Positions 1 to 64,000 of a stretch of 64,000 nt of DNA are shown here, in pieces. The stretch comes from Antedon mediterranea (taxonomy: Eukaryota; Echinodermata; Crinoidea; Comatulida; Antedonidae): assembly GCF_964355755.1 (NCBI RefSeq), contig NC_092675.1, positions 2,452,312 to 2,516,311 of the forward strand, in the 5' to 3' direction. Below the pieces are notes generated by a model. The model searched no databases. It was given only the letters and a program-made list of their open reading frames with translations, and had not been told where the DNA came from. The position numbers and the translations under genes were made by a program. How positions within the stretch are numbered: position 1 is the stretch's first letter; each line of letters opens with the position of its first letter.

Positions 1-120
1 AAATGCATTTCCGGACAACAACCCCCTGGACAATTACTCCTCCGACAACTACCCCTGGGATATTACCCCCTGGAAAACTACCGTCTAGGACAACTAACCC
101 TGTATACATATAACCTACTC
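1..120. repeat. short imperfect tandem repeat
   Basis: About five degenerate copies of a roughly 20-bp unit resembling GGACAACTACCCCCTGG. It continues off the left edge, so its full length is unknown. No coding potential is visible. Confidence 0.5.
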
Positions 121-175
121 GAAAAATATTCTCGAATGTTGCCTATTCATGAACAAGTCGCAACAAGTCCTAAAC

Positions 176-262
176 ATAATAATAATAATAATAACAGGAT
201 TTTTATAGCGCACATACCACTCAAGAGTGCTCAAGGCGTTTTAGGTGTAGTAAACTGGAGCG
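176..262 (-). mobile_element. retroposon 3' tail (SINE/LINE end)
   Basis: On the minus strand this reads as a tail with GTGCGCTATAAAAATCCTG followed by a (TTA)n microsatellite. A GCGCTATATAA-type end followed by a simple repeat recurs in other retroposon fragments here, for example near 9785 and 28350. No full element can be delimited. Confidence 0.4.
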
Positions 263-344
263 GTCCTAGTAAACACCACACGATACACAAAGGTTATGAT
301 GCTAATACTTAGTACTCTAGAAGGGTGTATATAGAGGGTTAGGT

Positions 345-1000
345 TCAGTTAAAGATCTGGGTATTTTAGACGTTTTTAAGTTGTTTGAATTAAGTATAGT
401 TAAGTTTGTTCATAACCAAATAAACGGCAAAACACCACATCAAACAATGGAATACTTTTATTTAATTACACATAATGCTAGTACCAGATTTAGTAATAGA
501 TATAATTTTGCAATTCCGAAAGCTCGCACAGATGCTGGTAAATTTAGAATTTCTTTTAATGGAGCTCAACTTTGGAATAATTTACCCTTAGTTATAAAAT
601 GTACCTCTTCTAGATTTAAATTCATAAATGAAGTTAAATGTTTACTTTTACAAAAATATTAATGTTAGCCCTTGTTTACGTTATTTCTTTCATATATTTG
701 ATGTTTCTTTCTTATTGAATTATTGTTGATAGATGAAAATGTATGCATTATGACTAATTTATTTTTTGTGACAGGAGTCAAATCTTGATTAGCGAAAGCT
801 ATTTTTTGGCTCCTTTTCACACACACATACATATTGTATTGTATTGTACTATTTATGTATGATGATGTGAATAAAGTTAGTATACTGTATATATTAGTTA
901 TATTTAGCATTGAGGTTGATTATTTAAAGTTATGTTGATTAGTGTACTAACATATTAGTATCTAGGGTTAGGCGCCTGTGGTACTATTAAGCATAGTGTT
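345..1000 (+). mobile_element. 3' end of a non-LTR retrotransposon (RT C-terminus plus 3' UTR)
   Basis: An open frame to the stop at 660-662 encodes the conserved tail of a LINE reverse-transcriptase ORF. It has a KARTDAGKFRISFNGAQLWN segment, then NLP and a basic end. The upstream RT and endonuclease are absent, so this is a 5'-truncated, dead copy. The AT-rich 3' UTR-like sequence runs on for a few hundred bases. The family assignment (CR1/L2-like group) is from memory. It should not be annotated as a host gene. Confidence 0.6.
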
Positions 1001-1662
1001 GTGTGATGTTAATAGTAGAACACCACTAGAGGTGAATCTATACGAAGTAAATTTTGCAGAAACGAAATATTATTTTAATGAATTTCTCTGATTCCACCAA
1101 TGTTTTCAGTGGAATGTATACTGTAACCATACTAGCTAACTGTGGAGTAATCAATATTATGATAACAAAAACAAACAATGAAGAATTATTATTATTATTA
1201 CACAACTATTCAAGCTCAAATAATTACATGCATGCACACAAAAGTTGGCTACAGTAATTCTATTGAGGTTAGCCTAGTCATAAAATAATATAGGCACTAG
1301 TTATGTGGCTTTTGATATAAATAAATAGTAGAGACAAACTGAAAGTGAAATGTGGCGAGAGAATACTTCTTTAAACAGTTAATATGTGAAAAGTATAAAT
1401 AAGAGAATGGAGATTTAGTTACAGGAGTATAGGAATAGTGTTAAACAAATGCTGCTTGCAGGTATCAGAGTAGGTTGAAATTAGGCTGGGGGGGGCTGGG
1501 TAGAAAACGTGTCCCAGCTCATGACCGCAATGTGGCTTTTGCTAGGCTATGAATGGATCGATCAAATAAACCATGACAAAAAAGTTATTGATTAAAATTA
1601 AGTATGAAGCAAAGTATTCGGCACAAATAAGTAAATATTTAAGCTTTTAACACTTATTAAAC

Positions 1663-1880
1663 ATGTCTATGGGCCTTAAGACCTATGGTGATCAAGCTTT
1701 TGCAGCTCCTAAATTGTGGATCAATCTTCCTGATCCTGTTAAAAATGCATCCTCTATCATAGTTTTCAAAAAACTCTTAAAAACCCATCTTTTTTCTTTG
1801 TAATTTCTTTCTGTTTTTTCTCTCAGCTCTTTGAGACAATCTTCTGATTGTATAAGCACTATATAAATCGACAACATTAC
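1663..1880 (+). mobile_element. 3' end of a second LINE family
   Basis: The frame 1663-1803 encodes TYGDQAFAAPKLWINLPDPV and then FKKLLKTHLF and a stop, the typical C-terminus of a LINE reverse-transcriptase polyprotein. It is followed by a GCACTATATAAAT-type 3' end near 1855-1868. It is 5'-truncated; no RT core is present. Confidence 0.6.
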
Positions 1881-2214
1881 ATTCTAGAAAATATGTATTC
1901 ATGAAAACTGGCAAAGTGTGATACCCTACGATATAAGACACATTGTCTGGAGTGGAATGATTTATCAGTATGTAAAATATAATGTTTATTATAATTTACT
2001 ACCTTTAATAACCTTTTTATCCTTGTAAATAAATTGCGATTGAATGCAGATATTTTTTGCAGGTCACAGAACCAGTGTACATGTCCTCCATGGTCTGCGG
2101 GGGAGGATCCAGGAAGGGTGGGGAGGGCCAGTGTGAAATTATAAACTTTCTGATGTCTATTTTTGACAAAAAATTAATGTGTATTACATATCATATGAGC
2201 TCTTCTGTCATCCA

Positions 2215-2472
2215 GAATCATGCCTGGATATAAACCTATGGTTTCTATTACTTTTTTGGAAGTGAACAAAAGTACTTTTGTTGGTAGCAGTTAATTTTAT
2301 CTTCATGAAACTATCTCGTGTTTGAATGTTTTTTGTATACATTTTTATTACTTAATGTATTAATTGATATTTTTCCTATGTTAATGTTTTGATGTTTTTG
2401 TGTACTTTTTATACAGTATTTATGTAAATGCAATACTTTCAGTATACCGAAATAAATAAATAAATAAACAAA
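2215..2472 (+). mobile_element. probable LINE 3' UTR with (AAATA)n tail
   Basis: A T-rich 3' UTR-like stretch ends in CCGAAATAAATAAATAAATA, a typical non-LTR retroposon tail. The coding part is too degraded to name. Confidence 0.35.
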
Positions 2473-4220
2473 GTAAACTTATTATTTTGAAATCTGTACT
2501 GACAAAGTATAACCAGATACACGCCACACCTTAAATTGCAAGCTATACCAAAGAGGGCAGTAGACATGTTGTAAGGTGTTTTATTTATATTTCCTGTAAA
2601 ATTAATTAAAAAAAAGCGGTTTTTTTTTTCAATATTTTATTTTGTCCTGTACATATACATTGACTTTACAATCAAATCATTTCTTGAATTGTTTAATTTG
2701 TTTAATTAATTAATCTGTTGTTGTTTAGAGTTGTTTTGCACACAGCTCCCTCCCTTGTAGAAAGGTAAAAGACTAAAGCAGGACATAAATAATGTTCATT
2801 GGAATATAATTATCAAATGTGTTTGTCAAAAATGACATAAATACAGTAATATCCATTGGAATATAACTATCAAATGTGTTTGTCAAATAAATACTCCATT
2901 CCCCAACCCTCCCAATTAATATTTCAATCATAACAATAAAACACATTAAATAACAATTACATGAAAAAGAAAAACAAATTAACACTCCCACCCTTCTATC
3001 TTAAACCCTTCCCCACACTCCCCATCAAATGCTCAGTATTACCATAAAGAAAATATTTCTTTTGTGAGAGATTCTTCTTCAGAGTCCCTGCATTTTCTAC
3101 ACTGTATTAAATGGCCAACCAAATGCCAAGCAAAAATGTTAGTATAATACCCATCTATGTAGATCTTTGGTGTTTATCAGATATGCTTTTTAGGTACAGT
3201 ATATAATATATATTTCAATAAAAGAATTCAAAGAGTAACTGTATAAAATAACAAATGTATTGAGAATAATTATTTACAAGAAACAAATAAACATAATCTG
3301 AGTGTTCTAACGACCTTAATTTAATTACATTTTTCAGAAACCAGACATTTTGTGTCAGTTATCGTTTCTTTTTTCTTAAATTTAAGGAAAAAAAAAAATT
3401 GTAATGACCGCACATTAATTTTGTTCACAATGTAAACATTATTATATAAGAATAAAATCAGTATTTAAAAGAATTCACTATTGTACCCTATCATACTATA
3501 GGATATATTTTACAGGTCATGTCCCTTTCAAACTGATTAAATTAAACTTTCAATTTTTATTGAAATGTATATAAAACAATATTAAAGAAAATCAAAAAAC
3601 ATTTCAAATTAAGTCTCAGTTGTATGGCAGCAACAAATTAATACAACATAAAAAAATAAAATTTCTTTTAAATGATTATCTATTCAAAATCATTATTTTG
3701 AAAAATTTACATGAATACAATTAATTTTAAATTTATAGGAGTTATAGAAATATGTCTTTATATAACTAAATGTGTACAATCAATTAATAATATAATGTAT
3801 TTTAACTTTTTTTGGGTAAAAATTATAACAAATAGTTTTCAAAATTAGTATTATATAACATATACATATTATTATACATAACTTAACTCTTCAAATGTTT
3901 ACACAGTTTCTGAAATGTGATCAAGTGATCATAGAATAACACGCTTCCTGCGATCACAGAATAACACGCTTCATGATTACATGCGGCGCCATGTTATCCC
4001 TAACTAACATTGTTAATTATAAGCAAATCTTTTAAGATAGCAGCACGGATTATTAGACCAATGTCCTTCTTTAGCCTTTAGGACTATTTAAAATAATTAT
4101 TTCTAATAATTTTAACTGTTTAATCCTGAAGTATCATTTATTTGGTTTTATGTTCATAAATACAGCTAAGCGTAACACAAACAGATTCTGATGTTAAAAT
4201 AAAATTATTGTAGTAGGACT
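2473..4220. other. AT-rich intergenic DNA, no gene seen
   Basis: Very AT-rich. A local duplication of about 65 bp (TATCAAATGTGTTTGTCAAA near 2812 and 2867) and a short repeat with AGAATAACACGCTTC near 3935-3972 are the only structures seen. Open frames are short and have no recognisable motif. Confidence 0.6.
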
Positions 4221-4225
4221 AAAGG

Positions 4226-4540
4226 ATATTATAAGGGCGTGTGGTGCAGTGTGTTGGACTACTGATTGTAAGATCATGGTTCAAATCCAACTCTCGCCGC
4301 ATTACTTGTATCCTTAGGCAAGGCATTTTACTTACATTTGCCTCTCTCCACTCAGGTGTATAAATTGGTACCTGTTAGATCAAGACACAACTTTGCGCTG
4401 ATTACTAGCTGCATTATTATGGGAGTATGTTTTCATACGTGTTTGATTCAAAATTACTGGGGTAATAAGGTGCAGCACATTAAAAGCATGCTTATATCCA
4501 CTAAGAAGCATAAGAATGAACTATTAGTATTATTGTGATT
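4226..4540 (+). mobile_element. tRNA-derived SINE
   Basis: The head is tRNA-like, with an A box around TGGTGCAGTGTGTTGG and a B box GGTTCAAATCC. A body follows with GGCAAGGCATTTTACTTACA and CTCCACTCAGGTGTATAAAT, which resembles a conserved central domain known from memory in several invertebrate SINE families. The tail ends in short ATTATT-type repeats. The CCA end and cloverleaf are degraded, so this is not a working tRNA gene. Confidence 0.65.
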
Positions 4541-5882
4541 CTTATAAAACAGCAATAGGTCTATATTTACTATGATTCAGTCCAATTTTCAATTACAAAA
4601 CATGTGGAAAGAGAATCACAGAAACAGATCAGAATAAAAATAATTGTCAGCAAATTGAAAAGATATTAAAATCTTATACGAAACCACAAGACCTGAGAGT
4701 GTTCTGTGGATCGAAAATAAACTAATGAATTGATATAAAATTTGATCTAGCAAGAGATTAACATAGAAACCAAACAATGCAGAGTAAAATAATAAAAAAA
4801 GATAGACTGAACTCATTAAACATAATAATTGATATACTAAAATCTTATGAAAAACCAGAAGTAGTACTTCCGAAACAAAGAAAATACATTACTGTAATCA
4901 AAAGTAATAATTTATGACAATTTAATAACTGTTTTAATTATCTTTTTAAACAAAACCGGACAATTAATTGTGATTGGACAGAACTAATGAAAGTTTTAAA
5001 GGCTGGAATAAAGTACAAACAGAAGTATAAAGAAAAATCAAGTTACTACAATTATCAAATAATACTAAAATTCCCTGATAAAAAAAATATATACTGTAAT
5101 CTGATACTGACCTTCCTTAATTTGAATTAATCCCATTTGAATTAATCCAATTTATATTAATCCCATTTAAATTAATCTCAAATTAACAAATTAATCCTGT
5201 CTTCGAACCTGATGGAATCCAAACTTAATCCTATTATTAATGCCTACCATTGCAAACCTACCCCATCACAGCCTTAATGAATTAAACCAACTTCAACTAA
5301 TCAGAACATTACATAATCCTAATCTTGATCCTTCCTAATTCAAACTCTGAAACTCTATAAGTTTTGTTCACATGTCAAACCTCTCGTGATGGAGCCGATC
5401 CTATCGAGTGGCCTGTCATAGGTCACTCGATAGAATCGGTACTTATTAAGCAACTGTTTTCATGATGAACCACCTGATTAACGGATCGAGAGCGACTTAA
5501 GGCATGTGAACGTGTTAATAATAGAACTGCTTTCATGGACAACTAAACAAAATCACAATATTTTAATGACAAATCATAATCTAAAAATATAAGAATAAGT
5601 TCATATTTAGTGTTGAAATCAAACTGTCGTCACAACTTACTGTTTTGTTAACTAACTTATTAATTCTTAATACCAAATCAACTGGACTGGGAAAAAACAA
5701 AGCTCAATTAGCTTTTCTGAATATTAATATTTCAAATTGCATATTAAATGTTTTAGTTCATTTCAATATTAATACAAAGTTATTAATTATGCAATACCTT
5801 AATTAATTATTTAATATCTTATTCACATTTTAGAGTTGTTTTTAATCTCGTCACATTCATGTTTTTCATATGTTTTTGTACC
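4541..5882. other. intergenic DNA downstream of CERT
   Basis: AT-rich. It contains a short tandem run of TTTGAATTAATCCCA-like units (about 5125-5190) and an inverted pair GATCCTATCGAGTGGCC / GTCACTCGATAGAATC (5397-5440). The 3' UTR and poly(A) site of the minus-strand CERT gene should lie here, but I could not fix the cleavage site. Confidence 0.5.
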
Positions 5883-8800
5883 TCACCATTTGATTTCTTT
5901 ATCTTTTGTGATTTCTTGTACAAAAGCCGAGAATCGTCTAAGGAATTTTGGATACTCACGCTTATAGACAGTTCTAAGGACCGAGGCAGGAACCCATCCA
6001 CCAGGATTTGCTGCAAAGATAATATTATTATTTATACATGTTTTAAACTTTTTATGAAATGTTTGTATTTGTTGCTTGTGTATTTTACCTTTTTTGGTGT
6101 CGTACTGTCTGTATTTTACCTTTTTTGGTGTCGTACTGTCTGTATTTTACCTTTTTTGGTGTCGTACTGTCTGTATTTTACCTTTTTTGGTGTCGTACTG
6201 TCTGTATTTTACCTTTTTTGGTGTCGTACTGTCTGTATTTTAACCTTGTGATGAAGCGCTGTCTGTATTTTACCCATTTTGTACAAACAAGACAATTTTC
6301 AAGCAAGAGTGTTTGACAAAATAATAACACATCTGGGTGTATCCTTGCTATCTGATTGGTTAATTTCATATGGCATGTGGTATTCAGTATGTATGTTTAA
6401 AGATACTATTGCACTAAGAATTTTGTGCCATGCAAGATTGATGACTAAACAGCATACCAAACTGTGGTGTGTGCTCTTCTTTTTATACTGCGGCTAAAAT
6501 CTGAGAACTGCCTTTTTAAATGGCCTACAGTCTATAGTAGCCTTGTCATTGATTAACAATTGAAGCAGCGTCGATTAAGTAATATAAATAATGAATGTTT
6601 CCTTGAATGAATGAAGAGTTCTTCCCATAAAATACATTATTCTTTTACACTAATTGCAAATTGATAGCGTAGGCGGACCTCCTAGATGGTGAGAAGGAAA
6701 TATAACAACAACATTTTGTAGTATCATCAATATCATAAAAAATCTAATGTCAGATTAAAACTGAAAATAATGCAACCCTGGAGTAGAAGAAGCAAATTGG
6801 GACAGAAAGTAAACAAAGCAAATTAGGATGTTTGCCGCACCATACAATGTTGTTACAAAAAGTCCCTATGTAGTTGTAGTGTACTTTAATAATATAATAG
6901 TCAACTCTCCCAATACCCACCTTTGCTGGCCAAATGTCTTTCAGAAAAGTTTGGTATTAAGAATGTTTTTTGTATGGTGAAAACGAATTTGGGACCTTTT
7001 GGACCTCGAGAAAAGTCTAGTATTGGAAGAGTCGACTGTAGTAATAACAATGTAAAACTTACAATGAGCAACATAGATGATTTTGCATTTTAACTGATCC
7101 CTGGTCACAGTTGAAAGGTCATCAGTTGGAGGGTCTACGAATGTCTGACAGAGCATACTAACGTTGATTGTAGCTCGGATACATCGACTGTGAGCCTGTC
7201 CATAAAAGAAGAATAAGACATAGTTTATTATCTATTAATGGGTCACTATTTTTTTTATTAAGATGTCAATGATTTCCAATAGCAAATTTAATCACTGTTT
7301 TAAAGCTCTATCAAAATAATCAAACTAGCCCAAATATGGTAGTGATACACCAAAATATGGTAGTGATATGACATCATCATGTCCATATATGGGCACATCA
7401 CATTTTTTTGTCACATAAAGTTTGATAGTGTAGACAGAGCTTTATAGGTGATAATGAATTCATATGACAAACATACACACAATTCATTAGGAGTTAAGAT
7501 GCTTTGCATGAGAAAAAAAACGATGACAGACTTGATTTGAACCCGGGACCAATAGCTCAATATCTTATTTAGTCCAATTGCTCATATGCTTACCTCTGGA
7601 TGATCAATGGAATAATTAACAACAATGTATGATCCCTTTTCATCCGGTGATTGGCTGGTAAGATTAACTTTACGAATATGTGAAGCAAAACAGGTATCAC
7701 GTTGCGTTGCCGGCCAAACACGCCTCATAAATTGGTGCGAAATGACCGTATCGGGTGACAAAACCTCAAGCGTTTTACTTGAATCTAAAGTTGCTAAAAA
7801 AAGAATATATAGAATTAGTAGAATATTTAAAATGATGTGCAAGTATGATGTTATACAGTCAAGTAAATTAAACTTCGGCTGGGCTTATATGATTTTATTG
7901 GTAAAAAAGAATTTTCATACAGTAAAAAGTGTTCACAGTGCAGCAAAATGGGCGTTTTTTTTTTACACGCGTCATGGTATTCATAAGGCATGACGCACAT
8001 CGGACAAATGACGCACCAAGGGTTGTATGGTGAGTCATACAAGTGCATAAGAAGATTAGCTTTAGAATACTTACTGTCCCAATCCATTCTTACTCCAACA
8101 TCCCAGAAATAAAAACAGAGTTCATAAGCTGTAATATTGCGTACAGTATGGATGGCTTTGAGAGGGTCGCATACTACACCATCTTTCTCAACTTCGCATT
8201 TGTAAATCTAAAAAATGAAATTTGTAAACTTGACAGACAATACTGTTGTATAACCGGCAAATAACGTCACCAGATTTTAATGTTAAGCAAAATAATATTA
8301 AGCACTGTATAGGTAATTAGAATTACATGAGAGCAGAAACTAAACCAAGGAAATTCAAATTAAGCCCCCTCCAGCCCCACGGCAGTTAAGTTACAGTACA
8401 GAACCTACTATGACATAGGATCCCAGATGCTATTTTTGAATAGCAAAGTCTGTTATATGCACATGTGATTTATTAACATATCTAACCAAAAGGATAAAGA
8501 CAATAACAGAGTGAGTACGTGGCCAAGCAGTTAAGAACCATAATTACATAGCCATAACATTGACAACGGTTCAAGGCTCACTCGCTCCATGATTCTGGTG
8601 GTAGAACTAGTTTTCTTGGATAAGGACTATAAACCGTAGGTCCAGCGTACATATAGCTCATGCGCACTTTAAAGAACTTAGTACATCTTTTGAGACAAGT
8701 AGAGGGTTACCCCGGTGTACTGGTACATATACACAGCCACTGTCATACACAGCCACTGATCATAACTGGGCTCATTGTGCAATTGGGACTGAACTTTTTT

Positions 8801-11800
8801 TAGAGGTGTTTACCACCTCTTGGTCCCATACTTCACTAATGTTATGTATATTTCTTTGAATTTACATCTTAGTGAGAATAAGTAAACAAGGCCACAGTTT
8901 TCAATCTTTCAATATCACTTTGTATATTCCTTCTTTATTACTAAATAACTTTGTTTTTTCCTGTTTGGAGTTTCAAACTCCTTGAGTCATAGTGATTTTT
9001 GTGGCTTTTCTTTTTCATGACCTTTGTATCTGTTTGGAATTCAGATTTAAATTTCTTGAATAGTTTGAACAATTAAAAAATGATGCAATTTCAGAGGATT
9101 AAATATCTAATCATAATAGATAAATGAAACAACATAAATAAAGCAACTGTAATCATAGAGATTTAATCACACAATCTACTTAAGGTATTAAGCCAATTAA
9201 AATGCAAGAAATAGAGTATTTATAAGAGTGCATTGGTGTTTATTGAACCATAAAGTTATGAACTAATTCCAGCTTACCTTCATCTCTGGTTCAGAATGAA
9301 ACAAATCCCAAGTACTCTCGATATTTTCAAATGCATACTTCAAATTTTCTTCAACCTTTTCATTACACTGTAAACAACAAGTTTATTTTATGTACATTTT
9401 TGTCTGTATGCACTAAAGGTCAATTTACAGACGAACGGTAACAGTAAGTGGAAAACCGCATAGCTTTTCCCACAAAGAATCTGTATCTATCCTGAGCAGA
9501 AACCACCCGTCAGCTTCGCATTTTGTGTAAATGGTTATAAGAAATAACAGATTCTTTATTTTGAATAAAGTCACCGTTCGTCTATGTAAATTGGCCTTAA
9601 GTGATTAACACCAAATACATTATTTTTATGTTAGGTCATGTAAGCGCCCTCTTAATAGAGGTTGTTGTACTGTATATTCATTTAAAACTCAACTTAAGAC
9701 ATTCTTTTTCCAACAAGCTTTTCATTAATTTAACATTTCCTGCTTTTATTTTTGTGCAGTGCATTGAGAGCTTGCTTATATGCGCTATATAAGAACAGAC
9801 TATTATTGTTACTATATATTACATAAAGCACACGTCTCACCGTATCTAGAAGTCTGTGGGGATGTGGAGGACGGTCATCATGAATTGACATTGGTGGCAG
9901 TGATTCTTTTGAAGTTACCTGAAAATAAGTTCATATTTTTTTGTTCATTTTTAAAAGTATAATTTTTTCATTATTTCAGTAATATATAATTGTCTTTGCT
10001 GTCTACACTATCAAAAAGTGTGATGTACTCAAATATGGTAGTGATATCCCCAAATATGGTAGTGATATGTCATCTTCATGTCCATATATGGGCACATCTC
10101 TTTTTTTTTTATAGTGTAGACAGACATTTAGAAGCATTATTGAGACAAAAAATTAAACAATTGATGCAAGACAAATTTGTTTTCAATCCCTGTAAAAATA
10201 TTGTTTTGAAATTGTTTATGACAAACAACAGTACTATGATAAAACAATGACAATATGTTGTTGAACACAGTAAAATACACATGTACATATTTCTACTTTT
10301 AAGTCACATATAGTATTATAGTATATAGTATTTATGTTCATTTGACAGTGTGGAAATAATTTACCTTCTGGTCCTCTAATTGGTCATTCAAATCTAACGC
10401 TGATTCGATGGCATCAAAAAATTCCTCTTCTTTCAATTTGCTGTATGGGCCTTCCTGTAAATAAAAAACAAATTGTTCAACTTAGAATAACATGTCCCCC
10501 AAAAACATGAAAAATGAAGATTAATTAAATCAGATTTTGAATATGTTATTTTGTAGTTTTAATAGTTAATCACTTCCGTAGAAAAAAAAAAAATGTTTTC
10601 ACTTATAAAATGACAAAATAAATGGTTAAATTTCACCAAAAACCATTAACTGGCAGCCAATTTGACCATTTTTGGCTTTAAATTACAGTTTTTTCAGGTA
10701 AATACACTTTTTTTCAATTTAATTTTTAAAAAGTGGATAATTATTATATAACATTAAAATGGTATATTGAACAAAAAAATTATAAAAAAAAAAATTTTTT
10801 CAGGGGGACAATACATCTTTAATGCATTTTACATAAGGCCAAGCTGATTCATTTTGGTCTTGTTTGTTTATTTTCAAGTTATGTTCTTCCCGAGAGGGGA
10901 AAAGGCCTACCGGTTTACCAGGTAAGCAAGGCATGAAATAGATTACTGGATGTCCATAGAATTTCAAATTACTTACCTCAAAATCTGGTCCCCCTTTGAT
11001 GTTCATGCCTTTCATTTTTTCAAACATTTTCTTATACTCCTCAACGGCCCGTTTTCTTCGGTCTTGTTCCTAGATATTCACAAAACAATAGTTTTAACTC
11101 GAATATAATTTAAAATTAATCCTATTAATATTCTTCTGAAAACACACAATACAGTCAACTATATCAATACCAGACCCTCTGAAAACTGCAACTTTACTTT
11201 AGATCCTAAAGGTCCCAAATTAATTGTTACCATTATAAATGCATTCCAAATACCAGACTTTCCAGAACACTAGATATATTAGGCCAGCCCAAAGGCTGTT
11301 GGTATTGGGAGAGTTGACTGTATTTCGCTATTTTCATATCATATCTTCAATTACCTTTTCTAACCGTTTCTGCCACTGTTCTTCTCGTTGACGCATCAGA
11401 TCAATACAATGAGATAACGTTGCCAAGATACCGCCAGTTGTTGCCTTAAAAGTGAACGCTTCACCTCGGAAGTCTATTCCCATTGAGCTAGGCTTCTGGA
11501 ATTTATCTGGAAGAAAAAGAGAATGTTCTATGATTTATTCAAAGAACCTTGGTCCTTGTGGAGATAAAACTATATTTGTTATATGGTTTTAAAGTTAACA
11601 TTTATAGTAAAATGGAAAACGCGTCTTAGGGATGTAATTGTGCTGGGTGGCAGTGCGCAGCGACGCACATGTTTTTCCGAAGAACATCTTATAAATATGA
11701 ATACGCATCATGAAAAAATGGACACAGGTTTTCTGCAAGCTAGTTTTTGGCTGAATGGTATAGACTTGTGGAACTGGAGCCAGCAGTTTGAAACCCATCA

Positions 11801-14703
11801 ACCCATTATCCAGCCACAAAGGAACCTCTAGATATTGATTTCCGAATGCACCCTTATATTTTCTAGCTATACATCCCTACATGACAAAACTCACCTTTTG
11901 ATGGACCATTTGTGTGTTGGTGATCATTGACTGTAGTTTTGCTAACATTTTCATTGTCAATTAATTCGTCATCTTCAAGAATATCTTCATCCACTAATTT
12001 AAAGAAAATGTCAGAACATTAAAATATTGTAAAACATCTATAATAATATACTGTATAAATAAATAATTGTGTAATATAATAATCACCTTAATTATGAAAT
12101 TAAACTCAAAATAAGTAAATTCACAGAAGGCAAAAACTAAAACGATCACTTCCTTGGCAAGCTGTTTAAACTGAGTATGAAGAGAGAAAATAGGCAGAGC
12201 TATTAATTCCAAATGAGATATCAACCAATCTATGAGGGCCAGTATTAAATATCTTTATTTTTAACTCTCAACATTCTTGTTACTGTAACTCTAGTTTAAT
12301 TTTAATATTACTTGCAAATACCAAGTTTAATAGAGTGATGAACATATCACCATTAAAAAATATAGATTAAAAAGTGCTGGTATTATGTGCAGTATCTACA
12401 AATATTAACAAGACTGCTGAAGAAATTAAATATGACACCCATCATTGCGTTTAATTTCCGTCTATGCTAACCCTCTTATTGTAAGAAAATTACATTGCAT
12501 TTTATTATTGTTATGGCAGGATACTGCAGTCAGATGCTCACATCATTATGACACTTAAATAAAGAATAAAGAGCTAGCTTGTCTTGTCAAGTTAGTGAAA
12601 CAGTGTGGTGATGTGAGACTCCATTTTTGGACTTTTTTCTCTTGTCTTGGGTCAATTTGTTTAATGGTTTAATGGTTTTAAATTTATATAGGGCAAAATA
12701 CAAATAGTCTCTATTTGTTTGGTTTATTAGGCTTTTTCCTGGTTTATTTAAAAATAACACTTTCTTTCTTTTTACGCTTGTGTTAACCAGCGGATAAAGA
12801 CTATTTGTATTTTGCGCATTACAAATTTAAAACCATTAATCAGGTCTAAATTTTGACATCATTTAAGAGACAAAATGAAAAACAACTTGAACTTACGAGG
12901 GTCCTCCAACCACTTTTTGGACAAATCCTCAGGGATGTTAGCCGTCGCTGCTTCAGCACAATTATCAAAGTAACCTTGGAGGGTATCAACCTGACGACAC
13001 AAAATATCTCGGAATGTCTCCATCTCTGCCAGTTTCTCACGCAAATTCCTGCCTTTCTAAATGAGAGAAATTATCGAAAATATTGGTTTATTATTAATGT
13101 TGTAATGTTATTGTTTTAAATTTGTTATATTAAAAGTATTGAGATACAGCAATTTTTCAGTGATTTGCCTTTGGATATCAGTATATTTATGTTATATGCA
13201 TCATAGCTACTTTGTCTACCTTAAATGAAGACGTTGAGATTAGGCTTCCAGAGTTCAATGACATCATTGAACCATGACGATTTAGTTTGTCTTCTTTGCT
13301 TGCTTGAGCCTATAAAAAAAACACACAAAAAAACAACATTAAAATATGGTAAAGTCAAGTTGTCTACACAAAATGTACCAGCAGAAGTTGTTTGCCCGCA
13401 TGAATATTATTACATACAAGACATTTAGTACAGTTGTCTTTCATAAATACCTCTTTTTTGGGACTGGGGTTCAAGGTGGGGTGAGGTGTGTTAATCAGTA
13501 TTTTTGAAGGGTACCATGCTGTTTTCTTAATTTAATTATGTGAAATTTTAATATTTAGAAAGTGGAAGACAATTTAATTTCATTCATATACATTTATTCA
13601 GTTATAATAATAACTGGGGCACTAGAATCAAAACCTTGTCTCATGAGGGCCCCTACAATACATATACCAATATCAAATACTACAGTATACCAGAGAAGAG
13701 TGAAATTATTGTTCCCTGAGTATACAGTACTACACACTTTACCCACATGAATGAAATGCCATGGTATTAGGATTAATATTTTGTCATTATTTATGTGATC
13801 AGATAATATGATAATTAAAGCTATTATAGTATTAAGCTTGTTTTACCGACCCATTACCATCAAGCAAGTATTATTACATAATTAGTATATAATTAAAATG
13901 ATTAAATATAGCAAGATGTTATCAATCTACTGTATGTACCTTGTGTGCCTCTATTGCATCTAACCATTTCTGCCGTATGTCTACTGATTTAGCCTTGATA
14001 TACCAAATATTGTCATTTATTCCTATATCGAATCTACACTCATCAAACTCATGGGGCTGAAAAAAAGAAGCAACTTTTAACCAATCGAAATACTATACAA
14101 CATATTATTTAACGAAAATGCATTAGCGCCGCCTATTTTTGTTTTAGACTGAAAACCTTTTAAAATATTGTTTTTTACTGTACTCACTGTACTACTAGTA
14201 CTAGACCTCTCTCTAGTCCTATACATAATACTACTCTATTATTATTATTACTATGCCCAGGGAGGGGTAGGCCTACCTACTCCTCCTAGCTAGGCCTAGC
14301 CTATTATTATTATTAGGCCTATTAATAATTATTACTACTTTAAATAAATTTTTTTATTTATTAATTCGTCATTTTTATACTGATTGTTTTGAATTTGGAT
14401 GATTGAATGAATACATACCTCAACATCTGCACTAGCTAAGCTAATTGATCCTCTACAACCCACATTCATGCCATTCTGTGAACGATAGTAGCTAAGCGTA
14501 CCATCTCTCAAAACTACCCACCGATCCTGCCATCCGTGCAGGTAGTTAGTCCACTTGCTTAGGGTTTCTTCGAGCTCCGGTAGGCTATCCGACTCGCTGT
14601 CGAATTCGTCGTCATCTTCGTCGCTGTTAAGACTTATTTCATCGATGACCTTATTTTCCTGTTGGTACCTTGATTTGTCATGCATCTTTTGACAATTTTT
14701 CAA
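5883..14703 (-). CDS. CERT1: ceramide transfer protein (CERT/COL4A3BP), complete, 14 exons
   Basis: Non-vesicular carrier of ceramide from ER to trans-Golgi. Coding exons in transcript order: 14703-14419, 14056-13940, 13309-13220, 13056-12897, 11993-11895, 11506-11355, 11069-10977, 10454-10365, 9918-9841, 9367-9278, 8207-8075, 7793-7594, 7195-7063, 6010-5883. They join in phase to 615 codons plus TGA; human CERT isoforms are about 598-624 residues. An acidic leader precedes a PH domain at about 47-134 ([19 protein letters not shown]), which in CERT binds PI4P. Residues 135-164 hold a serine-rich motif ([12 protein letters not shown]), the site regulated by phosphorylation in mammals. A coiled coil with [20 protein letters not shown] follows. 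The FFAT motif EFFDAIE (343-349) binds VAP at the ER. A START domain (about 389-615) includes KRVWPA-type [10 protein letters not shown] and [12 protein letters not shown]. The start could also be Met7. It is divergent from POLK, with 291 bp between start codons. Confidence 0.95.
6082..6241. repeat. 31-bp tandem repeat in CERT intron 13
   Basis: Five near-perfect copies of a 31-bp unit containing TTTTTTGGTGTCGTACTGTC. Overlapping open frames on both strands are by-products of the repeat. Confidence 0.9.
6899..7039. mobile_element. MITE family B copy
   Basis: Terminal inverted repeats AGTCAACTCTCCCAATACC (left) and its complement near GTATTGGAAGAGTCGACTG (right). It is about 140 bp, in CERT intron 13 just downstream of exon 13. 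A related copy lies at 11151-11322. Confidence 0.65.
7301..7445. mobile_element. MITE family A copy
   Basis: Terminal inverted repeats resemble TAAAGCTCTGTCTACACTAT, with a core of AAATATGGTAGTGATATG repeats and CCATATATGGGCACATCACA. It lies in CERT intron 12. The left end is eroded and the right end is intact (GTGTAGACAGAGCTTTA). Confidence 0.8.
7495..7580 (-). mobile_element. tRNA-like SINE fragment
   Basis: The minus strand contains a B-box-like CCCGGGTTCAAATCAAG preceded by GAGCAATTGGAC, consistent with a SINE head. There is no complete tRNA fold. It abuts the donor side of CERT exon 12. Confidence 0.35.
8512..8870 (+). mobile_element. tRNA-derived SINE (Ser/Leu-like head), copy 1
   Basis: The head has GTGGCCAAGCAGTTAAGA (A-box region) and GGTTCAAGGCTCACTCGCTC (B-box region). 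The body has GTAGGTCCAGCGTACATATA and CACAGCCACTGATCATAACT. The same order of blocks is found at 44862-45172, and a broken copy at 21362-21640. It sits in CERT intron 10. Confidence 0.7.
9416..9600. mobile_element. MITE family C copy
   Basis: Terminal inverted repeats: AAGGTCAATTTACAGACGAA at the left and TATGTAAATTGGCCTTAA at the right. Internal sequence includes GGAAAACCGC and AACCACCCGTC. About 185 bp, in CERT intron 9. Sister copies at 19483-19782 and 30139-30318. Confidence 0.8.
9660..9815 (+). mobile_element. LINE 3' end fragment
   Basis: A translated frame gives [15 protein letters not shown], a typical LINE ORF2 C-terminus. It is followed by GCGCTATATAAGAACAGACT and an ATT-rich tail. 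It is 5'-truncated and in CERT intron 9. Confidence 0.5.
9998..10126. mobile_element. MITE family A copy
   Basis: Left end CTGTCTACACTATCAAAAAG, right end ATAGTGTAGACAGACA, core AAATATGGTAGTGATATG in two copies. It lies in CERT intron 8. Confidence 0.75.
10490..10822. mobile_element. MITE family D copy
   Basis: About 330 bp, with a right terminal repeat GGGGGACAATACATCTTTAA and a slightly shortened left repeat ATGTCCCCC. A closely matching copy lies at 50713-51029, with left end TTAAAGATGTATTGTCCCCC. It lies in CERT intron 7. Confidence 0.75.
11151..11322. mobile_element. MITE family B copy
   Basis: Ends ACAGTCAACTATATCAATAC and GGTATTGGGAGAGTTGACTG are near-complementary. About 170 bp, in CERT intron 6. 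Related to 6899-7039. Confidence 0.6.
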
Positions 14704-14994
14704 AATGTGTTATGTAAAGCGTTAAAGTTTTAACTCAAAATTTAAAAAACAAATTTATTAGTGGATGAACACTCCCTTCCAACACACTACAAAACACGAT
14801 TACGGTACACACACGCCACCACACGACGACGATTGGTCATGTGATGATTGCGTCATTTTTAGTTTGGATCGGCGCGCGCATATGAAAGGTACTTCCCCTT
14901 TTGCTGTGTTTACATTATAGATGTTTAACTAATCAAATTTATCTTAAAAATAATATGTTAGAATTCCAGATTTCCGTTATCAAAAATAATTTAA
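14704..14994. promoter_or_regulatory. shared head-to-head CERT1/POLK promoter
   Basis: 291 bp separate the CERT start (minus) from the POLK start (plus), so core promoters and 5' UTRs of both genes must lie within it unless further 5' exons exist. Visible elements are an inverted CCAAT box (ATTGG, 14832-14836), an E-box-like CATGTG (14839-14844), a CRE/ATF-like TGCGTCA (14849-14855) and a CpG-rich GGCGCGCGCA (14871-14880) in otherwise AT-rich DNA. No TATA box is obvious on either side. From the literature as I remember it, the mammalian POLK and COL4A3BP genes also share a bidirectional promoter. Confidence 0.75.
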
Positions 14995-17900
14995 ATGGCT
15001 AGTACATATAATACTACACTTCAAGATTCTGATTCTGAAAGTGAAGATTGGAAAAGCCCGCTGACACATTATTGCCATGCAGCAAGTTAGTAAAACATAA
15101 TTTGAATTTTTCCCGGGCCCAACCCAACCCAGGCCTAGCCTACACTGTGTTAGTATTAATATTATGGCTAGGCGTTAACAATACCTGATACATTATAAAC
15201 TACTGGACTGCTAGGCCTAGTCTTGACTGTGTAAGAAGCCAGGGTAACTTACTGATGATGTAATGGTTCAATACAAATAGGGTTTTAAAGCACTAATATC
15301 AGTGAATACTATTTATACTGTAGGCTACACTGTAGCGGCCTATCTATGATGTTGTGTTTCGACTAAAAAAACTATTATGTATTATCATGGAGTAAAACTC
15401 CATGGTATTATCAGCACAGTGAAAGTAGTTGTTTAATAAAGTTTTCTATAATAGGCATGGTTAATCGTGAGAGATAATCAATTCCACCTTACCTAAATTA
15501 TGGTGTGGCCAAGAGCAGGCAGTATGTTATGGTGCCACATACACCGTAACTTACATATACTGTACAGACCCCTTATAGGTATTTTCTTTTAAATAAAATC
15601 ACAGTGGTTCCATGTTTTCAGATGTTGCAGAGAATGTTGCTAAAAGATCACATATTCTTGGTAGTGGAGAGAATAAAGACGTAAGCAAGATTGATGTAGA
15701 GAACAGCAGAATAATGAACCAAGGTACTGGAACTGACAACAAAAATGAAATGGCTGTCATGTCAAGGATGGCCTTGAATACGAACAAAGCTGGAATGGAG
15801 GGATTAGATAAAGGCAGGATAAACCAGATCATTCTTGAAGCATCAAAGGGATCCAGGTATGTCAAAGTTGTCAAAGACCTCTGTGAAAAAGTGGCTGGTC
15901 GCTACGGCTCTGCGTGTGTGACAAGTAGCACTTTCCACAAACACAGAGAGTGAAATGGACTAGATAGAACTTTCTTCTTAGTGCACACTAATCTATACAC
16001 TAGATCTCCAGTTTTAAGTTCTCATCCTAGAAGACCACCACTACTATGAATGAGGAGATCTCATGTGCACTGATTTTACTTAATGTTATTCCCTGGTAAT
16101 AATTGCCTAAATAATAAATAAAAATGTATTTGTGTCCCCCAACCACCATGTCTGACATTTGTATATTTTTCACAATTATAGATTCTATGAAAATGAACAA
16201 AAGAAAGAATCAGAAACAGACCAGCGTGTGGCAACAATGAAACAACAACTGGATTTGATAACTGAGAAAGATAAACAAAAAGCAGTGCAAGTGGTAGGTA
16301 GACAGTCAGGGGCTGATCCAGGGGCTGATCCAGGGGTAAAGCTAGGTGTGCATGCTCCCTGGCTTGACAGTTAAAATGGAATTATAAACTACTTGTTGAC
16401 ATCTATTTTGACTATCAATATTATATGGGTTACCGCTCCTCTAAAAAAATCCTGGAATCCTCCCCTGACAGTATAAACACTTTCAGATTTTAAGTGAAAT
16501 GATATAGTTTATTTATTTGTTGTTTATTTTAAGAATTAATTTCACTATTTAATCTTCTGTATTTATGAAGGAAAGATTTGATCTGCATTTTTTTTTTAAA
16601 TCAGTATAAGAAATACATACCATTTGATAACATTAATTCATTTCATTTTTAGATGGATGCACTCGCACAACAACTAGAGGTTGCAAGAGATTTAAGTCGT
16701 ACTATAGTTCACCTAGATATGGATGCATTTTATGCAGCGGTTGAAATGAGAGACAATCCATCACTAAATAACAAACCAATGGCAGTTGGCAGCATGTCAA
16801 TGCTGGTAAAGCTCTGTCTACACTATCAAACTAGTTTGAAAAGTGTGATGTGCCCAAATATGGTAGTGATATGCCCAAATACGGTAGTGATATGATATCG
16901 GCACGTCACATTTTTTTGTCAGATAAAGTTTGATATTGTTTGATATTGTAGACTAAAGACTAGAATTAAGAATACTTTCAATGATTCAACCTACCTACTG
17001 TATCCTACCTACTGTATCCTACCTACTGTATCCTACCTACTGTATCCTACCTACTGTATCCTACCTACTGTATCCTACCTACTGTATCCTACCTACTGTA
17101 TCCTACCAAAGAATATATATCACAAGAATGAGTAATCCGCGATTTTCCCTGTAACAGTAATATTGTCCATGTGGTAGGGCGCCGCCATAAGTGTGGATGT
17201 ATCTGGGATGTATACAACTTTTTGAGACGGTTTCACTTATCAAAGGCTGGACCACCGGTAGTATTTTCATGATAAAAAAATGTTATCAACTACATGCCAA
17301 CATCATGTTAAATACTATTTGGATATTTAATTGTTCGCTTTATGCAATTTATTTAGTAAAAACTGCCGTATAAACAGTTTGCTTTATCAACCGGGCGCTA
17401 CAATAGCGTGACCGGGCGTGTTGGTGTTTACGCGTTTTCACGTAGGATAGTTTAATAATATTCCTATATTTAACTTGTTTCTGGTAAAACAAATAAATGT
17501 TAATGACATTTAACATTTTTTCCTATTAATAACATGTATTTTATACTGATTTATATCATAAAAACAATACTTAATTTACCGGGCGTAGAGTAGTACACGG
17601 GCAATGGTAAAGAATAGGCCGTGCTGAGTAACGATTCGTTGACTTTTGGTGTTGCTGTGTTAGGCCTTTTTTGTGAACTAACTTAGCATGTTAGTAAATA
17701 ATTGTCTGTAAAAGTGAATGTACACTAGTTTGTTAATAAATATGTATTATAAAATAGTTTACAATTGAAAAACTATTATCATAATTCTATTTAATGTGAC
17801 ATGTATAATATCTATTAAATCAAGTCTTATTTAATATGTATACATCCGCCCTTATGAGGGCGGGCATCACTCTCTGGAGCTCTCTGTTACAAATTTCTCA

Positions 17901-20900
17901 TGCAAAAATCGCGGAATACTCATTCTTGTGATATATATTCTTTGATCCTACCTACTGTATCCTACCTACTGTATCCTACCTACTGTATCCTACCTACTGT
18001 ATCCTACCTACTGTATCCTACCTACTGTATCCTACCTACTGTATCCTACCTACTGTATCCTACCTACTGTATCCTACCTACTGTATCCTACCTACTGTAT
18101 CCTACCTACTGTATCCTACCTACTGTATCCTACCTACTGTATCCTACCTACTGTATCCTACCTACTGTATCCTACCTACTGTATCCTCCACTGTGTACTA
18201 TATTTTTTAGGTTGTACGTAATCCAATATTCTTGTGTGCCCATAATGGAAACCCTTAAAAGGAAAATGGAATAATCCAGTCATAATACATAATGCAATCG
18301 TGTTTGTTTGTTTCTTTTTTTTCAGTGTACTTCTAACTATCTTGCCCGTAGATTTGGTGTGCGAGCTGCGATGCCTGGCTTTATTGCTAAAAAATTGTGC
18401 CCTGATCTAATTTTAATTCCAACAAATTTTGATAAATACAGAGAAGCAAGTAAACAAGTTCGTGAAATTTTGAAAGAATATGATCCCAACTTTTGTCCAA
18501 TGAGTTTGGACGAGGCCTACTTTGATCTAACCGAACATCTTGTTAAAAGAAAGTCATTAACTGATAAACAAAGGACGTTTTATAATCCATATCACTGTGC
18601 AAAAACAAAATGTGATATTAAAGATGAGGTAAAGGGGATGAATCATAGAGATGTAAATAGTAGCAAAGGTGTTGAAAGACTGGATGATGAAAGAAATGTT
18701 GAGGGAGAGGAAGACATATCCAAATGTGTGACATTTGGTTTTACTGATGAAGATGCAGTGAATGAGATTCGATTCAGAATCCAGGCTAAGACACAGCTGA
18801 CAGCCAGTGCAGGTGAATAAAGAGTCTTTCTCACCGGTTCCGGCATGGGTCAGGCGTCGAAAAGGATCAAATTGAATATATTTTGTTTTCATGCGGCTAT
18901 GTGAAAATGAAACATTGACATTGATTTGGCTGTGTTGGACTGAAACCGTGCCGGAACAGGTGTGAAAAACCCTTAAGAAGGCAAACAGTTTCAGACCTTT
19001 AGTGGTCTAAAACAGCTCTGATAGTAATTAGTGTTTTCCAGTGTACCATACTTCATTTTGGGAGTTGACAAACATAATTGCGATTTAAGAAAGTTTTTTT
19101 TGATCGAATTTGAACTATACCATTAACATTTGTACAGTATGGTCTAACAGTAGGTTATCTCAAATATTGGTTGTAACAACTTTTTCTTATGAACAGATTT
19201 TCACTGAATGTAAAATAATTATTTCTAGTATATCGCTTGGAATTTTAACTTGTATTTTACTCTTATTTTTCAAGGTATTGCTCCAAACACAATGCTGGCA
19301 AAGGTGTGTTCTGATAAAAATAAACCAAATGGACAATACAAGATTCAACCAACAAGAGAGGCAGTCATGGACTTTGTTAGAACATTACCAATAAGAAAAG
19401 TATGTACAATATTCTCTACAATAAACATAGTTAATTATTATACTTTTGCAGCTTAAACAGGTATTAGATGTAGATGAAGCCCTTAAGGCCAATTTACACA
19501 GATGCAGTAAGGATAAGCCGCGTAGCTTGTCCCACATAGAAACCACCCGTCTTTCCCTCGTTGTGTGTAAATGATCATAACAAAATAGATTCTATATTTT
19601 TTTAACAGTTACCGCTCGTCAGGGGTGGATCCAGTATTATAGATTAGGGGGGCTAAAAATTCATAAATGATAAAAACGATATGTCAGGTGGCAGAAAAAT
19701 AGTCATTAATTTATTTTAAAAAGTTAAATTTTAAAGGGTGCTAAAGCCTGTTTAATCAATGCCTGTCTGTGTAAATTGGCCATTTGACTGCACTGTATCA
19801 TCAACATAAGCTGAATTTGAACAAGAATACTGAAGTAACCCCTACTCTTCACCTGTGATGGGTTCTTATAAAGTGTACACTGGATCTCCATTTTGTGAAT
19901 TGTTTTATCCAAGAAGACTTGTTTCACCAGAACTATTGACGAGTAGAGTCTCAGGAACCAGTCATTGTGTTGCTACAGTATGGTGCCTCTGCTTTAACCA
20001 CTCGACCAATCAACTCTTCCATCCTATTAATCTTGTTCTGTTACTGTATGTACTAGGCCTATAAATACAGTATGTATATTAATATGATTATCATTACAAC
20101 TTATAGGTAGGTGGTATTGGAAAGGTTACAGAAAAGATGCTGAAATCATTGAACATTGAGACATGTAGTGATATGTTTGTCCACCGTGGAATTCTTCATC
20201 TTTTGTTCTCAGAGATATCATCACATCACTTTTTACAAACCTCGTTGGGATTGGGTTCGACTAGAGTTGAAAGGTGAATTCATTATACATTATTTTTAAT
20301 TTTTTTTAAGTTTAGCATAGCTTGATATTTTCTTCTAATCCTTTTTAGATTACGAAATTGAATTGAATTTAATGTATAAAGGAAAGAACTTTTTTTAAAC
20401 CTTTGTAAGTTTCTGATGTAAGAGAAAACTTTTCTCTAGTTCGATCGTAGGGATGTAGCTGATGAGATACAGTAGGCATATGCCATATCTCCCAGTAGTG
20501 CCTACAGTATCTCCTCTTTTTTTTTAATTGTAGATCCTCCGAAAGGAAAAGTATTAGTGTAGAAAGGACGTTCAGAGAATTGTCAACACCTTCTGACCTC
20601 TACTTAAAGTTGAATGAACTTTGTCAATCACTTTCTAAAGATTTAAAAGAAGAAGAAATTATGGTAAACATACAAATAATAATTGATAAATAATAATAAT
20701 AATATAACATATGTCTAATAGGCTATATTTAACATTTACTATGGGTATTTACTAATTAGATTTCCATCAGATGTAGTATAGATAGAGTATAATGCAACTG
20801 ACGTCACAATACCACATGCATTTTATGCTATACAAACAGATTTAATAACTTCTAGAGCCATATAGCCAGATTGGTTTTGGTATACTGCTAAAATAAAAAC

Positions 20901-23665
20901 TATAAATGAAATAGTTTAAAAATGCACACAACTTACACATTATGCTAAATTAATCTTCAGTCCAGGTTTATAAGCACAAATAAATTTAAAGTGTTATGAT
21001 TTAAGTTTTGAACAGTTAAATGGTTCGGGAAGGCATTGAACACAAATGTGACAGAGCTAGTAGACAAGCTGGAAACACATTGAGGTGGTAGCATGTTAAT
21101 ATACTTTCATATGCTGTTTCAAATCCTTCAAAGTTAATATTTATAGTTACTCCATTTTCTTCTACAGGGAAAAACAGTTAGCATTAAACTAAAAAATGAC
21201 AAGTTTCAAGTGAAAACAAGATCCAGTTCTGTGTCACATGCAATTGACTCCTTGGAAGCAATCTATGCCTCTGCTAGTGAACTGCTTAGACTTGAAATCA
21301 TTGCCTGTCACCCTGACCCTTTAAAATTGAGGTTAATGGGTAAGTATGAAATAGTGCAGACTTCTTGAGTGAGTGGTCAAGTGGAACCATAGTCCATAGC
21401 CATAGTATTGGCAAGGGTTCAAGGGTTCAGGACTCATCACTCTATTGGTTCTGTTATCAGATAAGGTCAAGTGCAGACTTCTTGAGTGAGTAGCCAAGTG
21501 GTTAAGACAGTGGAACCATAATCCAAAAAGTGTTGGCAAGGGTTCAAGACTCATTGCTCCCTTTGTTCTGTTCTTCTCGGATAAGGTCTACTGTATATAA
21601 AATGTGTGCACTTTAAAGAACCATTTCTTGTGATTGGTCAAATCACTTACGTTGCATTACGTCCTTGTGTTGCGTTGCTAGTGGGAATCAAGCTTTAGAG
21701 AAGAACCATGATGTGTAACATCTAAGCCCACAAAGCAATGATGTCATTCATTATCTTTTTAAAGATGTACAAAAGAACACAAGGCTTGCAATACAAGACA
21801 TTTGAAAATAAAACGCTTTCTTTTTGACACCCTTATTCAGGGTATACGTCTACTAAAAGAACACTTTCTCATGAAACAAAACAAGGGGAACTACTGTATA
21901 GGCTATGTTTTAGCATTAAGAGGAAACTTTGTTTGGTCCTGAAGGTGTGTTTACTGTACTGTCATGATTTTAGAATAAATTGTATGTTTTCTTTTCTCTT
22001 TCAAAGGTGTGAGAATGTCTTCACTGATTTCTGCCAATGTTGTTCATAGTAAACAAGGAACTCTAATGAATTTCTTTCAAAAGCCAAAAACAACCTCGTC
22101 AAAGTTAGTTAACGGACCTGAGATGCATGATCATAAAGAGACACTCAAAAGCAGTAACATTACCAATTCAAATGATATGAGTAATAATATGACTTTAAAT
22201 TACAATATGTCTAACATTGCTCAAGATAAAAACAGAACTATGTCAGAAGAAGTAACAGAATCACACGAAATTAATAACCATTTGTCAGACATTCCACACA
22301 CTCGGTATATGGACTCCATTCCGGAAGCAGCTACTATAGAGGGCAGGCTCTTCGAATTTGTTTGTCCCATTTGTAACAATGTTCAAATGCATAATGACTT
22401 GAATGAATTTAATAAGCATGTCGATCTGTGTTTGAATGATAAAGAGATAAAGTCAATATTATCAGAACAAGGTAGGATTTATTTATTGTTGTATTTTACA
22501 AAATCATATTTATTTGTGGATTTCAGTAAATACCTGAATAGGCAGGTGGGCTGCCCATTGTACTTGTAATAATTATATTATTAATTATTACACTATATAT
22601 ATACTTGCAATATTTTTATATAATAATAATATATATAATAATTTATATTCCCTACAGATCAGGAAGTGAATAAACAACCAATATCTCCAGTACAATCATC
22701 TAAACGGTAAGTTCTATAAACAATCTGGTATTAAAATAAAAATGAATAATATTAAAAAATAGAAAGTGTGAGATAAATAATCAACCCCACCAAGTTTGGA
22801 ACTTTTTATTTCCCTTCCATAAAGTCTAAATATAAAATTATTCATAAAGTCTAATATAAAATTATATAATTATTATAAATTTATATTAAATTTATGTTTA
22901 TTTGGTACATTTACCATACTCAAACGAAAATGTGTGTGCTCTATCACAGAGCATGGAAACTTTACAGATAGATATTACAGATATGCATTTTGGGCCATTG
23001 ATATAGATATGTCCTATTTATAAGCAAAAACATATTCTGTAAAAAGTGACATTTTTGTAAGAAAGTATACCCCAATAGGTGATAATTAGCCCAAATTAAC
23101 CACTCATGCTTTACTAAACATATAAACAAAAAGCACCCTTCCGGCACAAGTGGAGATTATCCCATGGTAGCGATAATGTATTCGAGTGGGGTGCTCTTAT
23201 GCCTGATTACCTAATGGTCAAACCTAATCAAATCATTTAATATGTATTTAATCAACAGTATAACTATTGATTTTAACAGTGTTTATATAGACACTGATGT
23301 TATTTACTGATATAGCTTCAACAACATTACTATGCATTGTGGGATACTGTATGAATATGACTGTTATTGATTTAAACGTCAGATGTTTGTTTAATATTTG
23401 ACATAGTGACTATTGGCTTGGCACTACTATTGATGCTACTATTAAGCCTATTAACTTATCCATTGTATTTGATTTTTATTTCCAATTCAATTTTTTGACC
23501 CAGAGAAGTTAGGATTAAGCGATTAATCTTTTCTATTTTTATTTATATTTCAGAAACTGTGGGTCAGAAACTTCATCAGCAAAGCGTAGAAAAAATGATG
23601 ATAAAGGAACAATTAAATATTTTTTTCAAAACAATAATTATGGAACTTTTCCGTCACACAAATAG
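14995..23665 (+). CDS. POLK: DNA polymerase kappa, complete, 12 exons
   Basis: Y-family translesion DNA polymerase. Exons: 14995-15085, 15622-15856, 16182-16293, 16653-16805, 18326-18812, 19275-19399, 20107-20273, 20534-20663, 21168-21339, 22007-22471, 22658-22706, 23554-23665. All phases agree, giving 765 codons plus TAG; human POLK is 870. The N-clasp is present ([20 protein letters not shown]). Catalytic palm motif [12 protein letters not shown] carries Asp168 and Asp170; the second, MSLDEAYF, has Asp259-Glu260. Thumb segment [20 protein letters not shown] and little-finger segment [10 protein letters not shown] follow. Residues 574-581 (QGTLMNFF) fit a PIP box for PCNA. Cys677, Cys680, His695 and Cys699 form a UBZ4 ubiquitin-binding zinc finger; human has two, here only one is seen. 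A second PIP-like motif GTIKYFF lies about 12 residues from the C-terminus. Exon 1 ([19 protein letters not shown]) is inferred from phase and its GTTAGT donor; the alternative start is Met at 15612. Confidence 0.93.
16806..16955. mobile_element. MITE family A copy on the POLK intron 4 donor
   Basis: The first intron bases read GTAAAGCTCTGTCTACACTA, so the family-A terminal repeat starts at the second base of the intron and supplies most of the 5' splice site. The core has two AAATATGGTAGTGATATG-type units. The right end is eroded (TTTGATATTGTAGAC). Confidence 0.8.
16989..17106. repeat. 14-bp minisatellite, left part
   Basis: Eight tandem copies of CCTACCTACTGTAT in POLK intron 4. Continuous in register with 17945-18187 before insertion of the element between them. 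Confidence 0.95.
17107..17944. mobile_element. 838-bp TIR element inserted in the minisatellite
   Basis: The ends are an almost perfect inverted repeat of about 40 bp, beginning CAAAGAATATATATCACAAG at the left, with its complement at the right. The flanks show a 7-bp direct duplication ATCCTAC (17100-17106 and 17945-17951). Removing the element and one copy restores the tandem array. The interior has several CCGGGCG motifs and no transposase frame, so this is a non-autonomous cut-and-paste element. A 7-bp duplication does not clearly fit the common superfamilies. Confidence 0.85.
17945..18187. repeat. 14-bp minisatellite, right part
   Basis: About 17 copies of the CCTACCTACTGTAT unit. Since 14 is not a multiple of 3, the long open frame across it has a 42-bp translation period and is not a gene. 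Confidence 0.95.
19483..19782. mobile_element. MITE family C copy with internal insertion
   Basis: Left end TTAAGGCCAATTTACACAGA and right end TCTGTGTAAATTGGCCA. It is longer than its sisters because about 115 bp, starting AGGGGTGGATCCAGTATTA, lies inside. POLK intron 6. Confidence 0.75.
21362..21640 (+). mobile_element. tRNA-derived SINE, broken double copy
   Basis: Two partial heads in tandem, each with an AGTGAGT...AAGTGG start and a GGCAAGGGTTCAAG B-box region. Then comes the body fragment CTCGGATAAGGTC and GTGCACTTTAAAGAACC. It is the same family as 8512-8870 and 44862-45172, in POLK intron 9. Confidence 0.55.
21622..21695. mobile_element. MITE family E fragment
   Basis: Contains TTGTGATTGGTCAAATCACT and the terminal block GCTAGTGGGAATCAAGCTT, seen also at 32352-32428 and 38152-38312. 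Only one end is present. Confidence 0.5.
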
Positions 23666-23944
23666 TTAATTTATTTACACTGAACATTTAAGAGGACCCC
23701 CATTTGACCCGAAGCCAACCCACATACACTTTGCTATAATAATTAATTGTTCTATTACATATTAATGCCTATGTTGGCTTCATTGCAATGCTGGTATTTT
23801 TAAGAATGGCAACAGTAGATTGGAAATTGATTTGTTTCTTGATGATCTCAGTGACGAATGACAATTAATTACAAATTGAAATGGATTACATTATTTGAAT
23901 TGAGATGTTGTTCTATTACATTACGTACGTCAATTTTGTTAATG
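23666..23944. other. POLK 3' flank
   Basis: Probable 3' UTR and downstream DNA. No clear AATAAA was seen just after the stop. A block GGCAACAGTAGATTGGAAAT (about 23807) recurs in diverged form at about 25621 and 32640, so part of this flank is repetitive. Confidence 0.5.
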
Positions 23945-24014
23945 GTAAGCTCTGTCTACACTATTAAACTTGTTTGACAAAAAAAGTATGATGTGCCCAA
24001 ATATGGTAGTGGTT
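23945..24014. mobile_element. MITE family A left-end fragment
   Basis: TAAGCTCTGTCTACACTATT and one AAATATGGTAGTGG unit, then the element stops where the 185-bp satellite begins. Confidence 0.65.
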
Positions 24015-24018
24015 ATAT

Positions 24019-24605
24019 ATATATAGCACTATAAGTTCACATATAGCAATATTAGTGCATATTAACTAAATTTGAAAAGGTCGAAATTTGGGTGATTTTG
24101 AAAAAAAATTCCTGTACTATAGTACAGGAATTTTCTCGAAAAATGACCAAATTTTGACCTTTTTATTTTTCGACATAAAGTGGTTCCATGACATTATAAG
24201 ATGATGATATGGTACTATATGTGCACATATAGCAATATTAGTGCATATTAACTAAATTTGAAAAGGTCGAAATTTGGGTGATTTTGAAAAAAATTCCTGT
24301 ACATAGTACAGGAATTTTCTCGAAAAATGACCAAATTTTGACCTTTTTATTTTTCGACATAAAGTGGTTCCATGACATTATAAGATGATGATATGGTACT
24401 ATATGTGCACATATAGCAATATGAGTGCATATTAACTAAATTTGAAAAGGTCGAAATTTTGGTGATTTTGAAAAAAATTCCTGTACTATAGTACAGGAAT
24501 TTTCTCGAAAAATGACCAAATTTTGACCTTTTTATTTTTCGACATAAAGTGGTTCCATGACATTATAAGATGATGATATGGTACTATACGTGCACATATA
24601 GTAAT
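24019..24605. repeat. 185-bp satellite, three units with long hairpins
   Basis: The block recurs with 185- and 184-bp spacing (centres near 24119, 24304 and 24488). Each unit has a central palindrome CCTGTACTATAGTACAGG (one base lost in unit 2) inside a longer imperfect inverted repeat. In it, AAAAGGTCGAAATTTGG pairs with CCAAATTTTGACCTTTT, about 90 bp in all. Units are nearly identical, suggesting recent amplification or gene conversion. No open frame spans it. Confidence 0.9.
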
Positions 24606-24839
24606 ATTAATGCATATTATCTAGATTTGAAAAATGTCGAAATTGTTAAAACTTTATGTAATCACTTTAACATCCACCCCAAACCAGATGTGTACACTAT
24701 TTAAAACCTTATTAAAATAAGAGTCTAAAAAGTTGCAAGAACTACACCAGGCTGAGGTTTAGATTATTTTACTAAAAGATGATACAAGATCACACTCATT
24801 TCAATTACAATAGCCCCTAAATGTAATACAATATAAACA

Positions 24840-25400
24840 GTGTTTGTTTGTTTGTTTGTTTTATTCGTTTTTCCACACATTTTAAAATTTTAAAAAATGT
24901 TTACAGATTACGAATAAGATAAACACATAACTTAAAAATTACAATAAACATAAAAACATCACAAATGTGCAGATGGAGGTCAAAATAAGTTGCGGACAGT
25001 GAATTTTTATACTAAAGAAATTGAATTAATAATGATTTAATTATTTGAGATTTGTAACGTCACCAATATATTTTTAATTTGATCAATAGGCCTACAATAA
25101 AAAATAATACAAACCGGAAAATCAAACTAAAATAGGATTTTTTCTCTAATATTTCGTAGTACACCTAAAGTTTCACTACGGTATTAACAACTCTTAATCT
25201 AAAACCACAGACGCACTTCCTTGCGTACATGCTCGTAGTAAGAGGGAATTCTCAACATATTACTAGCACTAAAGTGCTTAGGTAAGCCTAGCAACATTCT
25301 CAATGAGTTGCTGTAGCACACCTCCAAAGATTTAATAGTTTTTACAATGTGGTTACACCATAACATCATGTTCTAGACCATACTGCTCACATATTTTAAC
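24840..25400 (-). pseudogene. degenerate LINE reverse-transcriptase fragment
   Basis: Minus-strand translation in pieces gives SLEVCYSNSLRMLLGLPKHF, then SASNMLRIPSYYEHVRKEVR, the conserved C-terminal region of non-LTR RT proteins. Stops and a shift interrupt it. A (GTTT)n run lies near its 3' end at 24842-24860. Confidence 0.65.
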
Positions 25401-26110
25401 CATATGTTTAACCCATATATTATGTGCATGTGTAAGTAAGTAGTAAATATCTTTTTAACCTATGTATTTGAATATCCAAGTATATCACTTTTTAAAGTGG
25501 CAGTGATTCAGTGAATATAGAATTGATTTATTTGTGAGAACATCTCTGAATTATATTTTCAATCTTTTAATACATGTTTTATTAAATATACTCGACCTAG
25601 TGTAAGGGTGTTTTTATGAATGGCAACAGTAGATTCGAAACTAGATTGGTTTCATGATGATTTCGTTGCTCAATCACAATACTGGACCAAGATGACAATG
25701 GACTTCCAATGAAATGATTCGATTCTGTAATGTAAACAAGAATATTGAGTTATATTAATACTACATCTTTTAAAAACGTTTGGGAACTTCCACCGAGAAA
25801 CTAAAGACTAGGCACTCTGGACCCATGGCAGTCACTGTGCAGCGCCTACCACTATAAAGCACTGCGACGTTGGAGTTTATAAAGATGCACTAAAGTCCTT
25901 ATAGATTATCAGAGAATTGTTCAACCACCGGAACACAATGGTCGATATGGTTAAAATAGTGCGGCCTTGTGTTAGGTTGTGGAAATATTGGTAGGAGTAT
26001 GTCCAACACTTGATTTAAGTGATCTAAATACTAAAGATGATATGATGATACATATGATAATGCTGATCAAAGGGGCTATTAATACTTCATTTGTTTAATT
26101 AGTTCGTATT

Positions 26111-28377
26111 TTACATACTAAAGCATATTTCTTGTTCCAAGAGAGACAGAAGGTAATTATCGTTATCGAAACGTTTACTGCTTGGTGATTGCAATTTCGA
26201 TATGTCTTTTGCTGAGAATGTTGCAGGAACCATCTGTTTCACATAGTTGAACAAATCGATCTAAAAAATTAACATGTATATAATATTATCTATAAAAACA
26301 AAGTATATATTAACAATTGACAATACTATTTTATCAACGTCCATACGGTTATCGTGCTTTACACAATCATTTCTACAATAAACGTTGATCACGTGATAAC
26401 AATAAATGACTCGCACGAAAAGATGTCCAGAAGCGATTTTTTCGGTGCATAATTTCATATCACTTTATCGCATTTTATTTTAATTTTAAGCTAAGCTTAA
26501 CAAACTATTTAAGTACATAGACAGAACCAAAACTGTGCCAAGGAATCAGCTGAAACGTCCTAATGCCTCGCATGCGCACAATAGATTGCCATGACGTAAC
26601 TATGGAAAGATACCTATAATAATTTGTATAGACCGGGGATAATATTTAGCTCTAATCATAATTTGTCATGTGATTGATAAAATTCTTACCGCCGAGTCGT
26701 GCGTGAAAGCCAGGTAAATTTTCGTCAAATTGAGCATCTTCATTTGATCCACCAACACCCTGGCGACTAATTGTCGATCAAGACGAGCTAGTTTACAATG
26801 ATCCTTGGTACTATACGAGTCATTAGCTCTGCACCTAAAGAAACATATAATATACTATGAATAATATAACACATATGACAAATGTATCGGTTAAAATTAA
26901 TTTAAAACAAAGCAGAAAGTCATTGACAAAGAGTTTTCAAAAGCTGAAACTAATTATGAGAACTGTCGGCGTTTTCAAATAAGAAAACTCCAGTGACGTC
27001 ATTTATTAGAAATAAAACTTACCAAAAACTCTGATACTCGTCATTGAGTCTCCAGTGAACGGCAAGAAGTCCATCAGCATTCCATAACTGTTTAGATAAT
27101 AATTTCTGATGATCTTGTATCCAAACAGGTCTCCGTAAATGTTTAAATAGCTGGTTATGCAGATCACGCCTTCCACGGAATACGACGGAAGCATCTCCAT
27201 ACGGGTAGATATAACCTAAACATCTATCAAAAACATCCCTGCCAACAATCTTAATTACGGATAAGATATTTTCTAAAATGAATAAATTATCTCCAATAGG
27301 TGGTACAGTTACGTCACTGAACTTCCGTATGAACCACATGTACGTGTTTAGTTGGGCCGCAAAATCTTCTTTCCAGCGACCGGCCACGCCATTCACCATG
27401 GCTGTGACAACATGACCACAGTCGGCTACAAACTGGTGTTCGGTAGAAATCTTAATAAACTTACTAAGTTCCTCTAAATCTATCGTTTCATTCATGGTAT
27501 ATACTTTATTCACAGTTCCAGTTGGATGATCAAAGAATGGACTTGGAACAAGAGTTCGGTTTGTAAGATGGGCAAAAGCAATGGCTGCAGTTAAGGCTTG
27601 TAATTGATTATTCGGTCCTTGATTTCCAGCGAAAAAAGGATAAATATATCTAGGTTTTATTATATTAGTTTTCGATACTTCAATTTGTGGCGAATGCGAA
27701 CGTTGATTTATAGAAAATTTCGTTTGAGTGGATTGATTCTAAATTTAAAAAGAAAAGTAAGAAAGTATATATTTCTGTTAATATAAAAGCAGCTAATAGG
27801 AAAATAAATAAAACTAGCAGGTATACAATTTTCCAATAATGAATAAAAGGGAATTAAAAGGTGCCCCCAGCTGGAACGGCGCTGGTATCGTACGTGCGGT
27901 TTAAAAGGAGATAGAGGAACACATTTTGGCTTAGGGCTATTATATTATAAATAGTCATAAAATGAATAAAATAGTAACAAAATAGTCGTATTGTAAGTTT
28001 GCATACCACGTACCCACAGACCAGAGAAACAAAAGATTTTATGATAGTGGATAATAAATTTGGTTGATAATGCTCTCTGAAAGTATTGTCCCCATCTCCC
28101 CTTTAAAATGGGATGAAAGGTTTGAAGTTCATAAAAGTATAAATGCGAATTGCGGGTTGATTTTAAACTCAAATATTTCAAAAAAATAAATCAATAAGCA
28201 CACTACTAAAGGATTCCTATGCTTCATGTCACACTTGAACGGAAAACGGCGCCGTTTCGTTAAATAAATAAGAAACATCACTATAACACATATAGGCCTA
28301 ATGTTTAACTTTGTCAAGCGCCTTTGAACATTATTTTTATGGATACCGGCGCTATATAAGTCTGATTGATTGATTGA

Positions 28378-28449
<72 letters not shown>

Positions 28450-29388
28450 ATTGATTGATTGATTGATTGGTATACATAATTGAACGGTGCAGTCTTCCGT
28501 TCCGTGAAACGGAACAAGTGTGAATATATAGTTTAAAAGCTTTCTAGTCCACAAATATAGTTAAATATTGATATTAATATTGTAGTCACAGTTTAAAATA
28601 TAATATGCATGATAATATTATTTTTACTAGTAGGCATAATAATCTGTATCTTAATTAATTACCGGAAATGATTAAAAATTCTTTAATTTTAGACAGTTTT
28701 CAAATATTTTTAAATTCACTTAAATCACATGTTTTATATTGACTTTGTTGAATCGACTATTATGTATTTTACCCGTTTATTTTATATTGACACTGTTGAT
28801 TCGTCTATTTGTTTTTTAATATTTTTATATAGTTTATTTTATATAATTGTTGTTACTTTGGGAGAACGGAACCTGAACTCTTGTTATAGTGATTAGGTTC
28901 ACTTTTAGGTTCCTGCCTACTCCCTTAGTTTTTGTGTTTTGTTTTTTTGTAACTGGTTTTTGGCAATAAATAATAATAATAATAATAATAATAATTAATT
29001 TCATTAAAAACGCCTCAAAATGTTCTCAATGGAACATTCTTTTCCCGCGCGGTCTCAAGGTAGGGGATACTCGATCCCCAAATGCTCCAAATTTCGGATC
29101 ACATTGTTTGGCAAATGCTTAAAATTGCGAGAAACATCTAAAATACTGCACAGTAAGGGTCAAGCTTTAATAACCGTATTAAAAAAAAATTGAAACAATT
29201 ATAATTATTATTATAACGTAATTTCAATGATTAAAAGATATACTTACATAACAAATTTGTCTTATTTCGTTCTGCAGAATGTCCTCTTTGTCATTCTGAT
29301 AGATTAACCACTCAAAATATTGGTAATTTGTTGCAAAAACAAAAGCAAGTCCAAATCCAAGTAGAACAACTTTTTTTGTGAAACGCAT
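26111..29388 (-). CDS. O-fucosyltransferase-like type II membrane protein, paralogue 1
   Basis: Four exons: 29388-29248, 27738-27023, 26834-26690, 26260-26111, joining in phase to 383 codons plus TAA. Residues 1-5 are short and basic (MRFTK), followed by a hydrophobic segment at about 6-22. This fits a signal anchor for ER or Golgi with a lumenal C-terminal domain. Residues 85-99 (GNQGPNNQLQALTAA) and then HLTNRTLVPSPFF resemble the N-terminal nucleotide-sugar motif of the GDP-fucose O-fucosyltransferase family. AVHWRLNDEY (His275, Arg277) resembles the second conserved HxR-type motif, and KIYLAFTHDS the C-terminal segment before the last exon. Family placement is from these patterns; acceptor and sugar are not shown. 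It could be a divergent member of unknown activity. The reading frame is intact, and a near-identical tandem paralogue is at 33126-35543. Confidence 0.8.
28229..28523. mobile_element. foldback/TIR insertion with GATT microsatellite, only in unit 1
   Basis: Ends TCACACTTG and CAAGTGTGA are inverted. Subterminal parts contain their own palindromes (AACGGAAAACGGCGCCGTTT at the left; TTCCGTTCCGTGAAACGGAA at the right). Inside is a SINE-like end CCGGCGCTATATAAGTCTGA followed by about 110 bp of (TTGA)n with periodic slips. Unit 2 lacks all of this between matching flanks near 35095. Confidence 0.75.
28655..29000 (+). mobile_element. LINE 3' end, only in unit 1
   Basis: The start encodes FQIFLNSLKSHVLY and a stop, like a LINE C-terminus. 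Then comes a 3' UTR with GTGATTAGGTTCACTTTTAG and a (TAA)n tail. Absent from the matching place in unit 2 near 35150. A related 3' UTR lies at 62700-62890. Confidence 0.65.
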
Positions 29389-30138
29389 TGTTGCCTAGTA
29401 GGCTACTAAATGATTGCAATGCTTTGTATTTTGTATTTGTCAAAAAAACACCGAACGCGATAGGATTGTTAGAAGAATAGTGAACTTGTGAGCGGCGGCG
29501 TTAACACGACTTCGTTGATTTAACTTTTAACTGTCAAAACAACCATTGATCGTAATCCGCGTTGGTGTGTGTTTTTTTTAATAAGGTACGTCGTCAAAAA
29601 TACACTTACCATACGTTTGTAATTTTTAATTTATCAAATTGCGCTTGATGTAACATTTAAATTTTCAGATGATGATTTTAGTCAATAATGTAATATGTTT
29701 TCTAACTATGAAGTTACGGTACCGTAAAGCAAATGTAAGGTGTGTTGTCAATAATAAACTTACCATACGTTTTTAATTGTTTAAACTTAATTTTAATTGA
29801 TCAAATTGCGATTGTTTCAAAATTAGAATGTCCAGATGATGTTTTTCAAGTTACGGAACGGATCATTTAAACTTGCCATAAGTCTCTAGTTGTTTGTTGT
29901 TGAAACTGTGATTGATGTAAAATGAAATACGGATGAAGGATTTTGTTTGTCCTTGCCACGAGATCGTGTCTCTTTTAATGTATTAATCTTACTTTTTTCG
30001 TCATTTTCATCAATGTACAATGAAATACCTTGATAATGGTTTAGTTAATAATATAATATACTGTAGTGTGATCATTTGTTAATGAAAGTACGGTACTGAA
30101 CATGGTCAATGCCATGAGAACGAGTCTCTTATAATGTA

Positions 30139-30318
30139 TTAAGGTCAATTTACACACACGAGCGGTAACGGTAAGCGGAAAACCGCCCTTGTAGAATCTG
30201 TATATATCCTGTGCAGGAACCGCCCGTCCGCTCTGAATTGTGTGTAAATGGTCATAGGAATAACATAGATTCTATATTTTTATTACCGTTACCGCAAGTC
30301 TGTGTAAATTGGCCTTTA
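30139..30318. mobile_element. MITE family C copy
   Basis: Left end TTAAGGTCAATTTACACACA and right end CTGTGTAAATTGGCCTTTAA, with GAGCGGTAACGGTAAGCGG inside. A remnant of the same insertion survives in unit 2 at about 35905-36050, where both ends are damaged. Confidence 0.8.
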
Positions 30319-30723
30319 ATTTTCCTTTTTACGTCAGTGTGATCGATGTTAAATGAAGTAGTGGTTTACAAAGGTAACAACGACAATGTCAACGGGAATG
30401 CAGTGATAATGTTAAACTTTCTCACCAAGAAATATCCTAACAAACACCCATAATAACACAGAAACTGAAAGTTAAATCTCATACCTATTATTGGCTGTTC
30501 TAAGAAAATAATTGTTTAACAATTCAGAGAACTAAACAACAATGATATAAACATGTGGTACAAATGATATGAACATACTGTGCAAATACTATTAAAATAT
30601 AATAATAAACGTAGAAAAATAATCAATAATCAAAATATACCGTATAATTCTAAAATTATTATAGTTTTAAATGTTTCCTTTATTGCACGCCATTCCTGAG
30701 TATATTAGCATACATAAAGTTCG

Positions 30724-30905
30724 GATCGAAGCCCCGATCACCCAAGCCCCGAACCCAAGCCCTAAACCCAAGCCCCGAACCCAAGCCCTGAACCCTGGCC
30801 CCGAACCCACCAAGGCCGGCCCCGAACCCAAGCCCTGAACCCTGGCCCCGAACCCAAGCCCCGAACTCACCCAGGCCCGAACCCAAGCCCCGAACCCTGG
30901 GGTTA
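30724..30905. repeat. GC-rich 12-18 bp repeat tract
   Basis: Imperfect repeats of CCCGAACCCAAGC and CCCTGAACCCTGG. Unit 2 keeps only a contracted version at 36419-36475, so the array has changed length since duplication. Telomere-like hexamers (CCCTAA) are rare within it; it is not a telomere. Confidence 0.85.
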
Positions 30906-31334
30906 GTTAACAAACACCTATACTACACTAAGTAAAATACATAGACGTATATCCATAACCCATACCTCATGATTAAAGGGTAATTTTTGCCACTATAACA
31001 GGTATTCGGTAAGTTCATTTAGATATCCAACTCATAGCTTAGTGGATAATATTAAACAAAAATCCTCATACAAAAAATATGTAATATACAGTAGAACCAC
31101 TATTAAGGGGACATCTTGGGGGCTCAAAACAAAGAATTCACTTGATAGGTGTCCATAGGAGTTGGCCGTAAAACATGAATAGATAAATGGATGCATAGAT
31201 TTTTTGCAATCCATATTATACACAAATTGAAATTGAAAATTAAATTAAAAAACAGTTATAAAAATACACAAATTTCCCCTGCTTGTTTCACAGAAACATC
31301 TCCATTGAATACGGTTTCTACTGTGATACGATAG

Positions 31335-31534
31335 TAAAGCTCTGTCAAACTAGTTTGAAAAAAATAGTGCGAGATGACCAAACATAGTAGTGATATGCCC
31401 AAATATAGTAGTGATATGCCCAAATATAGTAGTGATATGCTCAAATATGGTAGTGATATCCCCAAATATAGTAGTGACATGCTCAAATATGGTAGTGATA
31501 TGACATAAAGTTTGATAGTGTAGACAGAGCTTTA
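31335..31534. mobile_element. MITE family A copy in unit 1
   Basis: The ends TAAAGCTCTGTCAAACTAG and GATAGTGTAGACAGAGCTTT are inverted. The core has about six units of AAATATAGTAGTGATATG, more than the usual two. The matching copy in unit 2 is 36905-37101. Confidence 0.85.
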
Positions 31535-32044
31535 TACTAGTTACAAACAAGATGTTAATATATACAGTTTACACATAGTGTTGTATTGGTGGTGGCGGTA
31601 AAAACTAGTTGAAGATTAACAGTATTCAAATCGTTGAGAGTCGGCTGCTGGGGTTGGGGCTTATTTTGACGAGGGTAGAGGAAGCTCTGTAGTACAGTAG
31701 CAGGTATCAACTTTGGCAACATGGATTAATAATCACACTACTGAATTTGAATCACTTGATCACATGATATTGCTAATTGAATAGGATACAGTGATACACA
31801 CTGCATACAGCCACCATCACACAACATACACTCACCATCACACTTGTTCCCATTCATCCAATTTTTCCAAATTCAAACCGTTGGAAGGACTTTGTGCCAC
31901 ACATGTATAACACGTGACACTGTATCAGGCCATACGCATATGATACATAACTTAATAAATGCGTCATGTGATACATATTTGAAACTCAAACGATATTTGA
32001 CATTTACTTCAACAACAAGCTATCCACACTCATAATCATCATGT

Positions 32045-32340
32045 CTTCTGAAAAAGGCAGTGGCTATCAAAGATGATCATTTTCATCCGGCCTCTAGTAT
32101 GTTCCAGTTGATGCGCAGCGGTCGGCGATTTCGTTCTATTAAGGCCAATAAGGCACGATTTACAAATAGTTTCTTTCCAGGATCTATTAGAGCCTTAAAT
32201 ATGATGTAGACTTTTTTTTGTAATGTTTTTGTTTTTGAGTTCGTGTTGTGTCCGTTGGATATTGTGCTCCGCCAACAGAGCAAACAGAATTTCTATGTTT
32301 TTCCTAAAACAAATGATAATAAATGATACTTGACTTGACT
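32045..32340 (+). mobile_element. LINE 3' end with (TTGAC)n tail
   Basis: The frame 32090-32209 encodes RFTNSFFPGSIRALNMM and a stop, a classic LINE ORF C-terminus. A 3' UTR with GTGTTGTGTCCGTTGGATAT follows, then a tail of CTTGACTTGACTTGACT. The same 3' UTR is at 40035-40190. It interrupts the duplicated DNA in unit 1 only. Confidence 0.75.
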
Positions 32341-32351
32341 TGACTTGACTA

Positions 32352-32428
32352 TAACTTCGCTTGTCATTGGTTAAAACGCTTGCGTTGCGTTTACGTCCTT
32401 ACTTTACGTTCTAGTGGGAACCAAGCTT
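32352..32428. mobile_element. MITE family E fragment
   Basis: The right half of the element complete at 38152-38312, ending CTAGTGGGAACCAAGCTT. The left half was lost, probably where the LINE at 32045-32340 lies. Confidence 0.6.
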
Positions 32429-33125
32429 ATTCAAAAACTCTGATTTTAACGAGTTACATTTTTTGCAATAACACCACCAGGACCACAAAGACAGGCTCCA
32501 TTCACAAGAGGATATTTGGTAGTGATTCAATGAATATAGAATTAATTTATTTGTGAGAATATCTCTGAATTATATTTTCAATCTTTTAATACATGTTTTA
32601 TTAAATATACTCGACCTAGTGTAAGGGTGTTTTTATGAATGGCAACAGTAGATTCGAAACTAGATTGGTTTCATGATGATTTCGTTGCTCAATCACAATA
32701 CTGGACCAAGATGACAATGGACTTCCAATGAAATGATTCGATTCTGTAATGTAAACAAGAATATTGAGTTATTACTACATCTTTTTAAAAACGTTTGGGA
32801 ACTTCCACCGAGAAACTAAAGACTAGGCACTCTGGACCCATGGCAGTCACTGTGCCGCGCCTACCACTATAAAGCACTGCGACGTTGGAGTTTATAAAGA
32901 TGCACTAAAGTCCTTATAGATTATCAGAGAATTGTTCAACCACCGGAACACAATGGTCGATATGGTTAAAATAGTGCGGCCTTGTGTTAGGTTGTGGAAA
33001 TATTGGTAGGAGTATGTCCAACACTTGATTTAAGTGATCTAAATACTAAAGATGATATGATGATACATATGATAATGCTGATCAAAGGGGCTATTAATAC
33101 TTCATTTGTTTAATTAGTTCGTATT

Positions 33126-35543
33126 TTACATACTAAAGCATATTTCTTGTTCCAAGAGAGACAAATAATAATTATCGTTATTGAAACGTTTACTGCTAGG
33201 TGATTGCAAGTTCAATATGTCTTTTGCCGAGAATGTTGCAGGAACCATCTGTTTCACAAAGTTGAACAAATCGATCTGGAAAATTAACATGTATATAATA
33301 TTATCTATGAAAAGAAAGTATATATTAACAATTGACAATAATATTTCATCAACGTACATTGTTATCATTTCTACAATAAACGTTGATCGTGATAACAATA
33401 AATGACTCGCACGAAACGATGTTTCCAGAAGCGATTTTGTCGGTGCATAATTCCATATCACTCTATCGCATTTCATTTTAATTTTAAGCTAAGCTTAACA
33501 AACTATTTAAGTACATAGACAGAACCAAAACTGTGCCAAGGAATCAACTGAAACGTCTAATGCCCCGCATGCGCACAATAGATTGTCATGAAGTAACTAT
33601 GGAAAGAGAAACGTGATTAATAAAATTCTTACTGCCGAGTCGTGTGTGAAAGCAAGGTAAATTTTCGTCAAATTGAGCATCTTCATTTGATCCACCAACA
33701 CCCTGGCGACTAATTGTCGATCAAGACGCGCTAGTTTGCAGTGATCCTTGGTACTATACGAGTCATTAGCTCTGCACCTAAAGAAACATATACTATGAAT
33801 AATATAACACATATGATTAAAAATATATCATCAAAAAGAGTTTGCAAAAGCTGACAAATTATGGGAAATATCGGTGTTTTAAATAAGGAAACTCCAATGA
33901 CGTCATTTATTAGAAATAAAACTTACCAAATCCTCTGATACTCCTCGTTAAGTCTCCAGTGAACGGCAAGAAGTCCATCAGCATTCCATAACTGTTTAGA
34001 TAATGATGTCTGATGATCTTGTATCCACACAGGTCTACGTAAATGTTTAAATAGCTTGTTATGCAGATCACGCCTTCCATGGAAAACGACGGAAGCATCT
34101 CCATAAGGATAAATATAACCTAAACATCTATCAAAAACATCTCTGCCAACAATCTTAATTACGGATAAGATATTTTCTAAAATAAATAAATTATCTCCAA
34201 TAGGTGGTACAGTTACGTCACTGAACTTCCGTATGAACCACATGTACGTGTGTAGTTGGGCAGCAAAATCTTCTTTCCAGCGACCGGCCAAGCCATTCAC
34301 CATGGCTGTGACAACATGACCACAGTCGGCTACAAACTGGTGTTCGGTAGAAATCTTAATAAACTTACTAAGTTCCTCTAAATCTATCGTTTCATTCATG
34401 GTATATACTTTATTCACAGTTCCAGTTGGATGATCAAAGAATGGACTTGGAACAAGAGTTCGGTTTGTAAGATGGGCAAAAGCAATGGCTGCAGTTAAGG
34501 CTTGTAATTGATTATTCGGTCCTTGATTTCCAGCGAAAAAAGGATAAATATATCTAGGTTTTATTATATTAGTTTTCGATACTTCAATTTGTGGCGAATG
34601 CGAACGTTGATTTATAGACGATTTCGTTTGAGTGGATTGATTCTAAATTTAAAAAGAAAAGTAAGAATATATATTTATGTAAATGCAAAAGCTGCTAATA
34701 GGAAAATAAAAGTAGCAAAATAAATAAATCAAATTTTTCGATAATAGATAAAAGAAATTAAAAGGGGTCTCATCTCTTCGAACGGCGCTTTTATTATCGT
34801 ACGAGATAAAGGAACACATTTTGGTTTAGTGCTATTATATTATAGTCATAAAATAGTCATGAAATAGTCGTATTGTAAGTTTGCATACCACGTAGCCACA
34901 GACCAGAGAAACAAAGGATGTTATGTTAGTGGATAATAAATGTGGTTGATAATGCTCTCTGGAAGTATTGTCCCCATCTCCCCTTTAAAATGGGATGAAA
35001 GGTTTGAAGTTCATAAAAATCAACCCGCGAATTGCGGGTTGATTTTAAACTCAAATATTTTATCAATAGGCACACTACTAAAGGGTTCCTATGCTTAGGC
35101 ATGATAATATTTGTTTTTAATAGTATAGGCATAATAATCTGTATCTTATTTAAATAATTTCATTAAACACCCCTCAAAATGTGCTCAAATGATTTGTTTT
35201 CGCGCGCGGTCTCAAGGTAAGGGATACTCTTCCCCCAAATGCCACTGAAATTTCGGATCACATGGGCAAATGCTCGAAATTGCGAGAAACATCTAAAATA
35301 CTGCACAGTAAGGATCAAGCTTTAATAACCGTATTAAAATTAAATTCAACAAAATATAATTATTATTATAACGTAATTTCAATGTTTAAAAGATATACTT
35401 ACATAACAAATTTGTCTTATTTCATTCTGCAGAATGTCCTCTTTGTCATTTTGATAGATTAACCACTCAAAATATTGGTAATATGTTGCAAAAACAAAAG
35501 CAAGTCCAAATCCAAGTAGAACAACTTTTTTAGTGAAACGCAT
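33126..35543 (-). CDS. O-fucosyltransferase-like type II membrane protein, paralogue 2
   Basis: Four exons: 35543-35403, 34642-33927, 33777-33633, 33275-33126. Exon lengths are identical to paralogue 1 (141, 716, 145 and 150 bp), giving 383 codons. The signal anchor, GNQGPNNQ motif, AVHWRLNEEY motif and IYLAFTHDS segment are all kept. Within the 164-residue part of exon 2 I count about nine substitutions against paralogue 1, mostly mild (Asn/His, Arg/His, Asp/Glu). No stop or frameshift is seen, so both copies look functional. Only the 5' flank of this copy carries the perfect palindrome at 35731-35758. Substrate is unknown, as for paralogue 1. Confidence 0.8.
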
Positions 35544-35730
35544 TGTTACGTAGTAGGCTACTAAATGATTGCAATGCTTTGTATTTTTGTATTTGTTGAA
35601 AAAACACCGAACGCGATAGGATTGTCAGAAGAATAGTGAATTTGTGAGAGGCGGCGTTAACACGACTCTGTTGATTTAACTTTTAACTGTCAAAACAACC
35701 ATTGATCGTAATCCGCGTTGGTGTGCGTGC

Positions 35731-35758
35731 AGGGAAGAGTTAAATTTAACTCTTCCCT
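35731..35758. repeat. 28-bp perfect palindrome upstream of paralogue 2
   Basis: The half-site is AGGGAAGAGTTAAA followed directly by its exact complement, with no spacer. It lies about 190 bp upstream of the start codon. Paralogue 1 has no such sequence at the matching place near 29566. Confidence 0.9.
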
Positions 35759-36904
35759 GGTGTGTGTGTTTTTTAAATATTAAGGTACGTGGTCAATAAT
35801 AAACTTAACATACGTCTATATTTTACTTTTTAATTCATCAAATTGCGATTGATGCAAAATTAAAATGTCCAGATGATAATGTTTTTTAAAGATTTATTGT
35901 CCCTTACAGAAAACCGCCTTTGTAGAATATGTATCTATCCTGAGCGGGAACCGCCGGTCCGCTCCGCGTTATGTCTAAATGGTCATAAGTAATAACATAG
36001 ATTCTATATTTCTATATATACCGTTGCCACACGTCTGTATAAATTCATCCTTTTTACGTCAGTGTGATTGATGTTAAATGAAAATGTCCCGTAGTGGGTT
36101 ACAAAGGTAACAACGACAATGTCAACGATAACACGGCGGAAACTGAAAGTTAAATCTCATCTATTAATGGCTGTTGAATGATGAAAACAATTGTTTAACA
36201 ATTCAGAGAACTAAACAACAATGATATAAAACATATGGTACAAATGATATGAACATACTGTGCAAATACTATTAAAATATAATAATAAACGTAGAAAAAT
36301 AATCAATAATATAAATATACCGTATAATTCTAAAGTAATTAATAATTATATAGTTTTAAATGTTTCTTTTATTGCACGCCATTCCTGAGTATATTAGCAT
36401 ACATAAAGTTCGGATCGAAGCCCCGATCGCCCAAGCCCCGAACTCACCCAGGCCCGAACCCAAGCCCCGAACCCTGGGGTTAGTTAACAAACACCTATAC
36501 TACACTAAGTAAAATACATAGACGTATATCCATAACCCATACCTCATGATTAAAGGGTAATTTTTGCCACTATAACAGGTATTCGGTAAGTTCATTTAGA
36601 TATCCAACTCATAGCTTAGTGGATAATATTAAACAAAAATCCTCATACAAAAAATATGTAATATACAGTAGAACCACTATTAAGGGGACATCTTGGGGGC
36701 TCAAAACAAAGAATTCACTTGATAGGTGTCCATAGGAGTTGGCCGTAAAACATGAATAGACAAATGGATGCATAGATTTTTTGCAATCCATATTATACAC
36801 AAATTGAAAATTAAATTAAAAAACAGTATACAAATAGAAAAATTTCCCCTGCTTGTCTCACAGAAACATCTCCATTGAATACGGTTTCTACTGTGATACG
36901 GTAG

Positions 36905-37101
36905 TAAAGCTCTGTCAAACTAGTTTGAAAAAATAGTGAGATTCCCAAACATGGTAGTGATATGCCCAAATATAGTAGTGATATGCCCAAATATAGCAGT
37001 GATATGTCCAAATATGGTAGTGATATCCCCAAATATAGTAGTGACATGCTCAAATATGGTAGTGATATGACATAAAGTTTGATAGTGTAGACAGAGCTTT
37101 A
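36905..37101. mobile_element. MITE family A copy in unit 2
   Basis: Counterpart of 31335-31534, with the same ends and expanded core. The shared position shows that the insertion predates the duplication. Confidence 0.85.
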
Positions 37102-37970
37102 TACTGGTTACAAACAAGATGTTAATATATACAGTTTACACATAGTGTTGTATTGGTGGTGGCGGTAAAAACTAGTTGAAGATTAACAGTATTCAAATCG
37201 TTGAGAGTCGGCTGCTGGGGTTGGGGCTTATTTTGACGAGGGTAGAGGAAGCTCTAGTGTAGTACAGTAGCAGGTATCAACTTTGGCAACATGGATTAAT
37301 AATTACACTACTGAATTTGAATCACTTGATCACATGATATTGCTAATTGAATAGGATACAGTGATACACACTGCATACAGCCACCATCACACAACATACA
37401 CTCACCATCACACTTGTTCCCATTCATCCAATTTTTCCAAATTCAAACCGTTGGAAGGACTTTGTGCCACATGTATAACACGTGACACTGTATCAGGCCA
37501 TACGCATATGATACATAACTTAATAAATGCGTCATGTGATACATATTTGAAACTTTAATAAACGATATTGGACACGCTATCCACACTCATAATCATCATA
37601 TTCCTTCAACTCTCCTCTCCAAAACTAATTTTCGCTGGAATGACAAAGGTAATTTGTTTGTAAGAATTGGATCGGTTGATTTAAGCCTAACAATCTAACA
37701 ACTGCCTTGGTAGGATGTACTCTTCTAAGGTACAGTTTTGAGGCTCCGGACTCACAAACTGTTTTATCTTAGCTCTGCATGTTTTGCATAGGAAAACCCT
37801 GACTCGAAACATTTTCTAATCTTAACTGGTTATATTATAATAAAAGACAGTATACACAGGATTCTATAGCATTCATGAATCACAAATACGAACTTAGGGC
37901 ACTATTTGGTTAGGTATAAAACTTCACAAAAATAGCTATTTACTTTAAAACTATTTCATTGGGATTTTTA

Positions 37971-38001
<31 letters not shown>

Positions 38002-38151
38002 CATTTGGTATTAAAATAAAAAAAAAAAAGGATTAAAAAAAAACTGGTTTTAAAAATACAACAGATAATATACCATATTGTACACATTTTGTTAAAACAT
38101 TATGTAATCATTTTACTACCCATTTTTTTCCCAAAAGGAAGTGTACACTAT

Positions 38152-38312
38152 AGCGTGGTTCCCACTAGCAACGCAACGCAAGGACGTAACGCAACGCAAG
38201 TGAATTGACCAATCACAAGCGATGGCTTATTCGCTTGTGATTGCTAACTGTCTATAACTTCGCTTGTCATTGGTTAAAACGCTTGCGTTACGTTCTAGTG
38301 GGAACCAAGCTT
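38152..38312. mobile_element. MITE family E, complete copy
   Basis: Ends AGCGTGGTTCCCACTAGCAA and TTCTAGTGGGAACCAAGCTT are inverted. Inside are GCAACGCAAGGACGTAACGC and two inverted TCGCTTGTGATTG-like blocks. About 160 bp. Confidence 0.75.
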
Positions 38313-38720
38313 ATTCAAAAACTCTGATTTTAACGAGTTACATTTTTTGCAATAACACCACCAGGACCACAAAGACAGGCTCCATTCACAAGAGGATATT
38401 TGGTTTACTTTGACACTTAGGTTTGGTATACTCACACACTAGCAAGAGATACACTTTCACATTGTAATCAACACCTCTAAGTCTCCCACGAACTGCTCAT
38501 ACATATATATATATATAGTATAACATTATACATTGATATCTGTACATTATTGCATAAAATATCATTATTATTATTATAATAATCGATTCATACTTAATTT
38601 TATTTAAACAATAAATACACTATTTACTATTACTTAGTAAATTAGTAGTTTAGCACCAGAGACCAGAGTTATTTTATTACTATAACATATCTTAATACTG
38701 TACTCATACTTTGTACAATT

Positions 38721-41700
38721 TCAGCATCTCGTTTCTGCTTCGTCACACTGTTCATCGTTTTGTGAAGTTGCTAAAAATGTGATCCCGTCATCTGTGTCAT
38801 CTTCTTTTGCGTCAACTTTGATAGGATCAAAGTCACTATTTGTCTCGCTACTTGGGGTCGGTATGTTCAATGGCGTCGGACTCCTTTCCGGAAGGTTCAC
38901 GTTGTACATGTTTGTATGATTGATGGCTGGGCTTAATGATGAGTGAACCTGGTTGTTTGTTGCGCCGTCCGTCATTGTCCAGTATTCAAATGCAAGAGCG
39001 CGAGATTGGTCCAGTCTTTCCTGAATGTCTACCTCTCTTGTATCGATGTGGTCCGTAATAGTACTGTAAGCTGGAGCTGCCCTGTATGGTGTCGGTTGTC
39101 GTATAGAGGTCTTAGTTAACCCCGACTCACTATACATAGATAGGTTAGACTCTGATTCTATACGCGAAAGAGCGCCGAGTTTAGACGGAACTTTTAACTG
39201 GATTGGTTCTTCAAAACCCATTTGTCGTTTAATAGGTCCTGCTTCCGTGTCTGGACTTATTGCCATAGATATCGTGGGTGCAATCATCGTGGCATACTTT
39301 TCAAAAGTACTTAAGCGTTGCTGACTTGATTTAACCTTCTTTTTTGCTTTTGTCCATATGCTGCTCATTGGTGAGATATCGTCTCTTACAGACGAGACTG
39401 GAGTTGCTTCTGCCAAAGACTTAAGAGCGCGCTCACCTTCAAACTCATTCACTTCACTGATTGGTAATTCTAATTTGTCTTTATCAACAGATGTTTTTCT
39501 TGTAGAACTACTTCCTAAGGAGTCTTGCTTACTATCCATGGTTCCCTTTAATGGTAAAAACCCACCAGAAGGTTCCCAGAGGTATGCCAACGCTTCCTTG
39601 GAGGATGCCGTAGACGGTGGTGTAAGGATCGTGTCCGACAGAGTCATCCTTCTTTGTACTGTCGGTTTAGTCGGCGAGTCATCATTAGATCTTTTTTCTG
39701 TCTCGCTTATCGAGTCACGGCTCTCAGACATGGACATGGCTGTAAGGAGATGTTGCAGATAGCGAACACTGTGAACAGTTTGAAAACATACACTCTCCAG
39801 AAGGTTCAAACGTGTGTCTAAAGAATTCAAGTACACTTTAATCAAATTCTCTTTTGCAATTATTTCATCTAATTTTAGTTCTACATTTTCAACCCTACAG
39901 AAATGAAAGAAAGAAATAAATAAACGTGTTTACAATAAAATGTAATAACATAACATTTTATTTTCAAGTTACATAGTAAGGTCACATTCGTTATTCAAAA
40001 ATCCCCAAATTAAAAGAGATACCGGATAAAACTGTGGAGTCTTAAACATAATGTAGACACTTTTTTGTAATGTTTTTGTTTTTGAGTTTGTGTTGTGTCC
40101 GTTGGATATTGTACTCCACCAACAGAGCAAACAGAATTTCTATGTTTTTTCTTAAAACAAATGATAATAAATGATACTTGACTTGACTTGTAAAACTACC
40201 AAACTACAACCAAAATGACAATAAAATAGAAAGTGCATGTCAAGTCTGATCTGACTGCAAGGTTGCAAAATCTAGGTCAGTGCGTCTCGAGTTGTCTAAT
40301 AAACATTGTGCATAGTTGGGCAGAAGGAAAAAAATTTACTGCTTGAATACGAAAGCTTGCTACAAAGTGGAATATATCAATTCCACATTGTGTTTGCATC
40401 AAACGGAGTAGATCCCGCTCATAACATATAAAGTGTGTATACAATGTTTAAAATTGTGAATTAAAACCGAGTTACTTCTCATGCATGTACACCATTTTAC
40501 ACAGTCTATATAATCTAATAATTTGTTGAAAGACAACAAATTAATATCTAGTACTTATTTTTTTAATCTCAAATTTTATCTATTTTATTCTAAAAGAATA
40601 AACAAACATATTTTTTTTTAAACACTACTTACCTTTCATAAGTAGCATTTAACCTTTGTTCATTTGATGATTTTATTCTTGCTTCTTTGCTGCGAAAATA
40701 TAGTTCCATACATTCCTCTTCAAAATCATTTAAAAGCTGTATGTCTTCATCTGGTAAAAACAGCTCTAGGAGTAGGAAACCAATTAAATCATTTATGTGG
40801 GTGATCTAGCTATCAACAATAGTCAGGGGTGGATTCAGTAGGGGTATGAACTACTTTTATGTGGGTGATCTAGCTATCAACAATAGTCAGGGGTGGATCC
40901 AGTAGGGGTATGAACTACTTTTATGTGGGTGATCTAGCTATCAACAATAGTCAGGGGTGGATCCAGTAGGGGTATGAACTACTTTTATGTGGGTGATCTA
41001 GCTATCAACAATAGTCAGGGGTGGATCCAGTAGGGGTATGAACTACTTTTCGATATAGAAACTCCTCTCCTAAATCAGCTTCCTGATTGTTCAGAAGTAA
41101 AAGCATGGATTATAGCACAAGCGTGTTGTATTAACACAGTGCAATATATAGTAAATATAATAACCTTACTTAGTCCTTTGTCCCGACTTGGACGTGTGTC
41201 TCTGCAACAGCAGTGAAGTAAAGTTCTCAAAAACAGGAACACATGTTGAAGAATTACAAATGGTGGTACTAAGATTGACTTTTGTTCATACTCCATGATA
41301 AGACGATATCGTTGAAACTTCCATACTACATCAGATATGTTTCGAATTCTTGCATAAGTGTTACTGAATGAAATAAGTACAGTAGTATAAATTAAATCTT
41401 GTACTTGTTTGATCAGTTAAAATGACCAACTTAGGTAGTCATACAAATATGCATTGGAACATCTTAGGGAGTTCAAATAAGTTTTTATTTCTTTTTGGAT
41501 CCAACACATTTTTTTGCTATATTATCAATTATCAACGATCACCAAATGAGAAAGCATTATATTTTGTAATAACCTGCAACACAGTTTTTAAACAAACTAT
41601 AAAAAAAAACAGTTTTAGAGTTTTTAATTAGAAACACTACAGTACTGCTTATATATAACTGGATTAATTTACTAGGTGTAAATTCATTTATACATACATT

Positions 41701-44700
41701 TATTAGTTTATAACAATAATAACTGGGGCCTGCACTAGAAGCGAAGTCTCATGAGGGCAAGACAATACATATATGTAAAATATCTAGTTTTAACAAATTT
41801 GCAAAAAACAAAACTTACTTAAAAGTTGCAATAAGAAGATTAATAAGTAGAATATTAGCTACAATACAGTATAATGCCATAGCAGAGGGAACAACCCAAT
41901 GACCTGGTACACATTTAGATGGATCTGGTTCATCTCCACAAGCTGTAAAAATTACAACAAGTAATGATATATATTTACTGTACATGAGCAGTTATTTTAT
42001 GTAGTCTAAAAAAAGAAAGACACATTTAAATCATAACATATATATATATATTATTATATTTACGGCCTTACCACGTTGAAACACCGGTTCTCGTCAGATC
42101 ACCAAAGTTAAGCAACATTGGGCCTGGTTAGAGCTTGGATGGGAGACCATCTGGAAATACCGGGTGCTGTATATGGAGTCCCATTAGGCATTTGAAATCA
42201 GCACTGCTGACTCTTATGGCAGCCCCTTGTATCTAGTATCTGCCTCAGACGTATTGGCTTATGCCTCTCCTCTGGTTAAGGTGGGCACTGGATGAGAGAA
42301 GCCCTTAGTCAATGTTGGGTGCTTTAAACAGTCCTGGCTTAGTCATCATTCAGATGTGTAAGACTAATTGAATTGTCAATTAGAAGTTGGCCATATATAG
42401 TCAAGTCTACTCGCCCAAAATGCATAAAAATTTTCCATTCAGAATTTAACATGATTTTCACATGAAAATGGTGGAAGACATGATCTTCTTTATCTCAGGT
42501 AAGTTTTCCTTGATATATTTTGCCAAGTACTTCACTCAGTTTCTAAATGCTTTCATTTCTACTGTTAAGCGCTTTGCATAATGCACTATAGAAGCCCCCA
42601 TTCTTATTACATTTTTTTAAACCAATTGCTTTAGAACTTACGATTAATATCAGATGCATAGACTTCTCCATAAATCATCCAATAGGGTTCATGGAAGATA
42701 TTACGTAGCATTGCCCAACTTGGTTCCATGTTTTGATGTGTGATGGACTGTCGAACTACTCCAAAACTCAGCATAATCAACAGTAGAAGGACAATGAAAT
42801 AAGCCATATCACGCATCTAAAATATAGAGTACACAAAACAGAAGATTAATTGTATTGAATTCCCAATCAAATCAATCTTTGTCAATGAATTGAAATTTAT
42901 TGACAAAGAAAGATTGAGAATTTCAAGCTTGATGTCTATGTTGCCTTTAACTAAAGTATAACCTCTGTTAGGAAGACATCTTCAGGACCCAACAAAGTTT
43001 CCCCCTTAATAAGGGTGTCCCCTGATTAGGTGTTGGCTATAGTGTTAAAATATGTTTCCCCTATTTCATTTAACAAGAAAGTGTCTCCTTAAAAATGGTA
43101 TCCTGAAGAAGGGGGTTCTACTGATTTTTAAAACTCTTGCTTACCATTTTACCCATCATTGTTACAAAGGGCCCAAGATAGATATTAATACTTAGAATAT
43201 CTAAAAACTTGAGATACCAGAAGACTACATCAGCGGAGTAGATGACTCGACCAACTTGGAGTGTTGGCTTATTCATACGAAATCCAAAGCCTAGTAAGAA
43301 TAGCAGTATTGCTACAGAATCGTGGATGTTCCAATAGTCTTCATACCAAACCTCAACCTTCTGGAGTACTTTACTAGGCTCAGATGTAACAAACTAATAC
43401 AATAAAAACCAATTCATTATTTAGTACTTTAAATACAAATACACAGACTATTACAGTGCTGTTGGTTGTTCATGAGTGAGATACCTACTGTACCTGCACA
43501 GACTACAATTGCAATTATTCCCAAATCTGGTGTGTCCATATTTGGGAATAATGACATATGTACGAGTAAAGCTTTGTCTACACTATCAAACTTTATGTGA
43601 CAAAAAATTGTGCTGTGCCCATCTATGGACATGATGATGCCATATCACTACCATGTTTGGGCATATCACACTTTGTTTGTCAAACTAGTTTTATAGTGTA
43701 GTCGGAAGAATCCCATTAAACTAATCATGATTCAATATTTGGAAAAATTATTTTCAAAACAATTAATTTCATTTAGGGATCATGACAAAACTATGCTATT
43801 CAGTTACTGCAGGAACTGAATTTTGTTTACTGCACTACTGAACAATTTTGTTCAACAAGCTGATTTCAATGTAGAAGTTCACAAGCTTTTTTTTCACAGT
43901 TTATCAGATTATCTAAAAAACTTGATAAGAATTGCATAAACATGTTAAGGAGTAAATTGTAGTTACTCCAGTAAAAATAATTTTGACATGTTCCCAAATT
44001 CAAGTTCAACTTGGTGCAGTTGAAGTTTGTTGAAGTTGAATGCTTTGTATTTTTGAAAATATGCGACATGGAGAATTAACTGTAATAATAGATTACCTCT
44101 CTGATTTGTTCAGCAGCGAATGTGACAATATAAAGGACCACAATCCATTCATATAATGAAGGCTTGACTGGTGTTGGTATCAATACAATATAACTATATA
44201 ATCCCATAAACAGAATGAATGTAAGCTGAGGAAAAACAAACAAATAAAAATATGTTAAGCTCACAAATACATACAATATCAAACTAGTTTGACAAAAAAA
44301 GTGTGATGTGTCGAAATATGGTAGTGATATGCCCAAATATGGTAGTGATATGACATCATCATGTTCATATATGGGCACATGATTTTGTGTCACATAAAGA
44401 GTGTAGGCAGCTTAAGTGTTGAGACCCCTCCTTTGGAAAAACTACTTTGAAACACTTATATTCAGGAGACAATCCTATTAAGGGGATGACACCCTTATTC
44501 TAGGAACAGCCCCATTAAGAGATTTCATGAAATGAACAAGGGGTAATGGACAACCACTATTGAGGGAACCACCTCTATTATTAAGGGAACAGTTGTCCAG
44601 GGTTTCCATTTAATAGGGATTTACTGTATAATAGTATTAGCCACTTACAGTTTGAGTCCAAAACTTGGTTATCGGTGCATTGTAGAACTCATATACCTTC

Positions 44701-47700
44701 TTGCCAAGTCTCAGTGATCTGTGTTGTGATAAATTGTGGCTTGTACATGCCACCAACGGTTTAAAACGGCTAGACGACAACTCATTCCTTTGACTTCTCT
44801 ACAGAAATACAAAATACAGTAGTTAACACCCGACAAAACCAGACTGTATATAGAGCAAGTGAGTGGCCAAGCGGTTCGGCCAGTGGAACCGTAATTACGT
44901 AGCCATAACATCGGCAAGGGTCTAAGGCTCACTCGCTCCATGGTTCTGGTGGCAGAACAAGTCTTCTCGGATAATAACTACAAACTGTAGGTCCAGTGTA
45001 CACATCTAGCTCATGTGCACTTTAGAAAACCTAGCACATCTTTCAAGACGAGGGGTAGGGGTTACCTCGGTGTACTAGTACATCACAGCCACTGATCATA
45101 ACTGGGCCCTCTGGGAGACCAGTCTTTGACTGAAGAGTTCATTCGGTATAAATAAAATATTTCAATTCAATTCAAAAACTGAATGTAATACTATGAATAT
45201 AACTAACCAGAGGGATGTGATTAAAATCTTGTTCATCTTCCTCTTCATTTACATTATTTCTAGAGGTTGCTGAGGTTGTTTCATCTTTTTGTTCCTGAAT
45301 AAATTCCTCCAGTGTCTGGGGTTGAAGCTGAAGTTCTTCTTTTGTTTTGAAAGTTAAAGCTAATAAAGTTGGTGGTATAAATATTGCACATAATACCTAA
45401 AATAGAAAAGTAAATACAGTACTGTATATAGTTTATTTATTTTTATTTTTATTTGAACCATATTTAATATGGTTGATCCATCCAGCAATTGCTGATTATA
45501 TGGGACAGATACAATACACAAAATACAACAAGTTAGTTAGGTTTGGCCTGATTGTCCATTGTTCAATTTTGCAGTAACAATACAAAAAATATCTCCAACC
45601 TAACAGATATTTTGTGTTTGAAATTAAGAGGATATTGTATTGTATACATAGAGGAATCATTCGGGATAAATAATTCATAAATGATTCAACTAAGTATAGA
45701 ATAGAAATATATAATGTAATTGATATTAAAAAAATGAAATAGTATTTATATTAGGCTTACTTTGAAATTCATATATTTTCTAAGCTGCAAGCCACCTAGC
45801 CACAGGTCATTTAGCAGTAGCTGGCAGCATATATGTGCTGTAAACTCCCTATGGTTGCCAATTGCTGCAATGCTTAGACATGTTTGATTACTCCAGTTTT
45901 TTAACTGTACTGTCAATAACTGCATAGTAAAATCATCATCTTGACGGTAACACTGGTCTAGTAGATCAAATGCTAAATTCTGGAATTCTCTACAAAAAAA
46001 AAATAGTAGAAAGTTTTGAAAAATGTTGTTGGAGTAGAAACGTTGTATGATGTGTATGTTTATTAACACTACAACAAATCTCTATTGTAGACACTTTGAA
46101 AATGAATAGTGTCTCTTAATAAGGGTCCTACTGTGAACAAGTCATTAAATAGTGGGCAAATAAAACTTACGTGGAATACTTCCTAAGTTCTTCTCCTATT
46201 TCAGTATCAAGGTGAACATCGTTTGCTATCCTCGCCATTCCTTTGTACAACTTGCTCGCAACTAACGCTTTCGCCATTCCTTCTTCGTCCTGCTGCCACA
46301 TGAAGATCGCCATCTTGTGACGCTTCATTAACACCGCCCATGCTAACAGTTCGTTGAATGGGTAATTGAACGTTTCTGAATATTTTACTGATGACTCGCC
46401 CTCTTTGTCTAAATCATTCCCAAATGAAAACCCCTGTTGAAACAAAAATAAAAAACCAAATATGTAAATTAAATTTTAAAGATCAAAATAATTTTAAACG
46501 CCGGTAAGATTCTCACTACTATAATTCTATGACCTAGGGATCGTAGGCAAATAGCAAATGAGATACAGTTCATCAAATCCTTCCATAGGAGAATTGTAGT
46601 TGTACTCATCATGATACAGGCATAAACCATATCTCCCAGTGGTACCTATCTCCACTCACTATAGATAATAAAATGTTACCACAAAACAATAACAGGCACA
46701 AAATATTTGGTTGTGCAAAATTGTCAAAATTCAAGGCAGCTTAGACACACAAAAAATTCAGGACTTGAAAAGGATTTGAACTGAAGACCCTGGATACGTA
46801 TTCACCATAAACCTTCCATTTTGGTATCTGGTCTTACCTTCTTCATGTTTGGATGATACAAATTTCGAAATTTCTTCTTTGTGTAAGCTGACCTGTAACT
46901 TCCTCCCATAAGTTTCTCGACGACGACACCAATGTCATGAAGTGTACAACGATTCACACCAATATCAATCTGTAACACACAAATATTTAGCATTCATTGA
47001 TAAAACACAAGTTACTATAATATGTTTTTATTGCTACCTAGTATTCGAGAAAGAAGACTGACAAAGTAGGTAGTATTGACAATTCTGTGCTGATAATTAT
47101 AATGGTCTATTTTACATTTTTTATTAATATATACGTGTCGCTTCATAAAAGAGGTGTTGCTTCTTAAAAGAGGTGTTCCCCCTTAATAGAGATGTTCCCC
47201 CTTACAGTAATAGAGATGTTCCCCCTTACAGTAATAGAGATGTTCCCCCTTAATAGAGATGTTCCCCCTTAATAGAGATGTTCCCCCTTAATAGAGATGT
47301 TCCCCCTTAATAGAGGTGTTCCCCCTTAATAGAGGTGTTCCCCCTTAATAGAGGTGTTCCCCCTTAATAGAGGTGTTCCCCCTTAATAGAGGTGTTCCCC
47401 CTTAATAGAGGTGTTCCCCCTTAATAGAGGTGTTCCCCCTTAATAGAGGTGTCCCCTCTTACTAGAGGTGTTCCCTCTTACTAGAGGTGTTCCCTCTTAC
47501 TAGAGGTGTTCCCTTTTAATAGAGGTGTCTCCTCTTAATAGAGGTGTCCCCCTTAATAGAGATATTCCCCCTTAATAGAGGTGTCTCTTCTTAATAGAGG
47601 TGTCTCCTTTTAATAGAGGTGTCTCCCTAAGTGCCCCCACTTAATAGAGGTGTTGCATCTTAATAGAGGTGTCGCATCTTAATAGAGGTGTCCCCCCCCC

Positions 47701-50700
47701 CCTTAATAAAGGTGTCCCCTCTTACTAGAGGTGTCCTCTTCTTAATAGAGGTGTTTCCCCTTAGAGTTGTCTCTCTTTAGAGGTGCCCAAACTGAATAGG
47801 ATTTTCAAAATGAAGGGTTCTACTGAAGCAGTATTAAACAATAGCAAAAATATTGTATACTGATGTTAAATCTTTGATCTGAAAGATTGCAAAACTGTTT
47901 GGCAACAATTGTACACAACTTTAGTCATAATTAGTTGGATGAACTACCCAAATCAATCTTATTAGGTGTTCTTAGATGCATCTTCCTTCAAAGCCAGGAA
48001 ATAGCTATTTTCCTTATGTACTATAGTTTCAAGTTCATTTATGGTAGATGCGATTAAAAAAACCTTACTGCACTTGTGGTTTTGTAAGTAATTGGATTAT
48101 TTAAACTGCTACATCATAATAACACATAATGTCAAAGTCCTTTACACTCACCTTCCTAATTTCCTTCAATAGATAACGCAGACTGCTTGATTGCCGCTGT
48201 TTCTAAAAGAAAAATTTTTTTTTATTTGAGGTATACTGAAAATGTGTAGGTATTTGAATAATTCAATAACAAGTAATAATAATAAGATCTACCACGTGTT
48301 GAAAATAGATTAATTAAGTAAACACATTCTATATTGCAAGATTCTACTTATCCCATGCATAATGTATTTGAGGTGTTACGTAGCGGTAGACATACTGGTC
48401 CATCATCTCTTATACAAATAGGTTTTTTGGAGCAGCTTTTATCCAGCTGTCATTCGAGCATTGAATGCTTCTCAGTATACAGTACAAAAGTGATGTGACA
48501 CTTTGTAATTGTTTTTGTTCGTTTTTTATTCATCTGCTTTTGTATATTTTAGAACAAACATAATTTCTATGTATTTGCAAATAAATGGAATTAAGTTTCT
48601 ACTGATGATTCCTCAATTTCACTTCATAAACGATGACTATCCTTTTGTGGTGAGACCCGACATTTATCTGTCTTTACTCCCTTAATTACTTACAAGATTG
48701 TATAGGTCTTCTAGCCTTCTAACAGTTAAAAACTTGTGCATATTGACGCCATTGTCTTTAAGCAGCCTAACAAACTCAACACGGTCAGCCATCAACGCAT
48801 CCTGCATTGCCTGTTCCAAGGCTGACTCCTGTAATAAAAAAATTAAAGCACTCAGAAACTGAGTGAAGTACTTGGCAAAATATTGCGACAGAGAGAGCAT
48901 GTTGATGTTGTTATTTCGGCTGCGAATACAAATTTGTCTTCTTTTTTTTTATAATGAACAAATTTTCTTGAATTTTAATAGCATTGTTCTGTAAAGTATA
49001 TACCTATTTTACACTGAAAATTATAGGCATTATTATCATGCTAACAAACAAACAAAGCAAATACTATACTATAAAGATTAAATAAATTCATCTCAGTCCA
49101 CAGATACTTTTTTTTCACTTACTTTTCTTAACTAAATAAGACACTTTTTCAACTGTACTGTTGTTCAAGTTTAAAAATTTCATATATAGAATTTTGGCCG
49201 ATAGGAAATGCCTATGTACTGAATGTTTGACAACCGTTAAACCGTTGAATCAAGCCACACGTAACATCAAATTAATTTTAAAATTGTATGTGAAAAAAAT
49301 GAAAGAAAGTAGTACAATTGCTTTGCTATGGCAACCACTAATAATTCATAGTCATGCGTTATAGTTTTTTTGAAATTAGGAACTTATTTAAAGTGCATAT
49401 CTACTTGTATTGTTTTTTTTCTTGTTTATTTCAGTCATCACCATATTGTTTGTTTTAACTGAAAGTTCAGACTTAAAGCCATTATGGCTTATTGTAATCT
49501 CCACACACAATAACATGTTTTATTATTATTTACTGTATAAGTACAAATGTATATAATTAGTGTAATATGTTGTGTGAAATAAAACTTAAACAGAAATACA
49601 TTTACTTTATCAAATTTAGATTATGGTGTTTATTATATAATAAATCTTAATTTATTCTCTTTACAAAATTTTTTAAAATTTAAATAACATGAAATGTAAA
49701 ATTGTAACAAATAATGAAGTGAATTTCATGATTTAATGTTATATTTGATTAATATAATTAACATAACTCGTTTCAACCATTTTTGACTTATTGAGTTTTC
49801 GTATTTATTCAAGTGAATATTTGTTTGACTCTGGCGTCAGTTAATATATATTATAATTTGACTGAATTTCAAGCAGAACAAGTTCACACTATAATGAATG
49901 AATAGTGAAATTTCAATGAATTATTTCTTTAAAATAACATTTTATCATTGATGGTGTTAAAGAGTCACTATCTAATCTGATACCATGAAAGCCCATGCGG
50001 CATATAATGGAAGGATGTCTGCATATAAAGCAGAAAATTCCAAATTCAAGTCATGTTTGGGGCATATTTGTTCTAATTATTAGTCGTTTTGCTGTTTAAA
50101 GAATCACTAACCAATTGGATTTATACATACCATAAAAGCCCATGTGGATTATTATGTTAGGATGTCTGCATATAAAGCAGAATATTCCAAAATGAAGTCA
50201 TGGTTGCAGCAAATTTGTTCCAATTCTTACCTTTTTTTGTCGTTTTGCTGTTTAAAAAGTCACTAACCAATTGGATTTATACATAATTATGTCTTTTTGA
50301 ATTAATTACTATTCAATTATTTTGCATTAATTAATTTAGTTCAATTAATTCAATGTTAATTAATTTGTAATAATGTATTATTCCTATTGCTTGTCTCTTG
50401 CAAAATTGTACCAAATTTGTCAAATATATATTATGCAATATTTAATCAATATTAATGAAATGTAATTATTTGTTTATATAATCACATGGCAGTAAATAGT
50501 TACAATTTTATTGTAATGTAATTGATCCGAAAGTTTTGAAGTTTCTTATATCTATATTAATGGTCGCGAAATATATAGCATTGCATTGCTATTGTTTACT
50601 ACTGGTATTCGCAGGCGTATTTGCATATGTAAATAAAATTATATTTATTTTGCCATGTATTTCAGTTCAATGGACTATTTAGAGACCTTGTGAGGTTAAA

Positions 50701-53700
50701 TAGACACTCCTATTAAAGATGTATTGTCCCCCAAAAACATGAAAAATGAAGATTAATTAAATCTGACTTTGAATAGGTTATTTTGTAGTTTTAGTAAAAT
50801 TAATCACTTTCGTAAAAATAATAATAATAATTTTTCTTTTACTGTATAAAATGGCAAAATAAATGGTCAAATTCAACCAAAAACTCCAATTTGACTATTT
50901 TTTGCTTTAAATTACAGTTTTTCAGGTAAATACATACAAGTGGATAACTATTATGTGATATTAAAATGGCATATTCAACAACAACAAATTAAAAAATAAT
51001 TTTTTTTCAAGGAGACAATATATCTTTAAGAGGACAATATATCATATATATATATCATCCAAAATCTCCTTTAAGACTTTTGGAGTGGAGTACAAACAGC
51101 TGTGAGGATTGAACCCTAGACCTTGGGATTGGAAGGCAAAGCATCCAACCCCAATTCAGGGGATAACCTTATTAAGGTGAACTTTGTTGGGTCCTAAAGG
51201 TGTCCACTTAAAAGGTATTAAGGGGCACTTTGTTGGGTCCTAAAAGTGTCCTCTTAATAGGGATTAAGTTAAACTTTGGTCCCCTTGGTTCTTCTGTATT
51301 ACAACATTTAAAATAAATTCAACAAGATAGCAGCCAATATTTCTAGTATCTAAAATTAACAATATATACATAATTCATGATACTTTAAATTATTACAAAA
51401 ACAGCTGAGTAGACATTTTTTTTTATTACCAAACTAGTTTCATTTTTTTTTGGAATGTTGTCAATATTATTTATAGTTTGCATTAAATTTAAGATTGATT
51501 TAGTTTTATTAATATAAAAGCATCAAGGATCTATCAAAATATTTTAACAATCTTGATATATTCTGACTAATAATATTAATGATATGAAATGTAGGAAAAA
51601 TGTGATATCTCTTTGAAAAAAAAAGTATTATATATACTGTATGTTATACAGTACAGTATAGTACATTTTATCTAAAATAATGTGTTTGTTCTTCTAGTTA
51701 TTATAGCTCCTATTAAAAAATGTATTATTATTTTATTAAAATTAAATAAAATTTATGTATATTTGTTTTCATTTCTAACATTCTTAACAATTGTTTAAAA
51801 TTAAATCTTAGTATTTTTTGTTTGGTGTTGTTTCATCATCATCATCCTCCGTTACGCTATTCGTCTTGGGTAGACATTGCGTACGCTAATCGTTTCCATG
51901 ACTCTCTTTCGGTGGTCTGATGGTCTGTCATTAACTTTGCGATCGATGTATTTGCTTTTTTGAGTTCTTTGTTTATGTTTCCTATCCAGGTGGTTTTTGG
52001 TGTTGTTTAGTTATAGAAAAAACAACATTGTTACCAAAATTAGAGGCTCCACAAATAAGCTTTATATATAAATCGAAAGGCAAATTATTGAAAAAATGAC
52101 AATGCTGTGAGTATCAGAGGCTGGTCTCAATAGAGATACAAAAAAAAATAAGCAACTAGATTTGAACTCGTCACTACGGACGAGTTAGGTTATCCGCAGA
52201 GCAAACGCCACGTGCACGTCATACGTTAGAATATTGCGCAGAGAAAACCATTATGCCATTGAAAAAATGTTAGTGCGCTCTCTATTTTACGTCACGTCTA
52301 AGTATACACAGTATACACTATATATTGTATACGTACTACATACAGTGAAGAATATGTGAAAATAAGTGGCCCAAGTTATTGGCGCTTTTGGACATGATGA
52401 CGTCATCACAATTTTAAAAACGGTATATCATGCGAAAGATAATTGATTGGCATAGACAATATAAAAAAATGGGGGGAAATGGAATTAGGATAAGTGGAGA
52501 TGCGCTCTATTAAATGTGATGAGCTATGACGAAAGAGACAAAAATCCTATATTTTATATTTGAGTGGCCATACGATGACGTCACTATGTCCTGTTAGCCA
52601 TATCGATGCATGATTCGATATCTACATCTCATCAACTTCCAGAATGTGTAATTTAAAAAAAGTTCACTTCGTAGTTTACAATCTATGACTGTTTTAAAAA
52701 AGGCATAATTTTCACGAATTTTTGAACTTTTTCATCAAAAACGCGCGCAAATTGTGCAATTCTACGTGCTCGTATGACGTGATTTTAAGTCGAAATTGTT
52801 TGAAAGTTGGTAAATTTACTAAAAAAGACAGGAAAAACAAAAATCAAGCAAAAAAAAGATGTTTTTGCGCTACGTGCGCACGCGCGCGTAAAAAAATTGC
52901 GCACGCGTGGGAATTTTTGAAATGCTCAAAATGACCTGAAACGCGTAGAAAGTTGATTAGAAAATGAATTTTCGCATTTTGAAATTTTAAACGCGCGTGC
53001 GCGCGTAACTTTTTGGAAAAGTGCCATTTTAAATCCATAGAAAGTTAGCGCATGATATAAATTACACTTTTGCCAAGTTTCAATTAAAATTGCTTTTTGG
53101 TTTTCAATCTATGTTAAATACGCAAAATTCACAAAATCGCGCGTAACTTACGCTGCGCGACTCTAAAGTCAAAAAACGAAACGTCCTGCACATCTACAGC
53201 TACAGGTCAATCTTATGAAAAAGTTACACAATCTTCTGTTTGCCAAAATTAGAGATACGCTGCCAACAAAATTCAGGGAAAGAAAGAAGAACTAGACATG
53301 AAACTCGTCACTTTGACGAGTTAGTTATCCGCTCGACAAACGCCACGTGCACGTCATACGTTAGAATATTGCACACAGAAAAATATTAAGGCATTATGAC
53401 CTGAACTGAAGAATATGATATGTTGTTATTTCTGAATTCTGTTATTTTGTGTCATATACATAGTATACACGGTACAATCTGTATACATATCACAAACAGT
53501 GTAAAATAGGTGAAATTACGGGACCCGTATTTTATTGTAATTTTTAACATCTTGACGGTTTCAAAATGAAATGCAAAAGTAGAAATTTCAGAATGAAATT
53601 ATCTCAGCAACAACATATTAACGTGTAGTAGAAATTTGAATACGTGAAATATTGATGCGCGTTCTTTTAAATGTAATGAAATATAACGCAAAAGATGAAA

Positions 53701-56700
53701 ATACGACTTTTTGTATTTAACTGGCCATATGATGACGTCACAACATTCGATTGGCACAATTTTTACATGATTTTGTATCTACAATACAATAGCTTCCTGA
53801 AAACGTTTTAATCGTGATTATCACATTTTATTCTTACGAGCTATAACAGATTAAAATTTACTGTAAAGATGAAATTAATGACCAACGTAATTTAAATTTT
53901 TAGGCATGATGACGTTAAAAAAATTAAAAATTTTTTAATTCATGCAAAAGATAGTTGATTGACCTAGAATATATTAAAATCGGGATGAAAATCGACTACG
54001 AATAAGTGGAGATGCGCTCTATTAAATGTGATGAGCTATGACGAAAGAGACAAAAATCCTATATTTTATATTTGCGTGGCCATACGATGACGTCACAATG
54101 TCCGGTTAGCCATATTAATGCATGATTCGATATCTACAACTCATCAACTTCCAGAATATGTAATTAAAAAAAAGTTCTCCATGTAGTTTAGAATCTATGA
54201 CTGTTTAAAAATAGGCATAATTTTGACGAATTTTTAAACTTTTTCATCAGAAACGCGTGCAAATTATTTAATTCGACGTGCTCGTATGACGTAATTTTAA
54301 GTCGAAATTGTTTAAAAGTTGGTAACATTACTATAAAAGGCTGAAAAAACATAAATCACGCGAAAAAAGCATGTTTTTAACGCTACGTGTGCACCGCGTG
54401 CGTAAAAAGTTTCGCGCGCGTGGGAATTTTTGACATGCTCAAAATGACATGAAACGCATAGAAAGTTGATTAGAAGTTGATTTTTCGCACTCTAAAATTT
54501 TAAACGCGCGTGCGCGCATAACTTTTTGTGAAAGATGCTATTTTTAATCCATAGAAAGTTTGCGCTTGATGTGACTTAAATTTTCACAAAGTGTCAAAAC
54601 AAAATTATGTTTGGTTTTCAGTCTATGATCAATCATTGAAATTCATAAAATCACGCGTAAGTCACGTTGCGCAACTCTGACGTCATTCAAAAATAGGAGG
54701 TGCACAAGTTCACGTAAATGTCGATATGTTGACAAAGTTACGATATGTTCTGTTTACACGTTTTAGAGAAACGCGACGCACAAAAATGACGGAAGGAAAT
54801 AAGTATAATACAGAAAAAAAAAAAAAATATGATGAAACAGGACGATTACAAGGAGTTATCCGCTACTAAGCGGATAACTAATAACATAGAAAAAAAAAAA
54901 AAAAAAAAAAAAAAAGATCCTGACAATAACAAGGGGTTATCCGCCAAATGCGGATAACCAAAAAGCTAAATCAAAACAGTAAAGTAAAACAGCCAGAAAA
55001 ATAAGCAGAGCTTTCGGGCAACACTAGCCCTTCATCAGTGCAAACCAATATCGAAACAGTACTGTCTGCTGATTGGATATATATAACAATAATATATATT
55101 TTATATTCCTGTAAAACAACATTGTTAACATTGTTTAAATACTAACAAGACTTTTGCAATGTAACAATAGTCGAATTGAAATAATAAAGTCCAATCTTAC
55201 CGGCCATTCTCGTCCATATACAAAAACCTGAGTTTTTGCAATATCGACACGATCCCAGGCCATAGCAAGACTAAGTTGGTCCGTGAATGCATGTTGCTGT
55301 GCCTTTAATAATGCTGTCAGAATGGCAAGATCTAGTTCTTCTTCTCCTTCACTTAAACAAAATACAGTTACCTAAATGAAACATGAAATATTTACTATTT
55401 ACACACAGAGATGAACACTAAACACTATTATAACACACCTGATTGTATTCATGCAATTTGATTGGTCAATTTCTGCATCATGTGTCATTTGGAATTAGCC
55501 CTATCTCATGGAAAATTGATATCTAATGGTGATAATTAACATGCATTTTGTGAAGTTTTGCCATACGACAATTTTAACTGAACACGTTCGGAAATGAACA
55601 TTTTTAAAGTTTCTGTCCTTTTTTTGAAATGTTTGGCTTGGGGGAGTTAACTGTAATAAAATATCTAATAAAAAAATTGGTTTTTAAGTAAGAAATTGAG
55701 TAATGGATAAATATTGAGTGATAACATGAATAAATAACAAACTGCTTACCAGTTCTTTATTCTTAACACATTCGATTATCTCTTTCAGAAGACTATGGGC
55801 TTCCTCTGTCACCAAATGGAATGTGTGCACCAAAGTATCAATCAATTGGTTTGCTATAGTACTATCTATCGATCTAAAACATAGAGTACACAGTATTTTT
55901 TAAAAATGGTCCTATTTCAATCACAAACTGTTTGTTGTTTTAAAAGTAAAGTTAAAAAGTATCTACAGGAACGTTCACTAGCTCTAGAAACTATTTAATA
56001 AGCGCTTCTTCTTTTTTCGATAGTCCTATATTGCTGGTTTTTTTTTTTTTTTTTTTTTTGTAATTTTTATATGTTGCATTGTTTGTCTTTTTGCTGTTCT
56101 TTCAAAGGACCTCATTGGAAACAAGTCCGTAGAGGACTTTTATGAGTTATCCTTGGCATCCTTGTTTTATTTTGGTATTTTTATATTTGCTAATTTTAAT
56201 TGTATGTCTGTGATTTTTTATGTACTGATGCCGAAATAAATCAAATCAATCAAAATCAATTACCATCAGTCAAATAATATATTAAAGGTAGAATAGAGGC
56301 TTAACACATTTACTTACCCTTCAGAAGTATATTTATAAGCAAACGCAAGTAAATCCGCTGCACGTCCTGTGCCATCAAATACAACCACTGGGATTGGTGG
56401 ATTACTAGTCACATGTTTCCTAATGGTATGTATAGTATTAACACCTCCTTCTATGACCACTGCTATAACAGGTAGCATTCGACCTAAAACACATACAGTA
56501 AAATGATGTTGTGAAGAAATAATGTGGGTACTGATGTTAGCACAAGTATTTGGCATTGATAATAGGTTTAAAAGACACAAAAGCCTTGTTCGCACTGGAA
56601 TAAAATGGTAAATTTATCCAAGGCAGCTTTACCCAATGTCATCGGAAGATTTGACCATCATTTGCACTTGGATATTTTTTCATGCAGTTAGTTTTACCGA

Positions 56701-59700
56701 AGTTTACTAATATTTAACCGTAAAAAAACGAGTCACATGTTTGGATTGGACTATGGTTAGTATTACTGAGACCATGACCTAGTTTTACTGGGCAAACAGT
56801 GGGGGGTAAAAAGTAACTATTGCACTGTGGGAATTGTAGCCAGTGTTCGGTTTGGACTTTTCTTTAGCCGGCGATTCGGTTAATTTGACCAAATTAGGTC
56901 CAGTTCTTTTGAGGCTTTAGACTTTCTTAAAAAGTTAGAAAAAATTACATCACAAGCTTACCTGAAGGCAGTTTCTGCTTTGACATGTATTGCTCAAATT
57001 GACATCGTAATGCTATTTCAGTTCCAAATTGACCTATGGTGCCATTGTCAACCAATAGAAAGTGTGTATGGTGACTGTTTAATTTTACCCCTTTGCTTGG
57101 AGGACATGACACTGTGTGGTAAGGTGTTGAGACCTGAAAAAATAAATGGTTTGTGTGTGTCGACGATGAACAGACTCTAATGTTGTGAAACCTCTAAGCG
57201 CTGTACATATTATTACCCTGGTCATTTTTGCATCAAACACATGGGCACATAAAGTTTGATAGTGTAGACAGAGCTTAATATTCCAAAGCTTTGTAAAGCT
57301 GTCCTTCATGATCTGAAGGTAGAAGTCTCTTTTGCAGAGTTTCAGAACTCTATGAAGACATAGTTAATATCAATACTTACGCCTTTTCCAATAAGGGATT
57401 CCTTCTTATTGAGAACACCCCACGGAGCAATACCAATCGTAACAACACGACCTCTCAATTTGACTGAATGATTATCAAGAGCATCTCCGCAATGTAAGGT
57501 GACACCTGTTAATTTAAATAATAATAAAATCCTGGATTTATATAGGGCCTAATGTTGTGTTCCAACCATGCCAAAAAAAATCCAAACATAAGTAAGCCTC
57601 GTCGCTAACCACGGATCGGTCTAATTGAACCCTGGTCAGCATCAGTCGTGTCTCGGTCATCCCGGACTCAGGCGCCTCCTGCCCTACTAAATTAGATCTA
57701 AAACTATCTAGGTGGCATGAAAAAGGAGAAAAAATGGGATTAATATGTTTTTTTAAATAACAAAAGACAATCAGGATAAGGCACTGAATACAAACACCTG
57801 TATATTTTTCAAACAAAAGAAACAGGAAATGGTACGCAACATTCGCACTAGAGTTAACTTTATTCTACACACACTAATCCAATCAAATTGGAGGACATTC
57901 ATGGCACGAAATTACCCTCTCATACCTATGTGTTGTCAACTATTAGACATAATTCCTCTGTGTGTACTTCTGATATAAATCTGATAGTTTATTCATGATT
58001 GTTTGTACAGTGCCTACACCTAGAGGGTACAACAGATGTTTTAAACCAGTCTATATTTTTGCATAATAATAATATTAATAATTCAACATTGTTTAGTTAT
58101 AAAAGCAGAACCACCAATGTACAGTAACTTTGAGAGACTGCAGTTTAATTATATAAATAGATAAAAGAGTGTCTAAACATAACTAAAAACACCTATAAAA
58201 TAAATGTGATATTACACATGATATAATCACAATAATTAATATACTAATCTGTGTACAGTGTTAACTGTTAGTAATATTATGCAATACAAAAACATGTACA
58301 TTTTTAAAACAAGACATCATGGCAATTGGTACTGTAAGTCATACAAACAACAGTAAACTACTTTTTAAATAGATTATGATTTTAATATGTATTTCTCCGA
58401 ATTGATTATAATAATAATCAATCAAAATATTGTGATTACGGTAAATAACATAATTTATAATTAACTGATGGATTGGAGTCTTAATGCTTGTTAGTTGCAA
58501 TATGCTTTGAATCAGAATTCATTTCATTCATTTATTTTAAATCCATATAATTTATATGTACATAGTTACTAATGTGAAGACAAATCACACCTTGCTTCTA
58601 GCTAATAGATTCATTTAAACCATCATCTGTGTGATAGACTGAGGCCATGTTAAACACAACTTTAATCAATACATTTAGGGACTGTACCATAGAGATATTA
58701 GACAACTAGAGAGTCAACTCAATCACAGCTCAACAAGCGATCCACCACGGAGAGGCACCATAGAAGATGGCTGCATCCTCAATCGGTCAATGAAACAAGG
58801 AAGTCGCTTTTGCTACAAAGTCACATGTCACATTACCTGCATTGCAGCATAATGAGTGTCTTGTAAAGTCGTTTGTCATTTGTACATGGTGAACTATAAG
58901 AAGACTATTCGAAAAAATCTCCCAGAGTGCTAATCTGGTAGGCGACTGCGATAACTGTGAAAATGTTATAAACTAAATATATTTTGAAAATGTCAATCTT
59001 ATTTATGTTTACCTTGTAATTTGAAAATTTGGGTTAGAATAGATGTTTTCTGTATTTACAAACTAAAATCCAAATTTTGGGTAAATGGTAATGGGGTTCT
59101 GCTGGTGACACTGGCAATAAACATTCTACATATTCTTTTTTTTTTAAAGAAAAATTCCTAAAAATTATGACATTATGAAAAATTCTTGTAACACCACCTT
59201 TTTAAAGCTCCACTCCACCTTATTTCCAGATACTGCTTCACCATGCAAAGAATAGCCAGCTATTATCAATTAATGGTTGATGTTGATAACAATAGAAATG
59301 TTAAACCTAGCTTTTCGTAACTAATTTATTAGATTTTGACAGAATGGATTTGGAATCAGAATAAAGAGTATAGCAAAAGTTGTAAGACCTTAAATAATAC
59401 ATCTTGGAAAAAAAGTATTGATCACTATTGAATCTTATTTTTAATAGTATGATATTAAAAGATAATTTTATGCATTACTATAAATGAAGACGATTAAACT
59501 TAATAGGAACATAATGACATTAAAATACAATATTTCAAATCATTAATAATTAATATTATACAACTAAATAATTGATACTTATTCGATTATTTCTGAAACT
59601 AATTAATTACTATAATAATTTGAACAAATTCAATTAAAAATTTAATTAAATGGCAGTATAGCTTGCCAATTAATAACATGATTGATTTTCAATTGTCGTG

Positions 59701-60273
59701 CTTTGAATTCAGGTTTTAGTATGTTGTATGTAGTCTGTTTGCGTGCTAAACACGTTTGACTATCTTCATTACAGGGCAAATATTCATACATTTTATACTC
59801 CATCCAAGAGTTAGCTCTCTCACACTTTGATTACAGTAATTCATTCAGTCTGTTATTTCTTTATGCTTTAACATTCTCCTTTTTTCGTTTTAAAATATGT
59901 TTGCGTGCTAAACATGTTTGCCTATTTTCATTACAGGTATATAGTTATATCTTATATCAATAATTTGGTGCTTCGCTTCATTTGCCGAACTTGATTTCTG
60001 TATTGGGAGAAAACATTTATAAATTAAAAATTTAAATTAATAAAAAAAATGCTAATTACCTGAATTAATACCAGTTGTGATGACCCATGCCCCTGTTGTT
60101 TTAGCTGCCTTTTTAAGTCCTCTGCATAGTACAAGTTTCAACTTTGGTTGCAAATCAAAGTTGCGAAAGCCACCACGTATAGATATGACCAAATTTGGAA
60201 TATCAAGTTTGTACGTTTTTGATAATAGTTTGTATATCATTTCATTTGGTGTTTCATCTGATAGACGTAAAAA
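38721..60273 (-). CDS. TRPM-family cation channel (TRPM1/3/6/7 group), 5' incomplete
   Basis: Exons in order: 60273-60060, 57505-57381, 57133-56962, 56483-56318, 55873-55750, 55371-55201, 48828-48694, 48202-48152, 46969-46838, 46433-46171, 45989-45761, 45396-45208, 44798-44649, 44225-44097, 43393-43145, 42816-42642, 41942-41819, 41363-41170, 40765-40633, 39894-38721. They join in phase to 1432 codons plus TGA; the first exon begins at an acceptor, so the N-terminus is missing. The N-terminal TRPM homology region includes [26 protein letters not shown] and TIGIAPWGV. Ankyrin-like MHR helices follow ([29 protein letters not shown]). Six membrane segments lie at about 700-932. The pore has [14 protein letters not shown] with Glu884 at the likely selectivity site, favouring divalent cations by analogy with TRPM6/7. 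The TRP helix is VVWKFQRYR (945-953), followed by a coiled coil ([12 protein letters not shown]). The tail has [12 protein letters not shown] and stops without an alpha-kinase, so it is TRPM1/3-like in architecture. Confidence 0.92.
40035..40190 (+). mobile_element. LINE 3' UTR, same family as 32045-32340
   Basis: Shares GTGTTGTGTCCGTTGGATAT and the (TTGAC) tail with the earlier copy. Almost no coding sequence remains. Located in the last TRPM intron. Confidence 0.7.
40797..41050. repeat. 64-bp tandem repeat, four copies
   Basis: Unit contains GTGATCTAGCTATCAACAAT and CAGGGGTGGATCCAGTAGGG, with 64-bp spacing at 40801, 40865, 40929 and 40993. It fills more than half of the 404-bp TRPM intron between 41170 and 40765. 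Confidence 0.95.
42059..42612 (+). mobile_element. 5S rRNA-derived SINE (SINE3-like)
   Basis: The first 115 bp closely resemble 5S rRNA: TACGGCCTTACCACGTTGAA, CACCAAAGTTAAGCAACATT, GCTTGGATGGGAGACCATCT and ATACCGGGTGCTGTA. This includes the internal A-box, intermediate element and C-box that direct RNA polymerase III. An unrelated body of about 400 bp follows, ending with GCGCTTTGCATAATGCACTA, similar to LINE 3' ends in this window. It lies in the TRPM intron between 42642 and 41942, antisense to TRPM. Substitutions and the attached body argue against a functional 5S gene. Confidence 0.8.
43567..43705. mobile_element. MITE family A copy
   Basis: Left end TAAAGCTTTGTCTACACTAT, right end GTTTTATAGTGTAGTC. 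The core lies in the opposite orientation to most copies (TATCACTACCATGTTTGGGC). In a TRPM intron. Confidence 0.75.
44275..44414. mobile_element. MITE family A copy, eroded ends
   Basis: ATATCAAACTAGTTTGACAA at the left and CACATAAAGAGTGTAGGCAG at the right, with two AAATATGGTAGTGATATG units. In a TRPM intron. Confidence 0.7.
44862..45172 (+). mobile_element. tRNA-derived SINE (Ser/Leu-like head), copy 2
   Basis: The best-preserved copy. Head GAGTGGCCAAGCGGTTCGGC and AAGGGTCTAAGGCTCACTCG; body GTAGGTCCAGTGTACACATC and ACAGCCACTGATCATAACTG; tail (CAATT)n. It lies in the TRPM intron between 45208 and 44798, antisense to TRPM. Confidence 0.75.
47150..47775. repeat. 19-bp minisatellite in TRPM intron
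   Basis: About thirty copies of TTCCCCCTTAATAGAGGTG. Units are homogeneous in the middle and degenerate at both edges. Single copies of the same motif are scattered in the window (for example 42996, 46111, 51173 and 60355), so the array probably grew from a dispersed repeat. Confidence 0.95.
48370..48600 (+). mobile_element. LINE 3' end fragment
   Basis: One frame reads [12 protein letters not shown], matching the C-terminus typical of LINE ORFs. It is followed by a T-rich 3' UTR ending TTGCAAATAAATGGAATTAA. In the TRPM intron between 48694 and 48202. Confidence 0.45.
50713..51029. mobile_element. MITE family D, complete copy
   Basis: Ends TTAAAGATGTATTGTCCCCC and GGAGACAATATATCTTTAA are inverted. 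The interior is nearly the same as 10490-10822, for example CATGAAAAATGAAGATTAAT. Confidence 0.8.
51830..52005 (-). mobile_element. LINE C-terminal fragment
   Basis: Minus-strand frame reads [20 protein letters not shown] and [17 protein letters not shown] with a stop, resembling the C-terminal end of endonuclease-RT LINE proteins in which a tryptophan-containing 'W..L' block closes the ORF. Confidence 0.5.
52140..54960. repeat. large complex repeat, two to three partial units
   Basis: A block starting GTTATCCGC...AAACGCCACGTGCACGTCAT occurs at about 52193 and 53325. A second block starting AGTGGAGATGCGCTCTATTA occurs at 52496 and 54005 almost unchanged, with a diverged third form near 53650. 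Both carry CATACGATGACGTCAC and GCGCGCGTAAC. Spacing of about 1.15 and 1.5 kb shows incomplete tandem units. Inverted TTATCCGC/GCGGATAA pairs close the block at 54857-54960. There is no coding frame of note. Confidence 0.75.
55004..55038 (-). ncRNA. hammerhead-ribozyme-like core, probably a retroelement relic
   Basis: The minus strand reads CTGATGA, then a GGGC...GCCC stem with a TAGTGTT loop, then GAAA, then AGC-TCT-GCT, which can form a 3-bp stem III. These are the conserved parts of a hammerhead core. The flanks needed for stem I (TTTGCA and ATTTTT) do not pair convincingly. Similar motifs are known from memory in Penelope-like retroelements. It may be only a relic. Confidence 0.4.
55925..56265 (+). 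mobile_element. LINE 3' end fragment
   Basis: A frame gives [13 protein letters not shown], a LINE-type C-terminus. The 3' UTR ends GATGCCGAAATAAATCAAAT plus (CAAT)n. It contains a 20-plus T run at 56037-56059. TRPM intron between 56318 and 55873. Confidence 0.5.
57238..57274. mobile_element. MITE family A right end
   Basis: Only the terminal part CACATAAAGTTTGATAGTGT and AGACAGAGCTTA remains. TRPM intron. Confidence 0.6.
57506..60059. other. TRPM intron, no gene seen
   Basis: AT-rich DNA. Two copies of a block with GTTTGCGTGCTAAACACGTT (about 59737) and GTTTGCGTGCTAAACATGTT (about 59899) form a 160-bp-spaced direct repeat. A CCTGGATTTATATAGGGCCT retroposon-tail-like motif lies at 57532. 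Nothing else is supported. Confidence 0.5.
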
Positions 60274-60409
60274 CTGAAAAAAAAAAAACAAATTAAATTG
60301 ATTTACTGTATTGTGTCGTCTGTCGTTTATAGCATGGCGTATTGTAATTCAGTTGAACCTCTATTAAGGGGACACCTTTGAGACCCAACAAAATGTCCTT
60401 TTAATACAA

Positions 60410-60784
60410 TAAAGCTCTGTCTACACTATCAGGGCTTTTCTTTTAAAAATTATAGGTGTGCTACAAATTGCACTTCTCAATACATTCAGGGGTGCTGTAG
60501 GTGTGCTGTTTGTATTTTGGTGTGTAGAAGTTTACCAAATTTAAGCGTGTTGTAAATCGCACTTGTCAAGAGCAGTTTAGGAGTGTGTTAGGTGAGTGAT
60601 CACACTCGCTCGCCTTAAAAAAAGACAAGGCCTGCACTATTAAACTTTATCTGCCCATACTGTACAGTATATGGACATAATGATGTCATATCACTGCCAA
60701 ATTAAAGATATCACTACCATATTTGGGCACATCACACTTTCCTTGTCAAACTACTGTAGTTTTATAATGTAGAAAGAGCATTAA
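60410..60784. mobile_element. MITE family A copy split by an insertion
   Basis: Left end TAAAGCTCTGTCTACACTAT, right end TTATAATGTAGAAAGAGCAT. About 180 bp of unrelated sequence with repeated TAGGTGTGCT motifs (about 60443-60630) separates the two halves. Confidence 0.7.
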
Positions 60785-61711
60785 AGTTTCATCTGAATAG
60801 AGGTTTGTCCCATTATTAGGAGTTTCCATGGATAGGGATGTCTCAAAGAAAAAGCCTAACAGTTATAATAAGTATGGAATTGTCTTTGCATGGATTTTTA
60901 AATGAGTGAATAAAAGTCTTCTAAGATAAGGACTGAACTGTAGTGTAAAAATATTGTTGTCTTCCCAATACAGTATAACGTTTCCCTTTTTTCCAGAGGT
61001 TTGTTGCTTATTTGTGGAAAGACGATTGATCACTGTCAACTATAAGGGGATCCTAAATAATGTAACATGTAGTCTATATAATACGGTAGGGAACATTTTC
61101 ACCAGTGTAGCATAGCTAAATAGCACACAATACCACCTTGTTGATGCATTATCAAATGATAGCCAAAAACGTATGCAAATTTATATATTTCCTAGTCCAA
61201 AATCAGATTGAGGACAGTTACGGCTAATCAACATGTTTTAATGCAATGCTCTATACTGGTTGTCACTCTAGAAAGCTCATTATCATTTGAACTCATTAAC
61301 CATTATCATATTAGTTGTTGCTTTTGCTATTAAAGGAAGAAGAAAACTAAACATGGAGATTATAGAGGTTCAGCTGAGCATAACAAAGGTATACACTTCA
61401 GTATTACTTATAATTCTTTCCTTTATTTTTATTTTATTTCAACCACATCCAACAGCAAAAAATCGCCAATTACAGGATGTCTTAAAACTCTTTAGATATA
61501 AATATAGAATTAAAAGCACATTAAAATACAAAACATGAATGAACCTTAATTCGCATAATAATCATTAATGATGTTTTGTGAATGAACAAATCAATAATTA
61601 TGTTCTTAAAAATAAATAATAATACATAACATTGTTACTATAAAAGGTGTTAAAAAGTTATTGAAAAAACACAAAAGAACAGTGGTAAATAGTCTACAGT
61701 ATGAGTGCCAC

Positions 61712-61910
61712 TTACCTGGATAAACAGGGATACGATAATTATGATACGAAAAGTTTAAAGTTCCTAGAGCACACCTCTACCAGTAATGGACTAATCCTTC
61801 AACCATGTTACATTATTAGGTAGAGGGGTGCTTTAGCAACTTTTGACATTTTGTTACATATGCTCTCACCGGGGAGAGGAAGGGCTATTGTCGGTTTATC
61901 CAGGTAAGCT
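61712..61910. mobile_element. small TIR element, about 200 bp
   Basis: CTTACCTGGATAAAC at the left and GTTTATCCAGGTAAG at the right are an exact 15-bp inverted pair. No clear target duplication and no second copy in this window. Each end is itself a good splice donor (CAG|GTAAG) on one strand. Confidence 0.5.
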
Positions 61911-62689
61911 ATGCACAAAATAGATTAGGTAGAACAGTTATTCTTTTTCTAGTAGAAAGGCTTTAAAAATCTTGGAAGGTACAGTATAATATCCTTCCTT
62001 TTTAACAAGACAAACAATTAGATGAAATTAAAAGAAGAATGCCAAAAAAAAAGAAAGTTAGATTAAAAACATAGAGTGATAATAAACTGTATGAATTTTA
62101 TTAGTAAGATTAGATGATACTGATATTCAGAAACATCCACATTTTATAGATATTATTAATATTATTATTAGTATAAACTGCACCATATACTGGCAGAATT
62201 GTTAAATTGTTGATTAAAAATTGTTATTATTTAACAAATGAATAATAATAATAACATATGAATTCCCTCCGGAATGTAGTCAGCATTTCTGTATTGCTTT
62301 TATAGCTCTACGTGTTGGCATGGTAACACATTTCACACTCGCATCTCACAAACTAAATCTCCGGGGGAAAAATACAAGCAGGTGTTAAGATTTTACATTT
62401 CCACACCTCACAATCGTGAAAACGTTGAAATAGTGCGAAACTTTGAATTCTCAATGTGTCTTATTTGGAGCCAAGTGATTTTGTTTGTACACCTTTTACA
62501 TTTTACAGATTATTAACCAGTTTCAGTTTATTGAGTATAAATAGTACAATACATATTTACCAATATTTATCATTTTTATTCTCATATAGTTATACATCTA
62601 AATTTTCAACACTGGTTGATACAACACTTCTGATATAATAAAAATAATAATATAATATCTGAATCTAAAATAATAATAATAGAAAGCCC

Positions 62690-62885
62690 ATCAGCCTTCA
62701 TTAGAAAAGTTCACATTCATTTTAATTCACTTTAACTGTATTTTGTGTCTTTTATGTGTAAACTGATTTTGGGGTTGGGTCAACCGGCTCAGCTACAGTG
62801 ATTAAGTTCACTTAGGTTGACTCTGGTCTCACCAATTTCAGTTTTTTTTGTTATGTATATACTTAAATAGACCAAATAAATAATG
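62690..62885 (+). mobile_element. LINE 3' UTR
   Basis: Contains GTGATTAAGTTCACTTAGGT and an AAATAAATAATGAAATG end, with the same layout as the 3' UTR at 28655-29000. The coding remnant is short (KVHIHFNSL then stop). Confidence 0.5.
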
Positions 62886-64000
62886 AAATGAAAATCTGCA
62901 TTAAAATGTTATGATTGCTTTAAAAGGCTATCTTTTGCATGTTCCTCCAAACCTTTCCTCCAACTCCCATGCACAATTTCTGGATGATGCGTACCTGCTA
63001 CGATAATAGTTATCAATGTCTTGAAGCTTTAAAACCATAGAGAATTAACTAATATGACAACTTAAACCTGTTGGATATACACATTATACAAACTAAACTA
63101 TTATGTCAAATGTATGTGGTTTAAGGGTAAAATTGCAATATCATTTATTTTCTGGAAAGCCTTTTAAGTATGATGATGTATGCAATTTTTGGCAAAAATA
63201 AATTCCTAAATAAATCTACTAAAGGAAAATAATACCATGAAATCATTTACATTGCAAAAATGCTTTAGATACTAAAAACGGCAAAAATGTGAAAATTATT
63301 ATATATTATTATTATTATTATTATTATTATTACATGTTGTAAAATTCTAATCATGGGAAACTACAGTAATTTTACAGTTTTATTATTTTTTTATATTTAT
63401 AGTTTTACAGTTATTATATCAAGTATTCTTTAATAAACTTAATGCATTTAAAATGGGCCTATTTATAATAAACAAGGAGATGTGAAAATATTCTTATATA
63501 AAATGCCTTTTTTATAAAAACAAAACCATGATAATCAACCAGAATACTGAATTAAAATAAAATACTTAAATTATTAATGGGTTTCATTTGTTTTGAATTA
63601 CCTCCTTAATATATTTTCATATTTGAAATTATTCATGACAATTGAAAATTTATATTTTCTTGAATCGATTCAAATAAAAGTAACTTACACAGGTAGGAAA
63701 TCCTACAGAACATGATTAATTTATTTAAAAAATGTAAGGCTGGGCCTATTAAAAAAATTAAGCAAGAGTGGAAATAGAGCTCAGGGTATACACTTTGTCA
63801 TTTGATTGATAAGATTAATAGTTTATTGTTTTTGTATAAATTACCCAACAGGCAGAGATTAGCTAATGTTGCATCTTAATTGTCTGCAGGAAGTGAGTTT
63901 CTCTATTTGGAGAACACTGTACAGTATAGCACGTTTGTGTCATCATTGAAACAAATGTTAAGGATTTACTAATTATGAATTAAAAATGTTATTATAATAC

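Follow-up and report, generated by a model that had tools for sequence, protein, structure and literature searches.

In the crinoid Antedon mediterranea, the orthologues of CERT (CERT1, also known as GPBP or COL4A3BP) and of POLK (DNA polymerase kappa) are adjacent and divergent, with less than 1 kb between their start codons (309 bp, or 926 bp in a conservative model). Since the human pair is also head-to-head and the host is an echinoderm, inheritance of the pair from the deuterostome ancestor is the simplest reading, and one that we hold with near certainty. The best explanation for the locus as a whole, and in our view a probable one, is an inherited divergent pair in which the gap of about 0.3 kb would act as a single two-way promoter. 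The main features of the window, by which we mean the whole 64,000-nt stretch of DNA analysed, are as follows.

5883..14685, minus strand: CERT/CERT1 (GPBP, COL4A3BP) orthologue, 14 coding exons, 609 aa
9841..9918, minus strand: CERT exon 9, 78 bp, phase 0-0, 26 residues
14419..14685, minus strand: CERT exon 1, start codon at 14685, context CAAAAGATGC
14686..14994, no strand assigned: interval between the start codons, proposed shared promoter, 309 bp
14832..14879, no strand assigned: 48-bp motif cluster, candidate core, with an inverted CCAAT, TCATGTGA, TTGCGTCA and GCGCGCGC
14995..15085, plus strand: predicted POLK exon 1, start codon at 14995, context ATTTAAATGG, the weakest part of the model
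14995..23665, plus strand: POLK (DNA polymerase kappa) orthologue, 12 coding exons, 765 aa

From the exon-by-exon models, it is clear that two complete genes diverge here, as the sequence-only reading had proposed. In both spliced models the introns are GT-AG with consistent phases, there are no internal stops, and the outer ends are exact, the stop codon of CERT ending at 5883 and that of POLK at 23665. The CERT model carries a PH domain, a serine-repeat region, an FFAT-like motif and a START domain, with Pfam values of 1e-11 for PH and 9e-28 for START. Its best two matches among solved structures are the human CERT START domain (245 bits) and the CERT PH domain (138 bits), with the PLEKHA3 PH domain next at 73 bits. 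The FFAT and serine-repeat motifs were spotted by eye in the model. Fourteen of the 17 matches to CERT in the genome search are its own exons, and the remainder lie elsewhere and are weak (E 6.5e-6 or weaker). The CERT start is firm, because the open frame reaches only 8 codons upstream of the ATG at 14685 before a stop is met. The last CERT intron contains a 31-bp unit in 6.6 tandem copies (6079-6281). In one scan of bacterial and archaeal genomes for stray eukaryotic contigs with CERT, there were 142 pattern matches, none of which was confirmed.

Skipping of a 78-bp exon in human separates GPBP/CERT-L from CERT, and exon 9 of the crinoid gene sits at about the place of this exon. The two are also equal in length, the human GPBP-specific skipped exon being entered at 78 bp in a table of PMC11642137. 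From the crinoid gene model, it may be that a skippable CERT exon predates the vertebrates.

The POLK model comprises an N-clasp, the catalytic core, an IMS_C domain, one UBZ-like C2HC finger and two PIP-like motifs. It is recognized by the Pfam profiles IMS (PF00817, 5.7e-46), IMS_C (PF11799, 3.5e-20) and IMS_HHH (PF11798, 2.7e-6), and the catalytic HLDMDAFY and MSLDEAY are both found. Among the best 60 of 69 matches, human POLK reaches 605 bits from model residue 76 on, N-clasp included, compared with 193 bits for bacterial Pol IV, 115 for REV1, 114 for iota and at most 88 for eta. Human POLK has two UBZ-type zinc fingers, whereas the crinoid protein has a single UBZ-like one (residues 675-706, exon 10, 22007-22471), which matches both human fingers. 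QGTLMNFF and KGTIKYFF look PIP-box-like by eye. In the genome search, 10 of the 11 matches to POLK are its own exons, and the remaining one is elsewhere and weak (E 6.5e-6 or weaker). Further IMS-domain matches are present on contigs C3, C10 and C11, and from their reading frames we take these loci to be REV1, POLH and POLI. A pseudogene, a retrocopy and an assembly duplicate were considered and rejected, the frames being intact, the introns numbering 11 and 13, and the genes being single-copy in the stretches of the genome that the search covered. Intron 4 of POLK holds an 838-bp element (17107-17944) with 40-nt terminal inverted repeats that are 98% complementary; arrays of a 14-bp unit lie on both of its flanks (8.4 and 17.4 perfect copies), as if the element had been inserted into a 14-bp satellite.

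The size of the interval depends on the first exon of POLK. Between the start codons of CERT (14685, minus) and POLK (14995, plus) we count 309 bp, which replaces the 291 bp proposed from the sequence alone; if POLK exon 1 is left out, the start moves to 15612 and the gap widens to 926 bp, still below 1 kb. Exon 1 joins exon 2 in phase. With a codon table trained on the other 11 POLK exons, exon 1 left out, it scores 0.28 per codon, as compared with 0.09-0.52 for those exons, and this score is reached by 1 of 342 open noncoding 90-mers (overlapping). Exon 2 has an acceptor of 8.2 bits, and 2.8% of 532 background AG sites do as well or better. The exon 1 donor, at 3.0 bits, is the lowest of 24, the other 23, on which the donor matrix was trained, scoring 6.3-12.2 bits; 15% of 585 background GT sites equal or beat it, and an alternative donor at 15041 scores 3.3 bits. 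Exon 1 is also without a counterpart in human POLK, the alignment starting at model residue 76. The weak donor and the missing human counterpart would both suit a POLK whose start codon is at 15612 (MFSDV...) and which has either a separate promoter inside the 926 bp or a noncoding first exon at some other place, in which case the 0.3-kb promoter would be partly an artefact of exon prediction. Such a start is nevertheless unlikely, given that exon 1 is in phase, that the other exons bracket its codon score, which is so seldom equalled in noncoding frames, and that the CpG peak described below is at 14.3-15.2 kb, away from 15.6 kb.

CpG is scarce across the window (median observed/expected ratio 0.55 in 400-bp windows), and the 309-bp gap has a ratio of 1.59 against a median of 0.54 for windows of 309 bp (top 4.8% of 619), with a G+C content of 0.327 that equals the window median. 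The gap falls within a CpG peak at 14281-15200 that is stronger than any other in the two-gene span (5.8-24 kb); its best 400-bp window, with 26 CpG, ranks in the top 0.9% of 3180. A separate POLK promoter would have to lie between 14.9 and 16.8 kb, and there the ratio is only 0.07-0.43; this low CpG favours a shared promoter in the gap. CpG peaks are not promoter-specific: the window has 15 merged CpG-rich peaks, of which 11 are outside the two-gene span and four within it, and three of these four, all but that of the gap, are inside CERT or POLK; one of the outside peaks, at 51.8-55.1 kb, is stronger, with 31 CpG. The calibration of promoter CpG is thin, with one placed start among the three other Y-family loci, that of the putative POLH, which lies in a CpG peak (ratio 1.1-1.4); the other two loci have CpG-richer stretches upstream. 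The overall pattern fits mosaic methylation, in which one interval common to both genes would be unmethylated.

Within the gap, the 48-bp cluster contains one motif that stands well above chance: GCGCGCGC matches GCGCRYGC, which was obtained in 0 of 1000 shuffles (a single palindromic stretch, counted on both strands; 15 motifs tried, uncorrected). TCATGTGA (TCAYGTGA) and TTGCGTCA (TKRCGTCA) have P values of 0.029 and 0.05, again uncorrected for the 15 motifs tried, and the inverted CCAAT is at chance level (P 0.57). Matches to the Sp1 (GGGCGG), TATAWAW and NF-kB (GGGRNWYYCC) consensus are absent from the 309 bp; as few were expected by chance (0.01, 0.62 and 0.00, respectively), their absence is weak evidence against the inherited-promoter explanation. 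A scan of the gap for sigma-70 promoters and terminators is uninformative in an animal, and no second copy of the gap is present within the window.

With these features in hand, we consider it likely that one shared promoter works in both directions in A. mediterranea. In this proposal, POLK and CERT would have been head-to-head before echinoderms and vertebrates diverged; the stretch of about 0.3 kb that separates the start codons would be one open, unmethylated, CpG-rich promoter from which two constitutive genes would be transcribed, one in each direction. The two-way activity, the openness, the lack of methylation, the constitutive expression and the age are what we infer here. A functional link between the polymerase and the ceramide carrier would be needless, since a housekeeping promoter common to both genes, and costly to disrupt, would be enough.

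The human promoter described by Granero et al. in FEBS J in 2005 is reportedly 140 bp long, and is said to contain Sp1, TATA-like and NF-kB-like elements. Human COL4A3BP (CERT1) and POLK are reported to be head-to-head on a common bidirectional promoter modulated by TNF/NF-kB (Granero 2005, from a table in PMC11642137), which bears out the earlier claim that the same pair is divergent in mammals. Both genes and their head-to-head orientation are therefore in common with A. mediterranea; in contrast to the TNF/NF-kB-modulated human promoter, the crinoid gap is without the Sp1, TATAWAW and NF-kB consensus. The two species differ further in the neighbours of the pair and in the extra coding first exon predicted for the crinoid POLK.

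The human 5q13.3 region is tabulated in PMC9601333 as GCNT4, ANKRD31, HMGCR, COL4A3BP, POLK, ANKDD1B and POC5. In the gene list of the zebrafish shutdown corner deletion (PMC9210284, Table 1), ifngr2(-), polk(+), ankdd1b(+) and poc5(-) form one block, and cert1a(+) comes 37 rows below polk, flanked by arsk(+) and hmgcra(-), with ankrd31(+) next. The rows of this table are probably in map order, since both blocks reproduce the human order. Judged on cert1a, the zebrafish pair thus appears to have been split between the two starts, so that, among these distant lineages and as far as the published tables go, the pair and its orientation are found in human and apparently broken in zebrafish. With polk and cert1a apparently apart, the pair can be broken and is not indispensable, and this apparent split is the clearest evidence against an unbreakable pair. 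The claim of the sequence-only reading that the pair is held by a shared bidirectional promoter stands in part. The human pair is indeed reported with a shared promoter; as a strict rule, the claim is weakened by the apparent zebrafish split and by the survey of PMC2871058, which describes short divergent intergenic regions as enriched in mammals and more weakly so in birds and frogs, with no enrichment in fishes or in animals other than vertebrates. The bilaterian age that the sequence-only reading proposed would go beyond the deuterostome ancestor, the depth to which the comparison with human reaches.

The host genome has one strong match to the bindin profile PF02084, on contig C1 (107 bits, E 2.3e-28, profile 98-163 of 238); bindin is, to our knowledge, a sperm protein restricted to echinoderms. 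A search of the genome for COX1, by contrast, gave no match. For two named genes to be neighbours and divergent by chance, the probability is 1.9-2.8e-5 (assuming 18,000-26,000 genes), and chance co-location was rejected on this value. The same value weighs on the possibility that the head-to-head arrangement arose separately in the A. mediterranea lineage and in the vertebrates, which the difference between the surrounding genes and those of human would suit. At about 2e-5 for the pair, only about 0.03 such coincidences are expected among the 1399 human protein-coding divergent pairs (PMC12672016), and independent convergence is accordingly very improbable.

To place the pair in its wider context, we have searched the genome (354 Mb, 18 contigs), in which the pair is on contig C6, for six families with members in human 5q13-14. 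Four families were sought first, and two were added after these four had pointed to C11, a contig with 6.3% of the genome; in human, TBCA, AP3B1, PDE8B and CRHBP lie in 5q13-14. TBCA, AP3B1, IQGAP, PDE8 and the most intron-rich HMGCR copy are all on C11 (five of the six families), CRHBP is on C2, and none of the six was matched on C6. The chance of finding five or six of six on C11 is 5.6e-6, or about 1e-4 after multiplication by 18 for the post hoc choice of contig. HMGCR gave at least 20 matched pieces on C3, C4, C5 and C11, of which the most intron-rich copy (6 pieces), on C11, is presumably the orthologue. On C3, C4 and C5 the matched pieces of each copy are longer and less numerous than on C11, which suggests retro- or tandem duplicates. 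The distance from HMGCR to AP3B1 on C11 is only about 43 kb. In zebrafish, iqgap2 is listed near polk (PMC9210284, Table 1).

The human neighbourhood thus largely corresponds to C11, and near the pair on C6 there are a TRPM gene (SLOG in TRPM 7.3e-20, TRPM2-like 8.1e-16) and a duplicated gene. Since the neighbours are on C11 and the pair is on C6, the pair has kept its arrangement although its neighbourhood changed, and from these map positions the two genes seem to have moved together, away from the neighbours known in human, in one of the two lineages. It has persisted through rearrangement, and selection is unproven by persistence alone.

The pair may also be ancestral with nothing special to hold it, each gene having an independent core promoter and breakpoints falling only rarely between starts that are so close. 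The gap is a tiny target of 309 bp, POLK and CERT are without an obvious common function, and the elements ascribed to the human promoter were not found in it. Separation is tolerated, to judge from the apparently broken zebrafish pair, and the survey data of PMC2871058, as reported there, were unable to demonstrate that metazoan evolution has preserved short divergent pairs. On the other side, the gap is spanned by a single CpG peak and has a single motif cluster, and the pair is together although five of the six neighbour families are on another contig, even if a single move of a block of at least 18 kb could be neutral too. Neutral retention is therefore a possibility to be taken seriously, without being the one that we favour. 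That selection keeps the pair beyond mere closeness also falls somewhat short of an even chance in our estimate. We offer only tentatively the fullest form of the idea, in which selection would have acted on a single bidirectional promoter joining the two genes from the deuterostome ancestor onwards, or from earlier still, and this promoter would have passed whole from one chromosome to another while all of its transcription-factor sites were replaced, so that the arrangement would be conserved and the sequence not.

Several other features of the window were recorded. A short repeat of about 130 bp, probably a MITE-like family, is present in copies that are 74-92% identical (matches of at least 50 bp):

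7301-7444, 9999-10130, 16807-16935, 23947-24011, 31342-31534: copies of the repeat, some within introns of CERT and of POLK, others outside
36912-37101, 43567-43701, 44272-44357, 60682-60783: further copies of the same repeat

The segments 25498-31986 and 32517-37554 are adjacent copies, with 90.6-97.2% identity over six aligned pieces, and both contain a minus-strand open frame of 239 aa (27022-27738 and 33926-34642). The first of these frames has no Pfam match and reads like a fucosyltransferase. A full-length 5S rRNA match (42058-42175, plus, 79.5 bits) lies between minus-strand open frames read as parts of the TRPM gene; among the TRPM pieces, only 46170-46475 and 56317-56613 have Pfam support, 43121-43393 being without it. 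ARAGORN found no tRNA in the window.

Taken together, the pair can be set beside several known classes of linked genes. Divergently paired genes make up more than 10% of human genes, 101 pairs being kept over 46 vertebrate species (PMC12672016), and POLK-CERT resembles them as a divergent pair less than 1 kb apart. It also resembles the divergent-pair class at large, in which a DNA-repair gene with a functionally unlike partner is usual according to PMC3815023, and PMC2871058 has conserved pairs more often divergent or co-directional than convergent. POLK-CERT, kept between human and A. mediterranea, is apparently split in zebrafish, so it probably does not belong to the pairs that all vertebrates retain. 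Among the matches listed from a largely open-access literature, there was no report of the pair in an invertebrate. As the HMGCR-CERT1-POLK-ANKDD1B region recurs in lipid GWAS (PMC13269230), inheritance from the deuterostome ancestor would place the origin of a gene pair from this human region before the chordate/echinoderm split. The 309-bp interval and the apparent zebrafish breakage also make the pair a compact test case for whether divergent pairs persist by shared promoters or by the rarity of breaks. The ancient metazoan microsyntenic pairs of Irimia 2012, as cited in PMC5429095, likewise consist of unrelated genes that have been adjacent over very long times. Those pairs are explained there by common cis-elements, or by enhancers of a regulator within the introns of a bystander, with enhancer-like signatures in sponge for 43 of 60 microsyntenic pairs, whereas for POLK-CERT a shared promoter would be the simpler reading.
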